A DNA stretch of 64,000 nt from Brumimicrobium glaciale. Lineage in GTDB: Bacteria; Bacteroidota; Bacteroidia; Flavobacteriales_D; Crocinitomicaceae. The translations under genes and the position numbers were made by a program. Under the pieces are notes generated by a model. It was not told where the DNA came from and did no database searches. It was given only the letters and a program-made list of their open reading frames with translations. The stretch covers positions 124,001 through 188,000 of the forward strand of contig NZ_SETE01000006.1 of assembly GCF_004152935.1 (NCBI RefSeq). Reading direction: 5' to 3'. Shown piece after piece: positions 1 through 64,000 of the stretch (the first letter of the stretch is position 1; each line of letters opens with the position of its first letter).

Positions 1-1236
1 TATCAATGGTCTTGTAAAAAGTTTTCAGAAGAACTGCGTATTATTTTAGGTCAAGATGTTACTGAAAAAATAAACCTAGAAAACTACTATGAACTTATTG
101 TAAAAAACGCAGATGATTTAATTTTCCAAACTGATACCAATGGAAATTTCACTTTTGTAAATGAGAAATGCTGTGAAGTTTTTGAAAGATCAAAAAGTGA
201 ATTATTAGACCTTTCAATCTTGAATGTTGTAGAACCAGCCTATCAAAAAAGAGTAAGATACTTTATTGATGCTACTTTGAAAGAACGCCAAAAAGGAAAA
301 TATAAAGAGTTTCCTATTCTAACTCCAAATGGAGAAACTAAATGGTTGGGACAAAATCTATCAACTATGACCACTCCAGGTGCGGAAAATGTTGTTAAAG
401 GATTTTTGGGATTGGCGCGAGACATAACCAGTAAAAAGAAAGCAAACTCATTAATCAAGGAGCAGAATAAAGCCATAATGGATTCGATTAATTATGCGCG
501 TAGAATTCAATTCAATATGCTGCCCCGTTCCTCTGAATTCGCTGATTCATTTGATGAGCATTTTATATTATATAGACCAAAAGACATCGTTTCAGGAGAT
601 TTTTTCTGGCTTAAAGAAATAGGCGATAAAACAATTCTAATTCTTTCAGATTGCACAGGTCATGGAGTTCCTGGCTCATTTATGACGCTTTTAGGAATCA
701 ATATTTTAAAACAAATAGTTGAAGAAGCTAAAATTATTGATCCTGGTGAAATTTTAAATCAACTCGATGAACATTTGTCTGAATTACTTCCAAGAGATGG
801 TCAAAATCGAATCCAAGATGGGATGGAAGTAGTCGTTTGTTCGTTCGATAAAAATAGCGAAAAAGTAGAATACGCTTTAGCGGGAGGTCGATTCTTGATA
901 AAAGACAACAAAGAAGGAACGATGAAAGTGGTTAAAGGTCAAATTAAGCATATTGGTGATGAGCCAGTAATAAATGATTTCATCTACGATACAGAAAGTG
1001 TTACGCTCAATGAAAATCAAATTCTGTATCTCTTTACTGATGGATTCCCAGATCAATTTGGAGGAACGAAAAATAAAAAGATAACAATCAAGAAATTCCT
1101 TGCCTTGATTGATGCGATTTCGTATCAACCTATGAACGAACAAAACTCCATTCTTCAAGAATATCACAAAGAGTGGATGGGTGATTTTGAACAAACAGAT
1201 GACATGACCGTAATTGGTGTACGTGGTAGAAAATGA
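1..1236 (+). CDS. PAS domain / SpoIIE-type PP2C phosphatase, 5' end outside window
   Basis: The reading frame is open from base 1, so the start lies upstream; the first in-frame ATG of the visible part falls inside the PAS domain and is not the real start. Codons 30-140 look like a PAS sensor domain (NADDLIFQTDTNGNFTFVN, then a conserved PAC-like end before SKKKANSLIKEQNKAIMDSI). From about codon 160 a SpoIIE/PP2C-like serine phosphatase follows, with SGDFFW near codon 198, LILSDCTGHGVPG and LFTDGFPDQFGG as metal-binding landmarks. The helix between the two domains probably carries the signal. By family, such proteins dephosphorylate anti-sigma-antagonist or similar regulators; the partner cannot be told from here. 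The stop is at 1234-1236. Confidence 0.85.
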   Translation, partial: YQWSCKKFSEELRIILGQDVTEKINLENYYELIVKNADDLIFQTDTNGNFTFVNEKCCEVFERSKSELLDLSILNVVEPAYQKRVRYFIDATLKERQKGKYKEFPILTPNGETKWLGQNLSTMTTPGAENVVKGFLGLARDITSKKKANSLIKEQNKAIMDSINYARRIQFNMLPRSSEFADSFDEHFILYRPKDIVSGDFFWLKEIGDKTILILSDCTGHGVPGSFMTLLGINILKQIVEEAKIIDPGEILNQLDEHLSELLPRDGQNRIQDGMEVVVCSFDKNSEKVEYALAGGRFLIKDNKEGTMKVVKGQIKHIGDEPVINDFIYDTESVTLNENQILYLFTDGFPDQFGGTKNKKITIKKFLALIDAISYQPMNEQNSILQEYHKEWMGDFEQTDDMTVIGVRGRK

Positions 1237-1252
1237 TATTTTTCTTCCTTTT

Positions 1253-1313
1253 AATTTGGTGATTACTCTAAATTTTCACTAACTTAATTTAGTAACCAAT
1301 AAATCACCAAATC
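1253..1313 (+). promoter_or_regulatory. Nested inverted repeat ending at the next start codon
   Basis: AATTTGGTGATT (1253-1264) and AATCACCAAATC (1302-1313) are inverted copies over 11 bp, and a second pair, CTAAATT/AATTTAG, is nested inside. The 3' arm ends directly before the ATG at 1314, so in RNA it would hide the ribosome entry site of the DUF2851 gene. No T-run follows, so it does not look like a classic terminator. The regulatory role is inference. Confidence 0.4.
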
Positions 1314-2582
1314 ATGCAAGAAGAATATTTGCATTATCTCTGGCGTATGAAACGCCTAAATTTCAACCAATTAAAACTCACTAACGGAGCACCAGTAAGC
1401 GTTCATGAAGTCGGATGGTATAATCTCGATGCTGGACCAGATTTTTTCAATGGAACAGTTTCTATCGATGGAATTAAATGGTCTGGTAATATCGAATTAC
1501 ATATAAAATCCTCAGATTGGTATGCACACAAACACCATTTAGATGAGGCTTATAATAATGTTGTTTTACATGTTGTGTTCGAACATGACAAGGAAGTATT
1601 TGTTAAAGGAATCCAACTGCCAACTATTGAACTCAAAAATCAAATTGATTTAGCACACTTAAGAAATTATGAGAAAATCATTTCAAATTCTTATAAAGTT
1701 CCTTGTTCAAATGTGGTAATGGATTATAAATTGTCCTTACTTCAGCAAATAGATGTTTCCTTTCTTCACCGCATAGAAAGAAAAGGAATTGAGCTTTTGG
1801 ATTTAGTGAAAATTGAGCAACGAGATAAATATTCGATTTTATTGGCAGCCATTTTACAAGCCACTGGCGGGAGAGTGAATAAATTACCAATGCAAGAATT
1901 GGCGAGTATTTTACCTTATAAGTTAATTGCAAAAGAACAATGGGACAAAACCCGATTAGAAGCACTGGTTTTTGGCTCTGCAGGCTTCCTAAATGATGAA
2001 GTTGAGGATGAATATTATCAAGAACTAAAACAAACTTGGCGTTTTCTAAAGCACAAACACCATTTGTTAGAAATGAATAAGAGCTCATGGAAGTTTAGTG
2101 GTATCCGTCCATATAGTTTTCCTACCTTAATTTTGGCCCAAATAAATGGGTTCCTTTTACAATTTGATCTTCAAAACTTATCAGATTTGAAGGCAGAACA
2201 AATTATTTCAAAAATCAATAAACTTTCAGCAACTTATATTGATGGGTATTGGGAGAATCATTTTGTATTTGGAAAACTAAGTAAAAAACGAAAGCTAAAC
2301 TTCTCAAAGTTGTTCAAACAGAATTTAATCATCAATGGTTTAGTGCCTTATTTAATTTCATTAAAACATTTGTACAGTGATTTTTCATTTAGTGATATGG
2401 CAGTTGAGTTAATGGAAAAACTTCCGTCGGAGAGCAATAATGTGATCAATTATTGGAAAGAAATAGGTTTTTCACCTCAAAATGCATTAGAAAGTCAAGG
2501 ATTGTTAGAATTAAACAATGAATTTTGTAATTTTAAGAAATGTTTGTCCTGTAAAGTAGGTACAGAAAATTTAGAAAAGTAA
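1314..2582 (+). CDS. DUF2851 family protein
   Basis: 422 aa, the usual length for DUF2851, a family largely confined to Bacteroidetes and Chlorobi with no settled function. The N-terminal third holds the family landmarks: HEVGWYNLDAGPDFFNG (about residues 34-50), GNIELHIKSSDWYAHKHH (about 62-79) and NVVLHVVFEHD. The C-terminus has a cysteine pair, CNFKKCLSC. No signal peptide or membrane segment, so cytosolic. The P-D then E-x-H-x-K order resembles a PD-(D/E)XK nuclease core, but that is inference. Starts at the first ATG after a stem-loop and is separated by only 2 bp from the PspC-like gene, so the two are probably co-transcribed. Confidence 0.85.
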   Translation: MQEEYLHYLWRMKRLNFNQLKLTNGAPVSVHEVGWYNLDAGPDFFNGTVSIDGIKWSGNIELHIKSSDWYAHKHHLDEAYNNVVLHVVFEHDKEVFVKGIQLPTIELKNQIDLAHLRNYEKIISNSYKVPCSNVVMDYKLSLLQQIDVSFLHRIERKGIELLDLVKIEQRDKYSILLAAILQATGGRVNKLPMQELASILPYKLIAKEQWDKTRLEALVFGSAGFLNDEVEDEYYQELKQTWRFLKHKHHLLEMNKSSWKFSGIRPYSFPTLILAQINGFLLQFDLQNLSDLKAEQIISKINKLSATYIDGYWENHFVFGKLSKKRKLNFSKLFKQNLIINGLVPYLISLKHLYSDFSFSDMAVELMEKLPSESNNVINYWKEIGFSPQNALESQGLLELNNEFCNFKKCLSCKVGTENLEK

Positions 2583-2584
2583 TT

Positions 2585-2821
2585 ATGCGAAAGTTTATTC
2601 AAAAAATCGTTTTTTTCTTTGAAATGCGCTCATTTGGTGTGAGTGAATGGTGGGCGAAAAAATTAGGCGTGAGAACAACTAAAGTTCGACTTTTTTTTAT
2701 CTATAGTTCCTTTATTGCTTTAGGATCTCCCTTAATCATCTATTTAGGAATGGGATGGATATTAGAAAACAAACATTTTTTTGGATTACGTAAAAAAAGA
2801 AAGTCAATTTGGGAATTATGA
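2585..2821 (+). CDS. PspC-domain small membrane protein
   Basis: 78 aa. The core GVSEWWAKKLGVRTTKVRLFF followed by one hydrophobic segment (about residues 38-61, FIYSSFIALGSPLIIYLGMG) is the standard PspC layout: a short amphipathic start, an R/V-rich turn, then a transmembrane helix. In Proteobacteria PspC senses membrane stress, but in Bacteroidetes such short stand-alone PspC proteins are uncharacterised. The gene sits between DUF2851 (2 bp upstream) and the reductase gene, overlapping the latter by ATGA at 2818-2821, which suggests translational coupling. Confidence 0.8.
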   Translation: MRKFIQKIVFFFEMRSFGVSEWWAKKLGVRTTKVRLFFIYSSFIALGSPLIIYLGMGWILENKHFFGLRKKRKSIWEL

Positions 2822-3726
2822 GTAAATCAACGGAAAAAGTTTTAATAACTGGAAGTAATGGTCTGTTAGGACAGAAATTAGTAAAATATTTTCAAGAGCA
2901 CAACATCGAATTCTTAGCCACTGCACCAAACGAAAATAAATTGTCTTTCTGTCCAAATAAAAATTTTGCTATTCTGGACATTACGAACATGGTGAAAATT
3001 GAAGAGGTAATCCAATCTTTTAATCCAACACATATTATTAACACTGCTGCCATGACCAACGTGGACGCTTGTGAAGAACAAGAAACGGAATGTTTTAATG
3101 TGAATGCAATAGGTGTAGCCAATATTATTGAAGAAATCGAAGGAACAGATATTCATTTAATCCAAATATCTACAGATTTCATCTTCGATGGAAAAAAGAA
3201 ATTGTATGCTGAAGAAGATACGCCAAATCCATTAAGTAATTACGGTAAATCTAAATGGAGAGGTGAAGAAGTCATTTTTGAAAGCGGATACAATAATTTC
3301 ACAATTCTTAGAACATCCATCGTTTATGGAGTGGGTGAAAAATTAAATAAAGGAAATATTTTTAGTTGGGCAATTAATGAATTACGAGCAGGAAAAGATT
3401 TGAATATAGTAAATGACCAATTCAGAACTCCAACTTTTGTAGATGATCTTGTTCAAGCTTGCGCAAAAGTTGTTGATTCAAACGAGTTTGGAGTTTATAA
3501 TATCGCTGGAGGTGAGTTGCTTTCAATGCATGAATACATTGTCAAAGTAGCTAATTATGTAGGTGCCGATGTTAAAAAAGTTCATGCTATCACATCAGAA
3601 AAGCTCAATCAAAAGGCACAACGTCCTATTTCATCTGGGTTAGATATTGATAAAGCCAAGACTGAATTAGATTATATTCCTACTGAATTTGTTTTAAGCT
3701 TATCTAAGATAGACCTCGACAATTAA
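2818..3726 (+). CDS. RmlD-like NAD(P)-dependent sugar-nucleotide reductase (extended SDR)
   Basis: 302 aa from the ATG at 2818, chosen over an in-frame TTG nine bases upstream because it forms an ATGA overlap with the preceding stop. The N-terminus has the Rossmann dinucleotide motif TGSNGLLGQKL. NTAAMTNVDACE (about residue 80) and the YGKSKWRGE active-site YxxxK (about residue 140) are typical of dTDP-4-dehydrorhamnose reductase/RmlD and related epimerases. No other dTDP-rhamnose genes are nearby, so the substrate is uncertain and rmlD is not assigned. Cytosolic; probably last gene of a DUF2851-pspC-reductase unit. Confidence 0.8.
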   Translation: MSKSTEKVLITGSNGLLGQKLVKYFQEHNIEFLATAPNENKLSFCPNKNFAILDITNMVKIEEVIQSFNPTHIINTAAMTNVDACEEQETECFNVNAIGVANIIEEIEGTDIHLIQISTDFIFDGKKKLYAEEDTPNPLSNYGKSKWRGEEVIFESGYNNFTILRTSIVYGVGEKLNKGNIFSWAINELRAGKDLNIVNDQFRTPTFVDDLVQACAKVVDSNEFGVYNIAGGELLSMHEYIVKVANYVGADVKKVHAITSEKLNQKAQRPISSGLDIDKAKTELDYIPTEFVLSLSKIDLDN

Positions 3727-3812
3727 AATAATATTTTTAAATTAGCGAATCTGACCCTTAAAAAGGTGAGGTATTCGAAAGGTTATTAATTTGAACACAA
3801 AAAAATATATTT

Positions 3813-5888
3813 ATGAGATTAGCTAAAATTTTGGCTACCCTATTTCTGTTTTCTAGTTTTGTTTATGGACAGGATGTACCATTATCAGCAGAACTAACAA
3901 CCAAAGATAAATCGCAAGCAATTGATGATGTTTCAGTTCAAATAGATGTTAAAGGGGGTAAGAAACCTTATAAATATGTTTGGAATAATGAAAACATATC
4001 AATCTATAATAAAAAATTTGACGGTTGGTCTGAAGGAGATTCCGTAATCGTTACTGTAATTGATGCAAATTTTGATTCAATTGTAGTAAAAGGATATGTG
4101 AAACCAAATAGCTTCTCTGAACATGTTAATAATGGTATGAAACCAGCTGTTTCAATATTAGATAAGATTTTATTCGCTAATGTTTGGTCAGATACCGTTA
4201 AAGTAAATGAGTTTGTATTAAAGGCTCCATTTGCGTTAGCACCAGAATCTGAAAACTATACAATAAAAGAGTGGTTAAGAAAGGATGGAGAGGTAGTGAA
4301 ACACCTTGATATGATTGCCATTTTAAAAGATGGAGATAAAGAATTTCCGTTTTTCGCAATGGGTGATGGTACACTTATTTACGGTGAGCATAAAGGACAG
4401 AAGGTTGGTGCAGGAGACAAGGTTTCATTCATTAATAAAAGAGGAAATAAATCCGAAAAGATTTTAGGAAAGATAGACTATTCATCTCCTCAACCATTTT
4501 ACTTTAAAAACCTCACCAATAAATCTCAAGGCATCCCATTAATTGTAGTTTGGCTTGTAGCCGGAGCGTTTTTCTTTACTTTTAAGATGGGGTTCATCCA
4601 ATTTAGAGGTGTTAGACATGCAATTGATTTAGTACGCGGAAGATACGATGATCCTTCTAAAGAGGATGGAGAGGTCACACATTTTCAAGCACTTGTTACT
4701 GCACTTTCAGCAACTGTTGGACTAGGAAATATAGCCGGTGTTGCAATCGCAATTAGTATGGGAGGTCCAGGAGCAACATTCTGGATGATTCTTGCTGGAC
4801 TAATTGGAATGGCTTCGAAATTCGTAGAGTGTACGCTTGGTGTTAAATATCGTATTTTAAAGGAAGACGGAGAAGTTTCAGGTGGACCTATGTATTATTT
4901 GAGTCGCGGTTTAGCAAAACGAGGTCCTGGATTTAAACAATTAGGAAAGGTTTTAGCAATTATCTTTGCAATACTTTGTGTTGGTGGATCTCTTGGTGGT
5001 GGAAACATGTTCCAAGTGAATCAAGCATTTAATCAATTGTCAGAAATTCCTGGTTGGGAAGGGTTCTCCGCTTATGGACTGTACTTCGGAATCGGAATGG
5101 CAATTCTAGTAGGAATCGTAATTGTTGGTGGAATTAAAAAAATTGCTAGCGTAACAGATAAAATTGTACCAACAATGGTTGGTATTTATGTGATTTCAGC
5201 ATTGGTAATTATAGGTTTTAATTATGATAATTTAGGTCATGGTTTTAATACAATTATAACTGGAGCATTTAGTCCAGATGCAATGTATGGAGGTTTTATT
5301 GGAGTACTGATTTTAGGATTTCAACGTGCTGCATTCTCAAATGAAGCCGGAGTAGGTTCTGCACCAATTGCACACGCTGCTGCCAAAACTGATGAACCAG
5401 TGAGTGAAGGAATCGTCGCGATTTTAGAACCATTTATTGATACAGTGGTGGTTTGTACAATGACCGCTTTAGTAATTATATTTACTGGTTATGCTCAAGA
5501 TCCTGAAGGTCTAGAAGGTGCCGCTTTAACTTCTGCAGCATTCTCATCTTCTTTGGGTGATTGGTCTTTATATGTCCTTTCTTTCGCTGTGGTATTGTTT
5601 GCATTCTCAACTATGATTTCTTGGTCTTATTACGGATTGAAAGCCTGGACTTATGTTTTTGGAGAAACAAAAATATCTGGATTAATCTATAAATTCATCT
5701 TCTTAGTATTTATTGTAATTGGGGCATCTGTAGGATTAGGAGAAGTAATTAAATTCTCAGACTTAATGATTCTTGGTATGGCATTCCCAAATATCCTTGG
5801 ACTTTTGATTATGTCAGGAGAAGTAAAAAGAGATCTGAAAGATTATTTTGTACGTGTAAAATCAGGAGCAATTAAAAGATTTAAATAG
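3813..5888 (+). CDS. Sodium:alanine symporter (AGCS) with exported N-terminal domain
   Basis: 691 aa, about 200 residues longer than a usual AGCS carrier. Residues 1-19 are a clear signal peptide (FSSFVYGQ). Residues 20-105 form a beta-rich region with PYKYVWNN, similar to SprB-type repeats. Residues 130-205 look like a lipoyl/biotinyl-type hammerhead fold ([12 protein letters not shown], then FAMGDGTL, then [10 protein letters not shown]). The carrier starts near residue 240 and holds the AGCS signatures [14 protein letters not shown] and [16 protein letters not shown] plus about 10 membrane helices. By family it couples Na+ entry to alanine or glycine uptake. The extra domain would lie in the periplasm. 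The next gene starts 6 bp after the stop. Confidence 0.9.
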
Positions 5889-5893
5889 AAATA

Positions 5894-6826
5894 TTGACGA
5901 AAAAAAGTTGGGACAGTGATTGGATTCATTTTTCTAAACGAGCCCGTAGAGGAATTATCGTTTTGTTAATTCTATTCATCGCTATTGCAGTAGCTCCACG
6001 TTTATATTACAACTATTTCTATTCTCCTCCTCACTATGATGTTGAAGTTCGATCATTATTAGCTTCAACTAATAAGGCTGATTCAATTGAAGCGAAAGTT
6101 GCGAAAGTAACCAGTCGTTATACTCAACCTTCTGCTCTGTTCAATCCAAACGAGTATTCTTTGGAAGAATGGATGGCAATTGGATTGTCTGAAAAACAAG
6201 CGGCTTCTATTCTGAAATATTTGAAGAGTGGAGCAGTTCTCAAGATAAAATCAGATCTTAAAAAACTCTATGTTATAGACGAAGATTTGTACGTTTTATT
6301 AGAACCAAAAGTGGCTTTGCCTGATTCAATTGAAAAGCCATCCTATATTGCGTCATCAAAATATTCATCTACTAAGAATGAAAAGTCATTTGAACAAAAC
6401 CAAAAAGAAACTGTAAAAGAAGAGCTCGCTCCGATTTCAATTAATACCGCCACAGCTTGGGATTTAAAGAAAATCCCAGGAATAGGACCTTACTTTGCTA
6501 AAGAAATCATCAAAGTTCGTGAGGCTTATGGCGGAATAATTTCTTACGATCAACTTTTTGATGTGTACTTAATGGATGAAGAGAAAATAGAAGCGATGAA
6601 ACCTTTTCTAATTCTTGACGCAACTGATATAAAGAGATTAAATATTAATACAGCGTCAGAGAAAGAATTAAGAGATCATCCTCTGATTAGTTATGATATG
6701 GCAAAATCTATTGTTTTCTTCCGAGAAAATCACCGACCATATAAAAGAATCGATGAGGTGATTTTATCTCCCTATATTGATCATGAAAAATTTAAAGCTT
6801 TAAAACCTTATTTAAAGGTGGAATGA
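5894..6826 (+). CDS. Helix-hairpin-helix membrane protein, ComEA-like
   Basis: 310 aa. The start is taken as TTG at 5894, 6 bp after the symporter stop; there is no ATG until deep in the protein. One membrane helix lies at about residues 18-38. The rest carries three helix-hairpin-helix units: around residue 95 (LSEKQAASILKYL), around 180-215 (INTATAWDLKKIPGIGPYFA) and 250-280 (LNINTASEKELRDHPLISY). The INTA(T/S) plus GIGP pattern is that of ComEA-type DNA-binding modules. With the anchor, it would hold DNA at the membrane, possibly for uptake; no other competence gene is nearby, so this is inference. Confidence 0.8.
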   Translation: MTKKSWDSDWIHFSKRARRGIIVLLILFIAIAVAPRLYYNYFYSPPHYDVEVRSLLASTNKADSIEAKVAKVTSRYTQPSALFNPNEYSLEEWMAIGLSEKQAASILKYLKSGAVLKIKSDLKKLYVIDEDLYVLLEPKVALPDSIEKPSYIASSKYSSTKNEKSFEQNQKETVKEELAPISINTATAWDLKKIPGIGPYFAKEIIKVREAYGGIISYDQLFDVYLMDEEKIEAMKPFLILDATDIKRLNINTASEKELRDHPLISYDMAKSIVFFRENHRPYKRIDEVILSPYIDHEKFKALKPYLKVE

Positions 6827-6858
6827 GAATAGAGTACTGAAGCAAATAAAAAATATAC

Positions 6859-6866
6859 TATATTTG
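6859..6866 (+). promoter_or_regulatory. Bacteroidetes -7 element before acyl-CoA dehydrogenase
   Basis: TATATTTG matches the Bacteroidetes -7 consensus TAnnTTTG and lies 48 bp before the ATG at 6915. No TTG is seen 19-21 bp upstream, so the -33 part is weak. Confidence 0.45.
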
Positions 6867-6914
6867 CAAATTGCGATTACGAAAACAAAACATAAGAACT
6901 TAAATTATATAAAA

Positions 6915-8054
6915 ATGAACTTTGATCTAAACGAGAATCAATTAATGATTCAACAAATGGTGAGAGATTTTGCTGAGAAGGAAATTAAACCACATTTATT
7001 AGAATGGGATGAAAAAGAGCACTTTCCTGTTGATGTAATGAAAAAACTAGGTGACTTAGGTTTACTTGGAATTTATGTTCCTGAAGAGTATGGAGGAAGT
7101 GGTTTTTCCTATGATGAATACGTTACTGCACTTATTGAATTAGGAAAAGTTTGTGGTGGAATTGGTCTTTCAGTAGCAGCTCACAATTCATTGTGTACAG
7201 GTCATATTTATTATCACGGATCAGAAGAGCAGAAGAAAAGGTTTTTACCAAAATTAGCATCTGGTGAATTTATTGGAGCATGGGGTTTAACTGAGCCAAA
7301 CACAGGTTCTGATGCCATGAGAATGAAAACAACTGCAGTTAAAGATGGTGACGATTGGATCATTAATGGTGCAAAAAACTGGATTACTCACGGACTTTCT
7401 GGAGATGTATCTGTAGTTTTAGTGCGTACAGGAGAATTGTTAGACAGTAAGGGAATCTCTGCATTTATCGTAGAAAAAGGAACTCCTGGTTTCTCTGCAG
7501 TGCAAATCAAAGGAAAATTAGGTGTTAGAGCAAGTGAAACAGCTGAACTTATTTTTGATAATGTTCGTGTTCCAAATGCAAATCTAATTGGTGAAGTCGG
7601 AATGGGCTTTGTTCAAGCAATGCAAATTCTTGATGGTGGACGTATTTCTATCGCAGCATTAAGTTGTGGTGTTGCTCGTGGTGCTTATGAAGCTTCAGTA
7701 AAGTACGCTAAAGAACGTGAACAATTCGGAAAACCTATCGCACAATTTCAAGGCATTAGCTTTAAATTAGCTGATATGGCAACAAACGTAAAAGCATCTG
7801 AATTATTGACATTTAATGCTGCAGCTTTGAAGAATAAAGGAGCTAAAATGACAGAGGAAGGAGCTTATGCAAAGTATTTTGCGAGTGAAACTGCTGTGAT
7901 GTGTGGTAACGAAGCTGTGCAAATTATGGGTGGTTATGGTTACACAAGAGAGTATCCAGCTGAGAAGTTTTTACGTGATGCAAAGTTGATGACCATTGGT
8001 GAAGGTACCTCTGAAATTCAAAAAGTAGTTATTTCAAGAGAAATTTTGAAATAA
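6915..8054 (+). CDS. Acyl-CoA dehydrogenase
   Basis: 379 aa from the ATG at 6915; a longer reading from TTG at 6864 would run through the -7 promoter element and is rejected. It oxidises acyl-CoA to trans-2-enoyl-CoA with FAD, passing electrons to ETF. Seen: the N-terminal helical domain, AWGLTEPNTGSDA (FAD/substrate contact, about residues 118-130), the middle beta domain with GVRASETAEL, REQFGKPIAQFQ, and QIMGGYGYTREYPAEKFLRD near the C-terminus. E363 in IGEGTSEIQ sits where the catalytic base of short/medium-chain enzymes is. Length and motifs fit a butyryl/short-chain type. It appears monocistronic: the next gene has its own promoter. Confidence 0.92.
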   Translation: MNFDLNENQLMIQQMVRDFAEKEIKPHLLEWDEKEHFPVDVMKKLGDLGLLGIYVPEEYGGSGFSYDEYVTALIELGKVCGGIGLSVAAHNSLCTGHIYYHGSEEQKKRFLPKLASGEFIGAWGLTEPNTGSDAMRMKTTAVKDGDDWIINGAKNWITHGLSGDVSVVLVRTGELLDSKGISAFIVEKGTPGFSAVQIKGKLGVRASETAELIFDNVRVPNANLIGEVGMGFVQAMQILDGGRISIAALSCGVARGAYEASVKYAKEREQFGKPIAQFQGISFKLADMATNVKASELLTFNAAALKNKGAKMTEEGAYAKYFASETAVMCGNEAVQIMGGYGYTREYPAEKFLRDAKLMTIGEGTSEIQKVVISREILK

Positions 8055-8057
8055 GTA

Positions 8058-8087
8058 TTGTTCATAAGATTTATCTTATTATCTTTG
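8058..8087 (+). promoter_or_regulatory. Promoter of rpsU
   Basis: TTG at 8058-8060, a 19-bp spacer, then TATCTTTG at 8080-8087: a full match to the Bacteroidetes vegetative promoter (TTG-N19-TAnnTTTG), 43 bp before the rpsU ATG. Confidence 0.75.
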
Positions 8088-8130
8088 CCAACCTGTTTAT
8101 AGAATTAGAAAACGAAATTAAATATAGAAT

Positions 8131-8322
8131 ATGTTAGTAGTACCTGTAAAAGAAGGAGAGAACATAGAAAGAGCTCTCAAGAAATATAAGAAGAAGTTTG
8201 AAAAAACTGGACGTATGCGCGAAATCCGTAGACGTAAAGAATTCGTTAAACCATCTATCTTAGGACGTCAAGCACGTATCAAAGCGGCTTACAAACAACG
8301 TTTACAGTCTAAAGAAATATAA
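8131..8322 (+). CDS. rpsU: 30S ribosomal protein S21
   Basis: 63 aa, highly basic, the usual length for Bacteroidetes S21. MLVVPVKEGENIERALKKYK and RRRKEF followed by the basic tail RQARIKAAYKQR are family hallmarks. S21 binds the 30S platform near the anti-Shine-Dalgarno end of 16S rRNA. In Bacteroidetes this matters because that anti-SD end is known to be sequestered on the ribosome, in line with the weak SD sequences throughout this window. Read from its own promoter and closed by a terminator that also separates it from xerC. Confidence 0.97.
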   Translation: MLVVPVKEGENIERALKKYKKKFEKTGRMREIRRRKEFVKPSILGRQARIKAAYKQRLQSKEI

Positions 8323-8345
8323 AATATTCTTTAAAAGAATACGTT

Positions 8346-8373
8346 AAGGAGTCTAGTAATAGGCTCCTTTTTT
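8346..8373 (+). terminator. Rho-independent terminator after rpsU
   Basis: AAGGAGTCTA pairs with TAGGCTCCTT across a 4-base loop (one U-G pair), followed by a T-run. It ends only 8 bp before the xerC ATG, so xerC may depend on read-through. Confidence 0.8.
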
Positions 8374-8381
8374 CATTTTAT

Positions 8382-9257
8382 ATGGTTGAACAATTCATTA
8401 TATATCTCAATACAGAGAAAAGAGTATCGGAACATACCAGTACTGCATACGAAAAAGATGTTAAGTCTTTTTTAGAATTTGTTGCCGTGGATAATGAAGA
8501 AGATTTAAAAGAACTGACCTACCAAAACATTAGAGCTTGGATTGTTGAATTAATAAATAACAATCATTCCAATAGAACAGTTAATAGAAAATTATCTTCT
8601 TTGCGTACGTTTTTTAAATGGGCCCAAAAGAATCATATCATTGAGGTTGATCCAATGTTAAAGGTTAGAGGTCCGAAACAAGAAAAACGATTACCTGAAT
8701 TCGTAAAACAAGAAGAAATTGAAACCGAAGATCTTAATAAATTATTTCCTGATGGATTCTCGGGATTACGTGATCGTTTAATTATTGAAGTATTTTACCA
8801 AACAGGAATTCGTCTTTCAGAATTGATCAATTTAAAACAAGTTGATTTCGATAACGAAAAAATAAAAGTCCTTGGTAAAAGAAATAAAGAACGGATCATT
8901 CCTATAACCACAGCTCTTTCTGATCAAATCAAAGACTATTTAATATCTCCAGTGTATCAAGGGGCGAATATTGAATATATTTTCATTACTGACAAAGGGA
9001 ATAAGTTGTATCCTAAGTTCGTTTATAGAAAAGTGAACTACTATCTTTCTTTGCTTACTAATCTATCCAAAAGAAGTCCGCATGTGTTGAGGCATACCTT
9101 TGCAACACACATGTTGAATAACGGCGCAGGACTAGAAACGCTAAAAGAGATTTTAGGACATGCCAATTTAAGTGCTACACAAGTGTATACCCACAATTCT
9201 TTTGATCAAATTTCTAAAATTTACAAACAATCACATCCAAGGGGAGGGGAAGAGTAA
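8382..9257 (+). CDS. xerC: Tyrosine recombinase XerC/XerD type
   Basis: 291 aa, standard length for Xer recombinases, which resolve chromosome dimers at dif with FtsK. Residues 1-85 are the SAM-like core-binding domain (MVEQFIIYLNTEKRVSEHT). The catalytic set is complete: R144 (TGIRLSEL), H234 and R237 (HVLRHTFATH), H260 (LGHANLS) and nucleophile Y269 (QVYTH). The rpsU-xer order is that of the chromosomal recombinase in many Flavobacteriales rather than a phage integrase. XerC versus XerD cannot be settled by eye. A ribosome hibernation factor gene, often next in relatives, is missing here. Confidence 0.88.
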   Translation: MVEQFIIYLNTEKRVSEHTSTAYEKDVKSFLEFVAVDNEEDLKELTYQNIRAWIVELINNNHSNRTVNRKLSSLRTFFKWAQKNHIIEVDPMLKVRGPKQEKRLPEFVKQEEIETEDLNKLFPDGFSGLRDRLIIEVFYQTGIRLSELINLKQVDFDNEKIKVLGKRNKERIIPITTALSDQIKDYLISPVYQGANIEYIFITDKGNKLYPKFVYRKVNYYLSLLTNLSKRSPHVLRHTFATHMLNNGAGLETLKEILGHANLSATQVYTHNSFDQISKIYKQSHPRGGEE

Positions 9258-9576
9258 GTATGTTAATGGTGACGAGTAAAGTTGAAGGCATTATTCGCCT
9301 TCCAAATTCCAACTATTCAATCAGAAATTAATTACATCTCAATAGCAAGATCCCAAAAACGATATAATGTCCATTCATATTTTATAGATCTAAACCGTGG
9401 TTATTAATATTTCGCATCGTTTTTTATCTCTAATTTAAAAATAGTTCATTTTTTTTTAAAATATTTTCATGTTGCGTTTTTAGTGAAATCCTTTGTTTCA
9501 CAATAGGTTAACAGTAGGTAAGGAAGAGCTTGTTAAACAAAAGAGAAAATAAATTAAAAATATTTCAAAAAAACGC
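9258..9576 (+). other. 319-bp gene-free gap between xerC and the tRNA promoter
   Basis: I find no credible coding region; the best frame is 21 codons from 9266. A short hairpin, GAAGGC/GCCTTC (9284-9302), lies 26 bp after the xerC stop without a T-run and may be a weak terminator. The rest is very AT-rich, including T-runs near 9420-9465, and could act as an UP-like or curved region for the strong promoter that follows. Confidence 0.5.
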
Positions 9577-9606
9577 TTGTCAGAGTTTATTTATTTAATA
9601 CATTTG
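9577..9606 (+). promoter_or_regulatory. Promoter of the tRNA-tuf-secE-nusG-rpl-rpo operon
   Basis: TTG at 9577-9579, a 19-bp spacer and TACATTTG at 9599-9606: an exact Bacteroidetes promoter, 68 bp ahead of the first tRNA. It is the only strong promoter I see before tuf, so it probably drives the tRNAs and much of the operon. Confidence 0.75.
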
Positions 9607-9674
9607 CAACCCCGAACGAGTTCAATAAGCTAGTTAGGGAGTTCTTTAAAAGGTTATAATTTACCAACAAAAGT

Positions 9675-9748
9675 GCCGATGTAGCTCAGCTGGCTAGAGC
9701 AGCTGATTTGTAATCAGCAGGTCGGGGGTTCGAGTCCCTCCATCGGCT
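9675..9748 (+). tRNA. tRNA-Thr (TGT)
   Basis: 74-nt cloverleaf. Acceptor GCCGATG/CATCGGC, discriminator T, anticodon loop TTTGTAA giving anticodon TGT, T-loop TTCGAGT. The 3' CCA is not encoded. First of four tRNAs read from the promoter at 9577. Confidence 0.96.
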
Positions 9749-9763
9749 CACAAACTTTATATT

Positions 9764-9845
<82 letters not shown>

Positions 9846-9872
9846 CACTAAGGTTTAACTTTTATATTTTAA

Positions 9873-9945
9873 GCGGGAGTAGCTCAGTTGGTAGAGCGTC
9901 AGCCTTCCAAGCTGAGGGTCGCGAGTTCGAGTCTCGTCTCCCGCT
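9873..9945 (+). tRNA. tRNA-Gly (TCC)
   Basis: 73 nt. Acceptor GCGGGAG/CTCCCGC, anticodon stem TCAGC/GCTGA with loop CTTCCAA giving TCC, T-loop TTCGAGT. CCA is not encoded. Confidence 0.96.
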
Positions 9946-9970
9946 CAATATAACCTTTTATTGGCTCGCT

Positions 9971-10042
9971 GCCGGTGTAGCTCAGGGGTAGAGTGCTTCC
10001 TTGGTAAGGAAGAGGTCACGAGTTCAATTCTCGTCATTGGCT
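9971..10042 (+). tRNA. tRNA-Thr (GGT)
   Basis: 72 nt. Anticodon stem CTTCC/GGAAG with anticodon GGT. The acceptor GCCGGTG/CATTGGC contains two adjacent G-T pairs. The last bases, ATTGGCTCG (10036-10044), are repeated exactly at 9960-9968 just before the gene, which may be the tail of a lost tandem copy. Confidence 0.95.
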
Positions 10043-10138
10043 CGAATTACACAGGGGAGTCACTCATGATTATGAGTGAATTTTCTTGTATGTACAAGAA
10101 AATAATTAGTAAGTATATTAACAAGTAACAAATAAAAC

Positions 10139-11326
10139 ATGGCTAAGGAAACATTTAATCGTTCCAAACCACACTTGAACATTGGAACAATCGGTCACGT
10201 CGATCACGGTAAGACAACATTAACTGCTGCTATTGCTGCAGTTTTGTCGGCAAAAGGTTTTTGCCAAGCACGTAGTTTTGACTCAATCGATAACGCTCCT
10301 GAGGAAAAGGAACGTGGTATTACAATCAATACATCTCACATTGAGTATGAAACTGAAAATCGTCACTACGCACACGTAGATTGTCCGGGTCACGCCGATT
10401 ATGTTAAGAACATGGTTACGGGTGCTGCTCAAATGGATGGTGCGATTTTAGTTGTTGCTGCAACAGATGGACCAATGCCACAAACACGTGAGCACATTCT
10501 TTTAGGACGCCAGGTTGGTATTCCAAGAATCGTTGTTTTCATGAACAAAGTGGATTTAGTGGATGACGAAGAATTATTAGAATTGGTTGAGCTTGAAATT
10601 AGAGAGCTTTTATCATTCTATGATTATGATGGAGATAACTCTCCAGTAATTCAAGGTTCTGCTCTTGGAGCTCTTAACGGAGACGAGAAGTGGAGTGATA
10701 TTGTAATGGAGCTTATGGCTGCTGTTGATACTTGGATTGAATTACCTCCTCGTGAGGTTGACAAACCATTCTTGATGCCTGTTGAAGATGTATTCTCGAT
10801 CACTGGTCGTGGTACTGTTGCAACTGGTCGTATCGAAACTGGTGTTATCAACTCTGGTGAAGAGGTTGATATCCTAGGAATGGGTGATGAGAAACTTAAA
10901 TCTGTAGTTACTGGAGTAGAGATGTTCCGTAAGATTTTGGATAGAGGTGAAGCTGGTGATAACGTTGGACTTCTTTTGAGAGGTATTGACAAATCAGTTA
11001 TCCGTCGTGGTATGGTTGTTTGTAAACCTGGTTCTACAACACCACACGCTAAATTCAAAGCAGAGATATACGTTCTTAAGAAAGAAGAAGGTGGACGTCA
11101 CACTCCATTCCATAACCGTTACCGTCCACAGTTTTACTTCCGTACAACTGATGTGACTGGTGAGATTCATTTAGGTGAAGATCGCGACATGGTTATGCCT
11201 GGTGATAACGTAACAATTACTGTTGAACTTATCGTTCCAATCGCAATGAACAAAGGTTTACGTTTTGCAATCCGTGAGGGTGGTAGAACTGTAGGTGCTG
11301 GTCAGGTGACTGAAATCATAAGCTAG
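10139..11326 (+). CDS. tuf: Elongation factor Tu
   Basis: 395 aa, full length. It carries aminoacyl-tRNA to the ribosome as the GTP form. Seen: P-loop GHVDHGKT (residues 19-26), switch I with [15 protein letters not shown] (switch II), NKVD (about 136-139) for guanine, then beta-barrel domains 2 and 3 ending in [13 protein letters not shown]. It lies directly after the tRNA cluster, an arrangement shared with many bacteria, so tRNAs and their carrier are made together. A strong hairpin follows, so only part of the transcription is expected to reach tRNA-Trp and secE. Confidence 0.98.
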
Positions 11327-11341
11327 AATAAAATAAATTAG

Positions 11342-11373
11342 AAAAAGGGGAGTTTTTTAAAACTCCCCTTTTT
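11342..11373 (+). terminator. Terminator between tuf and tRNA-Trp
   Basis: A 15-bp perfect stem (AAAAAGGGGAGTTTT and its complement) with a 2-base loop, ending in TTTTT. No promoter is obvious between it and tRNA-Trp, so read-through probably supplies the downstream genes. Confidence 0.85.
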
Positions 11374-11378
11374 CCACT

Positions 11379-11451
11379 ACGGGCGTAGCTCAGTTGGTAG
11401 AGTACTGGTCTCCAAAACCATTGGTCGTGGGTTCGAATCCTACCGCCCGTG
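11379..11451 (+). tRNA. tRNA-Trp (CCA)
   Basis: 73 nt. Acceptor ACGGGCG/CGCCCGT, discriminator G, anticodon loop CTCCAAA giving CCA, T-stem GTGGG/CCTAC. The outermost anticodon-stem pair (C27-T43) is a mismatch. The 3' end overlaps an in-frame GTG of the secE reading frame. The 3' CCA is not encoded. Confidence 0.95.
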
Positions 11452-11466
11452 CAAAATAGAAAGAAA

Positions 11467-11679
11467 TTGGCAAATATTGTAGAATATCTTCAGGATACAT
11501 ACCATGAGTTGGCTCACAAAGTGAGCTGGCCAACATGGACAGAGTTACAGAACAATACTATTATTGTAGTAATTGGTTCTGTTGTATTTTCCTTACTTAT
11601 ATTTGTAATGGATTTTATCTTCGGAATAAATCCATCAACATATTTCTGGAAAGGAATTCTTGGATTAATTTATCCATAA
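11467..11679 (+). CDS. secE: Preprotein translocase subunit SecE
   Basis: 70 aa from TTG at 11467. The frame opens at a GTG at 11449, but that codon is the last three bases of tRNA-Trp and would be lost when the tRNA 3' end is cut; starting at TTG gives MANIVEYLQDTYHELAHKVSWPTW, which matches the normal SecE start. There is no in-frame ATG. The KVSWPTW motif and a single membrane helix (about residues 34-58) define SecE, which clamps SecY in the inner membrane. The tRNA-Trp-secE-nusG-rplK order is universal in this phylum. The start choice is inference. Confidence 0.92.
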   Translation: MANIVEYLQDTYHELAHKVSWPTWTELQNNTIIVVIGSVVFSLLIFVMDFIFGINPSTYFWKGILGLIYP

Positions 11680-11706
11680 TTAATAATACGTTTTAACGGG
11701 ATTACT

Positions 11707-12258
11707 ATGGAAGAGGTTAAAAAAAGATGGTACGTTGTTCGCGCAATTAGCGGAAAAGAAAACATGGTTAAGGAATACCTTGAAATGGAAATTAATCGAC
11801 AAAAGTTGAATGATTTCTTTGGTCAAATCCTTATTCCAACAGAAAAAGTGTTTCAAATAAGAAATGGTAAGAAAATTTCTAAAGAGAAAACATTTTTACC
11901 TGGTTATGTTCTGATCGAAGCTGCTCTTGTAGGAGAGGTACCTCACGTTATAAAGGGTGTTCCAAATGTAATAGGTTTTCTAGGTGCAGAAAAGCACGGA
12001 GATCCATTACCGATGAGAAAAACTGAAGTTAACCGTATCCTTGGTAAGGTTGACGAAATGTCGGAAAACGAAGAAGAAATGAAAATTCCTTTCGTTATCG
12101 GTGAATCAGTTAAGGTAGTCGATGGTCCATTCAATAATTTCAACGGTACAATCGAAGAAATTAACGAAGAGAAAAAGAAATTGAAAGTTATGGTGAAAAT
12201 ATTCGGTCGAAAAAACTTGGTCGAATTAAGCTATATGCAAGTAGATAAAGAGAATTAA
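11707..12258 (+). CDS. nusG: Transcription termination/antitermination protein NusG
   Basis: 183 aa, usual length. N-terminal NGN domain (KKRWYVVRAISGKENMVKEY, residues 5-24; LPGYVLIEAAL) binds the RNA polymerase clamp; the C-terminal KOW domain (about residues 130-183, VKVVDGPFNNFNGTIEEI) contacts S10 or Rho. Located 27 bp after secE, as in most bacteria. Confidence 0.97.
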   Translation: MEEVKKRWYVVRAISGKENMVKEYLEMEINRQKLNDFFGQILIPTEKVFQIRNGKKISKEKTFLPGYVLIEAALVGEVPHVIKGVPNVIGFLGAEKHGDPLPMRKTEVNRILGKVDEMSENEEEMKIPFVIGESVKVVDGPFNNFNGTIEEINEEKKKLKVMVKIFGRKNLVELSYMQVDKEN

Positions 12259-12345
12259 TAAGTTTATTTAACCAGTAGGAGTGGTGGTGATGATTAAAGC
12301 TTCCCATCTATACGATCACGTTAGGACTACACAAACTATATATAA
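12259..12345 (+). promoter_or_regulatory. Leader before rplK, possible L1 autoregulatory site
   Basis: 87 bp without coding. GTGAT...ATCAC with an inner GAT/ATC can fold around a CTTCCC loop (about 12289-12320). In many bacteria the L11-L1 leader is bound by L1 for feedback control; I see a foldable, G-rich leader in the right place but no proof of an L1 site. Confidence 0.3.
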
Positions 12346-12786
12346 ATGGCTAAAGAAGTAGCAGGTTTGATCAAATTACAGATCAAAGGTGGTGCAGCAA
12401 ATCCTTCTCCGCCCGTTGGTCCCGCACTTGGTGCAAAAGGGGTTAACATCATGGAGTTCTGTAAGCAGTTTAACTCAAGAACACAAGATAAGGCTGGAAA
12501 AGTATTACCTGTTGTAATCACTGTCTATGGTGATAAATCGTTTGATTTTATCATCAAAACTCCACCAGCAGCAATTCAATTATTGGATGCAGCTAAACTT
12601 AAAAAAGGTTCTGCAGAGCCTAACCGCTTAAAAGTGGCTAGTGTTTCTTGGGATCAAGTTAAAGCAATTGCTGAAGATAAAATGGCTGACCTTAATTGTT
12701 TTACAATTGAATCAGGTATGAAAATGGTTGCTGGAACAGCAAGAAGTATGGGAATCACCGTAAAAGGTACATTTCCTCAAAACTAA
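12346..12786 (+). CDS. rplK: 50S ribosomal protein L11
   Basis: 146 aa. [20 protein letters not shown] and [20 protein letters not shown] are the L11 N-terminal hallmark; the C-terminal rRNA-binding domain ends [16 protein letters not shown]11 forms the stalk base, GTPase-associated centre. First of rplK-rplA-rplJ-rplL; 12 bp before rplA. Confidence 0.98.
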
Positions 12787-12798
12787 AAAACATTAATC

Positions 12799-13494
12799 AT
12801 GGGACGTATTTCTAAAAAAAGAAAAGAAGCGTTATCAAAGTATGACTTTGATAAAACGTATTCGTTGACTGAAGCGTGTGATTTAGTTAAGACAATCACA
12901 AATTCAAAATTTGATGCTTCTGTTGACATCAGTATTCGTTTAGGAGTTGATCCTAGAAAAGCGAATCAAATGGTAAGAGGAACTGTAGCTTTACCTCACG
13001 GAACTGGAAAGGATATTAAAGTACTTGTACTTTGTACTCCTGACAAAGAAGAAGAAGCGAAAGAAGCAGGTGCTGATTACGTTGGTTTAGACGAGTACAT
13101 TGAGAAAATTAAAGGAGGTTGGACTGATATCGATGTGATTATCACAATGCCATCTGTAATGGGTAAAGTAGGTGCCTTAGGTCGTATATTAGGACCAAGA
13201 GGTTTAATGCCTAACCCTAAAACTGGTACTGTAACAATGGATGTCGCGAAGGCAGTTCAAGAAGTTAAGGCTGGTAAAATCGATTTCCGTGTTGATAAAT
13301 TCGGTATTGTTCATACTAATATTGCTAAGGTATCTTTCGATGGTAGCAAGATTAAAGACAATGCAGCAGAATTATTGAATACATTGATTAAGATGAAACC
13401 ATCTGCAGCTAAGGGAATGTACATCAGAAGTATTTACATGAGTTCTACAATGAGCCCAAGTATTCAAATTGACGCTAAATCTGTTGTCGCTTAA
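12799..13494 (+). CDS. rplA: 50S ribosomal protein L1
   Basis: 231 aa. Motifs [22 protein letters not shown] (in part) and [18 protein letters not shown] identify L1, which forms the mobile L1 stalk at the ribosomal E site and, in many bacteria, represses its own operon. Starts 12 bp after rplK and ends 11 bp before rplJ. Confidence 0.98.
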
Positions 13495-13505
13495 AATTTT
13501 TAAAT

Positions 13506-14027
13506 ATGAATAGAGAAGAAAAAGCGCAGTACATAGACAATTTAACAGCAGAATTAAAAGAAGCAGGTATTTTTTACCTAGCTGATACATCTCAGTTGTC
13601 TGTAGCAAAAATCAACGATTTAAGAGCTAGATGTTTCAAAGCAAACGTTAGTCTAAGAGTAATCAAAAATACTCTTCTTGCAAAGGCTATCGATCGTATT
13701 GAAGACAGAGATCTTAGTGAATTGAAAAAAGCGCTATCAGGACCAACTGCAATTATGTATGCTGAAGTAGGTAATGCGCCTGCAAAAATTATTAAAGATT
13801 TCCGTAAGAAAACTGAAAGACCAATCCTTAAAGCAGCTTATGTTGAAGAAACAATATACATCGGTGATGAAAATCTTGATGCATTAGTTGAAATCAAAAG
13901 CAAGGATGAACTTATCGGAGATATTATCTCATTGTTACAAAGCCCAGCGAAGAATGTTATTTCTGGACTTAAAGGACAAGGTGGTAAAATCGTTGGAATC
14001 CTTAAGACGCTCTCAGAAAGAGCATAG
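13506..14027 (+). CDS. rplJ: 50S ribosomal protein L10
   Basis: 173 aa. N-terminal rRNA-binding part (VIKNTLLAKAI around residues 56-66, then SGPTAIMY) and a C-terminal helix that holds L7/L12 dimers. Only 11 bp follow rplA, so there is no room for an E. coli-like L10 leader immediately upstream; control must act elsewhere. Confidence 0.98.
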   Translation: MNREEKAQYIDNLTAELKEAGIFYLADTSQLSVAKINDLRARCFKANVSLRVIKNTLLAKAIDRIEDRDLSELKKALSGPTAIMYAEVGNAPAKIIKDFRKKTERPILKAAYVEETIYIGDENLDALVEIKSKDELIGDIISLLQSPAKNVISGLKGQGGKIVGILKTLSERA

Positions 14028-14070
14028 ATTAAATATTATTTATTAGAACCTTTTTTAAACAAAAAATAAA

Positions 14071-14442
14071 ATGGCTGAATTAAAAGACATCGCTGAAACA
14101 TTAGTTAACCTTACAGTAAAAGAAGTTAACGAATTAGCAACTATCCTTAAAGATGAGTACGGTATCGAACCTGCTGCTGCTGCTGTTGCAGTTGCTGGAG
14201 GAGGTGCTGCTGCAGAAGCTGCAGAAGAAAAAACTGAGTTTGACGTAATCCTTAAAGCTGCCGGTGGTAGTAAATTGGCTGTCGTAAAATTAGTTAAAGA
14301 ATTAACTGGTCTTGGATTGAAAGAAGCGAAAGCAGTAGTTGATAGTGCTCCTTCTCCAATTAAGGAAGGTGTTTCTAAAGACGAAGCAGATAGCTTAAAA
14401 TCTTCATTAGAAGAAGCAGGAGCTGAAGTTGAAGTTAAGTAA
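14071..14442 (+). CDS. rplL: 50S ribosomal protein L7/L12
   Basis: 123 aa. N-terminal dimerisation helices ([18 protein letters not shown]), an Ala/Gly-rich hinge ([17 protein letters not shown], about residues 33-52) and the factor-binding domain with [17 protein letters not shown]. Forms the flexible stalk that recruits translation factors. 43 bp after rplJ; a hairpin lies between it and rpoB. Confidence 0.98.
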
Positions 14443-14465
14443 TAACTATACTTATTATACAGTAC

Positions 14466-14501
14466 AGGCATCCTCGATTTTCGGGATGCCTTGTCCTGTT
14501 T
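14466..14501 (+). terminator. Hairpin between rplL and rpoB, probable attenuator
   Basis: AGGCATCC (14466-14473) pairs perfectly with GGATGCCT (14484-14491); TGTCCTGTTTTT follows. Since rpoB has no evident promoter of its own, it probably lets a fraction of transcripts through, as the rplL-rpoB attenuator does in E. coli. Confidence 0.6.
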
Positions 14502-14552
14502 TTATGCATTTATACGCATCTGGTTCTTTTTTCATAACAAAATTTCGTAGTC

Positions 14553-17500
14553 TTGGCAACATCAAATAATATCGCTACAAGAATTAATTTCGCTTCTAGC
14601 AAAAGTGTTTTTGAATATCCTGACTTTTTGGATGTTCAACTAAAATCGTTCCGTCAGTTTTTTCAACTTGAAACGACTCCCGAGAACCGTGAAAAGGAAG
14701 GTCTTTTTAAAGTTTTTTCTGAAAACTTTCCTATAACTGATACAAGAAATCAATTTGTCCTTGAATTTTTGGACTACTTTATTGATCCGCCTCGCTACTC
14801 TATTGAAGAGTGTATAGAACGTGGATTGACGTATAGTGTCCCATTGAAGGCTAAATTGAAACTTTATTGTACTGATCCAGAACATGAAGATTTTGAAACG
14901 ATAGTTCAAGATGTTTATTTAGGAACTATTCCTTACATGACTCCTAAAGGATCATTTGTAGTGAATGGAGCCGAACGTGTTATTGTATCTCAGTTGCACC
15001 GTTCACCTGGTGTTTTCTTTGGTCAATCTCGACACGCAAACGGTACAAAACTATACTCTGCAAGAATAATTCCTTTTAAAGGTTCTTGGATAGAGTTCGC
15101 AACTGACATTAATAATGTCATGTATGCATATATCGATCGTAAGAAAAAGCTTCCTGTTACAACTTTGTTCAGAGCTATTGGATACGAAAGTGATAAAGAC
15201 ATTTTAGAGATTTTCGACTTAGCAGACGAGATAAAAGCAACCAAAACTAATCTTAAGAAAGTTTTAGGTCGTAAGCTTGCTGCTAGAGTTCTTAAATCTT
15301 GGATCGAAGATTTCGTTGATGAGGATACAGGAGAAGTTGTATCTATTGAACGTAACGAAGTAATCTTAGATCGTGATACTGTTCTTGATAAAGACAATAT
15401 CGAAGAAATCATTGAAGCAGGAACTAAAACTATCATCCTTCATAAGGAAGATGTAAATTCTGCTGATTTTACAATTATATATAACACCCTTCAAAAAGAT
15501 ACTGCAAACTCTGAAAAAGAAGCAGTAGAGGTAATCTATAGACAATTACGTAATGCTGAGCCGCCAGATATTGAAACTGCACGTAGTGTATTCGATAAAT
15601 TGTTCTTCTCAGACACGCGTTATGATCTTGGTGAAGTAGGTCGTTTTAGAATAAACAAAAAACTTAAAATTTCTGACGATGAAGAGTCAAGAGTTTTAAC
15701 AAAAAGTGATATAATTAAAATCATTAAATATCTGATTGAGTTAATTAACTCAAAAGCAGAAGTTGATGATATTGACCACCTTTCTAATCGTCGTGTTAGA
15801 ACGGTAGGTGAACAATTGTATTCTCAATTTGGTGTTGGACTTGCACGTATGGCTCGTACAATTCGTGAAAGAATGAACGTTAGAGATAACGAAGTATTTA
15901 CTCCAATTGACTTGATTAATGCGAAAACACTTTCGTCAGTAATTAATTCTTTCTTTGGAACGAATCAGTTGTCTCAGTTCATGGATCAAACCAATCCTCT
16001 TTCTGAAGTAACACACAAAAGACGTTTCTCTGCACTAGGACCAGGTGGTCTTTCTAGAGAGCGTGCTGGATTTGAGGTACGTGATGTTCACTACACACAC
16101 TATGGTCGTCTTTGTACGATTGAAACACCAGAGGGACCAAACATTGGTTTGATTTCTTCTCTTTGTGTATTTGCGAAAGTAAATAAACTTGGTTTTATCG
16201 AAACTCCTTATAGAAAGGTAGTAAACGGTAAAGTTCAATTAGACGAAGAGCCAATTTATTTATCTGCTGAAGAAGAGGATTCAATGATGATTGCGCAAGC
16301 AAACGCTCCATTGAATGACAACGGTGAATTTATAGGTGATGTTGTTAAAGCACGTGAAGAAGGAGATTTCCCAGTTGTTGAACCAAGTCAAATTAATTTG
16401 ATGGACGTTGGAGCAAATCAAATTGCTTCTATTGCGGCTTCTTCTATTCCTTTCTTGGAACATGATGATGCCAATCGTGCTTTGATGGGATCAAACATGC
16501 AGCGTCAAGCACTTCCGTTATTGAAGCCTGAATCTCCAATTGTTGGAACAGGAATCGAACGTTTAGTAGCGCGTGACTCTCGTGTATTGATTAATGCTGA
16601 AGGAAACGGAATTGTAGAATACGTAGATGCCAACCAAATTGTGATTAAATACGATCTTTCAGAAGAAGATCAAATTGTATCATTCGATGGTAGCACAAAA
16701 ACATACAGTTTAACAAAATTCAAGAAAACTAACCAAGGTTCTACAATGAACTTGAAACCTATCGTAAAGAAAGGTGACACAGTTGAAGAAGGACAAGTAC
16801 TTTGTGAGGGTTATGCAACGCAACAAGGTGAATTGGCTTTAGGACAAAACATGAAAGTTGCTTTCATGCCTTGGAAAGGGTATAACTTTGAGGATGCGAT
16901 TGTAATTTCTGAGCGTGTAGTGCGTGAGGATGTATTTACATCTATCCACATCGATGAATATTCTTTAGAAGTGCGTGACACGAAACGTGGAATGGAAGAG
17001 CTTACAGCTGATATTCCTAACGTAAGTGAAGAAGCAACTAAAGATCTTGATGAAAACGGATTAATCCGTATTGGAGCAGAAGTTAAAGAAGGAGATATTT
17101 TGATTGGTAAGATTACACCAAAAGGTGAAACTGACCCATCTCCAGAAGAAAAACTATTGCGTGCAATCTTTGGTGATAAAGCCGGAGATGTGAAAGATGC
17201 TTCATTAAAAGCTGGACCTTCTTTAAGAGGTGTAGTTATTAATAAGAAACTTTTCTCAAGAGCAGTAAAAGACAGAAAAACTAAAGCTCAAGATAAACCA
17301 ATTCTAGAAAACCTAGATACGGATTATGAAAAAGATTTAGGAGACTTAAAAGGTATTCTTGTTCAGAAATTATTGGTTATTCTAGAAGGTAAAAAATCTG
17401 CTGGTGTAACAAATAACTTTAGAGAGGAAATCATCAAAAAAGGATCTAAATTCTCTGAGAAAGCTTTAAGTATAGTTGACTATGTGATTGTAAATCCAAG

Positions 17501-18365
17501 TAAATGGACTGAAGAAGATGATACTAACTCAATGATTCAGCGAGTTATTCATAACTTCACTATTAAGGCCAATGATTTATTAGGAAATTACAAGCGTAAA
17601 AAATTCCATATCTCTGTAGGAGATGAGTTACCAGCTGGTATCGTTAAATTGGCTAAAGTTTACTTGGCTAAGAAACGTAAATTGAAAGTTGGTGATAAAA
17701 TGGCGGGTCGTCACGGAAATAAAGGTATTGTGGCAAACATTGTTCGTCAAGAAGATATGCCTTTCCTTGATGATGGTACTCCAGTAGATATCGTGTTGAA
17801 CCCATTGGGTGTACCTTCACGTATGAACTTAGGTCAGATTTATGAAACTGTTCTTGGATGGGCAGGTCAAAAACTGGGTGTTAAGTTTGCTACACCAATT
17901 TTTGATGGTGCTGAACCTTCAGAAGTTGCTGAGTACTGTGATAAAGCTGGTATTCCACGTGCAGGTAAAACTTACTTGTATGATGGTGGAACAGGAGAAC
18001 GTTTCCATCAACCTGCAACTGTAGGTGTAATCTACATGTTGAAACTATCGCACATGGTAGATGATAAGATGCACTCTCGTTCAATCGGACCATACTCATT
18101 GATTACGCAACAACCACTTGGTGGTAAGGCACTCTTCGGAGGTCAGCGTTTTGGAGAGATGGAAGTTTGGGCACTTGAAGCATTCGGTGCAGCTAACATT
18201 CTACAAGAAATCTTGACTGTTAAATCTGATGATGTGAACGGAAGAGCTAAGGCTTACGAAGCAATCGTAAAAGGCGATAACATGCCGCAGCCTGGTATTC
18301 CAGAATCATTTAATGTTCTTCTTCATGAATTAAGAGGACTTGGATTGAATATCAAGATGGATTAA
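14553..18365 (+). CDS. rpoB: DNA-directed RNA polymerase subunit beta
   Basis: 1270 aa, standard for Bacteroidetes. The start is TTG at 14553 ([15 protein letters not shown]); no ATG fits. Landmarks: the rifampicin region with [17 protein letters not shown] and [15 protein letters not shown]-like sequence (about residues 475-510), the GRHGNKG motif near 1050, and the C-terminal [18 protein letters not shown]. Forms one jaw and part of the catalytic centre of the polymerase. A run rich in acidic residues around 235-330 is a lineage insert. Followed by rpoC after 33 bp. Confidence 0.98.
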
Positions 18366-18398
18366 TAGTCAAAGTTTAATTGAAAACACTTGTTTAAA

Positions 18399-21300
18399 AT
18401 GGCGTATAAAAAAGATACTCAAAATACGGTGAAAGATTTTAATAGAATCACCATTTCATTGGCTTCTCCAGAATTAATTCTGGAGCAGTCAAGTGGAGAG
18501 GTTTTAAAGCCGGAAACGATAAACTACAGAACGTATAAACCAGAAAGAGACGGTTTGTTCTGTGAACGTATTTTTGGACCTGTTAAAGATTACGAATGTC
18601 ACTGTGGTAAATACAAACGTATCCGTTATAAAGGAATCGTGTGTGACCGTTGTGGTGTTGAAGTAACAGAGAAAAAAGTTCGTCGTGAGCGCATGGGTCA
18701 CATCCAATTGGTTGTTCCAGTTGCTCATATTTGGTACTTTAGATCATTGCCAAATAAGATTGGTTACCTTTTAGGTCTTCCGACTAAAAAGCTTGACCAA
18801 ATTATTTATTATGAAAGATATGTCGTGATTCAGTCAGGTCTTGCAAAAAATGCTGAAGGTGAACCTTTAGATCACATGCAATTCATTACTGAAGAAGAAT
18901 ATTTGGATATCCTTGATGAAATTCCTCAAGACAACCAATATTTAGACGATACTGATCCAAATAAATTCATCGCTAAGATGGGAGCTGAAGCTCTTTATGA
19001 CTTGTTAAAAGGTCTAGATCTTCACGAACTTTCTTACGATTTAAGACACAAAGCGAATCATGAAACTTCAATGCAACGTAAAAACGAAGCATTGAAACGT
19101 CTTCAAGTAGTTGAAGCGATGCGTGATTCTCAGGATAGAATTGAAAACCGTCCGGAATGGATGATTATTAAAGTTGTTCCTGTAACTCCACCAGAATTAA
19201 GACCATTAGTTCCATTGGATGGAGGTCGTTTTGCAACGTCTGATTTAAATGATTTATACAGAAGAGTAATTATCAGAAACAATCGTTTGAAACGATTGAT
19301 TGAAATTAAAGCTCCTGAAGTAATTCTACGTAATGAAAAACGTATGCTTCAAGAATCTGTAGATTCATTGTTTGACAACTCTAGAAAATCTAGTGCTGTT
19401 AAAACTGAATCAAACAGACCTTTAAAATCTCTTTCTGATTCATTGAAAGGTAAGCAAGGACGTTTCCGTCAAAACTTACTGGGTAAACGTGTGGATTATT
19501 CAGCACGTTCAGTAATTGTTGTTGGACCTTCTTTGAAATTGCACGAATGTGGACTTCCAAAAGATATGGCGGCAGAGCTATACAAACCATTTATCATTAG
19601 AAAACTAATTGAAAGAGGGATTGTAAAAACTGTAAAATCAGCAAAGAAAATTGTTGACAAAAAAGAAGCAATCGTTTGGGATATTTTAGAAAACGTAATT
19701 AAGTCTCACCCAGTGTTACTTAACCGTGCACCAACGCTTCACCGTTTAGGTATTCAGGCTTTCCAACCAAAATTAATTGAAGGAAAAGCAATTAGACTTC
19801 ACCCATTGGTTTGTACGGCATTTAACGCCGATTTCGATGGTGACCAGATGGCAGTTCACTTACCTTTAGGTAATGCTGCAATTTTGGAAGCTCAGATTTT
19901 GATGCTTTCTTCTCACAACATTTTGAACCCTGCGAATGGGGCTCCAATTGCTGTACCTTCACAGGATATGGTCTTGGGTCTTTATTATATGACTAAGGGA
20001 AGAGTTACTGATGAGGAAAAAGTAATGCAAGGAGAAGGATTAACTTTCTATTCCCCTGAAGAAGTTCAGATTGCATTGAACGAACGTCGTTTAGATTTAC
20101 ACGCGCACATCAAAGTTAAAACGGAAGTTTTAAACGAAGAAGGTGAACCAGTTCTTAAAATTATTGATACTACTGCTGGACGTGTTGTATTTAACGAAAT
20201 GGTTCCAAGAGAAGTTGGTTACATCAATGATGTATTAACTAAAAAAGCGCTTCGTGATATTATTGGGGTTGTTTTGAAAATATCAGGAACTTCACGTACA
20301 GTTCAATTCTTGGATGATATCAAAACAGTTGGTTATGACATGGCCTTTAAAGGTGGATTGTCTTTCAACTTAGATGATATTATCATTCCAGTAGAAAAAC
20401 AAATATTAGTTGATAAAGCTAAAGTTAGTGTTGCCGAGGTTATGGACAACTATAACATGGGTCTTATTACTAATAATGAAAGATACAACCAGATTATTGA
20501 TATCTGGACACGTACCAATTCTCGATTAACAAATACGTTAATGGAGCAATTGAAAACAGATAAGCAAGGTTTCAACTCAATTTACATGATGTTTGATTCT
20601 GGTGCACGTGGATCTAAAGAGCAGATTCGTCAGCTTTCTGGAATGCGTGGTCTGATGGCAAAACCTCAGAAATCTGGTGCTTCAAGTCAAGAAATTATTG
20701 AAAATCCAATTCTTTCTAACTTTAAGGAAGGATTATCAATTCTTGAATACTTTATATCTACACACGGTGCTCGTAAGGGTCTTGCCGATACAGCTTTGAA
20801 AACTGCCGATGCGGGTTATTTAACGCGTCGTTTGGTTGACGTTGCTCAAGATGTTGTAGTAAATCAATTTGATTGTGGTACTTTAAGAGGTATTATTGCT
20901 GTTCCATTGAAAAAGAACGATGATGTTGTTGAACCATTATATGACAGAATTGTAGGGCGTAGTGCTGTACATGATGTATTTGATGATAACGACAACCTTA
21001 TTGTTGAAGGTGGAGAGTTAATTACTGAAGATGTTGCTACGGCAATTGATAAAGCAGGTATTGACGAAGTTGAAATTCGTTCAGTACTTACTTGTGAACT
21101 AAGAAGAGGTGTATGTGCTAAGTGTTACGGTCGTAACCTTGCTACAAACAGAGAAGCTCAAATAGGAGATGCTATTGGAGTAGTTGCTGCACAATCTATT
21201 GGTGAACCAGGTACACAGTTGACACTTCGTACATTCCACGTTGGGGGTACAGCGTCTAACATTGCTGATGATAGCGACATTAAAGCGAAAGCTTCAGGTC

Positions 21301-22670
21301 GTTTAGAAATTGATGAGTTAAGAACAATCACTAAGATTGATAAAGACGGATCAAAACATGAAATCGTTGTAGGTCGTTCGGCTGAAATGAAAATCATTGA
21401 TAAGAAAACTGGTTTGGCAGCAATGACATCTAACATTCCTTACGGAGCTGAGATGGTTGCTACAAATGAAACAGAACTTAAAAAAGGTGATATCATTTGT
21501 AAGTGGGATCCTTATAACGCAGTAATTATTTCTGAGTATAGCGGACTTATCGAATTTGATAACGTTATTGAAGGAATCACTTACCGTGAAGAGGTCGATG
21601 AGCAAACAGGATTTACTGAAAAAGTAATTACTGAAACTAGAGATAAAAAGAAAAACCCAACGATCCTTATTAAGGATAAGAAAGGTGAAATCTTAAAATC
21701 ATACCCAATCCCAGTTAACGCACACGTTTCTGTAAAAGAAGGTGAAGAAATGCAACAAGGATACAGTTTGGTTAAGATTCCACGTATTGGTGGTAAAGGG
21801 GGAGATATTACAGGGGGTCTACCTCGTATTACTGAGCTTTTCGAAGCACGTAATCCTTCTAACCCAGCAGTTGTTTCTGAAATCGATGGTATTGCTAGTT
21901 ACGGTAAAATCAAACGTGGTAACCGTGAGGTAATCATTGAAGCGAAAACAGGTGAAACTAAGAAATATCTTGTTCCTCTATCTAAGCACATTCTTGTTCA
22001 AGAGAACGATTTCGTTCGTGCAGGTCAATCTCTTTCTGATGGAGCAATTACTCCAAAAGATATTTTAAATATTGAGGGACCAACAGCAGTACAAGAATAC
22101 TTAGTAAACGAAGTACAAGAGGTATACCGTTTACAAGGTGTGAAGATTAATGATAAACACTTCGAGGTTATCGTTCGTCAGATGATGTTGAAAGTTGAAA
22201 TTACTGATGCAGGAGATACTAAATTCTTAGAAAATCAAGCAATTCATAAAGCTGATTTCATGGAAGAAAATGACCGTATATTCGGACAAATGGTTGTGAT
22301 TGAAGCAGGAGATTCTCAAGAATTGAAAGCTGGTCAAATCGTTTCTTCAAGAAGATTACGTGATGAGAATACACAATTGAAACGTGAGGATTCTAAATTA
22401 GTTGAAGCACGTGAGGCAATTGCTGCAACATCTAAACCGATGTTACAGGGTATTACTCGTTCTTCATTGCAGACACAATCGTTCATCTCAGCTGCTTCTT
22501 TCCAGGAGACAACTAAGGTTCTTAACGAAGCTGCTATTGCAGGTAAGGTAGATCATTTATTAGGATTGAAAGAAAACGTTATCGTTGGACACAAAATACC
22601 AGCTGGTACTGGTGTTAGAGAGTTCCAAAATGTTAAGGTAGATTCAACTGCTAATTATGAGGAGATTTAA
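18399..22670 (+). CDS. rpoC: DNA-directed RNA polymerase subunit beta'
   Basis: 1423 aa from the ATG at 18399 ([10 protein letters not shown]); an in-frame TTG nine bases upstream is less likely. N-terminal zinc site CHCGKYKR...CDRCG (about residues 66-86), catalytic NADFDGD (N476 to D482) binding Mg2+, second zinc site [11 protein letters not shown] (about 899-909), trigger-loop region [12 protein letters not shown], and [19 protein letters not shown]. Complete, with no frameshift. Strong terminator 24 bp after the stop closes the operon. Confidence 0.98.
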
Positions 22671-22693
22671 TCTTAATTAGAACAATATATTAT

Positions 22694-22725
22694 AGGCTAT
22701 CAATTTTTATTGATAGCCTTTTTTT
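22694..22725 (+). terminator. Terminator after rpoC
   Basis: AGGCTATCAAT and its exact complement form an 11-bp stem with a TTTT loop, followed by seven T. Ends the ribosomal protein/polymerase operon. Confidence 0.92.
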
Positions 22726-22740
22726 ATTACCTTTATTATT

Positions 22741-23055
22741 ATGGAAAACAACAACACAAAAGAAAATAAAATCAATATTGAATTACCAGAAGAAGTAGCA
22801 GAAGGAATTTATTCTAATCTAGCACTCATTAATCATTCTCCTTCTGAGTTTGTATTTGATTTCATTCAAGCTATGCCAGGAATGCCCAAAGCAAAAGTGA
22901 GATCTCGTGTAATTATGACACCTGAAAACGCTAAGAGATTACTTGTTGCATTGCAAGATAACGTTCGTAAATTCGAAGAGAATATGGGGACAATAAACAT
23001 GGGCAAATCAGATATGCCTCCAATTAATTTTGGAACGCCTCCAACTGAAGCTTAA
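22741..23055 (+). CDS. DUF3467 family protein
   Basis: 104 aa. INIELPEEVAEGIYSNLALINHS and the closing RVIMTPENAKRLLVALQDNV are the DUF3467 pattern, a small family frequent after rpoC in Bacteroidetes. No signal peptide or membrane helix. Function unknown; the beta-strand then helix layout and constant position beside rpoC suggest a link to transcription, which is inference. ATG is only 15 bp after the rpoC terminator, with TACCTTTA (22727-22734) as a possible -7 element directly before it. Confidence 0.85.
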   Translation: MENNNTKENKINIELPEEVAEGIYSNLALINHSPSEFVFDFIQAMPGMPKAKVRSRVIMTPENAKRLLVALQDNVRKFEENMGTINMGKSDMPPINFGTPPTEA

Positions 23056-23090
23056 ACTGATATATCATTAAAAAATAAAATATATTTATC

Positions 23091-24494
23091 ATGAGTAAAT
23101 ACGATGTAACTATCATCGGGTCGGGACCTGGTGGATACGTAGCAGCTATACGATGCGCTCAATTAGGATTGAAAACAGCAATTATTGAAAAGTACGACAC
23201 ACTTGGTGGGACTTGTTTAAATGTTGGTTGTATTCCATCTAAAGCATTATTGGATTCAAGTGAGCATTATCACAATGCAAAAGACAACTTTGAAGAGCAT
23301 GGAATTTTATTGAAAGATCTAAAGCCTGACTTTAAGAAAATGGTTGAACGAAAAAATAAAGTCGTGGACCAAACTTGTAAAGGAATCGATTTTCTAATGG
23401 ACAAGAACAAAATTGATGTTCACCATGGAGTAGGTTCTTTTGTTGATAAAAATACGATTAAGGTAGTTGATAGCGAAGGAAAAGAAACTGAATTAAAATC
23501 GGATAAAATAATTATCGCTACTGGATCTAAGCCAAATTTCTTTAAAGGAATGGAGCCAGATAAAAAGAGAATTATTACTTCAACCGAAGCACTTTCATTA
23601 GGAGAAATCCCAAAAAGAATGATTGTTATTGGTGGTGGTGTAATTGGTCTTGAGTTAGGATCTGTTTATGCTCGTCTAGGAACCGAGGTTGAAGTTGTTG
23701 AATTTGCTGACTCCATTATCCCAACCATGGATGAATCTATGGGGAAAGAATTGACAAGGGTGTTGAAAAAGTTGAAAATGAAATTCAACATGAAGCACAA
23801 AGTTCAAAAAGTTGAAAACACTGGAAAAGGTGTTATCGTAACTGCACTTGATAAAAAAGACAAAGAGGTAACTTTTGAAGCTGATTACTGTTTAGTTGCG
23901 GTAGGAAGAAAACCATATACTGAAGGTTTAGGTTTAGAAAATGTAGGAATTAAAACTACTGACCGTGGTCAAATCGATGTGAATGAAAACTTACAAACTT
24001 CAGCAGATAACATTTACGCAATTGGTGATGTTGTTCGTGGAGCTATGTTAGCGCACAAAGCAGAGGAAGAAGGAACTTTTGTTGCAGAGAAAATTGCAGG
24101 ACAAATTCCACATATTAATTATAATTTAATTCCAGGAGTTGTTTACACTTGGCCAGAAGTGGCGTCGGTTGGGAAAACTGAGCAAGAAGTAAGGGAATCA
24201 GGAATTGAATATAAAACTGGATCATTTCCAATGAAAGCATTGGGTAGATCAAGAGCTTCTGGAGATATTCAAGGATTAGTAAAAATCATTACCAATAAGG
24301 AAACTGATGAAATATTAGGATTCCACATGATTGGTGCGCGAGCAGCTGACTTAATTATGGAAGGTGTTGTAGCAATGGAATACCGTGCTTCTGCGGAAGA
24401 TTTAGTGCGTATGTCACACCCACATCCAACGTATTCTGAAGCAATTCGTGAAGCAGCGATGGATGCAACAGGTGATCGTTCTATCCATATTTAG
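23091..24494 (+). CDS. lpd: Dihydrolipoyl dehydrogenase (E3)
   Basis: 467 aa. FAD-binding GSGPGGYVAAIRCAQLG at the N-terminus, redox-active disulfide C42/C47 in GGTCLNVGCIPSK, NAD-binding GGGVIGLELGSVYARLG near residue 180, YAIGDVVRGAMLAHKA, and the dimer-domain base H445 with E450 (HPHPTYSE). It reoxidises dihydrolipoamide of the pyruvate, 2-oxoglutarate or glycine-cleavage complexes. No E1/E2 genes are adjacent, so it is probably shared between complexes. The stop is followed by a palindromic element and a terminator. Confidence 0.97.
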   Translation: MSKYDVTIIGSGPGGYVAAIRCAQLGLKTAIIEKYDTLGGTCLNVGCIPSKALLDSSEHYHNAKDNFEEHGILLKDLKPDFKKMVERKNKVVDQTCKGIDFLMDKNKIDVHHGVGSFVDKNTIKVVDSEGKETELKSDKIIIATGSKPNFFKGMEPDKKRIITSTEALSLGEIPKRMIVIGGGVIGLELGSVYARLGTEVEVVEFADSIIPTMDESMGKELTRVLKKLKMKFNMKHKVQKVENTGKGVIVTALDKKDKEVTFEADYCLVAVGRKPYTEGLGLENVGIKTTDRGQIDVNENLQTSADNIYAIGDVVRGAMLAHKAEEEGTFVAEKIAGQIPHINYNLIPGVVYTWPEVASVGKTEQEVRESGIEYKTGSFPMKALGRSRASGDIQGLVKIITNKETDEILGFHMIGARAADLIMEGVVAMEYRASAEDLVRMSHPHPTYSEAIREAAMDATGDRSIHI

Positions 24495-24501
24495 TCTTTG
24501 C

Positions 24502-24607
24502 AAGAAAACTCCAAATACTGCGTTATGCTTGTTTTTAATTGCAGTCATTTATAAAGTAAACTCGTGACAATTTAAAATTGCACAAGCCTTGTCTTTAAAG
24601 TTTTCTT
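24502..24607. repeat. 106-bp imperfect palindrome, MITE-like
   Basis: AAGAAAACT (24502-24510) and AGTTTTCTT (24599-24607) are perfect inverted ends; inside, GCTTGT/ACAAGC (24527-24532/24582-24587) and further A/T-rich arms pair around a centre near 24555. AACTCGTGA near 24560 is also matched by TCACGAGTT near 24630. No coding frame. It looks like a small mobile or structured-RNA repeat of the kind scattered in Bacteroidetes genomes; copy number is unknown from this window. Confidence 0.6.
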
Positions 24608-24682
24608 ATCAAAGAATTAGAAATCACGAGTTCTTGTGAACACCTTTAGAATAACTTTTTTATATTTATACGTGAATATATT

Positions 24683-24718
24683 AAAATGCCTCAAGTGACT
24701 TACTTGAGGCATTTTTTT
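24683..24718 (+). terminator. Terminator before the glycosyltransferase
   Basis: A 14-bp perfect stem (AAAATGCCTCAAGT and complement) with a GACTT loop and a T-run. The A-run on the left means it could work in both directions. It separates lpd and the palindrome from the gene at 24732. Confidence 0.85.
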
Positions 24719-24731
24719 CAATATCCTTTAA

Positions 24732-25838
24732 ATGAGTAAGAACAATAATCATATCGCTTATTTCTGTCCTTCATTGAGTTGGGGTGGTTTAGAGATGAAT
24801 CAATTGCGGAATGCAGAATGGATGCACAATCGCGGACATCAAGTAATGATTTTTGTTCAGGAAGAAAGCAAAATTCACCAAGAAGCTAAATCAATTGGAA
24901 TAGCAGTAGACTTTGTTAGTTCACACAAGAAATATTATGATTTCGTTAAAGCTTCAAAGCTAATAAAAAAGATAAAGGAGCACAAAATAACTCATCTGAT
25001 CGTTAGAGATCCAAAGGACATGAGTATTTGTGCATTGGCAAAATCTTGGTCAATAAAAAAGTTCTTCTTGGCCTATTTCATGGAAATGCAAATTGGAATA
25101 CCAAAAAGAGATTTGCTTCACTCTTTAAGATACAGCAGCTATGATTTGTGGTCTTGTCCATTGCCTTGGTTGAAACAACAAGTAAATGAATTAACTAAGT
25201 TTCCTGAGAAAAAGACTGTTGTTATTCCTTCGGGTTTAGAATTGGATAAGTACTTTAACGCTCCAAATAGTCAGGTAGCAAAGCAAATGTTGGAGCTCAA
25301 CATAAACAAAAAATACATTGGTTTAGTGGGTCGTTTTGATGAACAGAAAAGACAACTTTTACTTTTGGAATCATTCAATCAAATAAAAGAAAAAGTTAGC
25401 CATGATCTTGTTTTTCTTGGTGAATCTACGCATGGAGAATTAGATGATTATTTTGATAAACTAAAAGCTTTTGTCAAACAAAATAGCATCGAAGACAGGG
25501 TTCATTTTAGACCTTTTCGTTCTGATGTTGAAACATTTTATGCTGCAATTGATGTTTTTGTAATGGCAACCAAATCAGAAACTTTTGGAATGGTTACTAT
25601 TGAAGCAATGGCCGCTGGTTGCAAAGTTGTTGGAAGTAATAAAGGAGGTACAGTTGAAATCCTAAATCATGGAGAATTTGGAGAGCTCTTTGAATCTGGA
25701 AACGCCATAGATTTATCCAATAAATTGTTAATTGCTATTTCTAATCAAAATTTTGATGCGAATGTCATTAAAAATGAAGCCGCAAGATACGATGCTCAAA
25801 TAGTTTGTAATAAAGTAGAATCAGCACTGGAACTCTAA
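24732..25838 (+). CDS. Glycosyltransferase family 4
   Basis: 368 aa, GT-B fold. N-terminal acceptor half (AYFCPSLSWGGLEMNQLR with the GG loop), C-terminal donor half with GLVGRFDEQKRQ (about 196-207) and the EX7E retaining motif E283/E291 in KSETFGMVTIEAMAAG. The last part, GGTVEILNHGEFGELFESGN, is typical of GT4. Cytosolic or peripheral on the inner membrane. It would add a sugar from a nucleotide donor to LPS, capsule or protein glycan; no other glycan genes are present, so the target is open. Separated from neighbours by a terminator and by 53 bp. Confidence 0.85.
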   Translation: MSKNNNHIAYFCPSLSWGGLEMNQLRNAEWMHNRGHQVMIFVQEESKIHQEAKSIGIAVDFVSSHKKYYDFVKASKLIKKIKEHKITHLIVRDPKDMSICALAKSWSIKKFFLAYFMEMQIGIPKRDLLHSLRYSSYDLWSCPLPWLKQQVNELTKFPEKKTVVIPSGLELDKYFNAPNSQVAKQMLELNINKKYIGLVGRFDEQKRQLLLLESFNQIKEKVSHDLVFLGESTHGELDDYFDKLKAFVKQNSIEDRVHFRPFRSDVETFYAAIDVFVMATKSETFGMVTIEAMAAGCKVVGSNKGGTVEILNHGEFGELFESGNAIDLSNKLLIAISNQNFDANVIKNEAARYDAQIVCNKVESALEL

Positions 25839-25891
25839 CATTTTCCTACCTTTAAGCAAGAAACCCCAACAGAGAACGTTATGCTATTGGA

Positions 25892-28800
25892 ATGAATCCA
25901 AGCTCAAAAATAATAATACTGCTTTTATTGCTTTTAATGGTGTCAATTGTACCATTAAGAAGTCAAACTTCTAATTTAAGATGGAAAACAATAACACCCG
26001 AAAATGACACTTTAATTATTGACAGTTTAACCATTTATCAAAATAGTTTTAAGGTTTTTTGTGGTGATTCATTACTCGATAAATCTGCTTATTATTTTGA
26101 TGGAAATAGCAGAAAGTTCCTTTCTAAAACTACTTGCTTAGATACACTTCAACTAAGGTACCGAGTTTTTTCTATTGATTTTCAAAAACCTTATCAGACA
26201 ATTGATACTTCTATGATTTATCAAAATGTTGGAAAAATAGATGATTTCTTCTTTAGAAGTGAAGATAAACCGTTGAACTTTTTCTCTGATGAAGGAATTA
26301 AAAAATCGGGAAGTATTTCAAGGGGAATTAGCTTCGGAAATTCACAAGACCTTTCTGTAAATTCGACATTGAACCTACAGCTTTCGGGTGAGATTTCTAA
26401 TAATATGAACATCCTGGCTACTGTAACAGATGACAATTTGCCTATTCAACCGGATGGAAATACCAATCAAATACAAGAGTTTGATCAAGTTTTTATTCAA
26501 CTGTACGGAAAGGAGTATAAAATAATTGCAGGAGATTTTTGGTTGAAAAAACCAACTGGTTATTTTACAAATTACAATAAAAGAGCCCAAGGTTTATATG
26601 GACAATATTCTTGGGGTGAAGAAAAAGCAAAATGGACAATTCAAGGCGCAGGTGCGCTTTCAAAAGGGAAATTCTCTAGAAATGAAATTCAAGGAATGGA
26701 AGGAAGTCAAGGACCTTACCGATTAAAAGGAAATGAAAATGAGCCATTTATAATGGTCTTATCCGGAACAGAAAAGGTTTATTTGGATGGTAGGTTGCTT
26801 GAACGTGGTCAAGAATACGATTATGTGATTAATTACAATAGCTCAGAATTAGTTTTTACCCCAAGAAATCAAATAACTAAAGACACTCGAATTGTGGTAG
26901 AATTTCAATATACAGATCAAAATTATGCACGTTCATTATTTCAAGCAAGTGCAACTTACGAAAGTGAAAAATTTGATTTCTGGCTTAATATGTTCAGTGA
27001 ACAAGATGCTAAGAATCAATCCTTACAACAAAAACTCAGTAATAAGGATAAATTGCTCTTGAGTAAAATTGGGGATAGCTTAGATTTAGCAAGAACACAA
27101 TCCATTGATAGTGTTGGTTTTTTAGACAACCAAGTGACTTATAAATTAATGGATTCATTGGGAATTGATTCTGTTCTGGTTTATTCTGTGAGTCCAGATT
27201 CTGCATTTTATAGGGCAACTTTCACTAACGTAGGCATAGGAAATGGGAACTATATCTTTGATCGATTTACTGCCGTTGGAAGAGTTTATAAATGGGTAGC
27301 TCCAATTGGAGGAGTTCCACAAGGGGATTTTGAACCAACAAGACTCATCGTTACTCCAAAGAAAAATGCCATGATTTCTGCTGGAATAAACTACCGTTTC
27401 AATAAGAAATGGAAAATAATGACGGAAATGAGTACCACCAACAACGATAAAAATACATTTTCTAGGGTCAATAATGAGGACAATAGAGCTTTTGCCAATA
27501 AAACTACAATTGATGGTTTGTTTAATCTAAGGAATGATTCCACTTCAATGTGGGAATTGTCTACAGGATTGGACTTTGAATACAGAACACAATATTTTAA
27601 AGAAATTGAAAGGTACCGAGGAGTAGAGTTTGATCGTGATTGGAATGTAAGGAATAGAAAATATGAAGGACAAGAAGTGTTGGCTCATATTTCAGGAGGA
27701 ATTAAACACAAGAAATTTGGAGGAGTAGAACTAAAAGCTCAAAACTTCACATTGGGAGAAGAATATCAAGGAAATAGAGGTCAGCTATTGGGAGATTGGA
27801 AAAAAAATGGTTTTGAAGCTTCTCTAGATGGAAGTTATTTAAGAGCAAATGCTGACGGTAAAAACACCTATTTAAGGCATAAATCTAAACTAAGTCAAGA
27901 ATTCGGTAAGATTAAAATTGGTTTTGAAGATGATCATGAACTCAATCAATTTGAATTAGGAGATACTTTATTGAGAACAAATTCTTATCAATGGTATGAT
28001 TGGAAAGTTTACTTGGCCAATGCGGATACTTTACAGAATAAATTTACCGTTTTCTATCGAGAAAGATACGATTGGAAAAGTGATTCTTCACGATTAGTAA
28101 ATGCTGCGAAAGGAAGAAGTGTTGGAGCTGATTATAATTGGGTAACCAATAAAACTTCATCTTTAACTACTTTGATGAGTTATAGAATGTTGGAAATTAA
28201 AGATGAAAAATTAATTGATCAACAACCAGAGAATACTTTCTTGGGTCGAATAGATTACAGATTAAATCTTTGGAAAAATGCATTAACGGCAAGTACCTTT
28301 TATGAAGTTGGATCAGGATTAGAATTGAAAAAAGAATTTCTTTATATTGAAGTGAATGCAGGTCAAGGAGTATATACTTGGATAGATTATAACGGTGATG
28401 GAGTAAAAGATTTAAACGAATTTGAAATTGCACAATATTCAGACCAAGCAAAATACATTCGTGTTTTTACACCCAGTGATGAATATGTGAGAACTTATTC
28501 AAATGAATTTAATCAAACTTTATTTTGGAGACCAGAACGCATTTGGAAAAGTAAAGGGAAAGTCTTAAAACTTTTATCAAGATTCTCGAATCAAGCAAGA
28601 TTTAGGGTGAATCGAAAAATGTCAAATCAATCTACTAGAACCTATAATCCATTTGATAGAAAAATTGCAGATACTAATTTAATAAGCTTTAATTCTACCA
28701 TTCGAAATACCGTATTTTTCAATAGAACAAATCCAGTTTTCGCAGCCGATTATACTTACTCGGAAACTGGTTCTAAAACATTGTTAGCAAGTGGTTTCGA

Positions 28801-29335
28801 TGCCAGAGATGTTCGTTTTAATGCTTTGAATTTCCGATGGAACTTGTGGCGTAAATTCACCATAAACTTAGGAACTGAAGAGGGTTTAAAATCTTCTTCG
28901 GCAGATTATACATCAGGTAGAGATTTCTCAATTCAATATCACAACATCCAACCAGAGCTTATTTTTCAACCCAGTACAACTTTCCGACTTTCTTTAAAAG
29001 GAAGATATGAAGAGAAAAGCAATGGTCCTGAATTTGGAGGTGAAAAAGCATTTATAGGAGATTTAGGATTGGGTTTAAAATGGAATCAGGTTGAAAAAGG
29101 AAGCTTAAATGCAGAAGTAAAAATCGTATCAATAAATTATTCTGGCAACCAAAATAGCGCTTTGTCCTATGAAATGCTAGAATCGTTAAAACCAGGACGA
29201 AATTATACTTGGAATGTAAATTATCAACGAAACATTTCTAAAAACCTACAAATCAGTCTACAGTACAATGGTCGTCGCTCCGAAGACAGTAAGACAATTC
29301 ATTCTGGTGGAGTCGAAGTTCGAGCGTTTTTCTGA
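25892..29335 (+). CDS. Large outer-membrane beta-barrel protein (candidate)
   Basis: 1147 aa, not recognised by name. Residues 1-24 are a signal peptide. From about 150 the sequence is alternating aromatic/polar strands (SGSISRGISFGNSQDLSVNS, YFTNYNKRAQGLYGQYSWG), and it ends GGVEVRAFF with the terminal Phe typical of barrels. An EF-hand-like calcium loop, DYNGDGVKDLNEFE, lies near residue 835. No plug or TonB box is evident, and there is no T9SS sorting domain. It may be a surface channel or assembly protein. The last ~80 codons are duplicated at 33954-34205 with a 102-bp identical core. Confidence 0.7.
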   Translation: MNPSSKIIILLLLLLMVSIVPLRSQTSNLRWKTITPENDTLIIDSLTIYQNSFKVFCGDSLLDKSAYYFDGNSRKFLSKTTCLDTLQLRYRVFSIDFQKPYQTIDTSMIYQNVGKIDDFFFRSEDKPLNFFSDEGIKKSGSISRGISFGNSQDLSVNSTLNLQLSGEISNNMNILATVTDDNLPIQPDGNTNQIQEFDQVFIQLYGKEYKIIAGDFWLKKPTGYFTNYNKRAQGLYGQYSWGEEKAKWTIQGAGALSKGKFSRNEIQGMEGSQGPYRLKGNENEPFIMVLSGTEKVYLDGRLLERGQEYDYVINYNSSELVFTPRNQITKDTRIVVEFQYTDQNYARSLFQASATYESEKFDFWLNMFSEQDAKNQSLQQKLSNKDKLLLSKIGDSLDLARTQSIDSVGFLDNQVTYKLMDSLGIDSVLVYSVSPDSAFYRATFTNVGIGNGNYIFDRFTAVGRVYKWVAPIGGVPQGDFEPTRLIVTPKKNAMISAGINYRFNKKWKIMTEMSTTNNDKNTFSRVNNEDNRAFANKTTIDGLFNLRNDSTSMWELSTGLDFEYRTQYFKEIERYRGVEFDRDWNVRNRKYEGQEVLAHISGGIKHKKFGGVELKAQNFTLGEEYQGNRGQLLGDWKKNGFEASLDGSYLRANADGKNTYLRHKSKLSQEFGKIKIGFEDDHELNQFELGDTLLRTNSYQWYDWKVYLANADTLQNKFTVFYRERYDWKSDSSRLVNAAKGRSVGADYNWVTNKTSSLTTLMSYRMLEIKDEKLIDQQPENTFLGRIDYRLNLWKNALTASTFYEVGSGLELKKEFLYIEVNAGQGVYTWIDYNGDGVKDLNEFEIAQYSDQAKYIRVFTPSDEYVRTYSNEFNQTLFWRPERIWKSKGKVLKLLSRFSNQARFRVNRKMSNQSTRTYNPFDRKIADTNLISFNSTIRNTVFFNRTNPVFAADYTYSETGSKTLLASGFDARDVRFNALNFRWNLWRKFTINLGTEEGLKSSSADYTSGRDFSIQYHNIQPELIFQPSTTFRLSLKGRYEEKSNGPEFGGEKAFIGDLGLGLKWNQVEKGSLNAEVKIVSINYSGNQNSALSYEMLESLKPGRNYTWNVNYQRNISKNLQISLQYNGRRSEDSKTIHSGGVEVRAFF

Positions 29336-29393
29336 GGTAATGCCAATTGATAATTAATAGCCTATGGCTAACGGATTGATAATTAAATAGTGT

Positions 29394-29401
29394 TATATTT
29401 G
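29394..29401 (+). promoter_or_regulatory. -7 element before the 281-aa cargo gene
   Basis: TATATTTG fits TAnnTTTG, 24 bp before the ATG. The nearest TTG is only 15 bp upstream instead of 19, so the promoter is partial. Confidence 0.4.
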
Positions 29402-29424
29402 AATGTGTATTCAAATTAAACACC

Positions 29425-30270
29425 ATGAAAAATTCACTTTTTTTATTATTCTCACTGACCATTGGAGGGCTTTTCGGACAGCAAACTCCCGAATTTTCAT
29501 TCGAACTGTATTTTGAAGATGCTATAGGGAATAAGGATACAATTACTTTAGGGTATGATGAATTAGCGACAAATGGAATCGACGCTCCTTTCGGAGAGGT
29601 CGACAAACTTAATGATGCATGGAATACTACTTTGGAAGCAAGGGTTGGTGATAAAACATATTCAGGTTTAAATACATCCTCAGTTTGGATCAATTCAAAC
29701 TCATATTTGTCAAAAAAACAAATTTTGAATTCTTACTGTCAGGATATTGATTACCCTGAAAGAATTTCTATTCAATTTACCACGGACAATTATCCAATAA
29801 AAATAAAATGGGATAAAAAAATCTTCGATGAAGATTGCCAAAAATATTCCTTTCTATTTGGACAAGATGATCACTATCATTTTGATGCTACTGGATTCTT
29901 AATGTTAAGAAGTGCTGATAGTTTAGTTATAGATTCGTCTTTTGTCTTTCTTGGCCGAGAATTGGCGAGTTATGAAACGAATGGAAATATTATAGGTGTT
30001 CTTCAATTTGTGTTTCATCGATATTATAATTTGAATATTGAAGTGAATCAAATAGATCTTCCAAATGTATTCCCTAACCCAATAAATGGTGATTATATTA
30101 AAGTAATGTTTGAAGGGCAATATGAAATAAAAGATATGACAGGAAAAATTATACAAAAAGGTATAATTGAAAATGACAGGATTCTCTTTCACAACCACCA
30201 AAATGGTATTTTCAACTTGTTACTATTTAACAAGAGTAAATCTTACAACCTAAAAATTATTAAATTATGA
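29425..30270 (+). CDS. Secreted protein with T9SS type A sorting domain
   Basis: 281 aa. Signal peptide residues 1-18 (GGLFGQ), a middle region of about 180 residues I do not recognise, with two cysteines near 96 and 130, and a C-terminal sorting domain starting VFPNPINGDYIKV (about residue 213), ending LKIIKL. By family it is exported by Sec, crosses the outer membrane by T9SS, and the C-terminal domain is removed. Its stop overlaps the ATG at 30267 (ATGA), coupling it to the metalloprotease frame. Both lie in the stretch bracketed by the duplicated barrel 3' end. Confidence 0.75.
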   Translation: MKNSLFLLFSLTIGGLFGQQTPEFSFELYFEDAIGNKDTITLGYDELATNGIDAPFGEVDKLNDAWNTTLEARVGDKTYSGLNTSSVWINSNSYLSKKQILNSYCQDIDYPERISIQFTTDNYPIKIKWDKKIFDEDCQKYSFLFGQDDHYHFDATGFLMLRSADSLVIDSSFVFLGRELASYETNGNIIGVLQFVFHRYYNLNIEVNQIDLPNVFPNPINGDYIKVMFEGQYEIKDMTGKIIQKGIIENDRILFHNHQNGIFNLLLFNKSKSYNLKIIKL

Positions 30271-30332
30271 AAGCAATAAACTTTATTTTTAGATTAATAT
30301 GTTTAGCTTCAGTTAATTTGCTTTATGGGTAA
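30267..30332 (+). pseudogene. Severed signal peptide of the metalloprotease
   Basis: ATG at 30267 reads MKAINFIFRLICLASVNLLYG and then TAA (30330-30332). The following codons in the same frame (TNLFCPTVFPENESSS...) run without another stop into the metalloprotease. Signal peptides here end in YGQ or FGQ, so the expected codon at the stop is CAA; a single C-to-T change gives TAA. Either a recent nonsense mutation or a sequencing error. Confidence 0.75.
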
Positions 30333-30404
30333 ACCAACTTATTTTGCCCTACTGTTTTTCCTGAAAACGAGTCAAGTTCAACGCGCTCTGCAACATGTGA
30401 TGAC

Positions 30405-33400
30405 TTGTCTGGAATGTATAACAATTATTATGGGAGGTACCAATTTTCTGAAGATATTTATGATATTAGAAATATAATAGAAATTCCAATTGATGTTCAT
30501 ATTTGGCAGAAGGATAATTCTACAGGTAACTATATTGATAACGTTTTCAATAGAACAGTAATTGAGGATGCAATGGTTAAAATTAATGAAATATTTACAG
30601 ATATAACTACTCCATCTGATGTAATTCCAGGAGTGGTGAACTATGAAAGTTCGAAAATTATAATCACTCTAGGTAATATTTTTTTTAATCAAAACACTTC
30701 TTGTTGGAGTGCAGGCGATATTGCTGGACCTTCAACAGGTGAATATTTGAATTCAGAAGCTAATATCTTACATCCTGGATCAAGCAAAAATTTCAAAATT
30801 CATTTTACTGGAGCTTCTCCAGCATGGTCGGGTTTTGGACGGTTCCCTTCATTTACCCAAGATCATGAGCATTATGTCGTAACTTATAACTCTCTCCCGA
30901 TGTTTGGTAATGATGTAAATGTGCCTAATGCCTTAGCAGTACATCTAGCCCATGAACTTGGTCATAACTTAGATTTGTATCACACTTATCAAACATCTTT
31001 TGACGCTTGTAATGAAAATAATCCAGATTATTTAGATGATGTTTTTGGATCTGGAATTAATAAAGTATGTCCTCATGACGCTGGTTGGGAATGTATTACA
31101 ACATCACCTCTCAATTCATGTACCAATAATATTATGGGTGGGTCAAGCGGCGCAAAATATATTTCACCGAATCAAGTCCATAGAATGCACAGAGCTCTTT
31201 CCATGGGTTCTATTAGGAATTATGCAAAGGTTCATAGTTTTGATGAAAATTTGATATTAGAAGTAAATCAAGATGAAACATGGGATTTTAGTGTTAAACT
31301 CTTTAATAGTTTAAGAATTAAATCAGGTAATACTTTGATTATTAGGTGTGAAATTCAATTTGTTCCCGAGGCGAAACTTATAATTGAACAAGGTGCAAAA
31401 GTTATTTTGGACGGTGGAACATTGACAAATGAAAAGTTCCAAAGTCAATACTGGCAAGGAATCCAAGTTTACGGAACATCAAACCAACACCAATATCCAG
31501 TCAATAACCCTACCCATCAAGGAATGTTAGAAATTAAAAACGGCGGAACTATAGAAAATGCTCATAAAGCAGTTACCAATTGGAAAGAAGGTTCTTGGAA
31601 TGAAATTGGTGGTGTGATTAAGTCAACTGACGGATTTTTTAGAAATAATAGAAGAGGGGTTGAGTTTATGGTGTATCAAAATTTCCACCCATCTAACTCA
31701 AGCATAAAGAGAGACAACACTTCTAGTTTTACAGACACAGACTTTTTGACAGATGATGATTTTATTGAAGGACATCCTCAGCAACCACATGTTTCTATGT
31801 GGAAAGTCCAAGGTATAAACTTTACAAATTGTCATTTTGCAAATAATGTTACCTCAAGTAAATCATTGAGCAGCTCTCCAAATGAAGGTATTACTGCGCT
31901 TGACGCTAGTTTTAGAGTTCTTCCAAGGTGTGATTCTCCTCCGTTACCAGTAGGTCAATCGTGTCCATCAGGTTCATTGTTAAGGTCAAGTTTTAGTGGT
32001 CTTGAGTTTGCAGTTCAAATTGCAGGAGCGGGTATTACAGATGCAGTAACCGTAACACAGGCAGATTTTACTAATAATAATATGGGAATTTATGTTGATG
32101 AATTTGACAATATCAATCTTAACAGAAATGACTTTATCATCGGCAATAGTGGTTATTTAAATAGTGTGTATCCAGGAAATGGAATTACGCTTGATAACTC
32201 GACAGGTTTTATAGTTGAAGAAAACTCAGTGTTAAGTAATATGAATGGAGGTAAAACATCTGGAATAGTGGTGATAAATAGTGGTTCAGCTAATAATCAA
32301 GTGTATAAAAACAGCCTAAACAATCTTTATTTGGGTACGCAAGCCAGTAAAATTAATCGAAAATTAGATTTGCATTTAAATACGGGTCTTCAATTTTTAT
32401 GTAATGATTATGTTCAAAATAGAACAGCAATTTCCGTTAGCTATCCATCTCCAGGCAACGGCATTAGATATTATCAAGGAGAGTTTTACCCAAAAACCTC
32501 TGCTGGAAATACATTCCTGCTTAATAATATGGATATAACAAATAATACCAATAGTCATTTTAATTACTATCATTCAGGAGGAAATACGCTACCAAATGTC
32601 GTTACAGGGCCAGTTGATCCTATTCCAAATAGTGCGTTAAATGCTTGTCCAACAAGTTTTACAAGTGGGATCTCTATGTTTAGTCAGCTCGTAACAGAAT
32701 TGTCAGATTATGAAATCGAACTAGCAAATCATAAAACAGCTTACAATATTCTCAATTACAATTATGTCTCTTTAATTGATAATGGAAATACAGAGATATT
32801 TCAAGGACAAATTGAAAACAACTGGTCTAGCGATGCTTGGATTTTGAGAAATGAGTTGATGCAAGAATCTCCTTATTTATCATCCGAAGCCTTATTAACT
32901 GCAGCTGGTGAGAATATTTTACCAAACGCCATGTTGTTAGAAGTGCTTTTAGCTAATCCTGATGCAACAAGAGGTGAGGATTTCATTAATAAATTAAATG
33001 AAGTTACAGGTAATGCCTTGCCAGAATACATGCTTAACTATGTCAGAAATAACTGGGATACTGAAACAGTGAGAACTACTTTGGAAGGTGAGATGATGTC
33101 TTATCAGGCTAAAATTGCATCAGCAAATAGTTTTATCAAGTATTTAGAGAAATCTAAAGAGGAACATACTTATGCAGAAAGACACAACACTGTTTTAATG
33201 GGAGAAGGAGTTTCTAATAAAATAGGATTAATGGACTTCTTTATTGAGAACAGTGAGTGGTCTAGAGCAGATTCTGTATTGCAAGCACTTAATAGCGACG
33301 AAAGTTTAGAGGGCGACCTAGGTTTGCTTGACGATTTTGATAACTATATCACTTTCAGATCTAGTCTTGGTGAAAGAAGTGTTGCAGAACTTGATTCATC

Positions 33401-33842
33401 AGAAATTAGTTATTTGGAAACTTTAGCTGAGAAAGGTAGTAGAGCATCGGGTTATGCTGAAAATATTTTATGTTTCTTCTATGATATTTGTTACGAGAAG
33501 GAAATACCAGAAGGTGGGTCAATGGCAAAAATGTTAACAATTCCAGCTCCATCAGGTAACGAACCATCTTTAGAAGAGATAATGTACAACATCACAGTTT
33601 ATCCAAACCCAGCAAGTGATTTCACAAGCATCAAATGGGAAGTTTATGATGAACTGAATAATGCCCACTACAAAATCTTCGATTTGAATGGTCGCGAAAT
33701 GGGGTCAGGAGCAATTGAGAAAAATGAAGGTGAAAAAGTTGTTGACACAAGAAGTCTTACCAACGGAGTTTATATTATCAATATCTACAACGACGGAATT
33801 ATGAAAATGAATTCTAAGTTGATTGTGAGTAAAGAGAAGTAA
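30405..33842 (+). CDS. M43-like metalloprotease with beta-helix and T9SS domain, 5' end broken
   Basis: The open part is 1145 aa; restoring the stop at 30330 would give 1191 aa from 30267 (numbering used here). The zinc site is HELGHNLDLYH (H229, E230, H233, H239) with a Met-turn NNIMGG (M290), a metzincin arrangement close to M43 pappalysin-like enzymes, although the usual Gly before the third His is Asp. Residues ~350-790 have right-handed beta-helix character (repeated GNGITLDNSTGFIVEENS-type turns). The C-terminus is a T9SS type A domain (ITVYPNPASDFTSIKWEV). Without its signal peptide it could not be secreted; TTG 30405 or ATG 30414 are only formal starts. Followed by a terminator. Confidence 0.75.
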   Translation: MSGMYNNYYGRYQFSEDIYDIRNIIEIPIDVHIWQKDNSTGNYIDNVFNRTVIEDAMVKINEIFTDITTPSDVIPGVVNYESSKIIITLGNIFFNQNTSCWSAGDIAGPSTGEYLNSEANILHPGSSKNFKIHFTGASPAWSGFGRFPSFTQDHEHYVVTYNSLPMFGNDVNVPNALAVHLAHELGHNLDLYHTYQTSFDACNENNPDYLDDVFGSGINKVCPHDAGWECITTSPLNSCTNNIMGGSSGAKYISPNQVHRMHRALSMGSIRNYAKVHSFDENLILEVNQDETWDFSVKLFNSLRIKSGNTLIIRCEIQFVPEAKLIIEQGAKVILDGGTLTNEKFQSQYWQGIQVYGTSNQHQYPVNNPTHQGMLEIKNGGTIENAHKAVTNWKEGSWNEIGGVIKSTDGFFRNNRRGVEFMVYQNFHPSNSSIKRDNTSSFTDTDFLTDDDFIEGHPQQPHVSMWKVQGINFTNCHFANNVTSSKSLSSSPNEGITALDASFRVLPRCDSPPLPVGQSCPSGSLLRSSFSGLEFAVQIAGAGITDAVTVTQADFTNNNMGIYVDEFDNINLNRNDFIIGNSGYLNSVYPGNGITLDNSTGFIVEENSVLSNMNGGKTSGIVVINSGSANNQVYKNSLNNLYLGTQASKINRKLDLHLNTGLQFLCNDYVQNRTAISVSYPSPGNGIRYYQGEFYPKTSAGNTFLLNNMDITNNTNSHFNYYHSGGNTLPNVVTGPVDPIPNSALNACPTSFTSGISMFSQLVTELSDYEIELANHKTAYNILNYNYVSLIDNGNTEIFQGQIENNWSSDAWILRNELMQESPYLSSEALLTAAGENILPNAMLLEVLLANPDATRGEDFINKLNEVTGNALPEYMLNYVRNNWDTETVRTTLEGEMMSYQAKIASANSFIKYLEKSKEEHTYAERHNTVLMGEGVSNKIGLMDFFIENSEWSRADSVLQALNSDESLEGDLGLLDDFDNYITFRSSLGERSVAELDSSEISYLETLAEKGSRASGYAENILCFFYDICYEKEIPEGGSMAKMLTIPAPSGNEPSLEEIMYNITVYPNPASDFTSIKWEVYDELNNAHYKIFDLNGREMGSGAIEKNEGEKVVDTRSLTNGVYIINIYNDGIMKMNSKLIVSKEK

Positions 33843-33870
33843 ACAATAGCTTTTAGCTTTATGAGAAATG

Positions 33871-33904
33871 CACATTCCTTAATTGGGATGTGCTTTTTGT
33901 TTTA
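33871..33904 (+). terminator. Terminator after the metalloprotease
   Basis: GCACATTCC pairs with GGGATGTGC (one U-G pair) around TTAATT, followed by TTTTTGTTTT. Confidence 0.8.
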
Positions 33905-33953
33905 GGCAAAATTATGAATGCTATATCGGATGTTTTTATCAATTCCAGCTCAA

Positions 33954-34205
33954 AATCAAATCGAAAAAGGAAGTTTAAATGCCGAAGTAAAAATAGTATC
34001 TATAAATTATTCGGGACCTCAAAACAGCGCTTTGTCCTATGAAATGCTAGAATCGTTAAAACCAGGACGAAATTATACTTGGAATGTAAATTATCAACGA
34101 AACATTTCTAAAAACCTACAAATCAGTTTGCAGTATAACGGTAGACAGTCAGAAAACAGCAAAACTATTCATTCTGGTGGGGTAGAAGTAAGAGCATTCT
34201 TTTAA
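33954..34205 (+). pseudogene. Second copy of the barrel protein 3' end
   Basis: From AAT at 33954 the frame reads NQIEKGSLNAEVKIVS and continues to GGVEVRAFF-stop, matching the last ~83 residues of the 1147-aa protein with a handful of changes. Bases 34026-34127 are identical to 29156-29257 (102 bp), while both flanks differ at about one base in five, mostly silently. Upstream there is no barrel sequence or signal peptide, only the metalloprotease terminator, so this is a gene fragment. Confidence 0.85.
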
Positions 34206-34348
34206 ATTCCTTGGATTATTGAAAAAAGTTTTTTAGCTTAGCTTACGACAATTAGAAATAAAGGATTTTCTTTTCGCAAAAATAAATTGCAACCTTATTT
34301 TAATTGTCACGTTAAAAAAGAGACCCTACTCAATTTATTACTACGATT

Positions 34349-37300
34349 ATGAAGAATTCAAGTTTTAACGCTTTGGCATTTATATTATTATTGTTTAGCT
34401 TCTTCTTTTTTACTAAAGAAGTAAAAGCTTCGCACGTTGCAGGGGGATATATTCAAATAGAATGTACTGGTGTGCCAGGAGTTTATAATGTGAGTTTAGT
34501 ACTTTACCGGGATTGTTCAGGTGTTAATTTAGGAAATAACGCAAATATTAACTTTACTAATACTTGCGGTCTGAACAACATCAATGTTAATCTTACTAGA
34601 GTTTCTCAAACGGAAGTTTCTCAGGTTTGTATCCAACAAGCTGGAAATACTACCTGTAATAATGGACCGCTACCGGGTTATGAAGAACATGTTTTTGAAG
34701 GAACCGTTAATCTTGGTGATTGTGATACTTGGACCGCTAATTATAATCTTTGTTGTAGAAATACAGTGATTAATCTTGTAAATGATGATCCTTTTAATGT
34801 TTCAACACAAATAAATACAGCCACAGATAATTGTAATGATACACCAAGTATAACTGCTCAGCCAGAACCTTATGTTTGTATAAATCAGCCTGTTTCTTAC
34901 AACTTAGGAGCCTTTGAACCAAACGGTGATTCAATAGTATATTCTTTAGTTGATGCCGTTCAGGGGATAAATAATCCAGTACCTTATACACCAGGTTATA
35001 CCGGTGCAATTCCAATTACCGGTGCTGCAATAGATCCGGTTTCTGGAACCATTACTTTCACACCTACAATCGTTGGAGCTTTTGTTATCGTTATTCGAAT
35101 GATTGAATACAATTCCAATGGAGATATTGTTACCATTACAGATTATGAATATCAGACTTATGTTGAGAACTGTAACAATCAAACTCCTCAACCTCCTGCT
35201 GCTGGTGTTACTAATGTTACGGGAAGTATTGTTCAAAATGGTCCAAATGATTTAACACTTTGTCAAGGTAATAATGGATGTTTTGATATTATTTTTAATG
35301 ACCCAGATGGAACCAATGCTTTAACGGTTCAATCTAATATAGCGCAAGTACTTCCTGGAGCAACAGTTACGACATCAGGCTCTAATCCTTTAACATTAAC
35401 CATTTGTTGGACACCAACAGTAACCCAAGGAACAGAAACTTTAAACTTTTTAGTTCAAGATGACGCTTGTCCAATTGTGGGTCAGAATAATTATGCTGTT
35501 ACCATTAATGTTGTAGACCCTGGAATAACATCCGTTATTACAACTACAGAATTGTGTTTAGGAACTGATTTAGGAACTGCTACGATTTCCATGACAGGTG
35601 GTAATCCACCATTTGTTTATACTATTTCAGGAACTCAAACAGGAACAAATTCCACAGGTTTATTTGATAATCTACCACCTGGTAACTATAATTATACCGT
35701 AAATTCTGGCGGAGGTTGTGATGTTAATGGAACTTTTGTGATTGATCCTGGAGCTCCTCTTCCAGTCACAACTTCTTCAATTAATTTAACGTGTAATTCT
35801 TCTGGAGATGGATCAGCAACCATTACACCTTCAGGCGGTATTGCTCCTTTTACTTATGATTGGTCTCAAGGTGGAACTCCATTAACACAAAATACGCAAA
35901 CGATTTCAGGTTTAACAGCAGGAACCTATGATGTTACTTTAACAGATAATATTGGGTGTACAACAGATGAGATAATAACAATCACTGAACCAACCGTTTT
36001 AACTGGAACTTTATTGCCAACTCCAGCAAATTGCAATGGAAGTTCGGATGGTGAAATCAATGTAAATACTGTTTCAGGAGGAACTTCTCCTTATGGATTC
36101 AGTTTGAACGGAGGAACTTCTCAATCAGGAACAAGCTTTAATGGTTTAACAGCTGGAAGTTATGAAGTTGAAATTTCTGATGACCATGGTTGTAGTTTAA
36201 CATTAACGAGTGTTGTTACAGAACCAACAGCATTACTTATTAATATTGATATTAGCGAAGATGCAACTTGTGGTGCAAACTCAGGTTCAATCAATCTTTC
36301 TGCAACAGGAGGAATCTCTCCTTATACGTATTCCATCGGTGGAGCAAATCAGTCAACTGGCGTATTTACAAACTTAGCACCAAATACATATACGGTAACA
36401 GTAACTGATGGAAATGGATGTTCAAATTCTACAACAGTAACTATTGCAGATGTTATTGTTCCAACAGCAATTATAGATAATCAAATAAATTTAAGTTGTT
36501 TCGGAGGAAATAATGGGCAAGTAATTATTGGGACAACTAATGCAGTTGCTCCAATTACTTATTCTTTAAATGGTGGAACGCCTCAAGCATCAAATTCATT
36601 TGCTGGTTTAACTGCTGGAACTTATACAGTAGAAATGATTGATGGAAACGGATGTTTTGCAACGACAAATGTTACAATTACTCAGCCAGCTGTTATGAAT
36701 TATACTACAACTCCAACCAACGCGTCTTGTCAAGGCGATTGTAATGGACAAATCGTTGTTGCTGCCTCTGGAGGAACTGCTCCTTATACTTTTTCAAGTA
36801 ATAATGGAGTTTCATTTGGACCCAGTGCAACTTTAAATAATTTATGTGCTGGAAATATTCAAATCGTTGTAAGCGACCTCAATGGTTGTCTTGCTAATTC
36901 AGTAGTGAATATCGCAGAACCAACAGGATTAACCGCAACATTAACAGGAACAGACCCGGATTGTAATTTAGGTACAGATGGTGAAATTCAAGTAGCAGCA
37001 TCGGGAGGAACATCACCGTATTTATATAGTGTAAACAATGGGACACCTCAGTCAAGTAATTTACTTACTGGTTTGAGTGCTGGAGTTTATAGTGTACTTG
37101 TGGAAGATGCAAACGGTTGTCAATACACAATTTCGCAAACGTTGTTTAACCCTCCAGGAATAACTCTTAATCAATTGTCAAATACTTCATCAAATTGTGG
37201 GAATAATGACGGTGAGTTAGAAGTTGGAGCGGTTGGAACAAATGGACCTTTTCAATATTCTATTAATGGTTCGGTAAATCAAGCAAGTGGAATATTTCCA

Positions 37301-40300
37301 AATATTACGGGAGGAAGTTACCAAGTTATAGTGACTAACACAATTGGATGTCAAGATTCATCTTTTTTTGGAATCAATGATATTCAAATGACAGGTACTT
37401 TAGTCAGCACAACAGATATTTCATGTTTCCAAGGTAGCGATGGTGCAGTGGAAGTAATAAATGTTGGTGGTGCATTGCCTATCGTATTCGAATTAGATAA
37501 TAATGGTGCAACACAATCTACAGGAGTTTTCACAGGACTTTCTGCAGGTGGACATATTGCTACAATTGTGGATAACGGACTTTGTGTATTCACTATTCCT
37601 TTTACATTAATTCAGCCTGATAAAATTAATTTTGATGGAACTATTCAGAATGTAGATTGTAATGGAGCATCCACTGGACAAATAGCCTTAATAAATGTAG
37701 TTGGCGGAACAGGACTTTACGAATACAGTATTGATAATGGAAACACCTATCAACCTACAAGTACCTTCACTGGTTTGGCAGCAGGAACTCATACAATTAC
37801 TGTTAGAGATGATGAAGGATGTACGGTTGATAAAGACTTCATAGTTCAAGAATCTTCATTAATAACGTTTACTGAAACGGTATTTGATTTGAATTGTAAT
37901 AATGACAATACGGGTGTTATTCAATTGGCCGCTTCTAATGGTAATCCTGGATATACTTACAGTAACGACAATGGAATTAGCTTCCAAAATTCTTCAAGTT
38001 TCTTAGGGTTGTCAGCAGGTGCTTATACTATGTTTGTGCAAGATAATTTAGGTTGTCAAGTGTCAAGAAGTATCGTCGTGAATGAACCAGCACCAATTAC
38101 TGCAACTTATGCTCTTCAAGATGCAACGTGTTTCGGAGTGTGTGATGGCGAAATTCAAATTACTGCGAACGGCGGAACACCTGGTTATACTTACAGTATT
38201 GACAATGGAATAAACACTACTGTAAATAATACAATTACAGGTATTTGTGCAAGTAGTTTTGATATTATAATTAAAGACGCCAATGGTTGTGTTAATACTA
38301 CTAATCAAGCCATTAATGAACCTTCGCAAGTGGCATTTACAAGTGTTGAAACGCCTTCAACTTGTGAAGATCCAAACGGTGAAATTTCAATAACTGCAAC
38401 AGGTGGAACGCCAGCCTATACTTATAGCATCAACAATGGAGCGTCATTTGTCGCTGGAAATTCTTTTACTGGATTATTAGCTGGAACTTTCAACTTAGTT
38501 GTTGAAGATAATAATGGTTGTCCTGCTACTGGAACGCAAATAGTAACCAATGAAGCGTCACCAACTATTTCAATGGCATTAGGAACTGATCCTTCTTGTA
38601 ATGGAGGAGCAAATGGTCAAGTTATCGTTACAGCAATTGGCGGAACTGGAGGTTTGTTTTATTCAATTAACAGTGGCGCTCCTCAAGCGAGTGCAACTTT
38701 AACTGGATTAACTGCCGGGTCTTATAGTGTAACTGTAGAGGATGCAAATGGTTGTACAGATACAGAAACAGTTGTTTTGGGAGAGCCGACACCATTAACC
38801 TTTACATCAGTTCCAACAACATTGGCATGTTTCCAGAATTCTTCAGGAAGTATAGCTGTTACTGCATCTGGTGGAACTCCAGTTTACCAGTATTCGTTTA
38901 ACGGAGGTTCAACTTTCAATGCTTCATCTTCAAATAACTTTATTGCGGCAGGCACTTACAATATTGTAGTTAAGGATGCTAATAATTGTCAGATTACTGG
39001 AACAGAAACAGTAACAGAGCCAACACAATTGGTGCTAGATAATGCGACAGTTACAGATGCGAATTGTAAAAGTGCTTGTGATGGTGAAATTCAATTGTCA
39101 GTTTCTGGCGGAATGGCTCCTTACACTTATGACTGGTTGCAAGGAGTTGCAGGTGTAAATGATGATTTGGCTACGCAATTGTGTGCTGGAACTTATGACT
39201 TTGTTATTGAAGATGACAACGGATGTCAAGTGATTGACAATGCTTTTGTAGATGAACCAGATTCAGTAATTCTTACAGACATATTTGAGACAAACATTAC
39301 TTGTAATGGGGATTGTGACGGAGAAATTGAAGTAATTTCAGCTACTGCAACAGAATTCTCAATAGATGGAGGTACTACTTTCCAAACTGGAAATGTTTTT
39401 AGTAATATCTGTGCAAATGTTTACAATCTTGTTGCTAAGGATGCAGATGGTTGTTTGGTTGAACGTACAGTAGATATTTGGGAAGCAAATCAAATATCAT
39501 TGGAATTAACAGATGATACTACCGTTTGTAATAACTTTAATTTCAAATTAGTGGGTACAGGATTGGGTGGAATTCAGCCTTACACATATCAGTGGAGTAA
39601 CGGTGGTTCACTTACAGATACTTTAGATATTGTAGCTGCGCAAACAGATTCTTATTCGCTTGCAATATTTGACTTTAATGGGTGTACTGTACCCGCTGAA
39701 AATGTTACAGTGACTGTTATTCCATTGCTTGACATGAATATCGTTACAGATACTACAATTTGTCGAGAAGGAGTTGCTACAATTTCAGCGCAAGGAATTG
39801 ATGGCTTACCAGCTTACGCGTATACTTGGAGCTCTGGTCAAACGACAAGCTCAATTGATGTTACTCCATCAGTCAATACTACTTATACAGCAACAGTTAC
39901 TGATCAATGTGGTGACCAAGTTTCAATGGATGTAATCGTTGAATTATACCCTACACCAAGTGCTAATCTTGTCGCAGATAAGCTGAGTGGTTGTGTACCT
40001 TTAGATGTAAACTTCTTAAATATTACAAACCCAAGTGACGTTGGTTCAAATTGTGTTTGGACAATCAACGAGCAAACATTTAATGGTTGTACAGGTATTA
40101 ATTACACTTTTACGGAGGGCGGTTGTTATGATGTTAACTTACAAATAGAATCACCATTTGGTTGCATGGGCGATACTACTTTCTTCGATTATATTTGTGT
40201 TGATGAATATCCAACAGCAAGTTTTAATTACTCACCAGATGCACCAACGACTATAAATAATATTGTTGACTTTACGAATACATCTGAAGGAGCAACAAAT

Positions 40301-40756
40301 TATGAATGGACTTTCGAGAAAGAAGGTACTTCAAGTTTGATAAGCCCAACAATCACTTTCAGTAATATTGAGATTGGACAAGAAGTTACCGTTTGTTTAA
40401 TTGCGACTTCCAGATTCGGATGTGAAGATGAAGTTTGTGATGACATCTTGTTTAAAGATGAGTTTATAGTTTATGTTCCTAACTCATTTACTCCTGATGG
40501 AGATAAATATAATCCAATGTTTAGCCCAAGATTTCCGCCAGATAGCGACATCATAGAATATCGCATGCAAATCTACAACAGATGGGGCGAAATCATGTTT
40601 GAGTCTTTTGATAGCCAAGTGGGATGGAGAGGAACTTATGGAACTGGTTCATCAAACATTGTAAAGGAAGGAACATATATTTGGAAAATTCAGATTGTTG
40701 AAGGAAGAGATTTAAAACAAAGAGAATTTATTGGTCATGTTACTTTATTGAAGTAA
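34349..40756 (+). CDS. SprB-repeat giant adhesin with type B-like T9SS/gliding C-terminal domain
   Basis: 2135 aa. Signal peptide 1-28, an N-terminal domain starting SHVAGGYIQIECTG common to Bacteroidetes surface proteins (to ~300), then from about residue 390 to 1710 about 17 SprB-type repeats of ~75 residues, each with C-x-G-x-x-x-G-x-I and GGT-x-PY-x-YS-x-N-x-G followed by GL-x-AG-x-Y-x-V-x-V-x-D-x-x-GC. Two Ig-like repeats, two PKD-like domains (~1868-2030) and a C-terminal domain beginning YVPNSFTPDGDKYN (about 2040) follow. SprB of Flavobacterium johnsoniae is the moving gliding adhesin; this is a smaller relative. Cysteines recur in each repeat. It sits upstream of a PorP/SprF gene, its likely export partner. 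Confidence 0.9.
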   Translation: MKNSSFNALAFILLLFSFFFFTKEVKASHVAGGYIQIECTGVPGVYNVSLVLYRDCSGVNLGNNANINFTNTCGLNNINVNLTRVSQTEVSQVCIQQAGNTTCNNGPLPGYEEHVFEGTVNLGDCDTWTANYNLCCRNTVINLVNDDPFNVSTQINTATDNCNDTPSITAQPEPYVCINQPVSYNLGAFEPNGDSIVYSLVDAVQGINNPVPYTPGYTGAIPITGAAIDPVSGTITFTPTIVGAFVIVIRMIEYNSNGDIVTITDYEYQTYVENCNNQTPQPPAAGVTNVTGSIVQNGPNDLTLCQGNNGCFDIIFNDPDGTNALTVQSNIAQVLPGATVTTSGSNPLTLTICWTPTVTQGTETLNFLVQDDACPIVGQNNYAVTINVVDPGITSVITTTELCLGTDLGTATISMTGGNPPFVYTISGTQTGTNSTGLFDNLPPGNYNYTVNSGGGCDVNGTFVIDPGAPLPVTTSSINLTCNSSGDGSATITPSGGIAPFTYDWSQGGTPLTQNTQTISGLTAGTYDVTLTDNIGCTTDEIITITEPTVLTGTLLPTPANCNGSSDGEINVNTVSGGTSPYGFSLNGGTSQSGTSFNGLTAGSYEVEISDDHGCSLTLTSVVTEPTALLINIDISEDATCGANSGSINLSATGGISPYTYSIGGANQSTGVFTNLAPNTYTVTVTDGNGCSNSTTVTIADVIVPTAIIDNQINLSCFGGNNGQVIIGTTNAVAPITYSLNGGTPQASNSFAGLTAGTYTVEMIDGNGCFATTNVTITQPAVMNYTTTPTNASCQGDCNGQIVVAASGGTAPYTFSSNNGVSFGPSATLNNLCAGNIQIVVSDLNGCLANSVVNIAEPTGLTATLTGTDPDCNLGTDGEIQVAASGGTSPYLYSVNNGTPQSSNLLTGLSAGVYSVLVEDANGCQYTISQTLFNPPGITLNQLSNTSSNCGNNDGELEVGAVGTNGPFQYSINGSVNQASGIFPNITGGSYQVIVTNTIGCQDSSFFGINDIQMTGTLVSTTDISCFQGSDGAVEVINVGGALPIVFELDNNGATQSTGVFTGLSAGGHIATIVDNGLCVFTIPFTLIQPDKINFDGTIQNVDCNGASTGQIALINVVGGTGLYEYSIDNGNTYQPTSTFTGLAAGTHTITVRDDEGCTVDKDFIVQESSLITFTETVFDLNCNNDNTGVIQLAASNGNPGYTYSNDNGISFQNSSSFLGLSAGAYTMFVQDNLGCQVSRSIVVNEPAPITATYALQDATCFGVCDGEIQITANGGTPGYTYSIDNGINTTVNNTITGICASSFDIIIKDANGCVNTTNQAINEPSQVAFTSVETPSTCEDPNGEISITATGGTPAYTYSINNGASFVAGNSFTGLLAGTFNLVVEDNNGCPATGTQIVTNEASPTISMALGTDPSCNGGANGQVIVTAIGGTGGLFYSINSGAPQASATLTGLTAGSYSVTVEDANGCTDTETVVLGEPTPLTFTSVPTTLACFQNSSGSIAVTASGGTPVYQYSFNGGSTFNASSSNNFIAAGTYNIVVKDANNCQITGTETVTEPTQLVLDNATVTDANCKSACDGEIQLSVSGGMAPYTYDWLQGVAGVNDDLATQLCAGTYDFVIEDDNGCQVIDNAFVDEPDSVILTDIFETNITCNGDCDGEIEVISATATEFSIDGGTTFQTGNVFSNICANVYNLVAKDADGCLVERTVDIWEANQISLELTDDTTVCNNFNFKLVGTGLGGIQPYTYQWSNGGSLTDTLDIVAAQTDSYSLAIFDFNGCTVPAENVTVTVIPLLDMNIVTDTTICREGVATISAQGIDGLPAYAYTWSSGQTTSSIDVTPSVNTTYTATVTDQCGDQVSMDVIVELYPTPSANLVADKLSGCVPLDVNFLNITNPSDVGSNCVWTINEQTFNGCTGINYTFTEGGCYDVNLQIESPFGCMGDTTFFDYICVDEYPTASFNYSPDAPTTINNIVDFTNTSEGATNYEWTFEKEGTSSLISPTITFSNIEIGQEVTVCLIATSRFGCEDEVCDDILFKDEFIVYVPNSFTPDGDKYNPMFSPRFPPDSDIIEYRMQIYNRWGEIMFESFDSQVGWRGTYGTGSSNIVKEGTYIWKIQIVEGRDLKQREFIGHVTLLK

Positions 40757-40818
40757 AACAAATAGAAATATCGAGATAAATTATAAATTATACCTACCTG
40801 CATCTAAATAAAGAAATT

Positions 40819-40861
40819 TCATTCATTCTCAGTAGTAGAAAAATCTACTGAGCATGAATGA
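40819..40861 (+). promoter_or_regulatory. 17-bp stem-loop ahead of the 735-aa cargo gene
   Basis: TCATTCAT-T-CTCAGTAG and CTACTGAG-C-ATGAATGA pair over 17 bp with one mismatch around a 9-base loop. It ends 21 bp before the ATG and has no T-run, so it is a leader structure, an operator palindrome or a weak terminator. Confidence 0.5.
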
Positions 40862-40882
40862 TAGGATTTATTGATAGAATTT

Positions 40883-43090
40883 ATGATGCAAAAATGCTAC
40901 TATATAATACTCTTTGCGCTTCTCTTATTTCAGAGTGGTTTTGCACAAGATGCCGCTATAACGACTGGAACTAGTCCTTTAAATGGCTGTAATCTTACCG
41001 CTACGGAAGATGTTAAACTCATCATTCTGAATAATTCGTCACTTGTAATTCCTTCAGGAAGTATTACAGTTAAATATACGGTAAATGGAAGTATTCCAAT
41101 TGCTGAGGTTTTAACAACAAATTTATCTGGAGGAGCAACTTGGAATTTTACATTCAATGCAAAAGCAAATTTATCTAATTGTGGTGCATATACCTTGAAG
41201 ACTTGGATAGAATATGCTGCAGATATTAATCTTATTAACGATACATTGGTTTGGTCAGTTCAAAATGATTGTACTGTTGTTCCTGGCCAAGTAGTGAATG
41301 ACGAATTAGTTTGCCATGGAAATAATTCGAATACGCTCAACTTTATTAATTCACAAAATGGAAGTATTAGCAATTGGGTGTTCTCTGAAAACAATGGAGC
41401 TTCATGGAATCAAATTACGAATTCAACTTCAAATCACACATTTAATAATTTAATAACTGATACAAAATTCGCTGTCGCAATAGATGGTGGATTTTGTCCA
41501 AATGATACATCAAGCGCAGCAACAATTACGGTTCAACCCTTGCCGTTTTTAGGAACATTGTACGGTCAAGATTCACTTTGTGCGAGTAATCCAACTGGTG
41601 TTGTAGCACTTTCTGGAGCTTCGGGATCGATATTGGATTGGGAAAACAGTACCGATAACGGTAATACTTGGACGACAAGTGGAAATAATTCTACCCTTGA
41701 AAGCTTTTCAAATTTAAGCGGAACAACTTGGTTTCGAGCAATTATTGAGGATGGAATTTGTCCAAATGTTTACTCCGATACTTTTGTAGTACACATCGTT
41801 GAAGAAACGAATGCGGGTATTCTGGAAACAGACACTTTGATTTGTCAAGATGAGGTGGTAGATTTAACTTTAGGAACTTCGATTGGTGATGTAAGTCAAT
41901 GGGAGAAGTCTGCTGATGGAATAACATGGACGACTATTTTACAAAGTAATCCAGTTTTTTCATACAACACAGGTGTTTTAACTAACCCAACTCATTATAG
42001 AGTATCGGTGAAAAACGGTATTTGTCCAGCCGAACTCTCCAATAGTATAATTGTTGATGTGCAAGACAATCCGTTTGGTGGCTCAGTTGCTGGCACAGAT
42101 TCAGTTTGTGCTTCAGCAGCGAATGGAGTAATCGCATTAAATGGTAATTCAGGTGGAGTTATAGAATGGAGTTCATCAATCGATCAAGGACAAAACTGGA
42201 TAATATTTCCATCAACGAACACCGTTTTGAATTATACGAATTTATCACAATCAATTTTATATAGGGCCTTAATAAATGGTGGAGCTTGTCCAAATATTTA
42301 TTCTGACACAGCAGAAATAACCGTAATTGATGTTTCAAATGCTGGAAGTTTATTTGCGGATACTTCCATTTGTGAAGGAGAAGAATTAACACTATCTCAA
42401 ATCAATATAAACGGTGCAATTGTTTCTTGGCAAAGTTCTCCAGACTTTACGAACTGGTCAAACATTAACAATACGGATAGCACTTATTTTATTAACTCAT
42501 TAAGTGCATCTGGTCATTACCGTGTGATAGTTAAAAATGATATTTGTCCCAGTGATACTTCTAATTCCATTTTTGTAGAACTATTGTCTCTTCCGATAGC
42601 AGATGCAGGAATTGATGTTGAAATTACTTCGGGAGAATCTGCACAATTAAATGGAAGTGGCGGTCAATTTGGAATTTGGGAACCCGGTACAACTTTGAAT
42701 GATTCAATAATTTATGACCCACTAGCAAATCCATTGAAAACAACAGAGTATTCTTTATTTGTGATTGGTAATAACGGATGTTTTGCTGCTGATCAAATGA
42801 GTGTTATCGTAAATGATCCAATTCCAGCTATTGAAATAACTAATCTTTTGACACCAAATAATGATGGGTTTAATGATTTTTGGTTTATTAAAGGGATTTC
42901 TTTTTATACAAATACAGAAGTTGAAGTTTACAATCTTTATGGTCAACAAGTTTATGTCAATAAGGATTATAAAAACAATTGGAATGGTGAATATAAAGGA
43001 AAGAGATTACCAGATGGAACTTACTTTTACTTTGTGAAGATAAAAGATGAGGTGATTAAAGGAGACTTAACAATTTTAGGAAATGACTAA
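40883..43090 (+). CDS. Secreted Ig-like repeat protein with gliding/T9SS type B-like C-terminal domain
   Basis: 735 aa from the ATG at 40883 (a TTG at 40871 is also in frame but would put charged residues before the signal peptide). Signal peptide ends FAQD (about residue 23). Residues 130-560 hold five Ig-like repeats of about 85 residues, each with a Cys-containing start (DSLCAS, DTLICQ, DSVCAS, DTSICE) and a W...S.DNG..W core. The C-terminal domain begins ITNLLTPNNDGFNDFW (about 650) and ends KGDLTILGND. The stop overlaps the PorP/SprF start by 8 bases, so cargo and presumed partner are translationally coupled. Confidence 0.85.
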   Translation: MMQKCYYIILFALLLFQSGFAQDAAITTGTSPLNGCNLTATEDVKLIILNNSSLVIPSGSITVKYTVNGSIPIAEVLTTNLSGGATWNFTFNAKANLSNCGAYTLKTWIEYAADINLINDTLVWSVQNDCTVVPGQVVNDELVCHGNNSNTLNFINSQNGSISNWVFSENNGASWNQITNSTSNHTFNNLITDTKFAVAIDGGFCPNDTSSAATITVQPLPFLGTLYGQDSLCASNPTGVVALSGASGSILDWENSTDNGNTWTTSGNNSTLESFSNLSGTTWFRAIIEDGICPNVYSDTFVVHIVEETNAGILETDTLICQDEVVDLTLGTSIGDVSQWEKSADGITWTTILQSNPVFSYNTGVLTNPTHYRVSVKNGICPAELSNSIIVDVQDNPFGGSVAGTDSVCASAANGVIALNGNSGGVIEWSSSIDQGQNWIIFPSTNTVLNYTNLSQSILYRALINGGACPNIYSDTAEITVIDVSNAGSLFADTSICEGEELTLSQININGAIVSWQSSPDFTNWSNINNTDSTYFINSLSASGHYRVIVKNDICPSDTSNSIFVELLSLPIADAGIDVEITSGESAQLNGSGGQFGIWEPGTTLNDSIIYDPLANPLKTTEYSLFVIGNNGCFAADQMSVIVNDPIPAIEITNLLTPNNDGFNDFWFIKGISFYTNTEVEVYNLYGQQVYVNKDYKNNWNGEYKGKRLPDGTYFYFVKIKDEVIKGDLTILGND

Positions 43091-44492
43091 ATTAAGCACG
43101 CTTTTCTTAATGTTGAGTTTGGTATCTACTATTATAGTTGATGCACAACAGCTTCCATTCTATAATCATTCAATTATAAATCCTGTTGTTTACAATCCTG
43201 CTTATGCCGGTGAATCTGGAGATGTTAATGCGTATTTAACAAGAGGACAAAGATACATGGGACACGGTTCAGGAGCTGTCAACAATGCTTTGTCTTTAGA
43301 AGGAATGTCATTTATTCCCAATTCTGGATTTGGATTATTTATCGGTCAGCAATCTATTGGAGTTTATGACCAATTGAGTGCTCAATTAAGTTATTCTTAT
43401 CATTTAAAATTGAATGAAAATCAGAAACTTAGTTTTGGATTAGCGGGTGGAGTTTTAGATAATAAAATTAATTTGGGTGAATTAAATATCATGCATGAAG
43501 ATGATCCATTTCTCGTGGGAATGAAAAGATTTAAACCAACTTACGATTTTAATTTCGGAATCGCTTATGCTTTTGATAAGTTGAAACTTGGACTTTCAAT
43601 TCCCCAACTTATTGGTCAGAAAGTAAGATTTAACAGACAAAATACCAGAGGATATTATTCTTTGTCTAGGCAATTAATGGTAACCGCTTCTTATGATGTG
43701 ATTCTTAAAAACATCCCAAAAGTGAAGTTGGTTCCTTATTTAAAAATGCAATACACCAATGGAGCTCCAATTCAATATGACATTACTGCACAATTCGAGT
43801 ATGAAAATGTAGGCTGGTTTTCAACTACCTATAAATCGGATTACGCTGTGCAATTTAATCTCGGAATACATGTGAAAAAGAACTTTCATGTAGGATATAG
43901 TTATGAATTAGTAGTGGGTTCGCTTAGGAATAATTACGCTGGAACAAATCATGAATTTCTATTGGGTTATACTTTTAAAAGTGGAGTAAGTAACGAAAAA
44001 ATGATTCGAGCTGAGAAAGCAAATATCGACTTGCAAAAAGAAAATGAAAAGCTAAAACACAAGATTGATCTTCAGGAAGAAGAGCTAAAAAGTAATGAAG
44101 AGAATTACAAAAAACGTTTGAGAGCGCTTTTGTCAAATAGAAAAGATGCAAAATTCGAAGATAGTATGGCGATTGAGCAAGAAATGTTGACTTCTGATGA
44201 TTTCAAGGGCACGGAAGATCGTTTCTTTATTGAAATGGACGGGTCTGAATCACCTGCTGGATATTATGTTGTGGTTGGTGTTTTTGCTATTCAAGACAAT
44301 GTTGAAAAGAAAATTAAAAAAGTAAAACCATTATTTCCTGATGCTTATCAGGTAAATAATGAAAAGAACGCTTACAGTTATGCCATTATAAAATATTCAA
44401 CCAACAAACAAGAAGCTTATCTAAATCTAAAAAAATACCGTAGCCAAACGCAGGATGAAGTTTGGTTGTTTAGTTATAAAATAGAAAAGTAA
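43083..44492 (+). CDS. PorP/SprF family T9SS protein with coiled coil and SPOR-like domain
   Basis: 469 aa; plain PorP/SprF proteins are about 300-330. Residues 1-21 signal peptide (VDAQQ), 22-300 the PorP/SprF outer-membrane barrel (NPVVYNPAYAGESGD, GLFIGQQSIG, then closing FLLGYTFKSG). Residues ~306-350 are a charged coiled coil (RAEKANIDLQKENEKLKHK), and 390-469 look like a SPOR fold (GYYVVVGVFAIQDNVEKKI, AYSYAIIKYS). By family, PorP/SprF-like proteins hold type B-sorted cargo at the surface. The tail would reach to peptidoglycan in the periplasm, inference. It overlaps the upstream cargo gene, and the next gene starts 4 bp later. Confidence 0.85.
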   Translation: MTKLSTLFLMLSLVSTIIVDAQQLPFYNHSIINPVVYNPAYAGESGDVNAYLTRGQRYMGHGSGAVNNALSLEGMSFIPNSGFGLFIGQQSIGVYDQLSAQLSYSYHLKLNENQKLSFGLAGGVLDNKINLGELNIMHEDDPFLVGMKRFKPTYDFNFGIAYAFDKLKLGLSIPQLIGQKVRFNRQNTRGYYSLSRQLMVTASYDVILKNIPKVKLVPYLKMQYTNGAPIQYDITAQFEYENVGWFSTTYKSDYAVQFNLGIHVKKNFHVGYSYELVVGSLRNNYAGTNHEFLLGYTFKSGVSNEKMIRAEKANIDLQKENEKLKHKIDLQEEELKSNEENYKKRLRALLSNRKDAKFEDSMAIEQEMLTSDDFKGTEDRFFIEMDGSESPAGYYVVVGVFAIQDNVEKKIKKVKPLFPDAYQVNNEKNAYSYAIIKYSTNKQEAYLNLKKYRSQTQDEVWLFSYKIEK

Positions 44493-44496
44493 AATA

Positions 44497-46755
44497 ATGA
44501 ATATGAATAATAATCGCTTCACATTAGTTCTGTTGGGAGTCTTTTTATTAATTGGTTTGCCAACCTTGAGAGCACAATTTGATTTTGTCTATAACGACTC
44601 TATTTTAGTTGTGAAAAACAATGACACCATTTCTATGGCATGGTCTGGCGGTATGAGTCATCCACAATTTTCAACAATGGATATTGATTTTGATGGGAAG
44701 GAAGAACTCGTGTCTTTTGAACCAGAAAACGGAATGATCTTCGTCTACGAAAAATCATTAGTCAACGGATTGATTGTTTATAATTATATGCATGATAAAA
44801 GTAAACTTTTTCCTGCTGATGTAAGATACAGAATGAAATTGGTCGATTTTAATGGAGATGGCAAAAAAGATTTATTCACCTATGGTGTCGGTGGAATAAA
44901 AGTATATAAAAATACCGGCGATGCAAGCAACGGTTTGTCATGGGATTTATATCAAGATCCAATTATGACAGTCACCAATGGTGCATTGGTGAATTTATAT
45001 TCTGCTTCTAATGAAATTCCAGCTTTTGTAGACATCGATGGTGACGGAGATATCGATGTGCTTACTTTTCATTCCTATATTTCTAGAGTCGAATGGCATA
45101 AAAACTTATCTATGGAAACTTATGGTCATTCTGATTCTTTAATTTTTGAATTAGAACAAGCATGTTGGGGAGATTTTATGGAAGACCCATCAGGAAATAC
45201 AATTGACCTAAATAGTACTTTTGCTCCATGTGGAACATCTTTTAAGGTGATTGAAGAAGGTGGTCCTCGTCATTCTGGAGGTTCAATCTTGGCCCTGGAT
45301 ATAAATGGTTCTGGATTAAAAGACCTCATCATTGGGGATGTTTCTTACAATAACCTAACAATGTTGGTAAATGGTGGAACTACTCCAAATGATAATGCGT
45401 TAATGGTGAGTTTTGACGACACTTATCCGAGTACTGATGTTCCAGTCAATTTATCTAATTTTTTAACTGCTTATTACGAAGATGTAGACAATGATGGAAT
45501 CAAGGATTTAATTGTTTCTACCACATCAAAGGGCGGTTCCGAAAACACAAAAGGCGTTTGGCTTTACAAAAATAAAGGAGCGAATGATCATCCAGATTTC
45601 CAATTCGTTGAAGAAGATTTTCTACAAAACGAAATGATTGACAATGGTAAAGGATCTATTCCTGTAATTGTTGATGTGAACAATGATGGATTAAAGGACT
45701 TATTGGTAGCCAATCACTATAATTTCCATGCTACACAAGGTAATTCCTCTCGCATGAATTATTATGAAAATATTGGCTCGCCTCAACAACCAGAATTCAA
45801 ATTGATGAATGAAAATTGGGAGAATTTTCAAAATAGCGGTTTCTCTGGTAGAGTGAGTCCCTCTTTTGCAGATTTAGATGGAGATAATGATCAAGATATG
45901 ATTGTTGGATTGAGCAATGGTAAACTTTACTTTTATGAAAATAGTGGAGGTACAGGAGCTATGGCTTTTAGTATTCCTCAGGTTCAATTAAAGGATAATA
46001 ATGGCAATTTTATTACTGTTCCAAATTATTCTACTCCTGAGTTGTTTGATTTGGATAATGATGGATTAACAGATTTAATTATTGGACAAGGAAATGGGCC
46101 GCTTTTGTATTACAGAAACATTGGCACAGCGAATAATTATTCTTTTGAATTATCAAATCCTGATTTAGGAATGGTAGACCTTTCTACTGTCAGCTACCAG
46201 CAAACTATAGGAGTTCCTCGTTTTGTTCGAGAAAACGGAATTACCTATTTATTTACGGGTTCTCGCTCAGGTAATATTTCACTTTATTCGCGTATTGACG
46301 GATTTTTAGCACCTGGATTTTCTTTTCAATTGATCTCTGACAATTACGCAGGAATTAATACAAAAAGTTTTTCAGCACCATTCATAGCAAATATGAGAGA
46401 TGATGATTCTTATGACCTATTTGTCGGAAATGAAGTGGGAGGATTGTGGAGTTTTAGACCTGGAGATACAGCTTCTCTTGATTTATCAAATGAAATTATG
46501 CAAACTCCTGTTGAGTTAATTATTTATCCGAATCCATCAAAAGGAGAGTTTGCGCTAGAACTATCAAATCTCAATGGACAAACTTATAATTATCGTGTGC
46601 TAGACCCGTTGGGTAGAATGATTAATTCAGGACATAATATAAATGAATCTAAACTTAATGTTCAATTACTTTATCCAGAATCTGGGATGTATTTTATCGA
46701 AGTAATTATTGTAAATAGTAATCTTAGAATAGTTAAGAAATTGTTGGTTAAGTAA
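44497..46755 (+). CDS. FG-GAP/VCBS repeat protein with T9SS type A sorting domain
   Basis: 752 aa. Signal peptide to about residue 27 (PTLRAQF). About eight FG-GAP-like calcium loops are visible: DIDFDGKEEL, DFNGDGKKDL, DIDGDGDIDV, DINGSGLKDL, DVDNDGIKDL, DVNNDGLKDL, DLDGDNDQDM and DLDNDGLTDL, so the body is probably a seven- or eight-bladed beta-propeller. The C-terminal domain begins ELIIYPNPSKGEFALELS (about 672) and ends VKKLLVK. Likely a surface or released protein. It starts 4 bp after PorP/SprF and appears to be the last gene of the adhesin unit. Confidence 0.85.
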   Translation: MNMNNNRFTLVLLGVFLLIGLPTLRAQFDFVYNDSILVVKNNDTISMAWSGGMSHPQFSTMDIDFDGKEELVSFEPENGMIFVYEKSLVNGLIVYNYMHDKSKLFPADVRYRMKLVDFNGDGKKDLFTYGVGGIKVYKNTGDASNGLSWDLYQDPIMTVTNGALVNLYSASNEIPAFVDIDGDGDIDVLTFHSYISRVEWHKNLSMETYGHSDSLIFELEQACWGDFMEDPSGNTIDLNSTFAPCGTSFKVIEEGGPRHSGGSILALDINGSGLKDLIIGDVSYNNLTMLVNGGTTPNDNALMVSFDDTYPSTDVPVNLSNFLTAYYEDVDNDGIKDLIVSTTSKGGSENTKGVWLYKNKGANDHPDFQFVEEDFLQNEMIDNGKGSIPVIVDVNNDGLKDLLVANHYNFHATQGNSSRMNYYENIGSPQQPEFKLMNENWENFQNSGFSGRVSPSFADLDGDNDQDMIVGLSNGKLYFYENSGGTGAMAFSIPQVQLKDNNGNFITVPNYSTPELFDLDNDGLTDLIIGQGNGPLLYYRNIGTANNYSFELSNPDLGMVDLSTVSYQQTIGVPRFVRENGITYLFTGSRSGNISLYSRIDGFLAPGFSFQLISDNYAGINTKSFSAPFIANMRDDDSYDLFVGNEVGGLWSFRPGDTASLDLSNEIMQTPVELIIYPNPSKGEFALELSNLNGQTYNYRVLDPLGRMINSGHNINESKLNVQLLYPESGMYFIEVIIVNSNLRIVKKLLVK

Positions 46756-46770
46756 ATGTGGCTTCATTTT

Positions 46771-46912
46771 AATTGTCATTTCGCTATGTAAGGGAGGTCA
46801 ATCCCTTTTTACTGGTTTAAAAGCGACCTCGTTTTCTCAGAGTCAACATCTACAATAAGGAGTAGTGAAAAAGGAGATTCTCAGTCGTTTTACTCCATCC
46901 GGAATGACAATG
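46771..46912. repeat. MITE-like repeat, copy 1
   Basis: Imperfect 12-bp terminal inverted repeats (ATTGTCATTTCG and CGGAATGACAAT) enclose about 140 bp. The inner 100 bp (from AATCCCTTTTTACTGG) recurs at 47018-47117 with about one difference in eight bases. No coding frame. Confidence 0.65.
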
Positions 46913-46927
46913 TAGGTTTGTTGGGGT

Positions 46928-46968
46928 GGTAGAAAGATGCAAAAGCGAAGCTTTTGCATCTTTCTACC
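46928..46968. repeat. Perfect 19-bp hairpin between the two repeat copies
   Basis: GGTAGAAAGATGCAAAAGC (46928-46946), loop GAA, then its exact complement (46950-46968). It sits between copy 1 and copy 2 of the repeat. No T-run follows on the + strand (an A-run follows), but the - strand reads a T-run before the stem; either way it is a stable structure. Confidence 0.8.
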
Positions 46969-46984
46969 AAAAAACGACTCAACT

Positions 46985-47117
46985 AATTGTCATTCCGACA
47001 ATGCACAGCATTGAGGAATCCCTTTTTACTGGTTTAAAAAGTGACTTCGTTTCCTTAGAGTCAACATCTACAATAAGGAGTAATCAAAAAAATAGATTCT
47101 CAATCGTTTCACTCCAA
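46985..47117. repeat. MITE-like repeat, copy 2, truncated
   Basis: Starts with AATTGTCATTCCGAC, has the CAATG/CATTG mini-hairpin and GAGGAATCCC, then the shared inner part, but the right end (CACTCCAACTGCC) lacks the CGGAATGACAAT terminus. The 240 bp to the next gene hold nothing coding. Confidence 0.6.
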
Positions 47118-47260
47118 CTGCCTTCCTAGACACCGCGACGTGGAATCTGTTTTGAAGCCTTTTTTCATAGATATTTATATTTTGTTGAATTTTAAACCCT
47201 GGCTAAGAATTACGACTTAGCTTAATAAAACAATCTTTTTGCCCCTGACCAAATTAATCA

Positions 47261-47318
47261 TTGTCATCCTGAAGCGAAAACATAAAAAATTATTTTTGTG
47301 TTTTGCGAAGGATCTCTT
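47261..47318. repeat. Short interspersed repeat of the GTCATCCTGAAGCGAA type
   Basis: TTGTCATCCTGAAGCGAAAA and TTTTGCGAAGGATCTC flank an A/T hairpin (GCGAAAACATAAAAA with its near complement). The same opening and closing words recur widely between genes in Bacteroidetes; here it lies between converging genes. Confidence 0.5.
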
Positions 47319-47357
47319 TATTTGATGAATTAGAGTTAAACTCAAAATATCAATCAT

Positions 47358-47390
47358 AAAAAAAATGCTGTCTCATCACGAGACAGCATT
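47358..47390 (-). terminator. Terminator of the 771-aa - strand gene
   Basis: AATGCTGTCTC/GAGACAGCATT with an ATCAC loop; the A-run at 47358-47365 gives a T-run on the - strand. The same GCTGTCTC core is found after the paralogue. Confidence 0.85.
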
Positions 47391-47414
47391 TCATTCTTAA
47401 TACAACTTATTCTT

Positions 47415-49730
47415 TTACTTCAATACTTTAAATGTCTTTACACTATTGGCAGATTGGACATTTACAAAGTAAACACCACTGCTCAGATCTGAAACATTAA
47501 TTGCAAATTCACTTGATGTGATTTTTGAAGAATATACTATTTTACCTGTTGCAGTAACTAATTCTACAGATACAAGCAATCCATTCTCATTTGATATTTT
47601 TAAAACATCATTTACTGGGTTTGGATATACAGATACTCCATTGAAATCATTTTCATCAAGTCCAACACTAGTTACCGATGTACAAGCAGAAGTGTCAATG
47701 CATGGGCCATCAGTAATGATTACTGCATAATCTCCATTCACTGTTGCGGTGAATGAAGCGTTTGTCTCGCCAATAATATTTGTATTCGAGCTACAATCCA
47801 TCCATTGGTAACTTAAACCAGCAGCATTTGCTGTAATGACCACTCCATTTGCAGTTACAGATACGTCAATATTACATTCTGGATATGTTTTACCAGAAAG
47901 TGCAACCAATTTATCGTTAGAACCTGTTGTCGATATCACAAGGTTTCCAGCTTGATTAAGATTTGCAATTGGTCCGTTTAATCGAACATAAACCTTTGTC
48001 GAAGCAACTGAGCCACCAGTTTGTGTTAAAGTTAAATTCGACATGTAAGGACCAGCTAATGTATTTGAAATTTCAAAGTTTGCAGGTGCAGTTACCGTGA
48101 TGTCACTGGTAAGGTTTGTACCCGTTATATTTAATGAATCAGCAGTGGAAGGTGTTCCAATAATGTGAATTAATCCACTAATTGCTGATTTTGATGAGCT
48201 TATAATTGAACCAAAATTCATACGTACAACAGGAGTCGAAGTTGTATAATACCATGTCGCGTCACTCGTATAATAAATAAATGATGTTTGAGGTGCACTT
48301 TTTCCGGCAGTCGCAACGGAAAAATCTGATTCAAAACTCTTCACTGAAATAATATATGTTTCTCCTGCAATAAGATTTATTGGAGAACTGAATACTAAAG
48401 TTTGATAAGTACCTTCATCTCCTACAGCTACTGTATAAGGAAGAGTTTCGCCATTGATGACTGGGTCTAAATTATCATCAAGAATTTCTCCGAAAACCAA
48501 GCTACCTGGTGTGATTAAACTACCAAATTGAAAGTCAACACCAGTTATACCTGCATTTGCATTTGGAATAAATATGTTTCCAATCTGAATTGCAGATGCT
48601 GGAGTTTGTGTAGAACCTGATGTTTCGCTATAAACGGTACCAGTTTCTGCTACGGTTGAACTATCTCTAGCAAATATTGATGTACCCACAGAGAATTTAT
48701 AAGGTTCTAAAATGTTGTTCGATGGATTGTCATCTATATTATTGTAGGAAATAGAATAATTCATCTGATAATCGCCAATAGAACCAGGTGAAAAGGTAGT
48801 TGAAACCACAACTGAATCACTAGCACCTGAAACAATTGTTGCTGGAGTTGAAGTTCCCGTATATGTACCGTTTATTGATTCTGCTGCCGTAAATACTACA
48901 TTTAATTGATCTTGTGAACCAATGTTGTTTAGTGCTGCAGAAGCTTCGATTGGTGCAACTTGTGACAACGGAATCTGGTGATAATAAAGTATATCTCCAA
49001 GTGTTGTCGTTCCATAAAGATAGTTTGAAACCGAGATGTCATGATCAGACAATGTGGTAACATTTACATCATCAACTTGCCAAGCATATCCTGAACCAGC
49101 TGTATTGCTTGGGTTGCTGCTTTCCCAACGAAATCTGAATTTTACAGTAGGAGATTGATTAACATTGAAGTTTCTTGTAACAATCATTTCTGTTGCACTT
49201 GTATTGGCAGGAATTGTTGGATTAATATCTATAGTTTGTTGCCAAGTCGTTCCGCCATCTAAACTAACTTCTACATATGTTTTGTCATAATTAAATGCAC
49301 GGTATGCTTGTTCGAATTTAAGCGTAACAATACTTTCCGATGAGCAGTTGATACTGTTGGTCATTGTTATCCATGAATTTTGTGGACTAACAGAGTTAGC
49401 AAGTAGGTAACCAATTCCTTCGAAGAAGGCAAAACCATTTGTTACTGTTGTAGAAGTAATTGTTGAGAAAAAAGTAGGGTTTTGAAAATCAGCTTCTACA
49501 CCAATTTGCCAAGCTCCTTGACTTCCATTTCCACCAAATGTCCAATCAGTTGCTGTAGAAAAATCACTCGACCATATCGAAGTACCTAAAGCTTTTGGGG
49601 TATTGATGTTTGAAGTGGTTAATTTATCCGCTTTTTTGATTGTTTCGAAAGTCGGAGCTTTTTGTAATGCTTGTGAAAAAGCAAAACTCGATGCCGCAAC
49701 AAATGCAACAATTAATTGAATTCTTTTCAT
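47415..49730 (-). CDS. Secreted choice-of-anchor J-like protein with T9SS type A domain (paralogue 1)
   Basis: 771 aa. Signal peptide 1-20 (ASSFAFSQA). Residues ~50-230 resemble the choice-of-anchor J/MAM-like jelly roll (WSSDFSTATDWTFGG, then YVEVSLDGGTTW and YAWQVDDVNV). Residues ~230-500 are beta-rich repeats; ~515-615 form a domain with ITVTAPANFEIS and KVYVRLNG. The C-terminal sorting domain begins GVSVYPNPVNDVLKIS and ends SVKTFKVLK. Paralogue of the larger upstream gene on the same strand; both share signal peptide and upstream DNA almost exactly. Role unknown, probably surface binding. Confidence 0.85.
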   Translation of the reverse strand: MKRIQLIVAFVAASSFAFSQALQKAPTFETIKKADKLTTSNINTPKALGTSIWSSDFSTATDWTFGGNGSQGAWQIGVEADFQNPTFFSTITSTTVTNGFAFFEGIGYLLANSVSPQNSWITMTNSINCSSESIVTLKFEQAYRAFNYDKTYVEVSLDGGTTWQQTIDINPTIPANTSATEMIVTRNFNVNQSPTVKFRFRWESSNPSNTAGSGYAWQVDDVNVTTLSDHDISVSNYLYGTTTLGDILYYHQIPLSQVAPIEASAALNNIGSQDQLNVVFTAAESINGTYTGTSTPATIVSGASDSVVVSTTFSPGSIGDYQMNYSISYNNIDDNPSNNILEPYKFSVGTSIFARDSSTVAETGTVYSETSGSTQTPASAIQIGNIFIPNANAGITGVDFQFGSLITPGSLVFGEILDDNLDPVINGETLPYTVAVGDEGTYQTLVFSSPINLIAGETYIISVKSFESDFSVATAGKSAPQTSFIYYTSDATWYYTTSTPVVRMNFGSIISSSKSAISGLIHIIGTPSTADSLNITGTNLTSDITVTAPANFEISNTLAGPYMSNLTLTQTGGSVASTKVYVRLNGPIANLNQAGNLVISTTGSNDKLVALSGKTYPECNIDVSVTANGVVITANAAGLSYQWMDCSSNTNIIGETNASFTATVNGDYAVIITDGPCIDTSACTSVTSVGLDENDFNGVSVYPNPVNDVLKISNENGLLVSVELVTATGKIVYSSKITSSEFAINVSDLSSGVYFVNVQSANSVKTFKVLK

Positions 49731-49752
49731 AAGTGTGTTTTTAGTGTTCGTT

Positions 49753-49760
49753 CAAACTTA
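49753..49760 (-). promoter_or_regulatory. -7 element of paralogue 1
   Basis: On the - strand TAAGTTTG, matching TAnnTTTG, 22 bp before the ATG. No TTG at the right distance. Confidence 0.45.
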
Positions 49761-49907
49761 AGGAATATTTTACTCATCTCTAGTAAAGTATAGATTTTTT
49801 TATTGTTGAATTGACTTTTTATTATTGCTTATCTATTGTTTTGTCGAAAAAGGTAACTGTCTATATAGCAAGATATCTTTTGAAATCTAAAAATAAATAT
49901 AACAAAT

Positions 49908-49934
49908 AAAGCTGTCTCATTTCGAGACAGCTTT
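49908..49934 (-). terminator. Hairpin after the 969-aa - strand gene
   Basis: AAAGCTGTCTC/GAGACAGCTTT with an ATTTC loop; on the - strand it is followed by TTTATTTG, a weak T-rich tail. Its core equals that of the terminator at 47358, so the pair was duplicated with its ends. Confidence 0.65.
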
Positions 49935-49961
49935 ATGTATTTTAAATCACTTTTATACCAG

Positions 49962-52871
49962 TTATTTTATCACTTTAAATGTCTTGGTGCTATTCGCAGA
50001 TCTTACATTTACAAAGTAAATACCGCTGCTAATGTGCGCAACATTTATTTCGAACTCAGTTGAAGAGATTTTAGAAGTGTAGACTATTCTTCCAGCCGCA
50101 GTTACTAATTCAACAGATTCAAGTAGGCCATTTTCATTCGTTATTTTTAAAACATTTTGAACTGGGTTAGGATAAACTGAAACTCCTGAGAATTCATTTT
50201 CATTAAGTCCAACTCCCACAACAAAATTACAAGCAGAAGTATCAACACAAGCTCCGTCAGTTATAATTACAGCGTAACTTCCATCTATTCCAAATCCACT
50301 GAATACTTGGTCTGTCTCACCAGCAATCTCTGTGCTGTCAGCACAGTCGATCCATTGGTAGCTTAATCCCGAAGCGTTTGCAGTAATGGTTTGACCAGAT
50401 ACTGTAACTGATACATCTGTGTTACAAAATGGCCCAACACCACAAGGGAATATTTGATATCCTGAATAATATGGAGAGCTACTGTCAAATTGTTTCCCAA
50501 TACCCGTTAAGTAAAATGCTCCTACCGGAGTCGCTGTTCCTGCTAGCGGTGAAGTCGCTGTTATTCTAACCCGGAATGTGGATGTCCCATTCGTTACTTC
50601 AACATTTCCATTGTTTGGCCAATTTGCTTCTCCGTTTATAAGGTTTAATCCTTGTAATTCTATAAACTGACTTTCAGTTACTTCATTTATGTTGTTCACT
50701 ATTGTTGGTGTTTGCAGAGCTGCTCCTTGAGATAGAACAGTTATCGTGCTCGGTACAATCTGCAATAATCCGTAGTATTGTTCAATTTGACCTTCAACGT
50801 TTATTTCATCACCTTCCAGAGGCACATAACCATTTAAGTCTGTAATGTTATAAACGCTGATTCCATCGTTGTTGCTGTCTATCAAAGTAAGATCGTAACC
50901 ACTATTGCTAAAGTTTCCGCAATGAAGAACACCTGTTAAACTAACAAAGTCACCAACTGATGTTCCTTCTCCATTTGCATTAGTATTCGTTACAGATCCA
51001 ATGGAAGAGACTAAATAATCATAAGTCTGTCCTTGAAGTGAAATCAATTTATCTATTGCTCCTGCAGAAGAAATTACAATATCACCGGCTTGAGCCAAAT
51101 TGATAATTGGGCCGTTCAAACGGATATAGACTTTTGTTGTAGCGGCAGTTCCATTAATATTTGCGATTGTTAAAGAGGAGGAGTATGGTCCAGCTAATGT
51201 AGTTGAAACCTCAAAATTGGTTGGTGCTGTTACAGTAATGTCTCCTGTTAAGTTAAACCCTTCAAGGTTAAATGAATCTGCTGGAGAAGGCGCTCCTAAT
51301 AACTGATCGAATCCTGAAATTGAAGTTTCAGATGAAAGTGTCGCTGGAGCAAAATTCATTCTAACTACTGGTGTAGCCGTTGTGTAATACCATGTAGCAT
51401 CAGAAAGGTAGTAGATGAAAGAGGTTTGTGGAGCACTTTTACCCGCTGTGGCTAGAGAAAAATCTGAACTTGTGCTTTTTACTACAACGACATAAGTTTC
51501 GCCAGCAATTAAATTTACAGCACTGTCAAATTTTAAGGTTTTATGTGTTCCTTCATCTCCAATTGCCATAGTGTAAGGTGCTGTTTCACTATTCGGAATC
51601 ACTGTAAGGTTATCGTCATATAATTGTCCATAAACCAAAGATCCAGGATTAATAGTGTTTCCAAATTGAAAATCTATTGCGGTTAAATTTGCATTTTGGT
51701 TCATTATGAACGCGTTTCCTGCTTCCATTCCATTGAGCGGTGTCATTGTTGCTCCACTCGTTTGTCCATAAACAGTTCCTAAAGCAGTTTGGGTTGAGCT
51801 ATCTCTAGCATAAATTGCTTCTCCCACGGAAAACTTATAGGATTCTACTGTATTGTTTAAAGGATAATCATCTGTATTGTTATAAGAAATGGAATAGTCT
51901 AATTGATAATCGCCAATTGTACTGGGAGTAAAATTAGTTGTAACTGCCACTGAATCTTCGCCATTGGTTAAAATTCCAACTGGAGCTGTGCTGCCTATGT
52001 AAATTCCATTTACTGATTCTGTTGCAGTAAAAACCACATTGGTTTGATCTTGTGATCCTCTGTTTTTTAAGACTGCAGAAGACTCAATTCCTGTGGTTTG
52101 GCTGAAAGGAATTTGATGGTAATATAATGTTTCGCCAAGAGTAGTAGATCCGTAAATATGCTTAGTAATTGCAATGTCGTGATCAGATAAAGCGGCGATT
52201 TTCACATCATCAATTTGCCATGCATAACCTGAGCCTGTAGTGGCTGTGCTTGTGTTTTCCCAACGAAATCTAAATTTTACTGTTGTTGATTGGTTAACAG
52301 TAAAGTTTCGAATAACAGTGGTTTCGGCTGTAGATGAGTTTGCTGCAATGTTTTGATTAATATCCGTTGTCTGTTCCCAAGTTACTCCATCATCTAAACT
52401 TACTTCAACATAAGTCATGTCGGAATTGAATGCGCGATAAGCTTGTTGAAACTCGAAGCTAATAATATTGTCGCTTGAACAATTTACGCTATTGGTCATC
52501 TCAATCCATGCATTTTGCGAAGTTACAGTTCCCGTCAGTAGGAATTGGATGCCTGTAAAATAGGCAATTCCGTTAGCTACAGTAGTCGACTGAATAAACG
52601 TGTAATATTGTGGCGAAGGCATTGATGCAGTAGTTCCTAAGACCCATGCTCCCTGAGCGCCGTTTCCTCCTATAGTCCATTCAGTAGCTGCTGAAAAATC
52701 ACTGGACCATATCGTAGTACCAAGTGCTTTGGCAGTTCCGTTGTTATTATTAGAGTTAATTGATTTATCCGCTTTTTTGATTGTTTCGAAAGTCGGAGCT
52801 TTTTGTAATGCTTGTGAAAAAGCAAAACTCGATGCCGCAATAAATGCAACAATTAATTGAATTCTTTTCAT
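49962..52871 (-). CDS. Secreted choice-of-anchor J-like protein with OB-like insert and T9SS type A domain (paralogue 2)
   Basis: 969 aa, a longer paralogue of the next gene. Same signal peptide and domain order: choice-of-anchor J-like (~52-235, VEVSLDDGVTWEQT, YAWQIDDVKI), beta-rich middle, ITVTAPTNFEVS domain, sorting domain GVSVYPNPVQNVLKIT ending STKTFKVIK. It differs by about 200 residues inserted at ~640-835 (GEGTSVGDFVSLTGVL, VPLEGDEINVEGQI), which look like OB-fold strands seen in surface nucleases and adhesins. First gene of the - strand pair; 231 bp separate it from paralogue 1, which has its own leader. Confidence 0.85.
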   Translation of the reverse strand: MKRIQLIVAFIAASSFAFSQALQKAPTFETIKKADKSINSNNNNGTAKALGTTIWSSDFSAATEWTIGGNGAQGAWVLGTTASMPSPQYYTFIQSTTVANGIAYFTGIQFLLTGTVTSQNAWIEMTNSVNCSSDNIISFEFQQAYRAFNSDMTYVEVSLDDGVTWEQTTDINQNIAANSSTAETTVIRNFTVNQSTTVKFRFRWENTSTATTGSGYAWQIDDVKIAALSDHDIAITKHIYGSTTLGETLYYHQIPFSQTTGIESSAVLKNRGSQDQTNVVFTATESVNGIYIGSTAPVGILTNGEDSVAVTTNFTPSTIGDYQLDYSISYNNTDDYPLNNTVESYKFSVGEAIYARDSSTQTALGTVYGQTSGATMTPLNGMEAGNAFIMNQNANLTAIDFQFGNTINPGSLVYGQLYDDNLTVIPNSETAPYTMAIGDEGTHKTLKFDSAVNLIAGETYVVVVKSTSSDFSLATAGKSAPQTSFIYYLSDATWYYTTATPVVRMNFAPATLSSETSISGFDQLLGAPSPADSFNLEGFNLTGDITVTAPTNFEVSTTLAGPYSSSLTIANINGTAATTKVYIRLNGPIINLAQAGDIVISSAGAIDKLISLQGQTYDYLVSSIGSVTNTNANGEGTSVGDFVSLTGVLHCGNFSNSGYDLTLIDSNNDGISVYNITDLNGYVPLEGDEINVEGQIEQYYGLLQIVPSTITVLSQGAALQTPTIVNNINEVTESQFIELQGLNLINGEANWPNNGNVEVTNGTSTFRVRITATSPLAGTATPVGAFYLTGIGKQFDSSSPYYSGYQIFPCGVGPFCNTDVSVTVSGQTITANASGLSYQWIDCADSTEIAGETDQVFSGFGIDGSYAVIITDGACVDTSACNFVVGVGLNENEFSGVSVYPNPVQNVLKITNENGLLESVELVTAAGRIVYTSKISSTEFEINVAHISSGIYFVNVRSANSTKTFKVIK

Positions 52872-52893
52872 AAGTGTGTTTTTAGTGTTCCTT

Positions 52894-52925
52894 CAAACAT
52901 AAGGAATATATTTTTCTTTCCCCAA
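52894..52925 (-). promoter_or_regulatory. Promoter of paralogue 2
   Basis: On the - strand: TTG (52923-52925), 21-bp spacer, TATGTTTG (52894-52901), 22 bp before the ATG. Fits the Bacteroidetes promoter. Confidence 0.55.
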
Positions 52926-53206
52926 GTATCAAATAGTTTATTCTTTTTTAAGGAGATTTATTGGCCTCATAAATAGTTGAAAATATGCGCTTTAGTACGA
53001 CTAGCGTTAGGTTCTAATATACTTTGTATCAAATAATAGATTTTAGAAGTTAGACAAAAGACAAAAAGTCAAATCTCTAAATTCTAACCTTTAAATAAAA
53101 GACTAGTTATAGAATTTACATTCTCATTTGAACCTGTTTTACTTTTAGTCTATAGGGGTCGTGTTTTGTTGAGAAAAGGACTTTCTTATTAACATTGGTA
53201 ATATTC
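52926..53206. other. Non-coding gap between the divergent - strand pair and mraZ
   Basis: No credible gene. At 53041-53095 there is a low-complexity stretch (TAGACAAAAGACAAAAAGTC) enclosed by TTAGAAGTTAGA and an inverted copy TCTAAATTCTAA with one mismatch. It resembles the simple repeats seen before ftsW. Confidence 0.5.
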
Positions 53207-53345
53207 TCCCACATTTTACCACTCTATTCTTTTTCCTTATATTTGCTGCTATTAGTTGGCTTGGGTAAAAATAAATGTAACTTTTATCTGCGGTTAAACG
53301 TAAATAGTTTTCAACACTTGTTTTAAAGTGGTAAAAAGTGGTAAA
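53207..53345 (+). promoter_or_regulatory. mraZ promoter region with two pairs of TGG boxes
   Basis: A -7 element TATATTTG lies at 53238-53245. Upstream, on the - strand, GTGGTAAAATGTGGGA (53208-53222) holds two TGG boxes 10 bp apart; downstream on the + strand, AGTGGTAAAA is followed by AGTGGTAAA (53327-53345), again 10 bp apart. MraZ of other bacteria binds direct TGGG-type repeats at this period to repress its own operon, so these are candidate operators, facing each other about 110 bp apart. Confidence 0.55.
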
Positions 53346-53376
53346 TTTTCCATTATTTTTACGCATTATAAAGTAC

Positions 53377-53838
53377 ATGGCAGGATTAGTAGGAGAATAT
53401 GAAGTGAAATTGGATGCCAAAGGGCGTTTCTTATTTCCATCTCATTTGAGAAGGCAACTTTCTCCTGCTGCCCAAGAAAGTTTTATGTTGAACAAAGGTT
53501 TTGAAGAGTGCTTAACGCTCTACCCAATGAATGAATGGGAGAAGTTGAGTGAATCGCTTTCTAAAATCAATTTGTTTAAACCAAAGAATCGAATGTTCTA
53601 CAGATTGTTTCATCAAGGTGCAAAAGATGTATCGCTTGATAAAACAGGACGTGTTTTGATTCCAACGTCACACATGGAGCGCGTCGGTCTAGGTAAGGAA
53701 GCAATGCTTATAGCTTACAATGACCGAATAGAAATTTGGGATAAAACTGCATACTTCGAAATGATCGAAGGTAGCATGTCAGATTTTGCTGATTTAGCAG
53801 ATGAGGTAATGGGTAATATGGAAGATGGAGGAGAATAA
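53377..53838 (+). CDS. mraZ: Transcriptional regulator MraZ
   Basis: 153 aa from the ATG at 53377 (MAGLVGEYEVKLDAKGRF); a GTG start at 53338 would place translation inside the operator repeats. Two AbrB/SpoVT-like domains each with the D-x-x-G-R signature: DAKGRFLFP (about residue 13) and DKTGRVLIP (about 90). MraZ represses the dcw cluster it heads. It overlaps rsmH by 14 bases. Confidence 0.95.
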   Translation: MAGLVGEYEVKLDAKGRFLFPSHLRRQLSPAAQESFMLNKGFEECLTLYPMNEWEKLSESLSKINLFKPKNRMFYRLFHQGAKDVSLDKTGRVLIPTSHMERVGLGKEAMLIAYNDRIEIWDKTAYFEMIEGSMSDFADLADEVMGNMEDGGE

Positions 53839-54754
53839 AGACCAATACGAATACCACGTTCCGGTAATGCTTCAAGAATGCCTTGATGGTTTGGATATTA
53901 ATCCAGATGGCATTTATCTTGATTTAACTTTTGGAGGTGGTGGACACGCACGTGAAATGTTTAAATTACTTTCTGATAAAGGAAAGCTAATTGTTTTTGA
54001 CCAGGATGCAGACGCCAAGAAAAATGCTTGGACTGCACCAAATTTCCATTTTGTAGCTTCTAACTTTTCATTCATGAAAAACCAATTGCGTATGCTGGGT
54101 ATTTCAAAAGTGGATGGAATCTTGGCAGATCTTGGCGTGTCTTCTCATCAATTCAATATTCCTGAAAGAGGATTCAGTATTCGCTCTGACGAAAAGTTGG
54201 ACATGAGAATGAATCAAAGAAGTGGCGAATCGGCTTACGATGTGGTCAATGAATATTCTGAGGAACAGTTAGTAACAATGGTTGGGAAATATGGTGAAGT
54301 GAAATCTCCTCGCCGCATTGCGCAAGCTATTTGTTTAAAACGTCAATCTACTCCAATTGCTACAACTGGTCAATTAATAGCAGTGTTAGAACCAATTGCT
54401 CCAAAATTCAAAGAAAATAAATTTTATGCTCAAGTTTTTCAAGCCATTCGCATCGAAGTTAACGATGAAATGAATGTATTGGAGAGAATGCTAGAGCAAA
54501 CAGCAGAAGTTTTAAAACCAGGAGGAAGATTAGTGGTAATGTCTTATCACTCATTGGAAGACCGATTGGTGAAGAACTATATAAAAAGCGGAAGTTTTAC
54601 CGGGAAAATTGAGAAAGACTTTTTCGGAAATATTTTAAAGCCATTCAAAGGGATTACAAGAAAACCATCTGTGGCTGATGAAGAAGAGTTAGAAAAAAAT
54701 TCTAGAGCGAGAAGCGCTAAGTTGAGGGTTGCAGAGAGAAATGAAGGGGAATAA
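53825..54754 (+). CDS. rsmH: 16S rRNA (cytosine(1402)-N(4))-methyltransferase
   Basis: 309 aa. HVPVMLQECLDGL, the SAM loop DLTFGGGGHAREM (about residues 36-48), DGILADLGVSSHQ, and VMSYHSLEDRLVK are RsmH signatures. It methylates C1402 in the decoding centre. Second gene of the dcw cluster; ends 14 bases into ftsL. Confidence 0.97.
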   Translation: MEENKDQYEYHVPVMLQECLDGLDINPDGIYLDLTFGGGGHAREMFKLLSDKGKLIVFDQDADAKKNAWTAPNFHFVASNFSFMKNQLRMLGISKVDGILADLGVSSHQFNIPERGFSIRSDEKLDMRMNQRSGESAYDVVNEYSEEQLVTMVGKYGEVKSPRRIAQAICLKRQSTPIATTGQLIAVLEPIAPKFKENKFYAQVFQAIRIEVNDEMNVLERMLEQTAEVLKPGGRLVVMSYHSLEDRLVKNYIKSGSFTGKIEKDFFGNILKPFKGITRKPSVADEEELEKNSRARSAKLRVAERNEGE

Positions 54755-55154
54755 TTACATATCAGATACGCCGTCCAAAGCGAAAACGAAAAAGAAGAAA
54801 AAGAAAAGTCGTTTCGCTGCAGCAAGTAAAAAGCAATCACAATCATTGGTGCAAATCATGAATGGTGACTTTTTAACTAAGGACTTCGTGATGAATAATT
54901 TCAACTACATCTTCTTCGTGATTTTCTTGATGATTTTAACTGTTTCGAAAGGATATTATGTTAACCAATTGTCAAATGATATTGCAAAAGAAGAAAAGGC
55001 GGTTGGAGATATCACAGCTGATTATGTTGAAACGAAAGCAAAATTGGAAGAGTTGACAAGAAGGACTAAAATGATTGAAAAATTGAAGCCTTTGGGATTG
55101 AAAGAGACAATTAATCCAACAAAAGTAATTCGAATTAAAAAAGATAAAAAATAA
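54741..55154 (+). CDS. ftsL: FtsL-like cell division protein
   Basis: 137 aa from ATG 54741. A lysine-rich cytoplasmic start (KAKTKKKKKKSRFAAASKK), one membrane helix at about 54-76 (YIFFVIFLMILTVSKG), and a short periplasmic heptad-rich region (ELTRRTKMIEKLKPL). This is FtsL by layout and position rather than strong sequence conservation; it bridges FtsQ/FtsB and FtsW/FtsI in the divisome. 11 bp before ftsI. Confidence 0.85.
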   Translation: MKGNNYISDTPSKAKTKKKKKKSRFAAASKKQSQSLVQIMNGDFLTKDFVMNNFNYIFFVIFLMILTVSKGYYVNQLSNDIAKEEKAVGDITADYVETKAKLEELTRRTKMIEKLKPLGLKETINPTKVIRIKKDKK

Positions 55155-55165
55155 GTTTAGAAAAG

Positions 55166-57271
55166 ATGAAATTGCCAAAAACAGTCATAATAAGAACGTA
55201 TCTGATCTACTTTTTAGTAGTCATTGCTATGCTTGTGGTAATTGGTAGAACCTTTTCTATTATCATGGATGGCCGTGATAATATTTTCACAACTACTTCA
55301 GATAAATTACAACAACGTTCAGCTATTGTTGAGCCACGCAGAGGAGAAATTTTAGATATTCACCTCAATCCATTGGTTACTTCTGTTTCATTTTACGATA
55401 TCTATATGGATCCTGTTACGGTGAAAGAAGATATATGGACAAAAGGTGTGGGTGGACTTAGTGTTGGGTTGTCAAAAATTTTTAAAGATAAATCTGCTCG
55501 CGAATATGAAGAATACCTTCGTGAAGCCAGAGCAAGAAAAAGAAGATATGTCTTGATTCAAAAGAAAGTAACCAATGAAGTGAGAAAGCAACTTCGTGAA
55601 TTACCAATTTTTGAAAAAGGAAGATACAAAGGTGGAATCATTGATAACAATGCAACGATTATTCGTAAACGTCCAAACGATGATTTACTAGCACGTACTT
55701 TAGGATACGTAAAAAACAACAAGAACGATACTTTATTGGTTGGAATTGAAGGAGCTTACAATAAATACCTATCAGGACAAAATGGAGTTGTTGTTGAACA
55801 ATTGATTTCTAACTCATGGAAACCAACAGGAACAATCGTTCGTGAAGCAATAAACGGATATGATGTTGTTACTTCTATTGATAAAGATATTCAAGAAGTA
55901 GCGCATACGGAACTTGAAAATCAGTTAAAAACGAAAGGTGGACGCTACGGATGTGCGATTGTAATGGATGTAAAAACAGGCTTTGTAAAAGCAATGGTAA
56001 ATCTTCAAAAGACCAGTTCTGGAAATTACGCTGAAATTTATAATCACGCTATCGGAACAAGAGAAGTTCCGGGCTCTACAATGAAATTGGCTTCTTTAAT
56101 GGCGGCGTTAGAAGACGGTAAAATCAAAATGACGGATACCGTGAATGCGGTGGGAAGATATGAGTTTTATGATAGAAGCTTGCGTGATTCGCGTCCTTGG
56201 GGTTATGGAAAAATTACCATCAAAGAAGCGTTCGAACATTCTTCTAATGTGATTTCAAAAGTGATTTTCAATAGCTATAGAAGTGAACCGCAACGTTACA
56301 TCGATAGAATGAAACAGTTTGGTTTGACGGACAGAACGGGGATTAATATTTTGGGAGAAGTAGACCCTTCTTACTCAAAACCTGGAAGTTCTCAATGGTG
56401 GGGTGGATCTTTAGGTTGGATGGCAATTGGATATGAATTTCAATTAACGCCTCTTGAACTGCTTGCATTTTACAACGCTGTGGCAAATGACGGGAAATAC
56501 ATGAAGCCACAATTTGTCACTAAAGTGATCAATAACAGAAAAGTCATTCAAGAATTTGAACCAATTGTAGTACATGAAAAAATCAGTAGTCAAGCGACAA
56601 TCGATGTGATGAAAGAAGCACTTGAAGGAGTTATGATTAACGGAACAGGGAAAAGATTAAGCTCTACTTTCTTTAAAATCGCCGGTAAAACTGGAACTGC
56701 TCAAATTGCAAACAGAAACAAAGGTTATGGTGCCGAAGGAGAGAAGAAATACATTGCCTCTTTCGCAGGATTTTTTCCTTCTGATGATCCAATGTATTCA
56801 TGTATCGTTGTAATTGCAGCGCCAACTGATGATATTTATGGAGCTTCTGTTTCTGGAACTGTTTTCTCTGCAATCGCAAATAAAGTTTATGCATCAAGTT
56901 ACAATTACCATAAAGCGGTAAACGAAAAACCATCCATCGCAAGTGTTCCTTATGTTCAAAACGGAAGCCGATATGATATCAATACGGTGCTGAATCGCTT
57001 TGAGGTAAAAAAGGAATTTAAAGGAAATCAAAGTTGGGTAAAAACGAGAACAGCAAACGGAAATGCGGTTGCTTTTTCTGATTACGCGATTAAAAAGAAC
57101 AGGATTCCAGATGTTAAAGGAATGGGGTTAAGCGATGCAATGTATTTATTAGAAAAACAAGGAATGGTAGTCCATTCGCAGGGATACGGAACTGTGGTGA
57201 GTCAATCATTAGCAGCGGGCACAAAATCAGCCCCGGGTGGACTCGTCGAATTGAAATTAAAACAGAATTAG
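55166..57271 (+). CDS. ftsI: Penicillin-binding protein FtsI (PBP3) with PASTA domain
   Basis: 701 aa. Membrane helix near residues 8-30. Pedestal domain to ~235, transpeptidase with S304-T-M-K307, S359-S360-N361 and K508-T-G510, all intact. The last ~55 residues (IPDVKGMGLSDAMYLLEKQG...VVSQSLAAG) form one PASTA domain, as in Gram-positive PBP2x and other Bacteroidetes FtsI. Crosslinks septal peptidoglycan with FtsW. Next gene starts 3 bp after the stop. Confidence 0.95.
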   Translation: MKLPKTVIIRTYLIYFLVVIAMLVVIGRTFSIIMDGRDNIFTTTSDKLQQRSAIVEPRRGEILDIHLNPLVTSVSFYDIYMDPVTVKEDIWTKGVGGLSVGLSKIFKDKSAREYEEYLREARARKRRYVLIQKKVTNEVRKQLRELPIFEKGRYKGGIIDNNATIIRKRPNDDLLARTLGYVKNNKNDTLLVGIEGAYNKYLSGQNGVVVEQLISNSWKPTGTIVREAINGYDVVTSIDKDIQEVAHTELENQLKTKGGRYGCAIVMDVKTGFVKAMVNLQKTSSGNYAEIYNHAIGTREVPGSTMKLASLMAALEDGKIKMTDTVNAVGRYEFYDRSLRDSRPWGYGKITIKEAFEHSSNVISKVIFNSYRSEPQRYIDRMKQFGLTDRTGINILGEVDPSYSKPGSSQWWGGSLGWMAIGYEFQLTPLELLAFYNAVANDGKYMKPQFVTKVINNRKVIQEFEPIVVHEKISSQATIDVMKEALEGVMINGTGKRLSSTFFKIAGKTGTAQIANRNKGYGAEGEKKYIASFAGFFPSDDPMYSCIVVIAAPTDDIYGASVSGTVFSAIANKVYASSYNYHKAVNEKPSIASVPYVQNGSRYDINTVLNRFEVKKEFKGNQSWVKTRTANGNAVAFSDYAIKKNRIPDVKGMGLSDAMYLLEKQGMVVHSQGYGTVVSQSLAAGTKSAPGGLVELKLKQN

Positions 57272-57274
57272 AAA

Positions 57275-58738
57275 GTGAAAAGTGTACGCGACATATTATA
57301 TGGGAGTTCCATAAAAGAAGTAGTGGGAACAACTGCAATTGAGATTGAACAACTTGTTTTTGACTCTAGAGAAGTCAGTGATAATGATCTGTTCGTGGCT
57401 ATAAAAGGCGCTGCGGTGGATGGTCATAATTTTATCAATAAAGCAATTGAAAAAGGTGCTTCAACTATTATTTGTGAGGATAAACCAAACGAATTGAAAG
57501 AAGGAATCAATTACATTGTTGTCAATGATGCACACAAAACACTTTCAGTTTTAGCGAATAATTTCTATGATCAACCCTCAAAGAAGATTAAGCTAATCGG
57601 AATTACAGGAACAAACGGAAAGACCACTACAACGACTTTGTTGTACAATCTTTTTATGAAAATGGGAATTCCAGTTGGACTGATTTCTACTGTCGTAAAT
57701 AAGATAAACGATGTTTCAATTCCAACGGAAAGAACAACGCCAGATGCAGTGAGTTTGAATAAACTACTTTCTGAAATGGTTGAAGCTGGATGTGAATACT
57801 GTTTTATGGAAGTAAGTTCACATGCAATTCACCAACACAGAACAAGCAATTTGCACTTTGCAGGTGGAGCGTTTACGAATATTACGCATGAACATTTAGA
57901 TTACCACAATACATTCAAAGAATACATCAACGTTAAGAAAAAATTCTTTGATGAATTGCCTTCTTCAGCTTTTGCTATTACAAATGCAGATGATAAAAAT
58001 GGAGACGTAATGCTTCAAAATACGAAAGCACATAAAGTGACTTACGGTTTAAAAAGTGTTGCGGAATACAAAGCGAAAGTTTTGGAAAATAACTTTGCTG
58101 GATTGGTACTTTCCATTAACGGAACAGAATTATACACGCAGTTAATTGGAGATTTTAACGCATACAATCTTCTTTTGGTTTATGCGATTGCAGATCAATT
58201 GGTCGATAATCAATTGGAAGTAATGCGTGTGATGTCAGAATTAAAATCTGTTGAGGGTCGCTTCGAATATTTTAAAAGTGAAACAGGTGTAATCGGAATT
58301 GTAGATTATGCACATACACCAGATGCGTTAGAAAATGTTTTAAAAACGATTAAAAACATCCGTACAGGAAACGAAACAGTTTTTTCATTGGTAGGATGTG
58401 GTGGAGATCGCGATAAAACAAAGCGTCCAACAATGGCGGCAATTGGTTGCGAATTTAGCGATAAACTGATTTTAACTTCTGATAATCCAAGAACGGAAAA
58501 TCCTGAAACTATCATTGAAGAAATGATGGTGGGAGTGGGTGGAGAACATTTCAAGAAAACCATCAGCATTACCAATAGAAAAGAGGCCATAAAAACAGCT
58601 TGTAGCATGGCTGAACCAGGTGATATTATTTTAATCGCTGGAAAAGGTCATGAAACATACCAAGAAATTAACGGAGTAAAACATGACTTCGATGATTTAG
58701 AAATATTGAAAGAATTACTAATCAAATTTGAGAAATAA
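57275..58738 (+). CDS. murE: UDP-MurNAc-tripeptide ligase MurE
   Basis: 487 aa from GTG at 57275. ATP loop [15 protein letters not shown] (about residue 109), then the carbamylated-lysine region ([13 protein letters not shown]). DNPR (D403-R406) is the motif of enzymes that add meso-diaminopimelate, so the peptidoglycan is of the mDAP type. Cytosolic. Overlaps mraY (TAATG). Confidence 0.96.
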
Positions 58739-59982
58739 TGTTGTACTATTTATTTAATTACTTAGATACATTCGATTTTCCAGGAGCGGGATTGTTTCAT
58801 TACATTTCGTTTAGATCGGGAATGGCACTAATCATGTCGTTAATTATCTCTATCCTTTTTGGAAATAAACTGATTAACCTTTTGCGTAAAATGCAAATGG
58901 GCGAAAATGTTAGAGATCTGGGATTAAAAGGACAAAAAGAAAAAGAAGGAACACCAACAATGGGTGGACTAATTATAATTGGTGCAATCTTAATTCCTAC
59001 GCTGCTTTTTGCAAAACTGCACAATGTCTATGTTTTAACAATGATTATTGCTACAGTTTGGCTAGGAGTAATTGGTTTTCTTGATGATTACTTGAAAGTT
59101 CTAAAGAAAAATAAAGAGGGTTTAGCTGGTCGATTTAAAGTAGTTGGACAAATTGGTGTTGGAATCATCGTTGGTGCAATGTTGTACTTTCATCCAGATG
59201 TAAAAGTGCACAAAGAAGTTTCAGCGCAATATGAATTGAAATCAGGGGAGACTTTTGTGACAGATTCTCATAGAAACGCACCTGGTGAGAATGCACAATG
59301 GATTGAAACACGTGATATGACAACGACAATTCCATTTGTGAAAAACAATGAAATCAATTACAACTGGTTCTTGGGTGAAGACTCAACTTCTTGGGGTTGG
59401 TTGATCTTTATTCCTATCGTAATCTTTATTGTGATCGCCGTTTCAAATGGTGCAAATATGACGGATGGACTCGATGGGTTAGCTACCGGAACCTCCGCAA
59501 TCATAGGAATCGCTTTGGCAGTATTGGCCTACGTCAGTGCCCACGTTCAATTCGCCGATTATCTCGATGTCATGTACATTCCTCATGCCGAGGAACTCGT
59601 GATTTTTATCTCCGCATTTGTTGGAGCTTGTATCGGATTCCTTTGGTACAACGCTTATCCAGCAAAAGTATTCATGGGAGATACTGGAAGTTTAGCAATC
59701 GGTGGAATTATCGCAGTATTTGCAATCGCTATTCGTAAAGAATTATTGATTCCTGTTTTATGTGGAGTTTTCTTAATCGAAAATTTATCTGTAATCATGC
59801 AAGTCGGCTGGTTCAAATTAACAAAGAAAAGATTTGGTGAAGGAAGAAGGATATTCTTAATGGCACCACTGCATCATCATTATCAGAAAAAAGGAATGCA
59901 CGAAGCAAAAATCGTTGCGCGTTTCTGGATTGTCGGAATTTTATTGGCTGTAATTACCATCGTTACTTTGAAACTGAGATAA
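58738..59982 (+). CDS. mraY: Phospho-MurNAc-pentapeptide translocase MraY
   Basis: 414 aa, about 55 more than E. coli MraY. Ten membrane helices; active-site [13 protein letters not shown] (about residues 114-126), [13 protein letters not shown], and [11 protein letters not shown] near the end. The extra length is a polar segment at about 150-214, in a loop, as in other Bacteroidetes. It links MurNAc-pentapeptide phosphate to undecaprenyl phosphate, giving lipid I. murD starts on the next base. Confidence 0.96.
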
Positions 59983-61326
59983 GTGGAAACGAATAAACAA
60001 CATATCGTGATTTTGGGTGCTGGCGAAAGTGGAGTCGGTGCTGCACTTTTGGCGAAAGCGAAAGGATATGATGTATTCGTAAGTGACGCAGGAAAAATTA
60101 AAGATAAATACAAAACTGAACTTGAGGAAAATGCAATTGCATGGGAAGAAGGCGGACATACAATGTCAAAAGTTTTATCAGCGGATGAAATTATTAAAAG
60201 TCCTGGAATTCCTAACAGCAGTGCATTAATTAAAGAAATCCATAAAGTTGGACTAAAGCCAATTTGTGATATTGAATTCGCTGCCAGATATACTTCTGCC
60301 AAGTTGATTGCAATTACAGGAAGTAACGGTAAAACAACAACTACGCATTTAATTCACCATGTTTTTGAAGGTGGGGGACTGAAAGTAGAAATGGCTGGAA
60401 ACGTTGGAATTAGTTTAGCGAGAAGCGTAATTAAAGACGAAGCGGATTATTACATAATAGAATTGAGTTCTTTTCAATTGGAAGATATGTACGATTTCAA
60501 AGCTGATATCGCAATTCTGTTGAATATCACGCCAGATCATTTAGATCGCTATAATGAAAGTATTACAGAATACGGAGAAGCGAAAATGAGAATTATCCAA
60601 AATCAATCTGCAGATGATGTTTTTATCTACAATGCAGATGATAAAGAGATTAAAAAGCAATTGAAAACGCATAAGATTAATGCGAAAACACTTCCTTTTT
60701 CACTGATAGATAATTCAGTTGAAGGAGGATTTTATAATGACGAAGATAAAACAATAACAATAAAAAATAAATTAACTATGTCGATTCATGATTTGGCCCT
60801 AAAAGGCAAGCACAATGTTCAAAATTCTCTGGTGGCTGGTATCTCTGGGAGATTGGTTGAATTACGTAAAGATAATATCCGTGAAAGTTTAGCTGATTTC
60901 ACGAATGTTGAACACCGTTTAGAATTTGTTGCCAAAGTAAACGGTATAGAATTCATCAACGATTCAAAAGCGACTAATATCAACTCTACTTGGTATGCAT
61001 TAGAAAGTATGTATAATCCAACAGTTTGGATAGTTGGTGGAGTAGATAAAGGAAATGATTATGAGGAGTTAATTCCTTTAGTGCAAGAGAAGGTAAAAGC
61101 AATCATTTGTCTTGGGAAAAATAATTCAAAAATCATTGAAGCATTCACTGGAATTGTAGATACGATTATTGAAACGCAATCACCTATTGAAGCAGTTAGA
61201 TACGGATACCAATTCGCCAAAAAAGACGAAACTGTATTGCTTTCACCAGCTTGTGCAAGTTTCGATTTGTTTGAAAATTATGAAGACCGTGGTCAGCAGT
61301 TTAAAAACGCTGTTCGTTCACTATAA
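59983..61326 (+). CDS. murD: UDP-MurNAc-L-alanine:D-glutamate ligase MurD
   Basis: 447 aa from GTG at 59983, immediately after the mraY stop. N-terminal GAGESGVGAALLAKAKG binds UDP-MurNAc-Ala; ATP loop ITGSNGKTTTTHLI (about 111-124); NITPDHLDRY; and the C-terminal NDSKATNINSTW and LSPACASFDLFENYEDRG. Complete. The next ORF begins 8 bp downstream. Confidence 0.96.
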   Translation: METNKQHIVILGAGESGVGAALLAKAKGYDVFVSDAGKIKDKYKTELEENAIAWEEGGHTMSKVLSADEIIKSPGIPNSSALIKEIHKVGLKPICDIEFAARYTSAKLIAITGSNGKTTTTHLIHHVFEGGGLKVEMAGNVGISLARSVIKDEADYYIIELSSFQLEDMYDFKADIAILLNITPDHLDRYNESITEYGEAKMRIIQNQSADDVFIYNADDKEIKKQLKTHKINAKTLPFSLIDNSVEGGFYNDEDKTITIKNKLTMSIHDLALKGKHNVQNSLVAGISGRLVELRKDNIRESLADFTNVEHRLEFVAKVNGIEFINDSKATNINSTWYALESMYNPTVWIVGGVDKGNDYEELIPLVQEKVKAIICLGKNNSKIIEAFTGIVDTIIETQSPIEAVRYGYQFAKKDETVLLSPACASFDLFENYEDRGQQFKNAVRSL

Positions 61327-61334
61327 AATTCGAA

Positions 61335-61781
61335 ATGATGCGCAATTCAGTTGAAGATTTAATAAGAGAAGCCCGCGGAAATGCAGTTGAAGATTTTAAA
61401 CTTCGCTTCATGCAAAAGTGGTATGACACAACACCTTGTTTTCATTGGAGAGAATTAAATCTTTCTAGTGAATTAAAAGATCTTGTCTTGTCAGAAAATC
61501 CTTCTATTTGGCTATTTAATTATAACGAAAATGAATTGGATTTAGACGACAAGCATTGGGCGAAAAATGAACTCCACAAGGTTTTGGTTTTCGATTGGAT
61601 AAATGACGGAATCGCTCCATTAAATGAGAATGAACAAAGTTCATGGTTAAAAAATAACATTGCAACAGCTATGCAAATGTTTGATATCGACCAGGAAGAT
61701 TTGATTTTGTGTTACAGTGAGGGGAAAGCTTCATTTTCTAAAGAATGGAGAATCCATTTTGAAAACCGGCTCAAAGTTTAG
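61335..61781 (+). CDS. Unrecognised 148-aa protein between murD and ftsW
   Basis: ATG at 61335 (a second ATG follows directly). It is acidic, rich in Trp and Asn (FHWRELNLSSELKDLVL, PSIWLFNYNENELDLDD, KVLVFDWINDG, SSWLKNN), with no signal peptide or membrane segment, so cytosolic. I do not recognise the family. Codon use and base composition look like its neighbours. Its place, 8 bp after murD in an otherwise strictly cell-wall operon, suggests co-expression with division genes but does not show a function. A repeat array follows. Confidence 0.7.
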   Translation: MMRNSVEDLIREARGNAVEDFKLRFMQKWYDTTPCFHWRELNLSSELKDLVLSENPSIWLFNYNENELDLDDKHWAKNELHKVLVFDWINDGIAPLNENEQSSWLKNNIATAMQMFDIDQEDLILCYSEGKASFSKEWRIHFENRLKV

Positions 61782-61810
61782 AGGTAGGGAAAAGTTTTGT
61801 TGTTGAATAG

Positions 61811-61990
61811 AGTTATCAAGTAGAAAAAAGTTATCAAGTTATCAAGTTGAAAAAGTTATCAAGTTGAAAAAAGTTATCAAGTTATCAAGTAGAAAAAAGT
61901 TGTCAAGTTATAGAGTTATCAAGTAGAAAAAAGTTGTCAAGTTGAAAAGTTATAGAGTTGTCAAGTTTAGAGTGAAAAAAGTTGAAAATT
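61811..61990 (+). repeat. GTTATCAA repeat array in the gap before ftsW
   Basis: Seven GTTATCAA and three GTTGTCAA words, with GTTATAGA variants, alternate with GTAGAAAAAA or GTTGAAAAA spacers over about 180 bp. Stops in every frame exclude coding. The rest of the gap (61990-62099) is A/G-rich with similar decayed words. Strong purine bias on the + strand. There is no regular repeat-spacer layout as in CRISPR. Confidence 0.8.
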
Positions 61991-62099
61991 TTTAAAGTAG
62001 AGGATAGTTATAAGGTCTAAATAAGGCGTGAATTTATAAAGTTGATAATAGAGAAGCGTAAAGTTAAAGAAGTAAAAGATTTAAAGTAAATAAGTATAA

Positions 62100-63269
62100 G
62101 TGCAAAATATATTCAAATATCTAAAAGGAGACAGGGTAATCTGGATCGTCACCATTCTATTTTTGGGATTATCCATGGTGAGTGTCTACAGCTTTGTTCC
62201 CATTCTTGTGAAAACAGAAGGAGGGACGCCATTTAGCTATTTGTTTAAGCATACCATATATATTGTTATTGGGTTTTTGACAATGTATTGGGTTCATCGA
62301 CAGGACCCTAAATACATTGAAAAACTGTCTAAATTTATTTTTATTATTGCCATTGCCCTTCTGGTCTTCACTTTCTTCTTCGGCGTACGTGTCAATGATG
62401 CATCGCGTTGGGTAAGGGTTCCAATCATTGGACTTACCTTTCAAAGTTCTGATTTTGCCAAGCTTGCATTAGTAATCTTGCTCTCTCGTCGTTTGGTCAG
62501 TAATCGTGATTATTTTGATTCATGGAAGAAAAGTCTCTTCTCTGTAGTTGGTCCGATTTTATTAATTTGTGGATTAATTGCCAAAGACAACTTCTCAACC
62601 GCAGCCATAATTTTTATGGTGAGTTTGCTTTTGTTGTTCGTAGGAAAATTTCCAATGAGCAAAATATTTACTGTCATTGGAAGTGGAATAGTTTTAGCTG
62701 GAGCACTTGTTTTGACTCATATTGCTCTTCCAGCTGCTAACCTTTTACCGCGTTTTGATACTTGGGTAAATCGTTTCTTTAAAGCGTATGGTAGTGAAGG
62801 TGCTTCTGTAGAAAATATGCAAGCCATTAATGCGAAATTAGCCATTCATAACGGTGGATATACGGGTGTTGGTGTTGGTGATGGAGACCTAAAGCATTAC
62901 ACACCTGAAGCCTATGCCGACTTCTATTATTCTTCATTCGTTGAGGAATTTGGATTAATTAGTGCCATATTTTTAATCTTTTTGTACTTGATTTTATTTT
63001 ACCGTATCTTGAGAATCGGATTGAACGCTAAAAACTTATTTGATACGTATTTATCTATAGGAATTGGATTGTTGTTATTGTCCCAAGCCATGGTAAACAT
63101 GTTTGTTTGTACGGGAATTATGCCTGTCACCGGTCAAAATATGCCTTTCCTAGCAATGGGAGGATCAGCCATGGTAATGAGTTGCGTTTCTTTGGGTATT
63201 GTATTGAGCATTGCGCACAAGAATAATCCTAAAGGTGAATCTTTAAATTCAAACTTAAAATCGGAATAA
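62100..63269 (+). CDS. ftsW: Lipid II polymerase FtsW (SEDS family)
   Basis: 389 aa from GTG at 62100; no nearer ATG fits. Ten hydrophobic helices. SRWVRVPIIGLTFQSSDFAKLALVI (about residues 101-125, shortened here) and the C-terminal TGIMPVTGQNMPFLAMGGSAM are SEDS signatures. Polymerises glycan strands at the septum with FtsI. It is the only gene of the cluster with a long untranslated gap before it. murG begins 1 bp after the stop. Confidence 0.94.
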   Translation: MQNIFKYLKGDRVIWIVTILFLGLSMVSVYSFVPILVKTEGGTPFSYLFKHTIYIVIGFLTMYWVHRQDPKYIEKLSKFIFIIAIALLVFTFFFGVRVNDASRWVRVPIIGLTFQSSDFAKLALVILLSRRLVSNRDYFDSWKKSLFSVVGPILLICGLIAKDNFSTAAIIFMVSLLLLFVGKFPMSKIFTVIGSGIVLAGALVLTHIALPAANLLPRFDTWVNRFFKAYGSEGASVENMQAINAKLAIHNGGYTGVGVGDGDLKHYTPEAYADFYYSSFVEEFGLISAIFLIFLYLILFYRILRIGLNAKNLFDTYLSIGIGLLLLSQAMVNMFVCTGIMPVTGQNMPFLAMGGSAMVMSCVSLGIVLSIAHKNNPKGESLNSNLKSE

Positions 63270-63270
63270 G

Positions 63271-64000
63271 ATGAGCATCAAAAAGGTAATCATTTCGGGC
63301 GGTGGAACAGGCGGACATATATTTCCAGCTATTGCCATCGCTAATCGCATTAAGAAAGAATATCCAGAAGCTGAAATTTTGTTTATTGGAGCTGAAGGAA
63401 GAATGGAAATGACGCGTGTTCCTGCTGCAGGCTATAAAATCGTTGGTTTATGGATCAGCGGATTTCAACGCAGAATTACAGCAAAGAATTTATCATTGCC
63501 TTTTAAAGTTTTGGCTTCTTTAATGAAGGCCAGAAAAATCATTAAGAATTTTAATCCTGATGTGGTCATTGGAGTAGGTGGCTATGCAAGTGCTCCAACT
63601 TTGAAGATTGCCAGTATGTTGAATATTCCAACAATTATTCAAGAACAGAATTCTTATCCTGGTAAAACAAATAAATTTCTATCTAAAAAAGCAACAAAAA
63701 TTTGTGTAGCTTATACTGGATTAGAAGAGTTTTTCCCTGCTCATAAAATTGAAATCACTGGAAATCCTGTAAGGGCAGAAGTGGTTCAAATTGAAGGATT
63801 AAAAGACAAAGGAATTGCACATTTTAAATTAGATCCAAACAAGCAAACTGTTTTAGTTGTTGGAGGAAGTTTAGGAGCGAAAACACTTAACGAAAGTTTT
63901 GTGGATAAAATAAAATTGCTTCAAGAAAACAATGTGCAGTTGATTTGGCAATCCGGAAGTTATCAATACGATGAAATGCTTGCCAGAACCAAAGATCTCG
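63271..64000 (+). CDS. murG: UDP-GlcNAc:lipid I transferase MurG, cut by the window end
   Basis: ATG at 63271, 243 codons visible, frame open to the end. N-terminal ISGGGTGGHIFPAIAIANR (residues 8-26) is the MurG glycine loop; GVGGYASAPTLKIASMLNIP (about 105-124) and QEQNSYPGKTNKFL, then ITGNPVRAEV and VVGGSLGAKTLNESF opening the donor domain. It adds GlcNAc to lipid I on the inner face of the membrane. The gene follows ftsW, as in other dcw clusters. Confidence 0.96.
   Translation, partial: MSIKKVIISGGGTGGHIFPAIAIANRIKKEYPEAEILFIGAEGRMEMTRVPAAGYKIVGLWISGFQRRITAKNLSLPFKVLASLMKARKIIKNFNPDVVIGVGGYASAPTLKIASMLNIPTIIQEQNSYPGKTNKFLSKKATKICVAYTGLEEFFPAHKIEITGNPVRAEVVQIEGLKDKGIAHFKLDPNKQTVLVVGGSLGAKTLNESFVDKIKLLQENNVQLIWQSGSYQYDEMLARTKDL

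Follow-up and report, generated by a model that had tools for sequence, protein, structure and literature searches.

We judge it moderately probable that a locus in the window (the whole stretch of 64,000 nucleotides of Brumimicrobium glaciale DNA analysed here) carries the scar of an integrase-free insertion, in which homologous recombination with a related species would have rebuilt the 3′ end of the so-called barrel gene. A cassette of partner gene, protease gene and terminator now lies between the complete barrel gene on its left and a displaced barrel tail on its right. The features of the locus, in coordinates of the window, are these:

25892–29335, + strand: barrel gene, an ORF of 1147 aa ending GGVEVRAFF-stop
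29084–29335, + strand: barrel tail, gene copy, 83 codons plus TGA; right flank probably imported
29156–29257, + strand: identical core, gene copy, 102 bp; putative conversion or crossover tract
29336–29393, + strand: spacer from the barrel stop to the start of cassette-wide similarity (blastn similarity to G002:C35 from 29394)
29425–30270, + strand: "partner", a 281-aa secreted-type protein with a weak T9SS type A sorting tail
30267–33842, + strand: M43-type metalloprotease with a T9SS sorting domain (PF05572, PF18962)
33870–33898, + strand: intrinsic terminator closing the cassette, kept in five other copies (alignment)
33904–33953, + strand: 50-bp junction segment of no recognised origin, with only short weak matches
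33954–34205, + strand: displaced barrel tail (the fragment), frame intact, TAA stop; native place before the SprB-repeat gene, order as in empty sites
34026–34127, + strand: identical core, fragment copy, 102 bp
34206–34348, + strand: spacer from the barrel tail to the SprB-repeat gene, as in empty sites
34349–40756, + strand: SprB-repeat gene, 2135 aa, with a CHU_C T9SS tail (PF13573, PF13585)

The barrel gene is present in 57 of 59 relatives. Its name is a label from the first-pass annotation of this DNA; the protein has no Pfam or NCBIfam match, and a fold prediction on seven sequences (mean pLDDT 35.7) was of too low quality to bear on the name and was left unused.

The recurrence of the last ~80 barrel codons, described in that annotation, was confirmed: positions 29084–29331 are found again at 33954–34201, over 248 nt with 87% identity and a spacing of 4870, and the genome holds exactly two copies of the tail. 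The tails differ by four amino acids in 83 codons, the repeat being 95% identical in amino acids to the barrel C-terminus. Within the repeat, 29156–29257 and 34026–34127 match over 102 bp without a mismatch, as had been noted. The left flank has 13 differences between gene and fragment in 72 nt (two amino acid changes), and over the 78 nt of the right flank, stop codon included, there are 21 (two amino acid changes). The flanks had been described as roughly 20% different, mainly silently; the silent majority stands (27 silent and 6 non-silent changes), but the figures are 18% on the left and 27% on the right. The identity of the core is not due to chance, because a run of 102 identical nt has a P of ~5e-12 given the flank identity of 114/147, and because the longest identical run between barrel genes across the genus is 32 nt in 28 pairwise comparisons (eight barrel genes from the ten genus genomes, with G005 and G009 left out). 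A slowly evolving core was rejected as the reason, since the G002 gene departs from these 102 bp at 11 positions and the genes of G003 and G004 each do so at 25. We take the core to be a recent conversion or crossover tract, an earlier suggestion that the run statistics and the genus comparison bear out. We give hardly any credence to an assembly artefact, in which a repeat would have collapsed to give the core or the fragment would have been joined wrongly. The layout is known from the assembly alone, and a 102-bp repeat can confuse short-read assemblers, but flanks that are 18–27% different would not collapse, the fragment precedes the SprB-repeat gene as the tail does in other genomes, and the order is the same in B. 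oceani.

Ten Brumimicrobium genomes were compared, including that of the window (G000), B. oceani (G002) and B. mesophilum (G004). The uninterrupted arrangement that the first-pass annotation had proposed to look for was found in four of the nine other genomes (G001, G003, G005 and G007), where the SprB-repeat gene follows directly on the barrel gene, with spacers of 146–242 bp, and the insert is therefore derived. Positions 34101–34732 and 34107–34762 align, gapped but in one piece, with the barrel–SprB junctions of G003 (66.8%) and G001 (66.9%), respectively; the spacer itself in G005 and G007 does not align with that of the window. A search with the tail for other insertions, among 186 family genomes with a tail match, found a second barrel tail only in the window's genome and in B. 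oceani. Two findings that would have spoken against insertion were thus not made: the segment with both tails is not shared by all relatives, and no second full barrel gene, decayed in place, is present.

The second tail of B. oceani is frameshifted and contains a stop; it lies after the remnant of a protease, and its start is no more than 6 bp away from that of the window's fragment. The order of protease 3′ sequence, barrel tail and SprB-repeat gene is common to the two genomes, and the B. oceani cargo consists of a reverse CHU_C gene and the protease remnant. We consider the locus in this sister species to be the same scar in a decayed state, with different cargo. The first insertion therefore probably predates the split between G000 and G002, or the scar has moved between species.

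The private changes in the fragment's flanks are seven silent and one non-silent (P 6e-4 under neutral change), whereas the frameshifted B. oceani fragment has three silent and 11 non-silent (Fisher test against 7:1, P 0.006). The 3:11 ratio alone is no proof of decay, because the intact gene of the more distant G005 has 4:11; the frameshift and the stop do prove it. Other intact genes have private silent to non-silent ratios of 6:0 (G002), 5:2 (G004), 3:3 (G003) and 9:5 (G001). The fragment is clean and yet diverges from the gene at silent sites as much as species do, and therefore both tails appear to have evolved in working genes. The earlier view that one copy came from a diverged, selected homologue is probably right, given this silent divergence and the constraint at the protein level, although which copy was imported is only weakly indicated. 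Selection on the fragment as a small gene (a 95-aa ORF at 33918–34205) would also explain silent-only divergence, and the ORF is intact, has an ATG and shows private changes that are 7:1 silent. However, the B. oceani counterpart is frameshifted with a stop, no second tail was found in the eight other genus genomes, and the ORF has no signal peptide by eye and encodes only the end of the barrel protein, all of which make this reading very improbable.

Fragment residues agree with the genus where those of the gene do not (Q, P and the TAA stop). In a maximum-likelihood tree of the flanks, which comprise 147 nt only and in which interspecies silent sites are near saturation, the fragment groups with G002 (UFBoot 80) and the gene falls outside, but an AU test does not reject gene with G002 (P 0.195), gene with fragment (P 0.186) or gene with G004 (P 0.31). 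The right flank of the gene is closest to B. mesophilum (66/75), and in its quartet counts (1:5:0) five of six informative sites side with G004 (P 0.007 relative to the background across the gene), while nine of 11 informative sites in the core join G002 (P 0.017), which is native-like. Quartet counts are not decisive for the fragment flanks (5:4:1; left 1:1:0, right 4:3:1) or the left flank of the gene (2:0:2). Neither the identity of the gene tail to G002 (75.5%, lowest 10% of windows compared) nor the right-flank match to G004 (top 6%) is exceptional. This weak flank phylogeny favours a native fragment and an imported gene tail, with the alternatives not rejected, and the left flank of the gene tail (72 bp) may be either native or imported. 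As to which tail matches the uninterrupted site, the fragment sits directly before the SprB-repeat gene, in the native place, but the phylogeny brings no decision. No change point at which donor sequence would start is visible inside the barrel gene.

We suggest that the cassette arrived in donor DNA from a related Brumimicrobium species, linked there to the 3′ end of a barrel gene, and that this DNA would have exchanged with the resident barrel gene within the last ~80 codons. It may have been circularised and taken in by one crossover, or it may have been linear and stemmed from a donor that was already scarred. The barrel gene would have gained the donor 3′ end with the cassette next to it, and the resident tail would have been stranded before the SprB-repeat gene; the barrel protein would stay whole because the donor tail belongs to a working barrel gene. 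The 102-bp core would be the conversion tract of this exchange, with resident sequence copied into both tails. The homologous arm is the barrel tail, and the right junction at 33904–33953 has no recognised source, with only short matches (E 0.002 or worse) across the ten genus genomes; no donor genome with barrel tail and intact cassette was found. Short matches to 29344–29385 occur at other places in the window's own genome. The left spacer and the junction segment were rejected as known elements, neither having an informative match.

The first-pass annotation had raised entry of the pair by recombination that rebuilt the 3′ end, and the derived insert and the two diverged tails are in keeping with this, but the occurrence of the cassette elsewhere without a barrel tail and the B. 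oceani scar set limits to it. We regard as possible, though rather doubtful, a single insertion with tail duplication in a common ancestor with B. oceani, for example by template switching in one genome, after which, in the window's lineage, allelic recombination with a relative that lacks the interruption refreshed the fragment, or rounds of internal gene conversion kept the two tails alike; the cassette would then have brought no tail. In both genomes protease 3′ sequence leads into a barrel tail within 6 bp of the same codon and on to the SprB-repeat gene, a breakpoint coincidence with a crudely estimated chance of 0.4–1.3%; moreover, the 102-bp tract shows that conversion occurs. The B. 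oceani fragment is closest to its own gene, with which it groups in the tree (UFBoot 88); together with the shared scar this speaks against our preferred reading, under which a separate homogenisation or event would be needed. However, internal conversion alone cannot keep the protein at species-level silent divergence (27 silent, 6 non-silent), and refreshment from outside already requires recombination between species at the same place. Two independent insertions at a hot spot, with B. oceani and the window's species each receiving cargo at a preferred docking site, would fit the differing cargo and the place of the B. oceani fragment beside its own gene in the tree; we find them distinctly improbable, given that both genomes share the breakpoint and have protease 3′ sequence to its left, and that none of the other 184 family genomes in which the tail has a match showed a second one.

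A more speculative reading, which we think unlikely, is that the barrel 3′ end serves as an integrase-free docking site and that the tail copies act like attachment ends. RecA-driven exchange in the 102-bp core would release the cassette and a barrel tail as a circle, which could then integrate at the barrel gene of a different cell or species, leaving the barrel protein unbroken and allowing cargo to be exchanged between the ends. Between the ends lie partner and protease here, and in B. oceani a CHU_C gene in reverse orientation with the protease remnant. Other genes may be used likewise: an orphan CHU_C 3′ end is seen in B. oceani beyond a partner homologue that adjoins the full CHU_C gene.

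Within the cassette, the partner's sorting tail matches TIGR04183 at E 0.0027, below the family cut-off, and a 61% identical homologue lies upstream of a protease in G002:C35. The protease has a Por_Secre_tail at its C-terminus (PF18962, E 2e-11). Its earlier annotation as an open frame at 30405–33842 was corrected, since the natural start is missing from that frame: read from the ATG at 30267, an in-frame TAA at 30330–30332 comes right after a signal-peptide-like segment, and the frame is open from a TTG at 30405. As judged by eye, the protease thus has no in-frame N-terminal signal peptide, the TAA parting the signal-peptide-like start from the remainder. Folding of 33860–33905, around the terminator, gave -16.4 kcal/mol (z -4.3). 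The ORFs between the tails are the partner, the protease and two antisense frames, and no integrase or recombinase match was found there with Pfam and NCBIfam (partner and protease) or with PHROGs (also the two antisense ORFs and the fragment).

The cassette, whole or as a remnant, also occurs at other loci without barrel tails. A mobile unit that always carries a barrel tail was rejected, as no tail was found beyond the two barrel loci in G000, G002, G004 and G007, the homes of the other copies and remnants. Direct gene-end repeats flanking the cassette were absent at five loci (L099, L101, L102, L104 and L105), and at L103 and L106 direct repeats are present but away from it. At L100, the 3′ end of CHU_C gene B lies on both sides of the partner (~230 nt, 74%), and the repeat includes an orphan CHU_C 3′ end without a gene body.

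If our preferred reading, insertion by interspecies recombination, is true, the locus would be a Bacteroidota case of cargo gained beside a conserved gene whose end was rebuilt by plain homologous recombination between species, with no recombinase of its own, and would offer a searchable signature of restored gene, conversion tract and displaced native tail. The locus also ties in with a wider pattern in Brumimicrobium, in which cassettes for secreted T9SS-type proteins are gained and lost at a number of fixed positions on the chromosome, with protease tail plus terminator left as remnants. We found no literature on Brumimicrobium together with type IX secretion, and a search for islands within protein genes brought up general papers on islands.

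Several known systems are similar. In tRNA and tmRNA genomic islands (Islander, PMC4383910), too, the target gene is restored on one side and a piece of it is displaced to the other end of the insert, but the present insertion lies at a protein-coding gene, its repeat measures 248 bp, of which 102 bp form an identical core, and the insert revealed no integrase or other mobility gene. The likeness to integration at tRNA genes, drawn in the first-pass annotation, therefore holds for anatomy only. RecA-dependent single-crossover integration of circularised linear DNA (PMC3240628), which that report demonstrates with plasmids in E. coli, would yield the order target gene, insert and repeated target end, whereas here recombination is deduced from sequence only. 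In Vibrio T6SS effector displacement by homology-facilitated illegitimate recombination (PMC5361080), a module is likewise anchored by homology on one side and the older 3′ end is pushed downstream; in that case it is the effector that is swapped, with a build-up of immunity genes, whereas here the anchor is a neighbouring gene that has hardly changed in sequence, and the cargo consists of T9SS-type secreted proteins. The orphan 3′-end modules of CDI and Rhs systems (PMC4927057) are similarly displaced 3′ fragments that are homologous to the upstream gene and could recombine, but here no toxin/immunity pair is present and the displaced tail brings along no cargo. The swapped 3′ end brought no new effector domain and immunity gene, the two tails having nearly the same sequence, but an orphan 3′ end of the upstream gene does lie downstream of the module, and the locus is a variant of known 3′-end displacement.

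The last 83 codons (the tail) of a 1147-aa gene, named the barrel gene in the first-pass annotation, are present again at 33954-34205. We call this displaced second tail the fragment, and the partner gene, protease gene and terminator between the two tails the cassette. The features concerned are, in window positions:

25892-29335, barrel gene, 1147 aa
29425-30270, partner gene, 281 aa
30405-33842 (open frame), M43-type protease with a T9SS sorting domain (Pfam)
33954-34205, fragment
3' of the second tail, SprB-repeat gene, 2135 aa

That the barrel 3' end is repeated with a 102-bp identical core, as first annotated, was confirmed. The repeat covers 248 nt at 87% identity, 29156-29257 and 34026-34127 match over 102 bp without any difference, and a whole-genome search with the tail returned exactly these two copies. 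The tails differ at 13 of 72 nt left of the core and at 21 of 78 nt to its right (stop codon counted), with four amino-acid changes in total. Chance is excluded as the source of the identical core, because a 102-nt identical run has a probability of about 5e-12 at the flank identity of 114/147 and the longest identical run across the entire barrel gene is 32 nt (28 pairwise comparisons of eight of the barrel genes of ten genus genomes). A slowly evolving core was ruled out, since this segment shows 11/102 differences to the gene of B. oceani and 25/102 to that of B. mesophilum. The barrel gene itself is present in 57 of 59 relatives, and its tail has a match in 186/200 family genomes, or 144/146 with at least 90% completeness and at most 5% contamination.

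The uninterrupted order envisaged at first annotation, in which the barrel runs straight into the SprB-repeat gene, was found in four of the nine other genus genomes (G001, an uncultured member of Brumimicrobium, a genus of Crocinitomicaceae; G003, B. aurantiacum; G005, B. salinarum; and G007), with spacers of 146-242 bp. No SprB match was seen in the roughly 15 kb read past the barrel in G004 (B. mesophilum), G006 and G008; only 2 kb were read in G009, where a reverse gene weakly matches the SprB gene's end. Positions 34101-34732 (fragment end, spacer and SprB start) form a single gapped alignment with the G003 junction at 66.8%, and 34107-34762 align with that of G001 at 66.9%; with G005 and G007, the coding parts align and nothing else. 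Because the window junction aligns with barrel-SprB junctions of relatives, the fragment occupies the native place, with the insert separating the barrel gene body from its native tail. The window arrangement is derived. Further along, 40871-52871 holds more T9SS-type genes (a CHU_C protein, PorP/SprF and an FG-GAP protein) up to mraZ (this one named by eye), and two similar reverse proteins of 771 and 969 aa (by reading); the barrel-mraZ distance in B. mesophilum is about 0.7 kb.

The possibility that relatives all carry the same two-gene segment with both tails was not borne out: a tail match was obtained in 186 family genomes, and of these only the window's genome and that of B. oceani C305 (G002) have a second tail. 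The same two genomes emerge from the window's own plus the 59 relatives, other multiple matches being pieces of one gene. In B. oceani the barrel is followed by a reverse gene, called B below, that ends in a tail of the CHU_C kind (T9SS type B), then by a protease remnant of 44 codons, a frameshifted tail that also contains a stop, and SprB; B is itself broken across several frames here. The two fragments start at most 6 bp apart (blastn start, window-equivalent 29078 versus 29084), a coincidence crudely estimated at 0.4-1.3%, and a shared junction is likely.

We compared the history of the tails through private bases, meaning flank bases that just one of the seven tails compared has. Of the private changes in the window fragment, 7 are silent and 1 is not (P 6e-4 under neutral change), which is cleaner than neutral change permits; the window gene tail has 5 and 3. 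The ratio is a blunt measure, because intact genes range from 6:0 (G002) through 5:2 (G004), 9:5 (G001) and 3:3 (G003) to 4:11 in the distant G005. The B. oceani fragment has 3 silent and 11 non-silent private changes, and its decay is founded on its frameshift and stop. Between window gene and fragment there are 27 silent and 6 non-silent changes. Together with the clean fragment, this means that both tails were constrained at the protein level while silent sites diverged to between-species distance, in line with the earlier proposal that one copy came from a diverged, selected homologue.

The fragment carries the genus-typical Q, P and TAA stop at positions where the gene does not. In a maximum-likelihood tree of the flanks the gene tail falls outside a grouping of the fragment with B. 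oceani (UFBoot 80); for the remainder of the barrel gene, the window's genome groups with B. oceani (UFBoot 98). Informative sites joining the window to B. oceani, B. mesophilum and B. aurantiacum number 113:67:67 gene-wide, 1:5:0 in the gene right flank (P 0.007 against this background) and 9:0:2 in the core (P 0.017); the gene left flank (2:0:2), fragment left (1:1:0) and fragment right (4:3:1) are not decisive. It is likely, rather than shown, that the gene right flank was imported and that core and fragment are native, because none of five placements was rejected at the 5% level in an AU test (lowest P 0.052) and the two identity values relied on lie inside the range seen in ordinary windows (lowest 10%, top 6%).

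The cassette (29394-33903) has a complete counterpart in B. oceani at G002:C35 (72.8% in the alignment), and ends in a terminator hairpin at 33870-33893 (-16.4 kcal/mol, z -4.3). Read from the ATG at 30267, the protease frame begins like a signal peptide and then meets a TAA at 30330-30332, with 1145 codons from 30405 remaining open; in G002:C35 the start of the homologue (1194 aa) is intact. Because the in-frame TAA directly follows the signal-peptide-like start, the window protease in its present form probably cannot be exported. A 42-bp A+T-rich segment 3' of the barrel stop (29344-29385) has 83-88% matches at G000:C2:792715 and G000:C6:2789, elsewhere in the window's genome.

The G002:C35 copy sits between putative metF and ribE (names by eye), and in seven genus genomes we examined the gap where ribE and the gene following metF converge. 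It is without content in G000:C1 (L132), G001:C10 (L134) and G005:C4 (L136), and holds one other, secreted-type protein in G003:C21 (L133), four genes including partner and protease in G002:C35 (L099), and a reverse B gene together with a protease reduced to its final codons and terminator in G004:C9 (L103); ribE of G007 has different neighbours in the stretch read. This gap is a variable cargo site. Protease tail-plus-terminator remnants also occur at G000:C8 and G004:C56, each adjoining a B gene or its end. At G002:C30 three genes lie in succession, namely a homologue of the partner, B in reverse orientation and a protease of nearly full length. These full copies and remnants, with the variable gap, show that T9SS-type secreted-protein cargo moves among a few sites in Brumimicrobium. 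No further barrel tail was found at the other cassette loci. An orphan protease sorting domain lies beside a reverse CHU_C gene or its end at G000:C8 (L102), G004:C9 (L103), G004:C56 (L104) and the G002 barrel locus (L033), a repeated composite that keeps the terminator at three of the four.

At G002:C30 the B 3' end (residues 561-657 of 666) is present again on the same strand across the partner homologue, the two copies sharing 74% over about 230 nt. Read in B's direction, this is possibly a second case of gene, insert and stranded gene end. B is multi-copy here, and the outer copy may alternatively be what is left of another B gene; no gene body belonging to the outer copy was found in G002:C30:20000-41000 (L100, L137). 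The small protein next after B there resembles an XRE-type regulator (by eye).

We suggest that a DNA piece in which the cassette is joined to a barrel 3' end could have entered by a single crossover inside the resident tail, giving exactly barrel gene, cassette, tail and SprB; a tract converted during the exchange would leave both tails identical at that point. PMC3240628 describes, in E. coli, linear DNA that can circularise and then integrate via RecA-dependent single crossing-over. Two crossovers with a donor already bearing the scar would yield the same product, and this route would account for the junction common with B. oceani. The best reading of the locus is that homologous recombination between species rebuilt the end of a conserved gene; this part of the first-pass annotation is supported, and its likeness to integrating elements holds for the anatomy only, there being no integrase or phage-type match between the tails (Pfam, NCBIfam, PHROGs). 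The arrangement is a variant of known 3'-end displacement, and its donor and initial insertion are putative. The closest precedents are genomic islands that restore tRNA genes (PMC4383910) and the displaced 3' ends of T6SS (PMC5361080) and of CDI and Rhs loci (PMC4927057).
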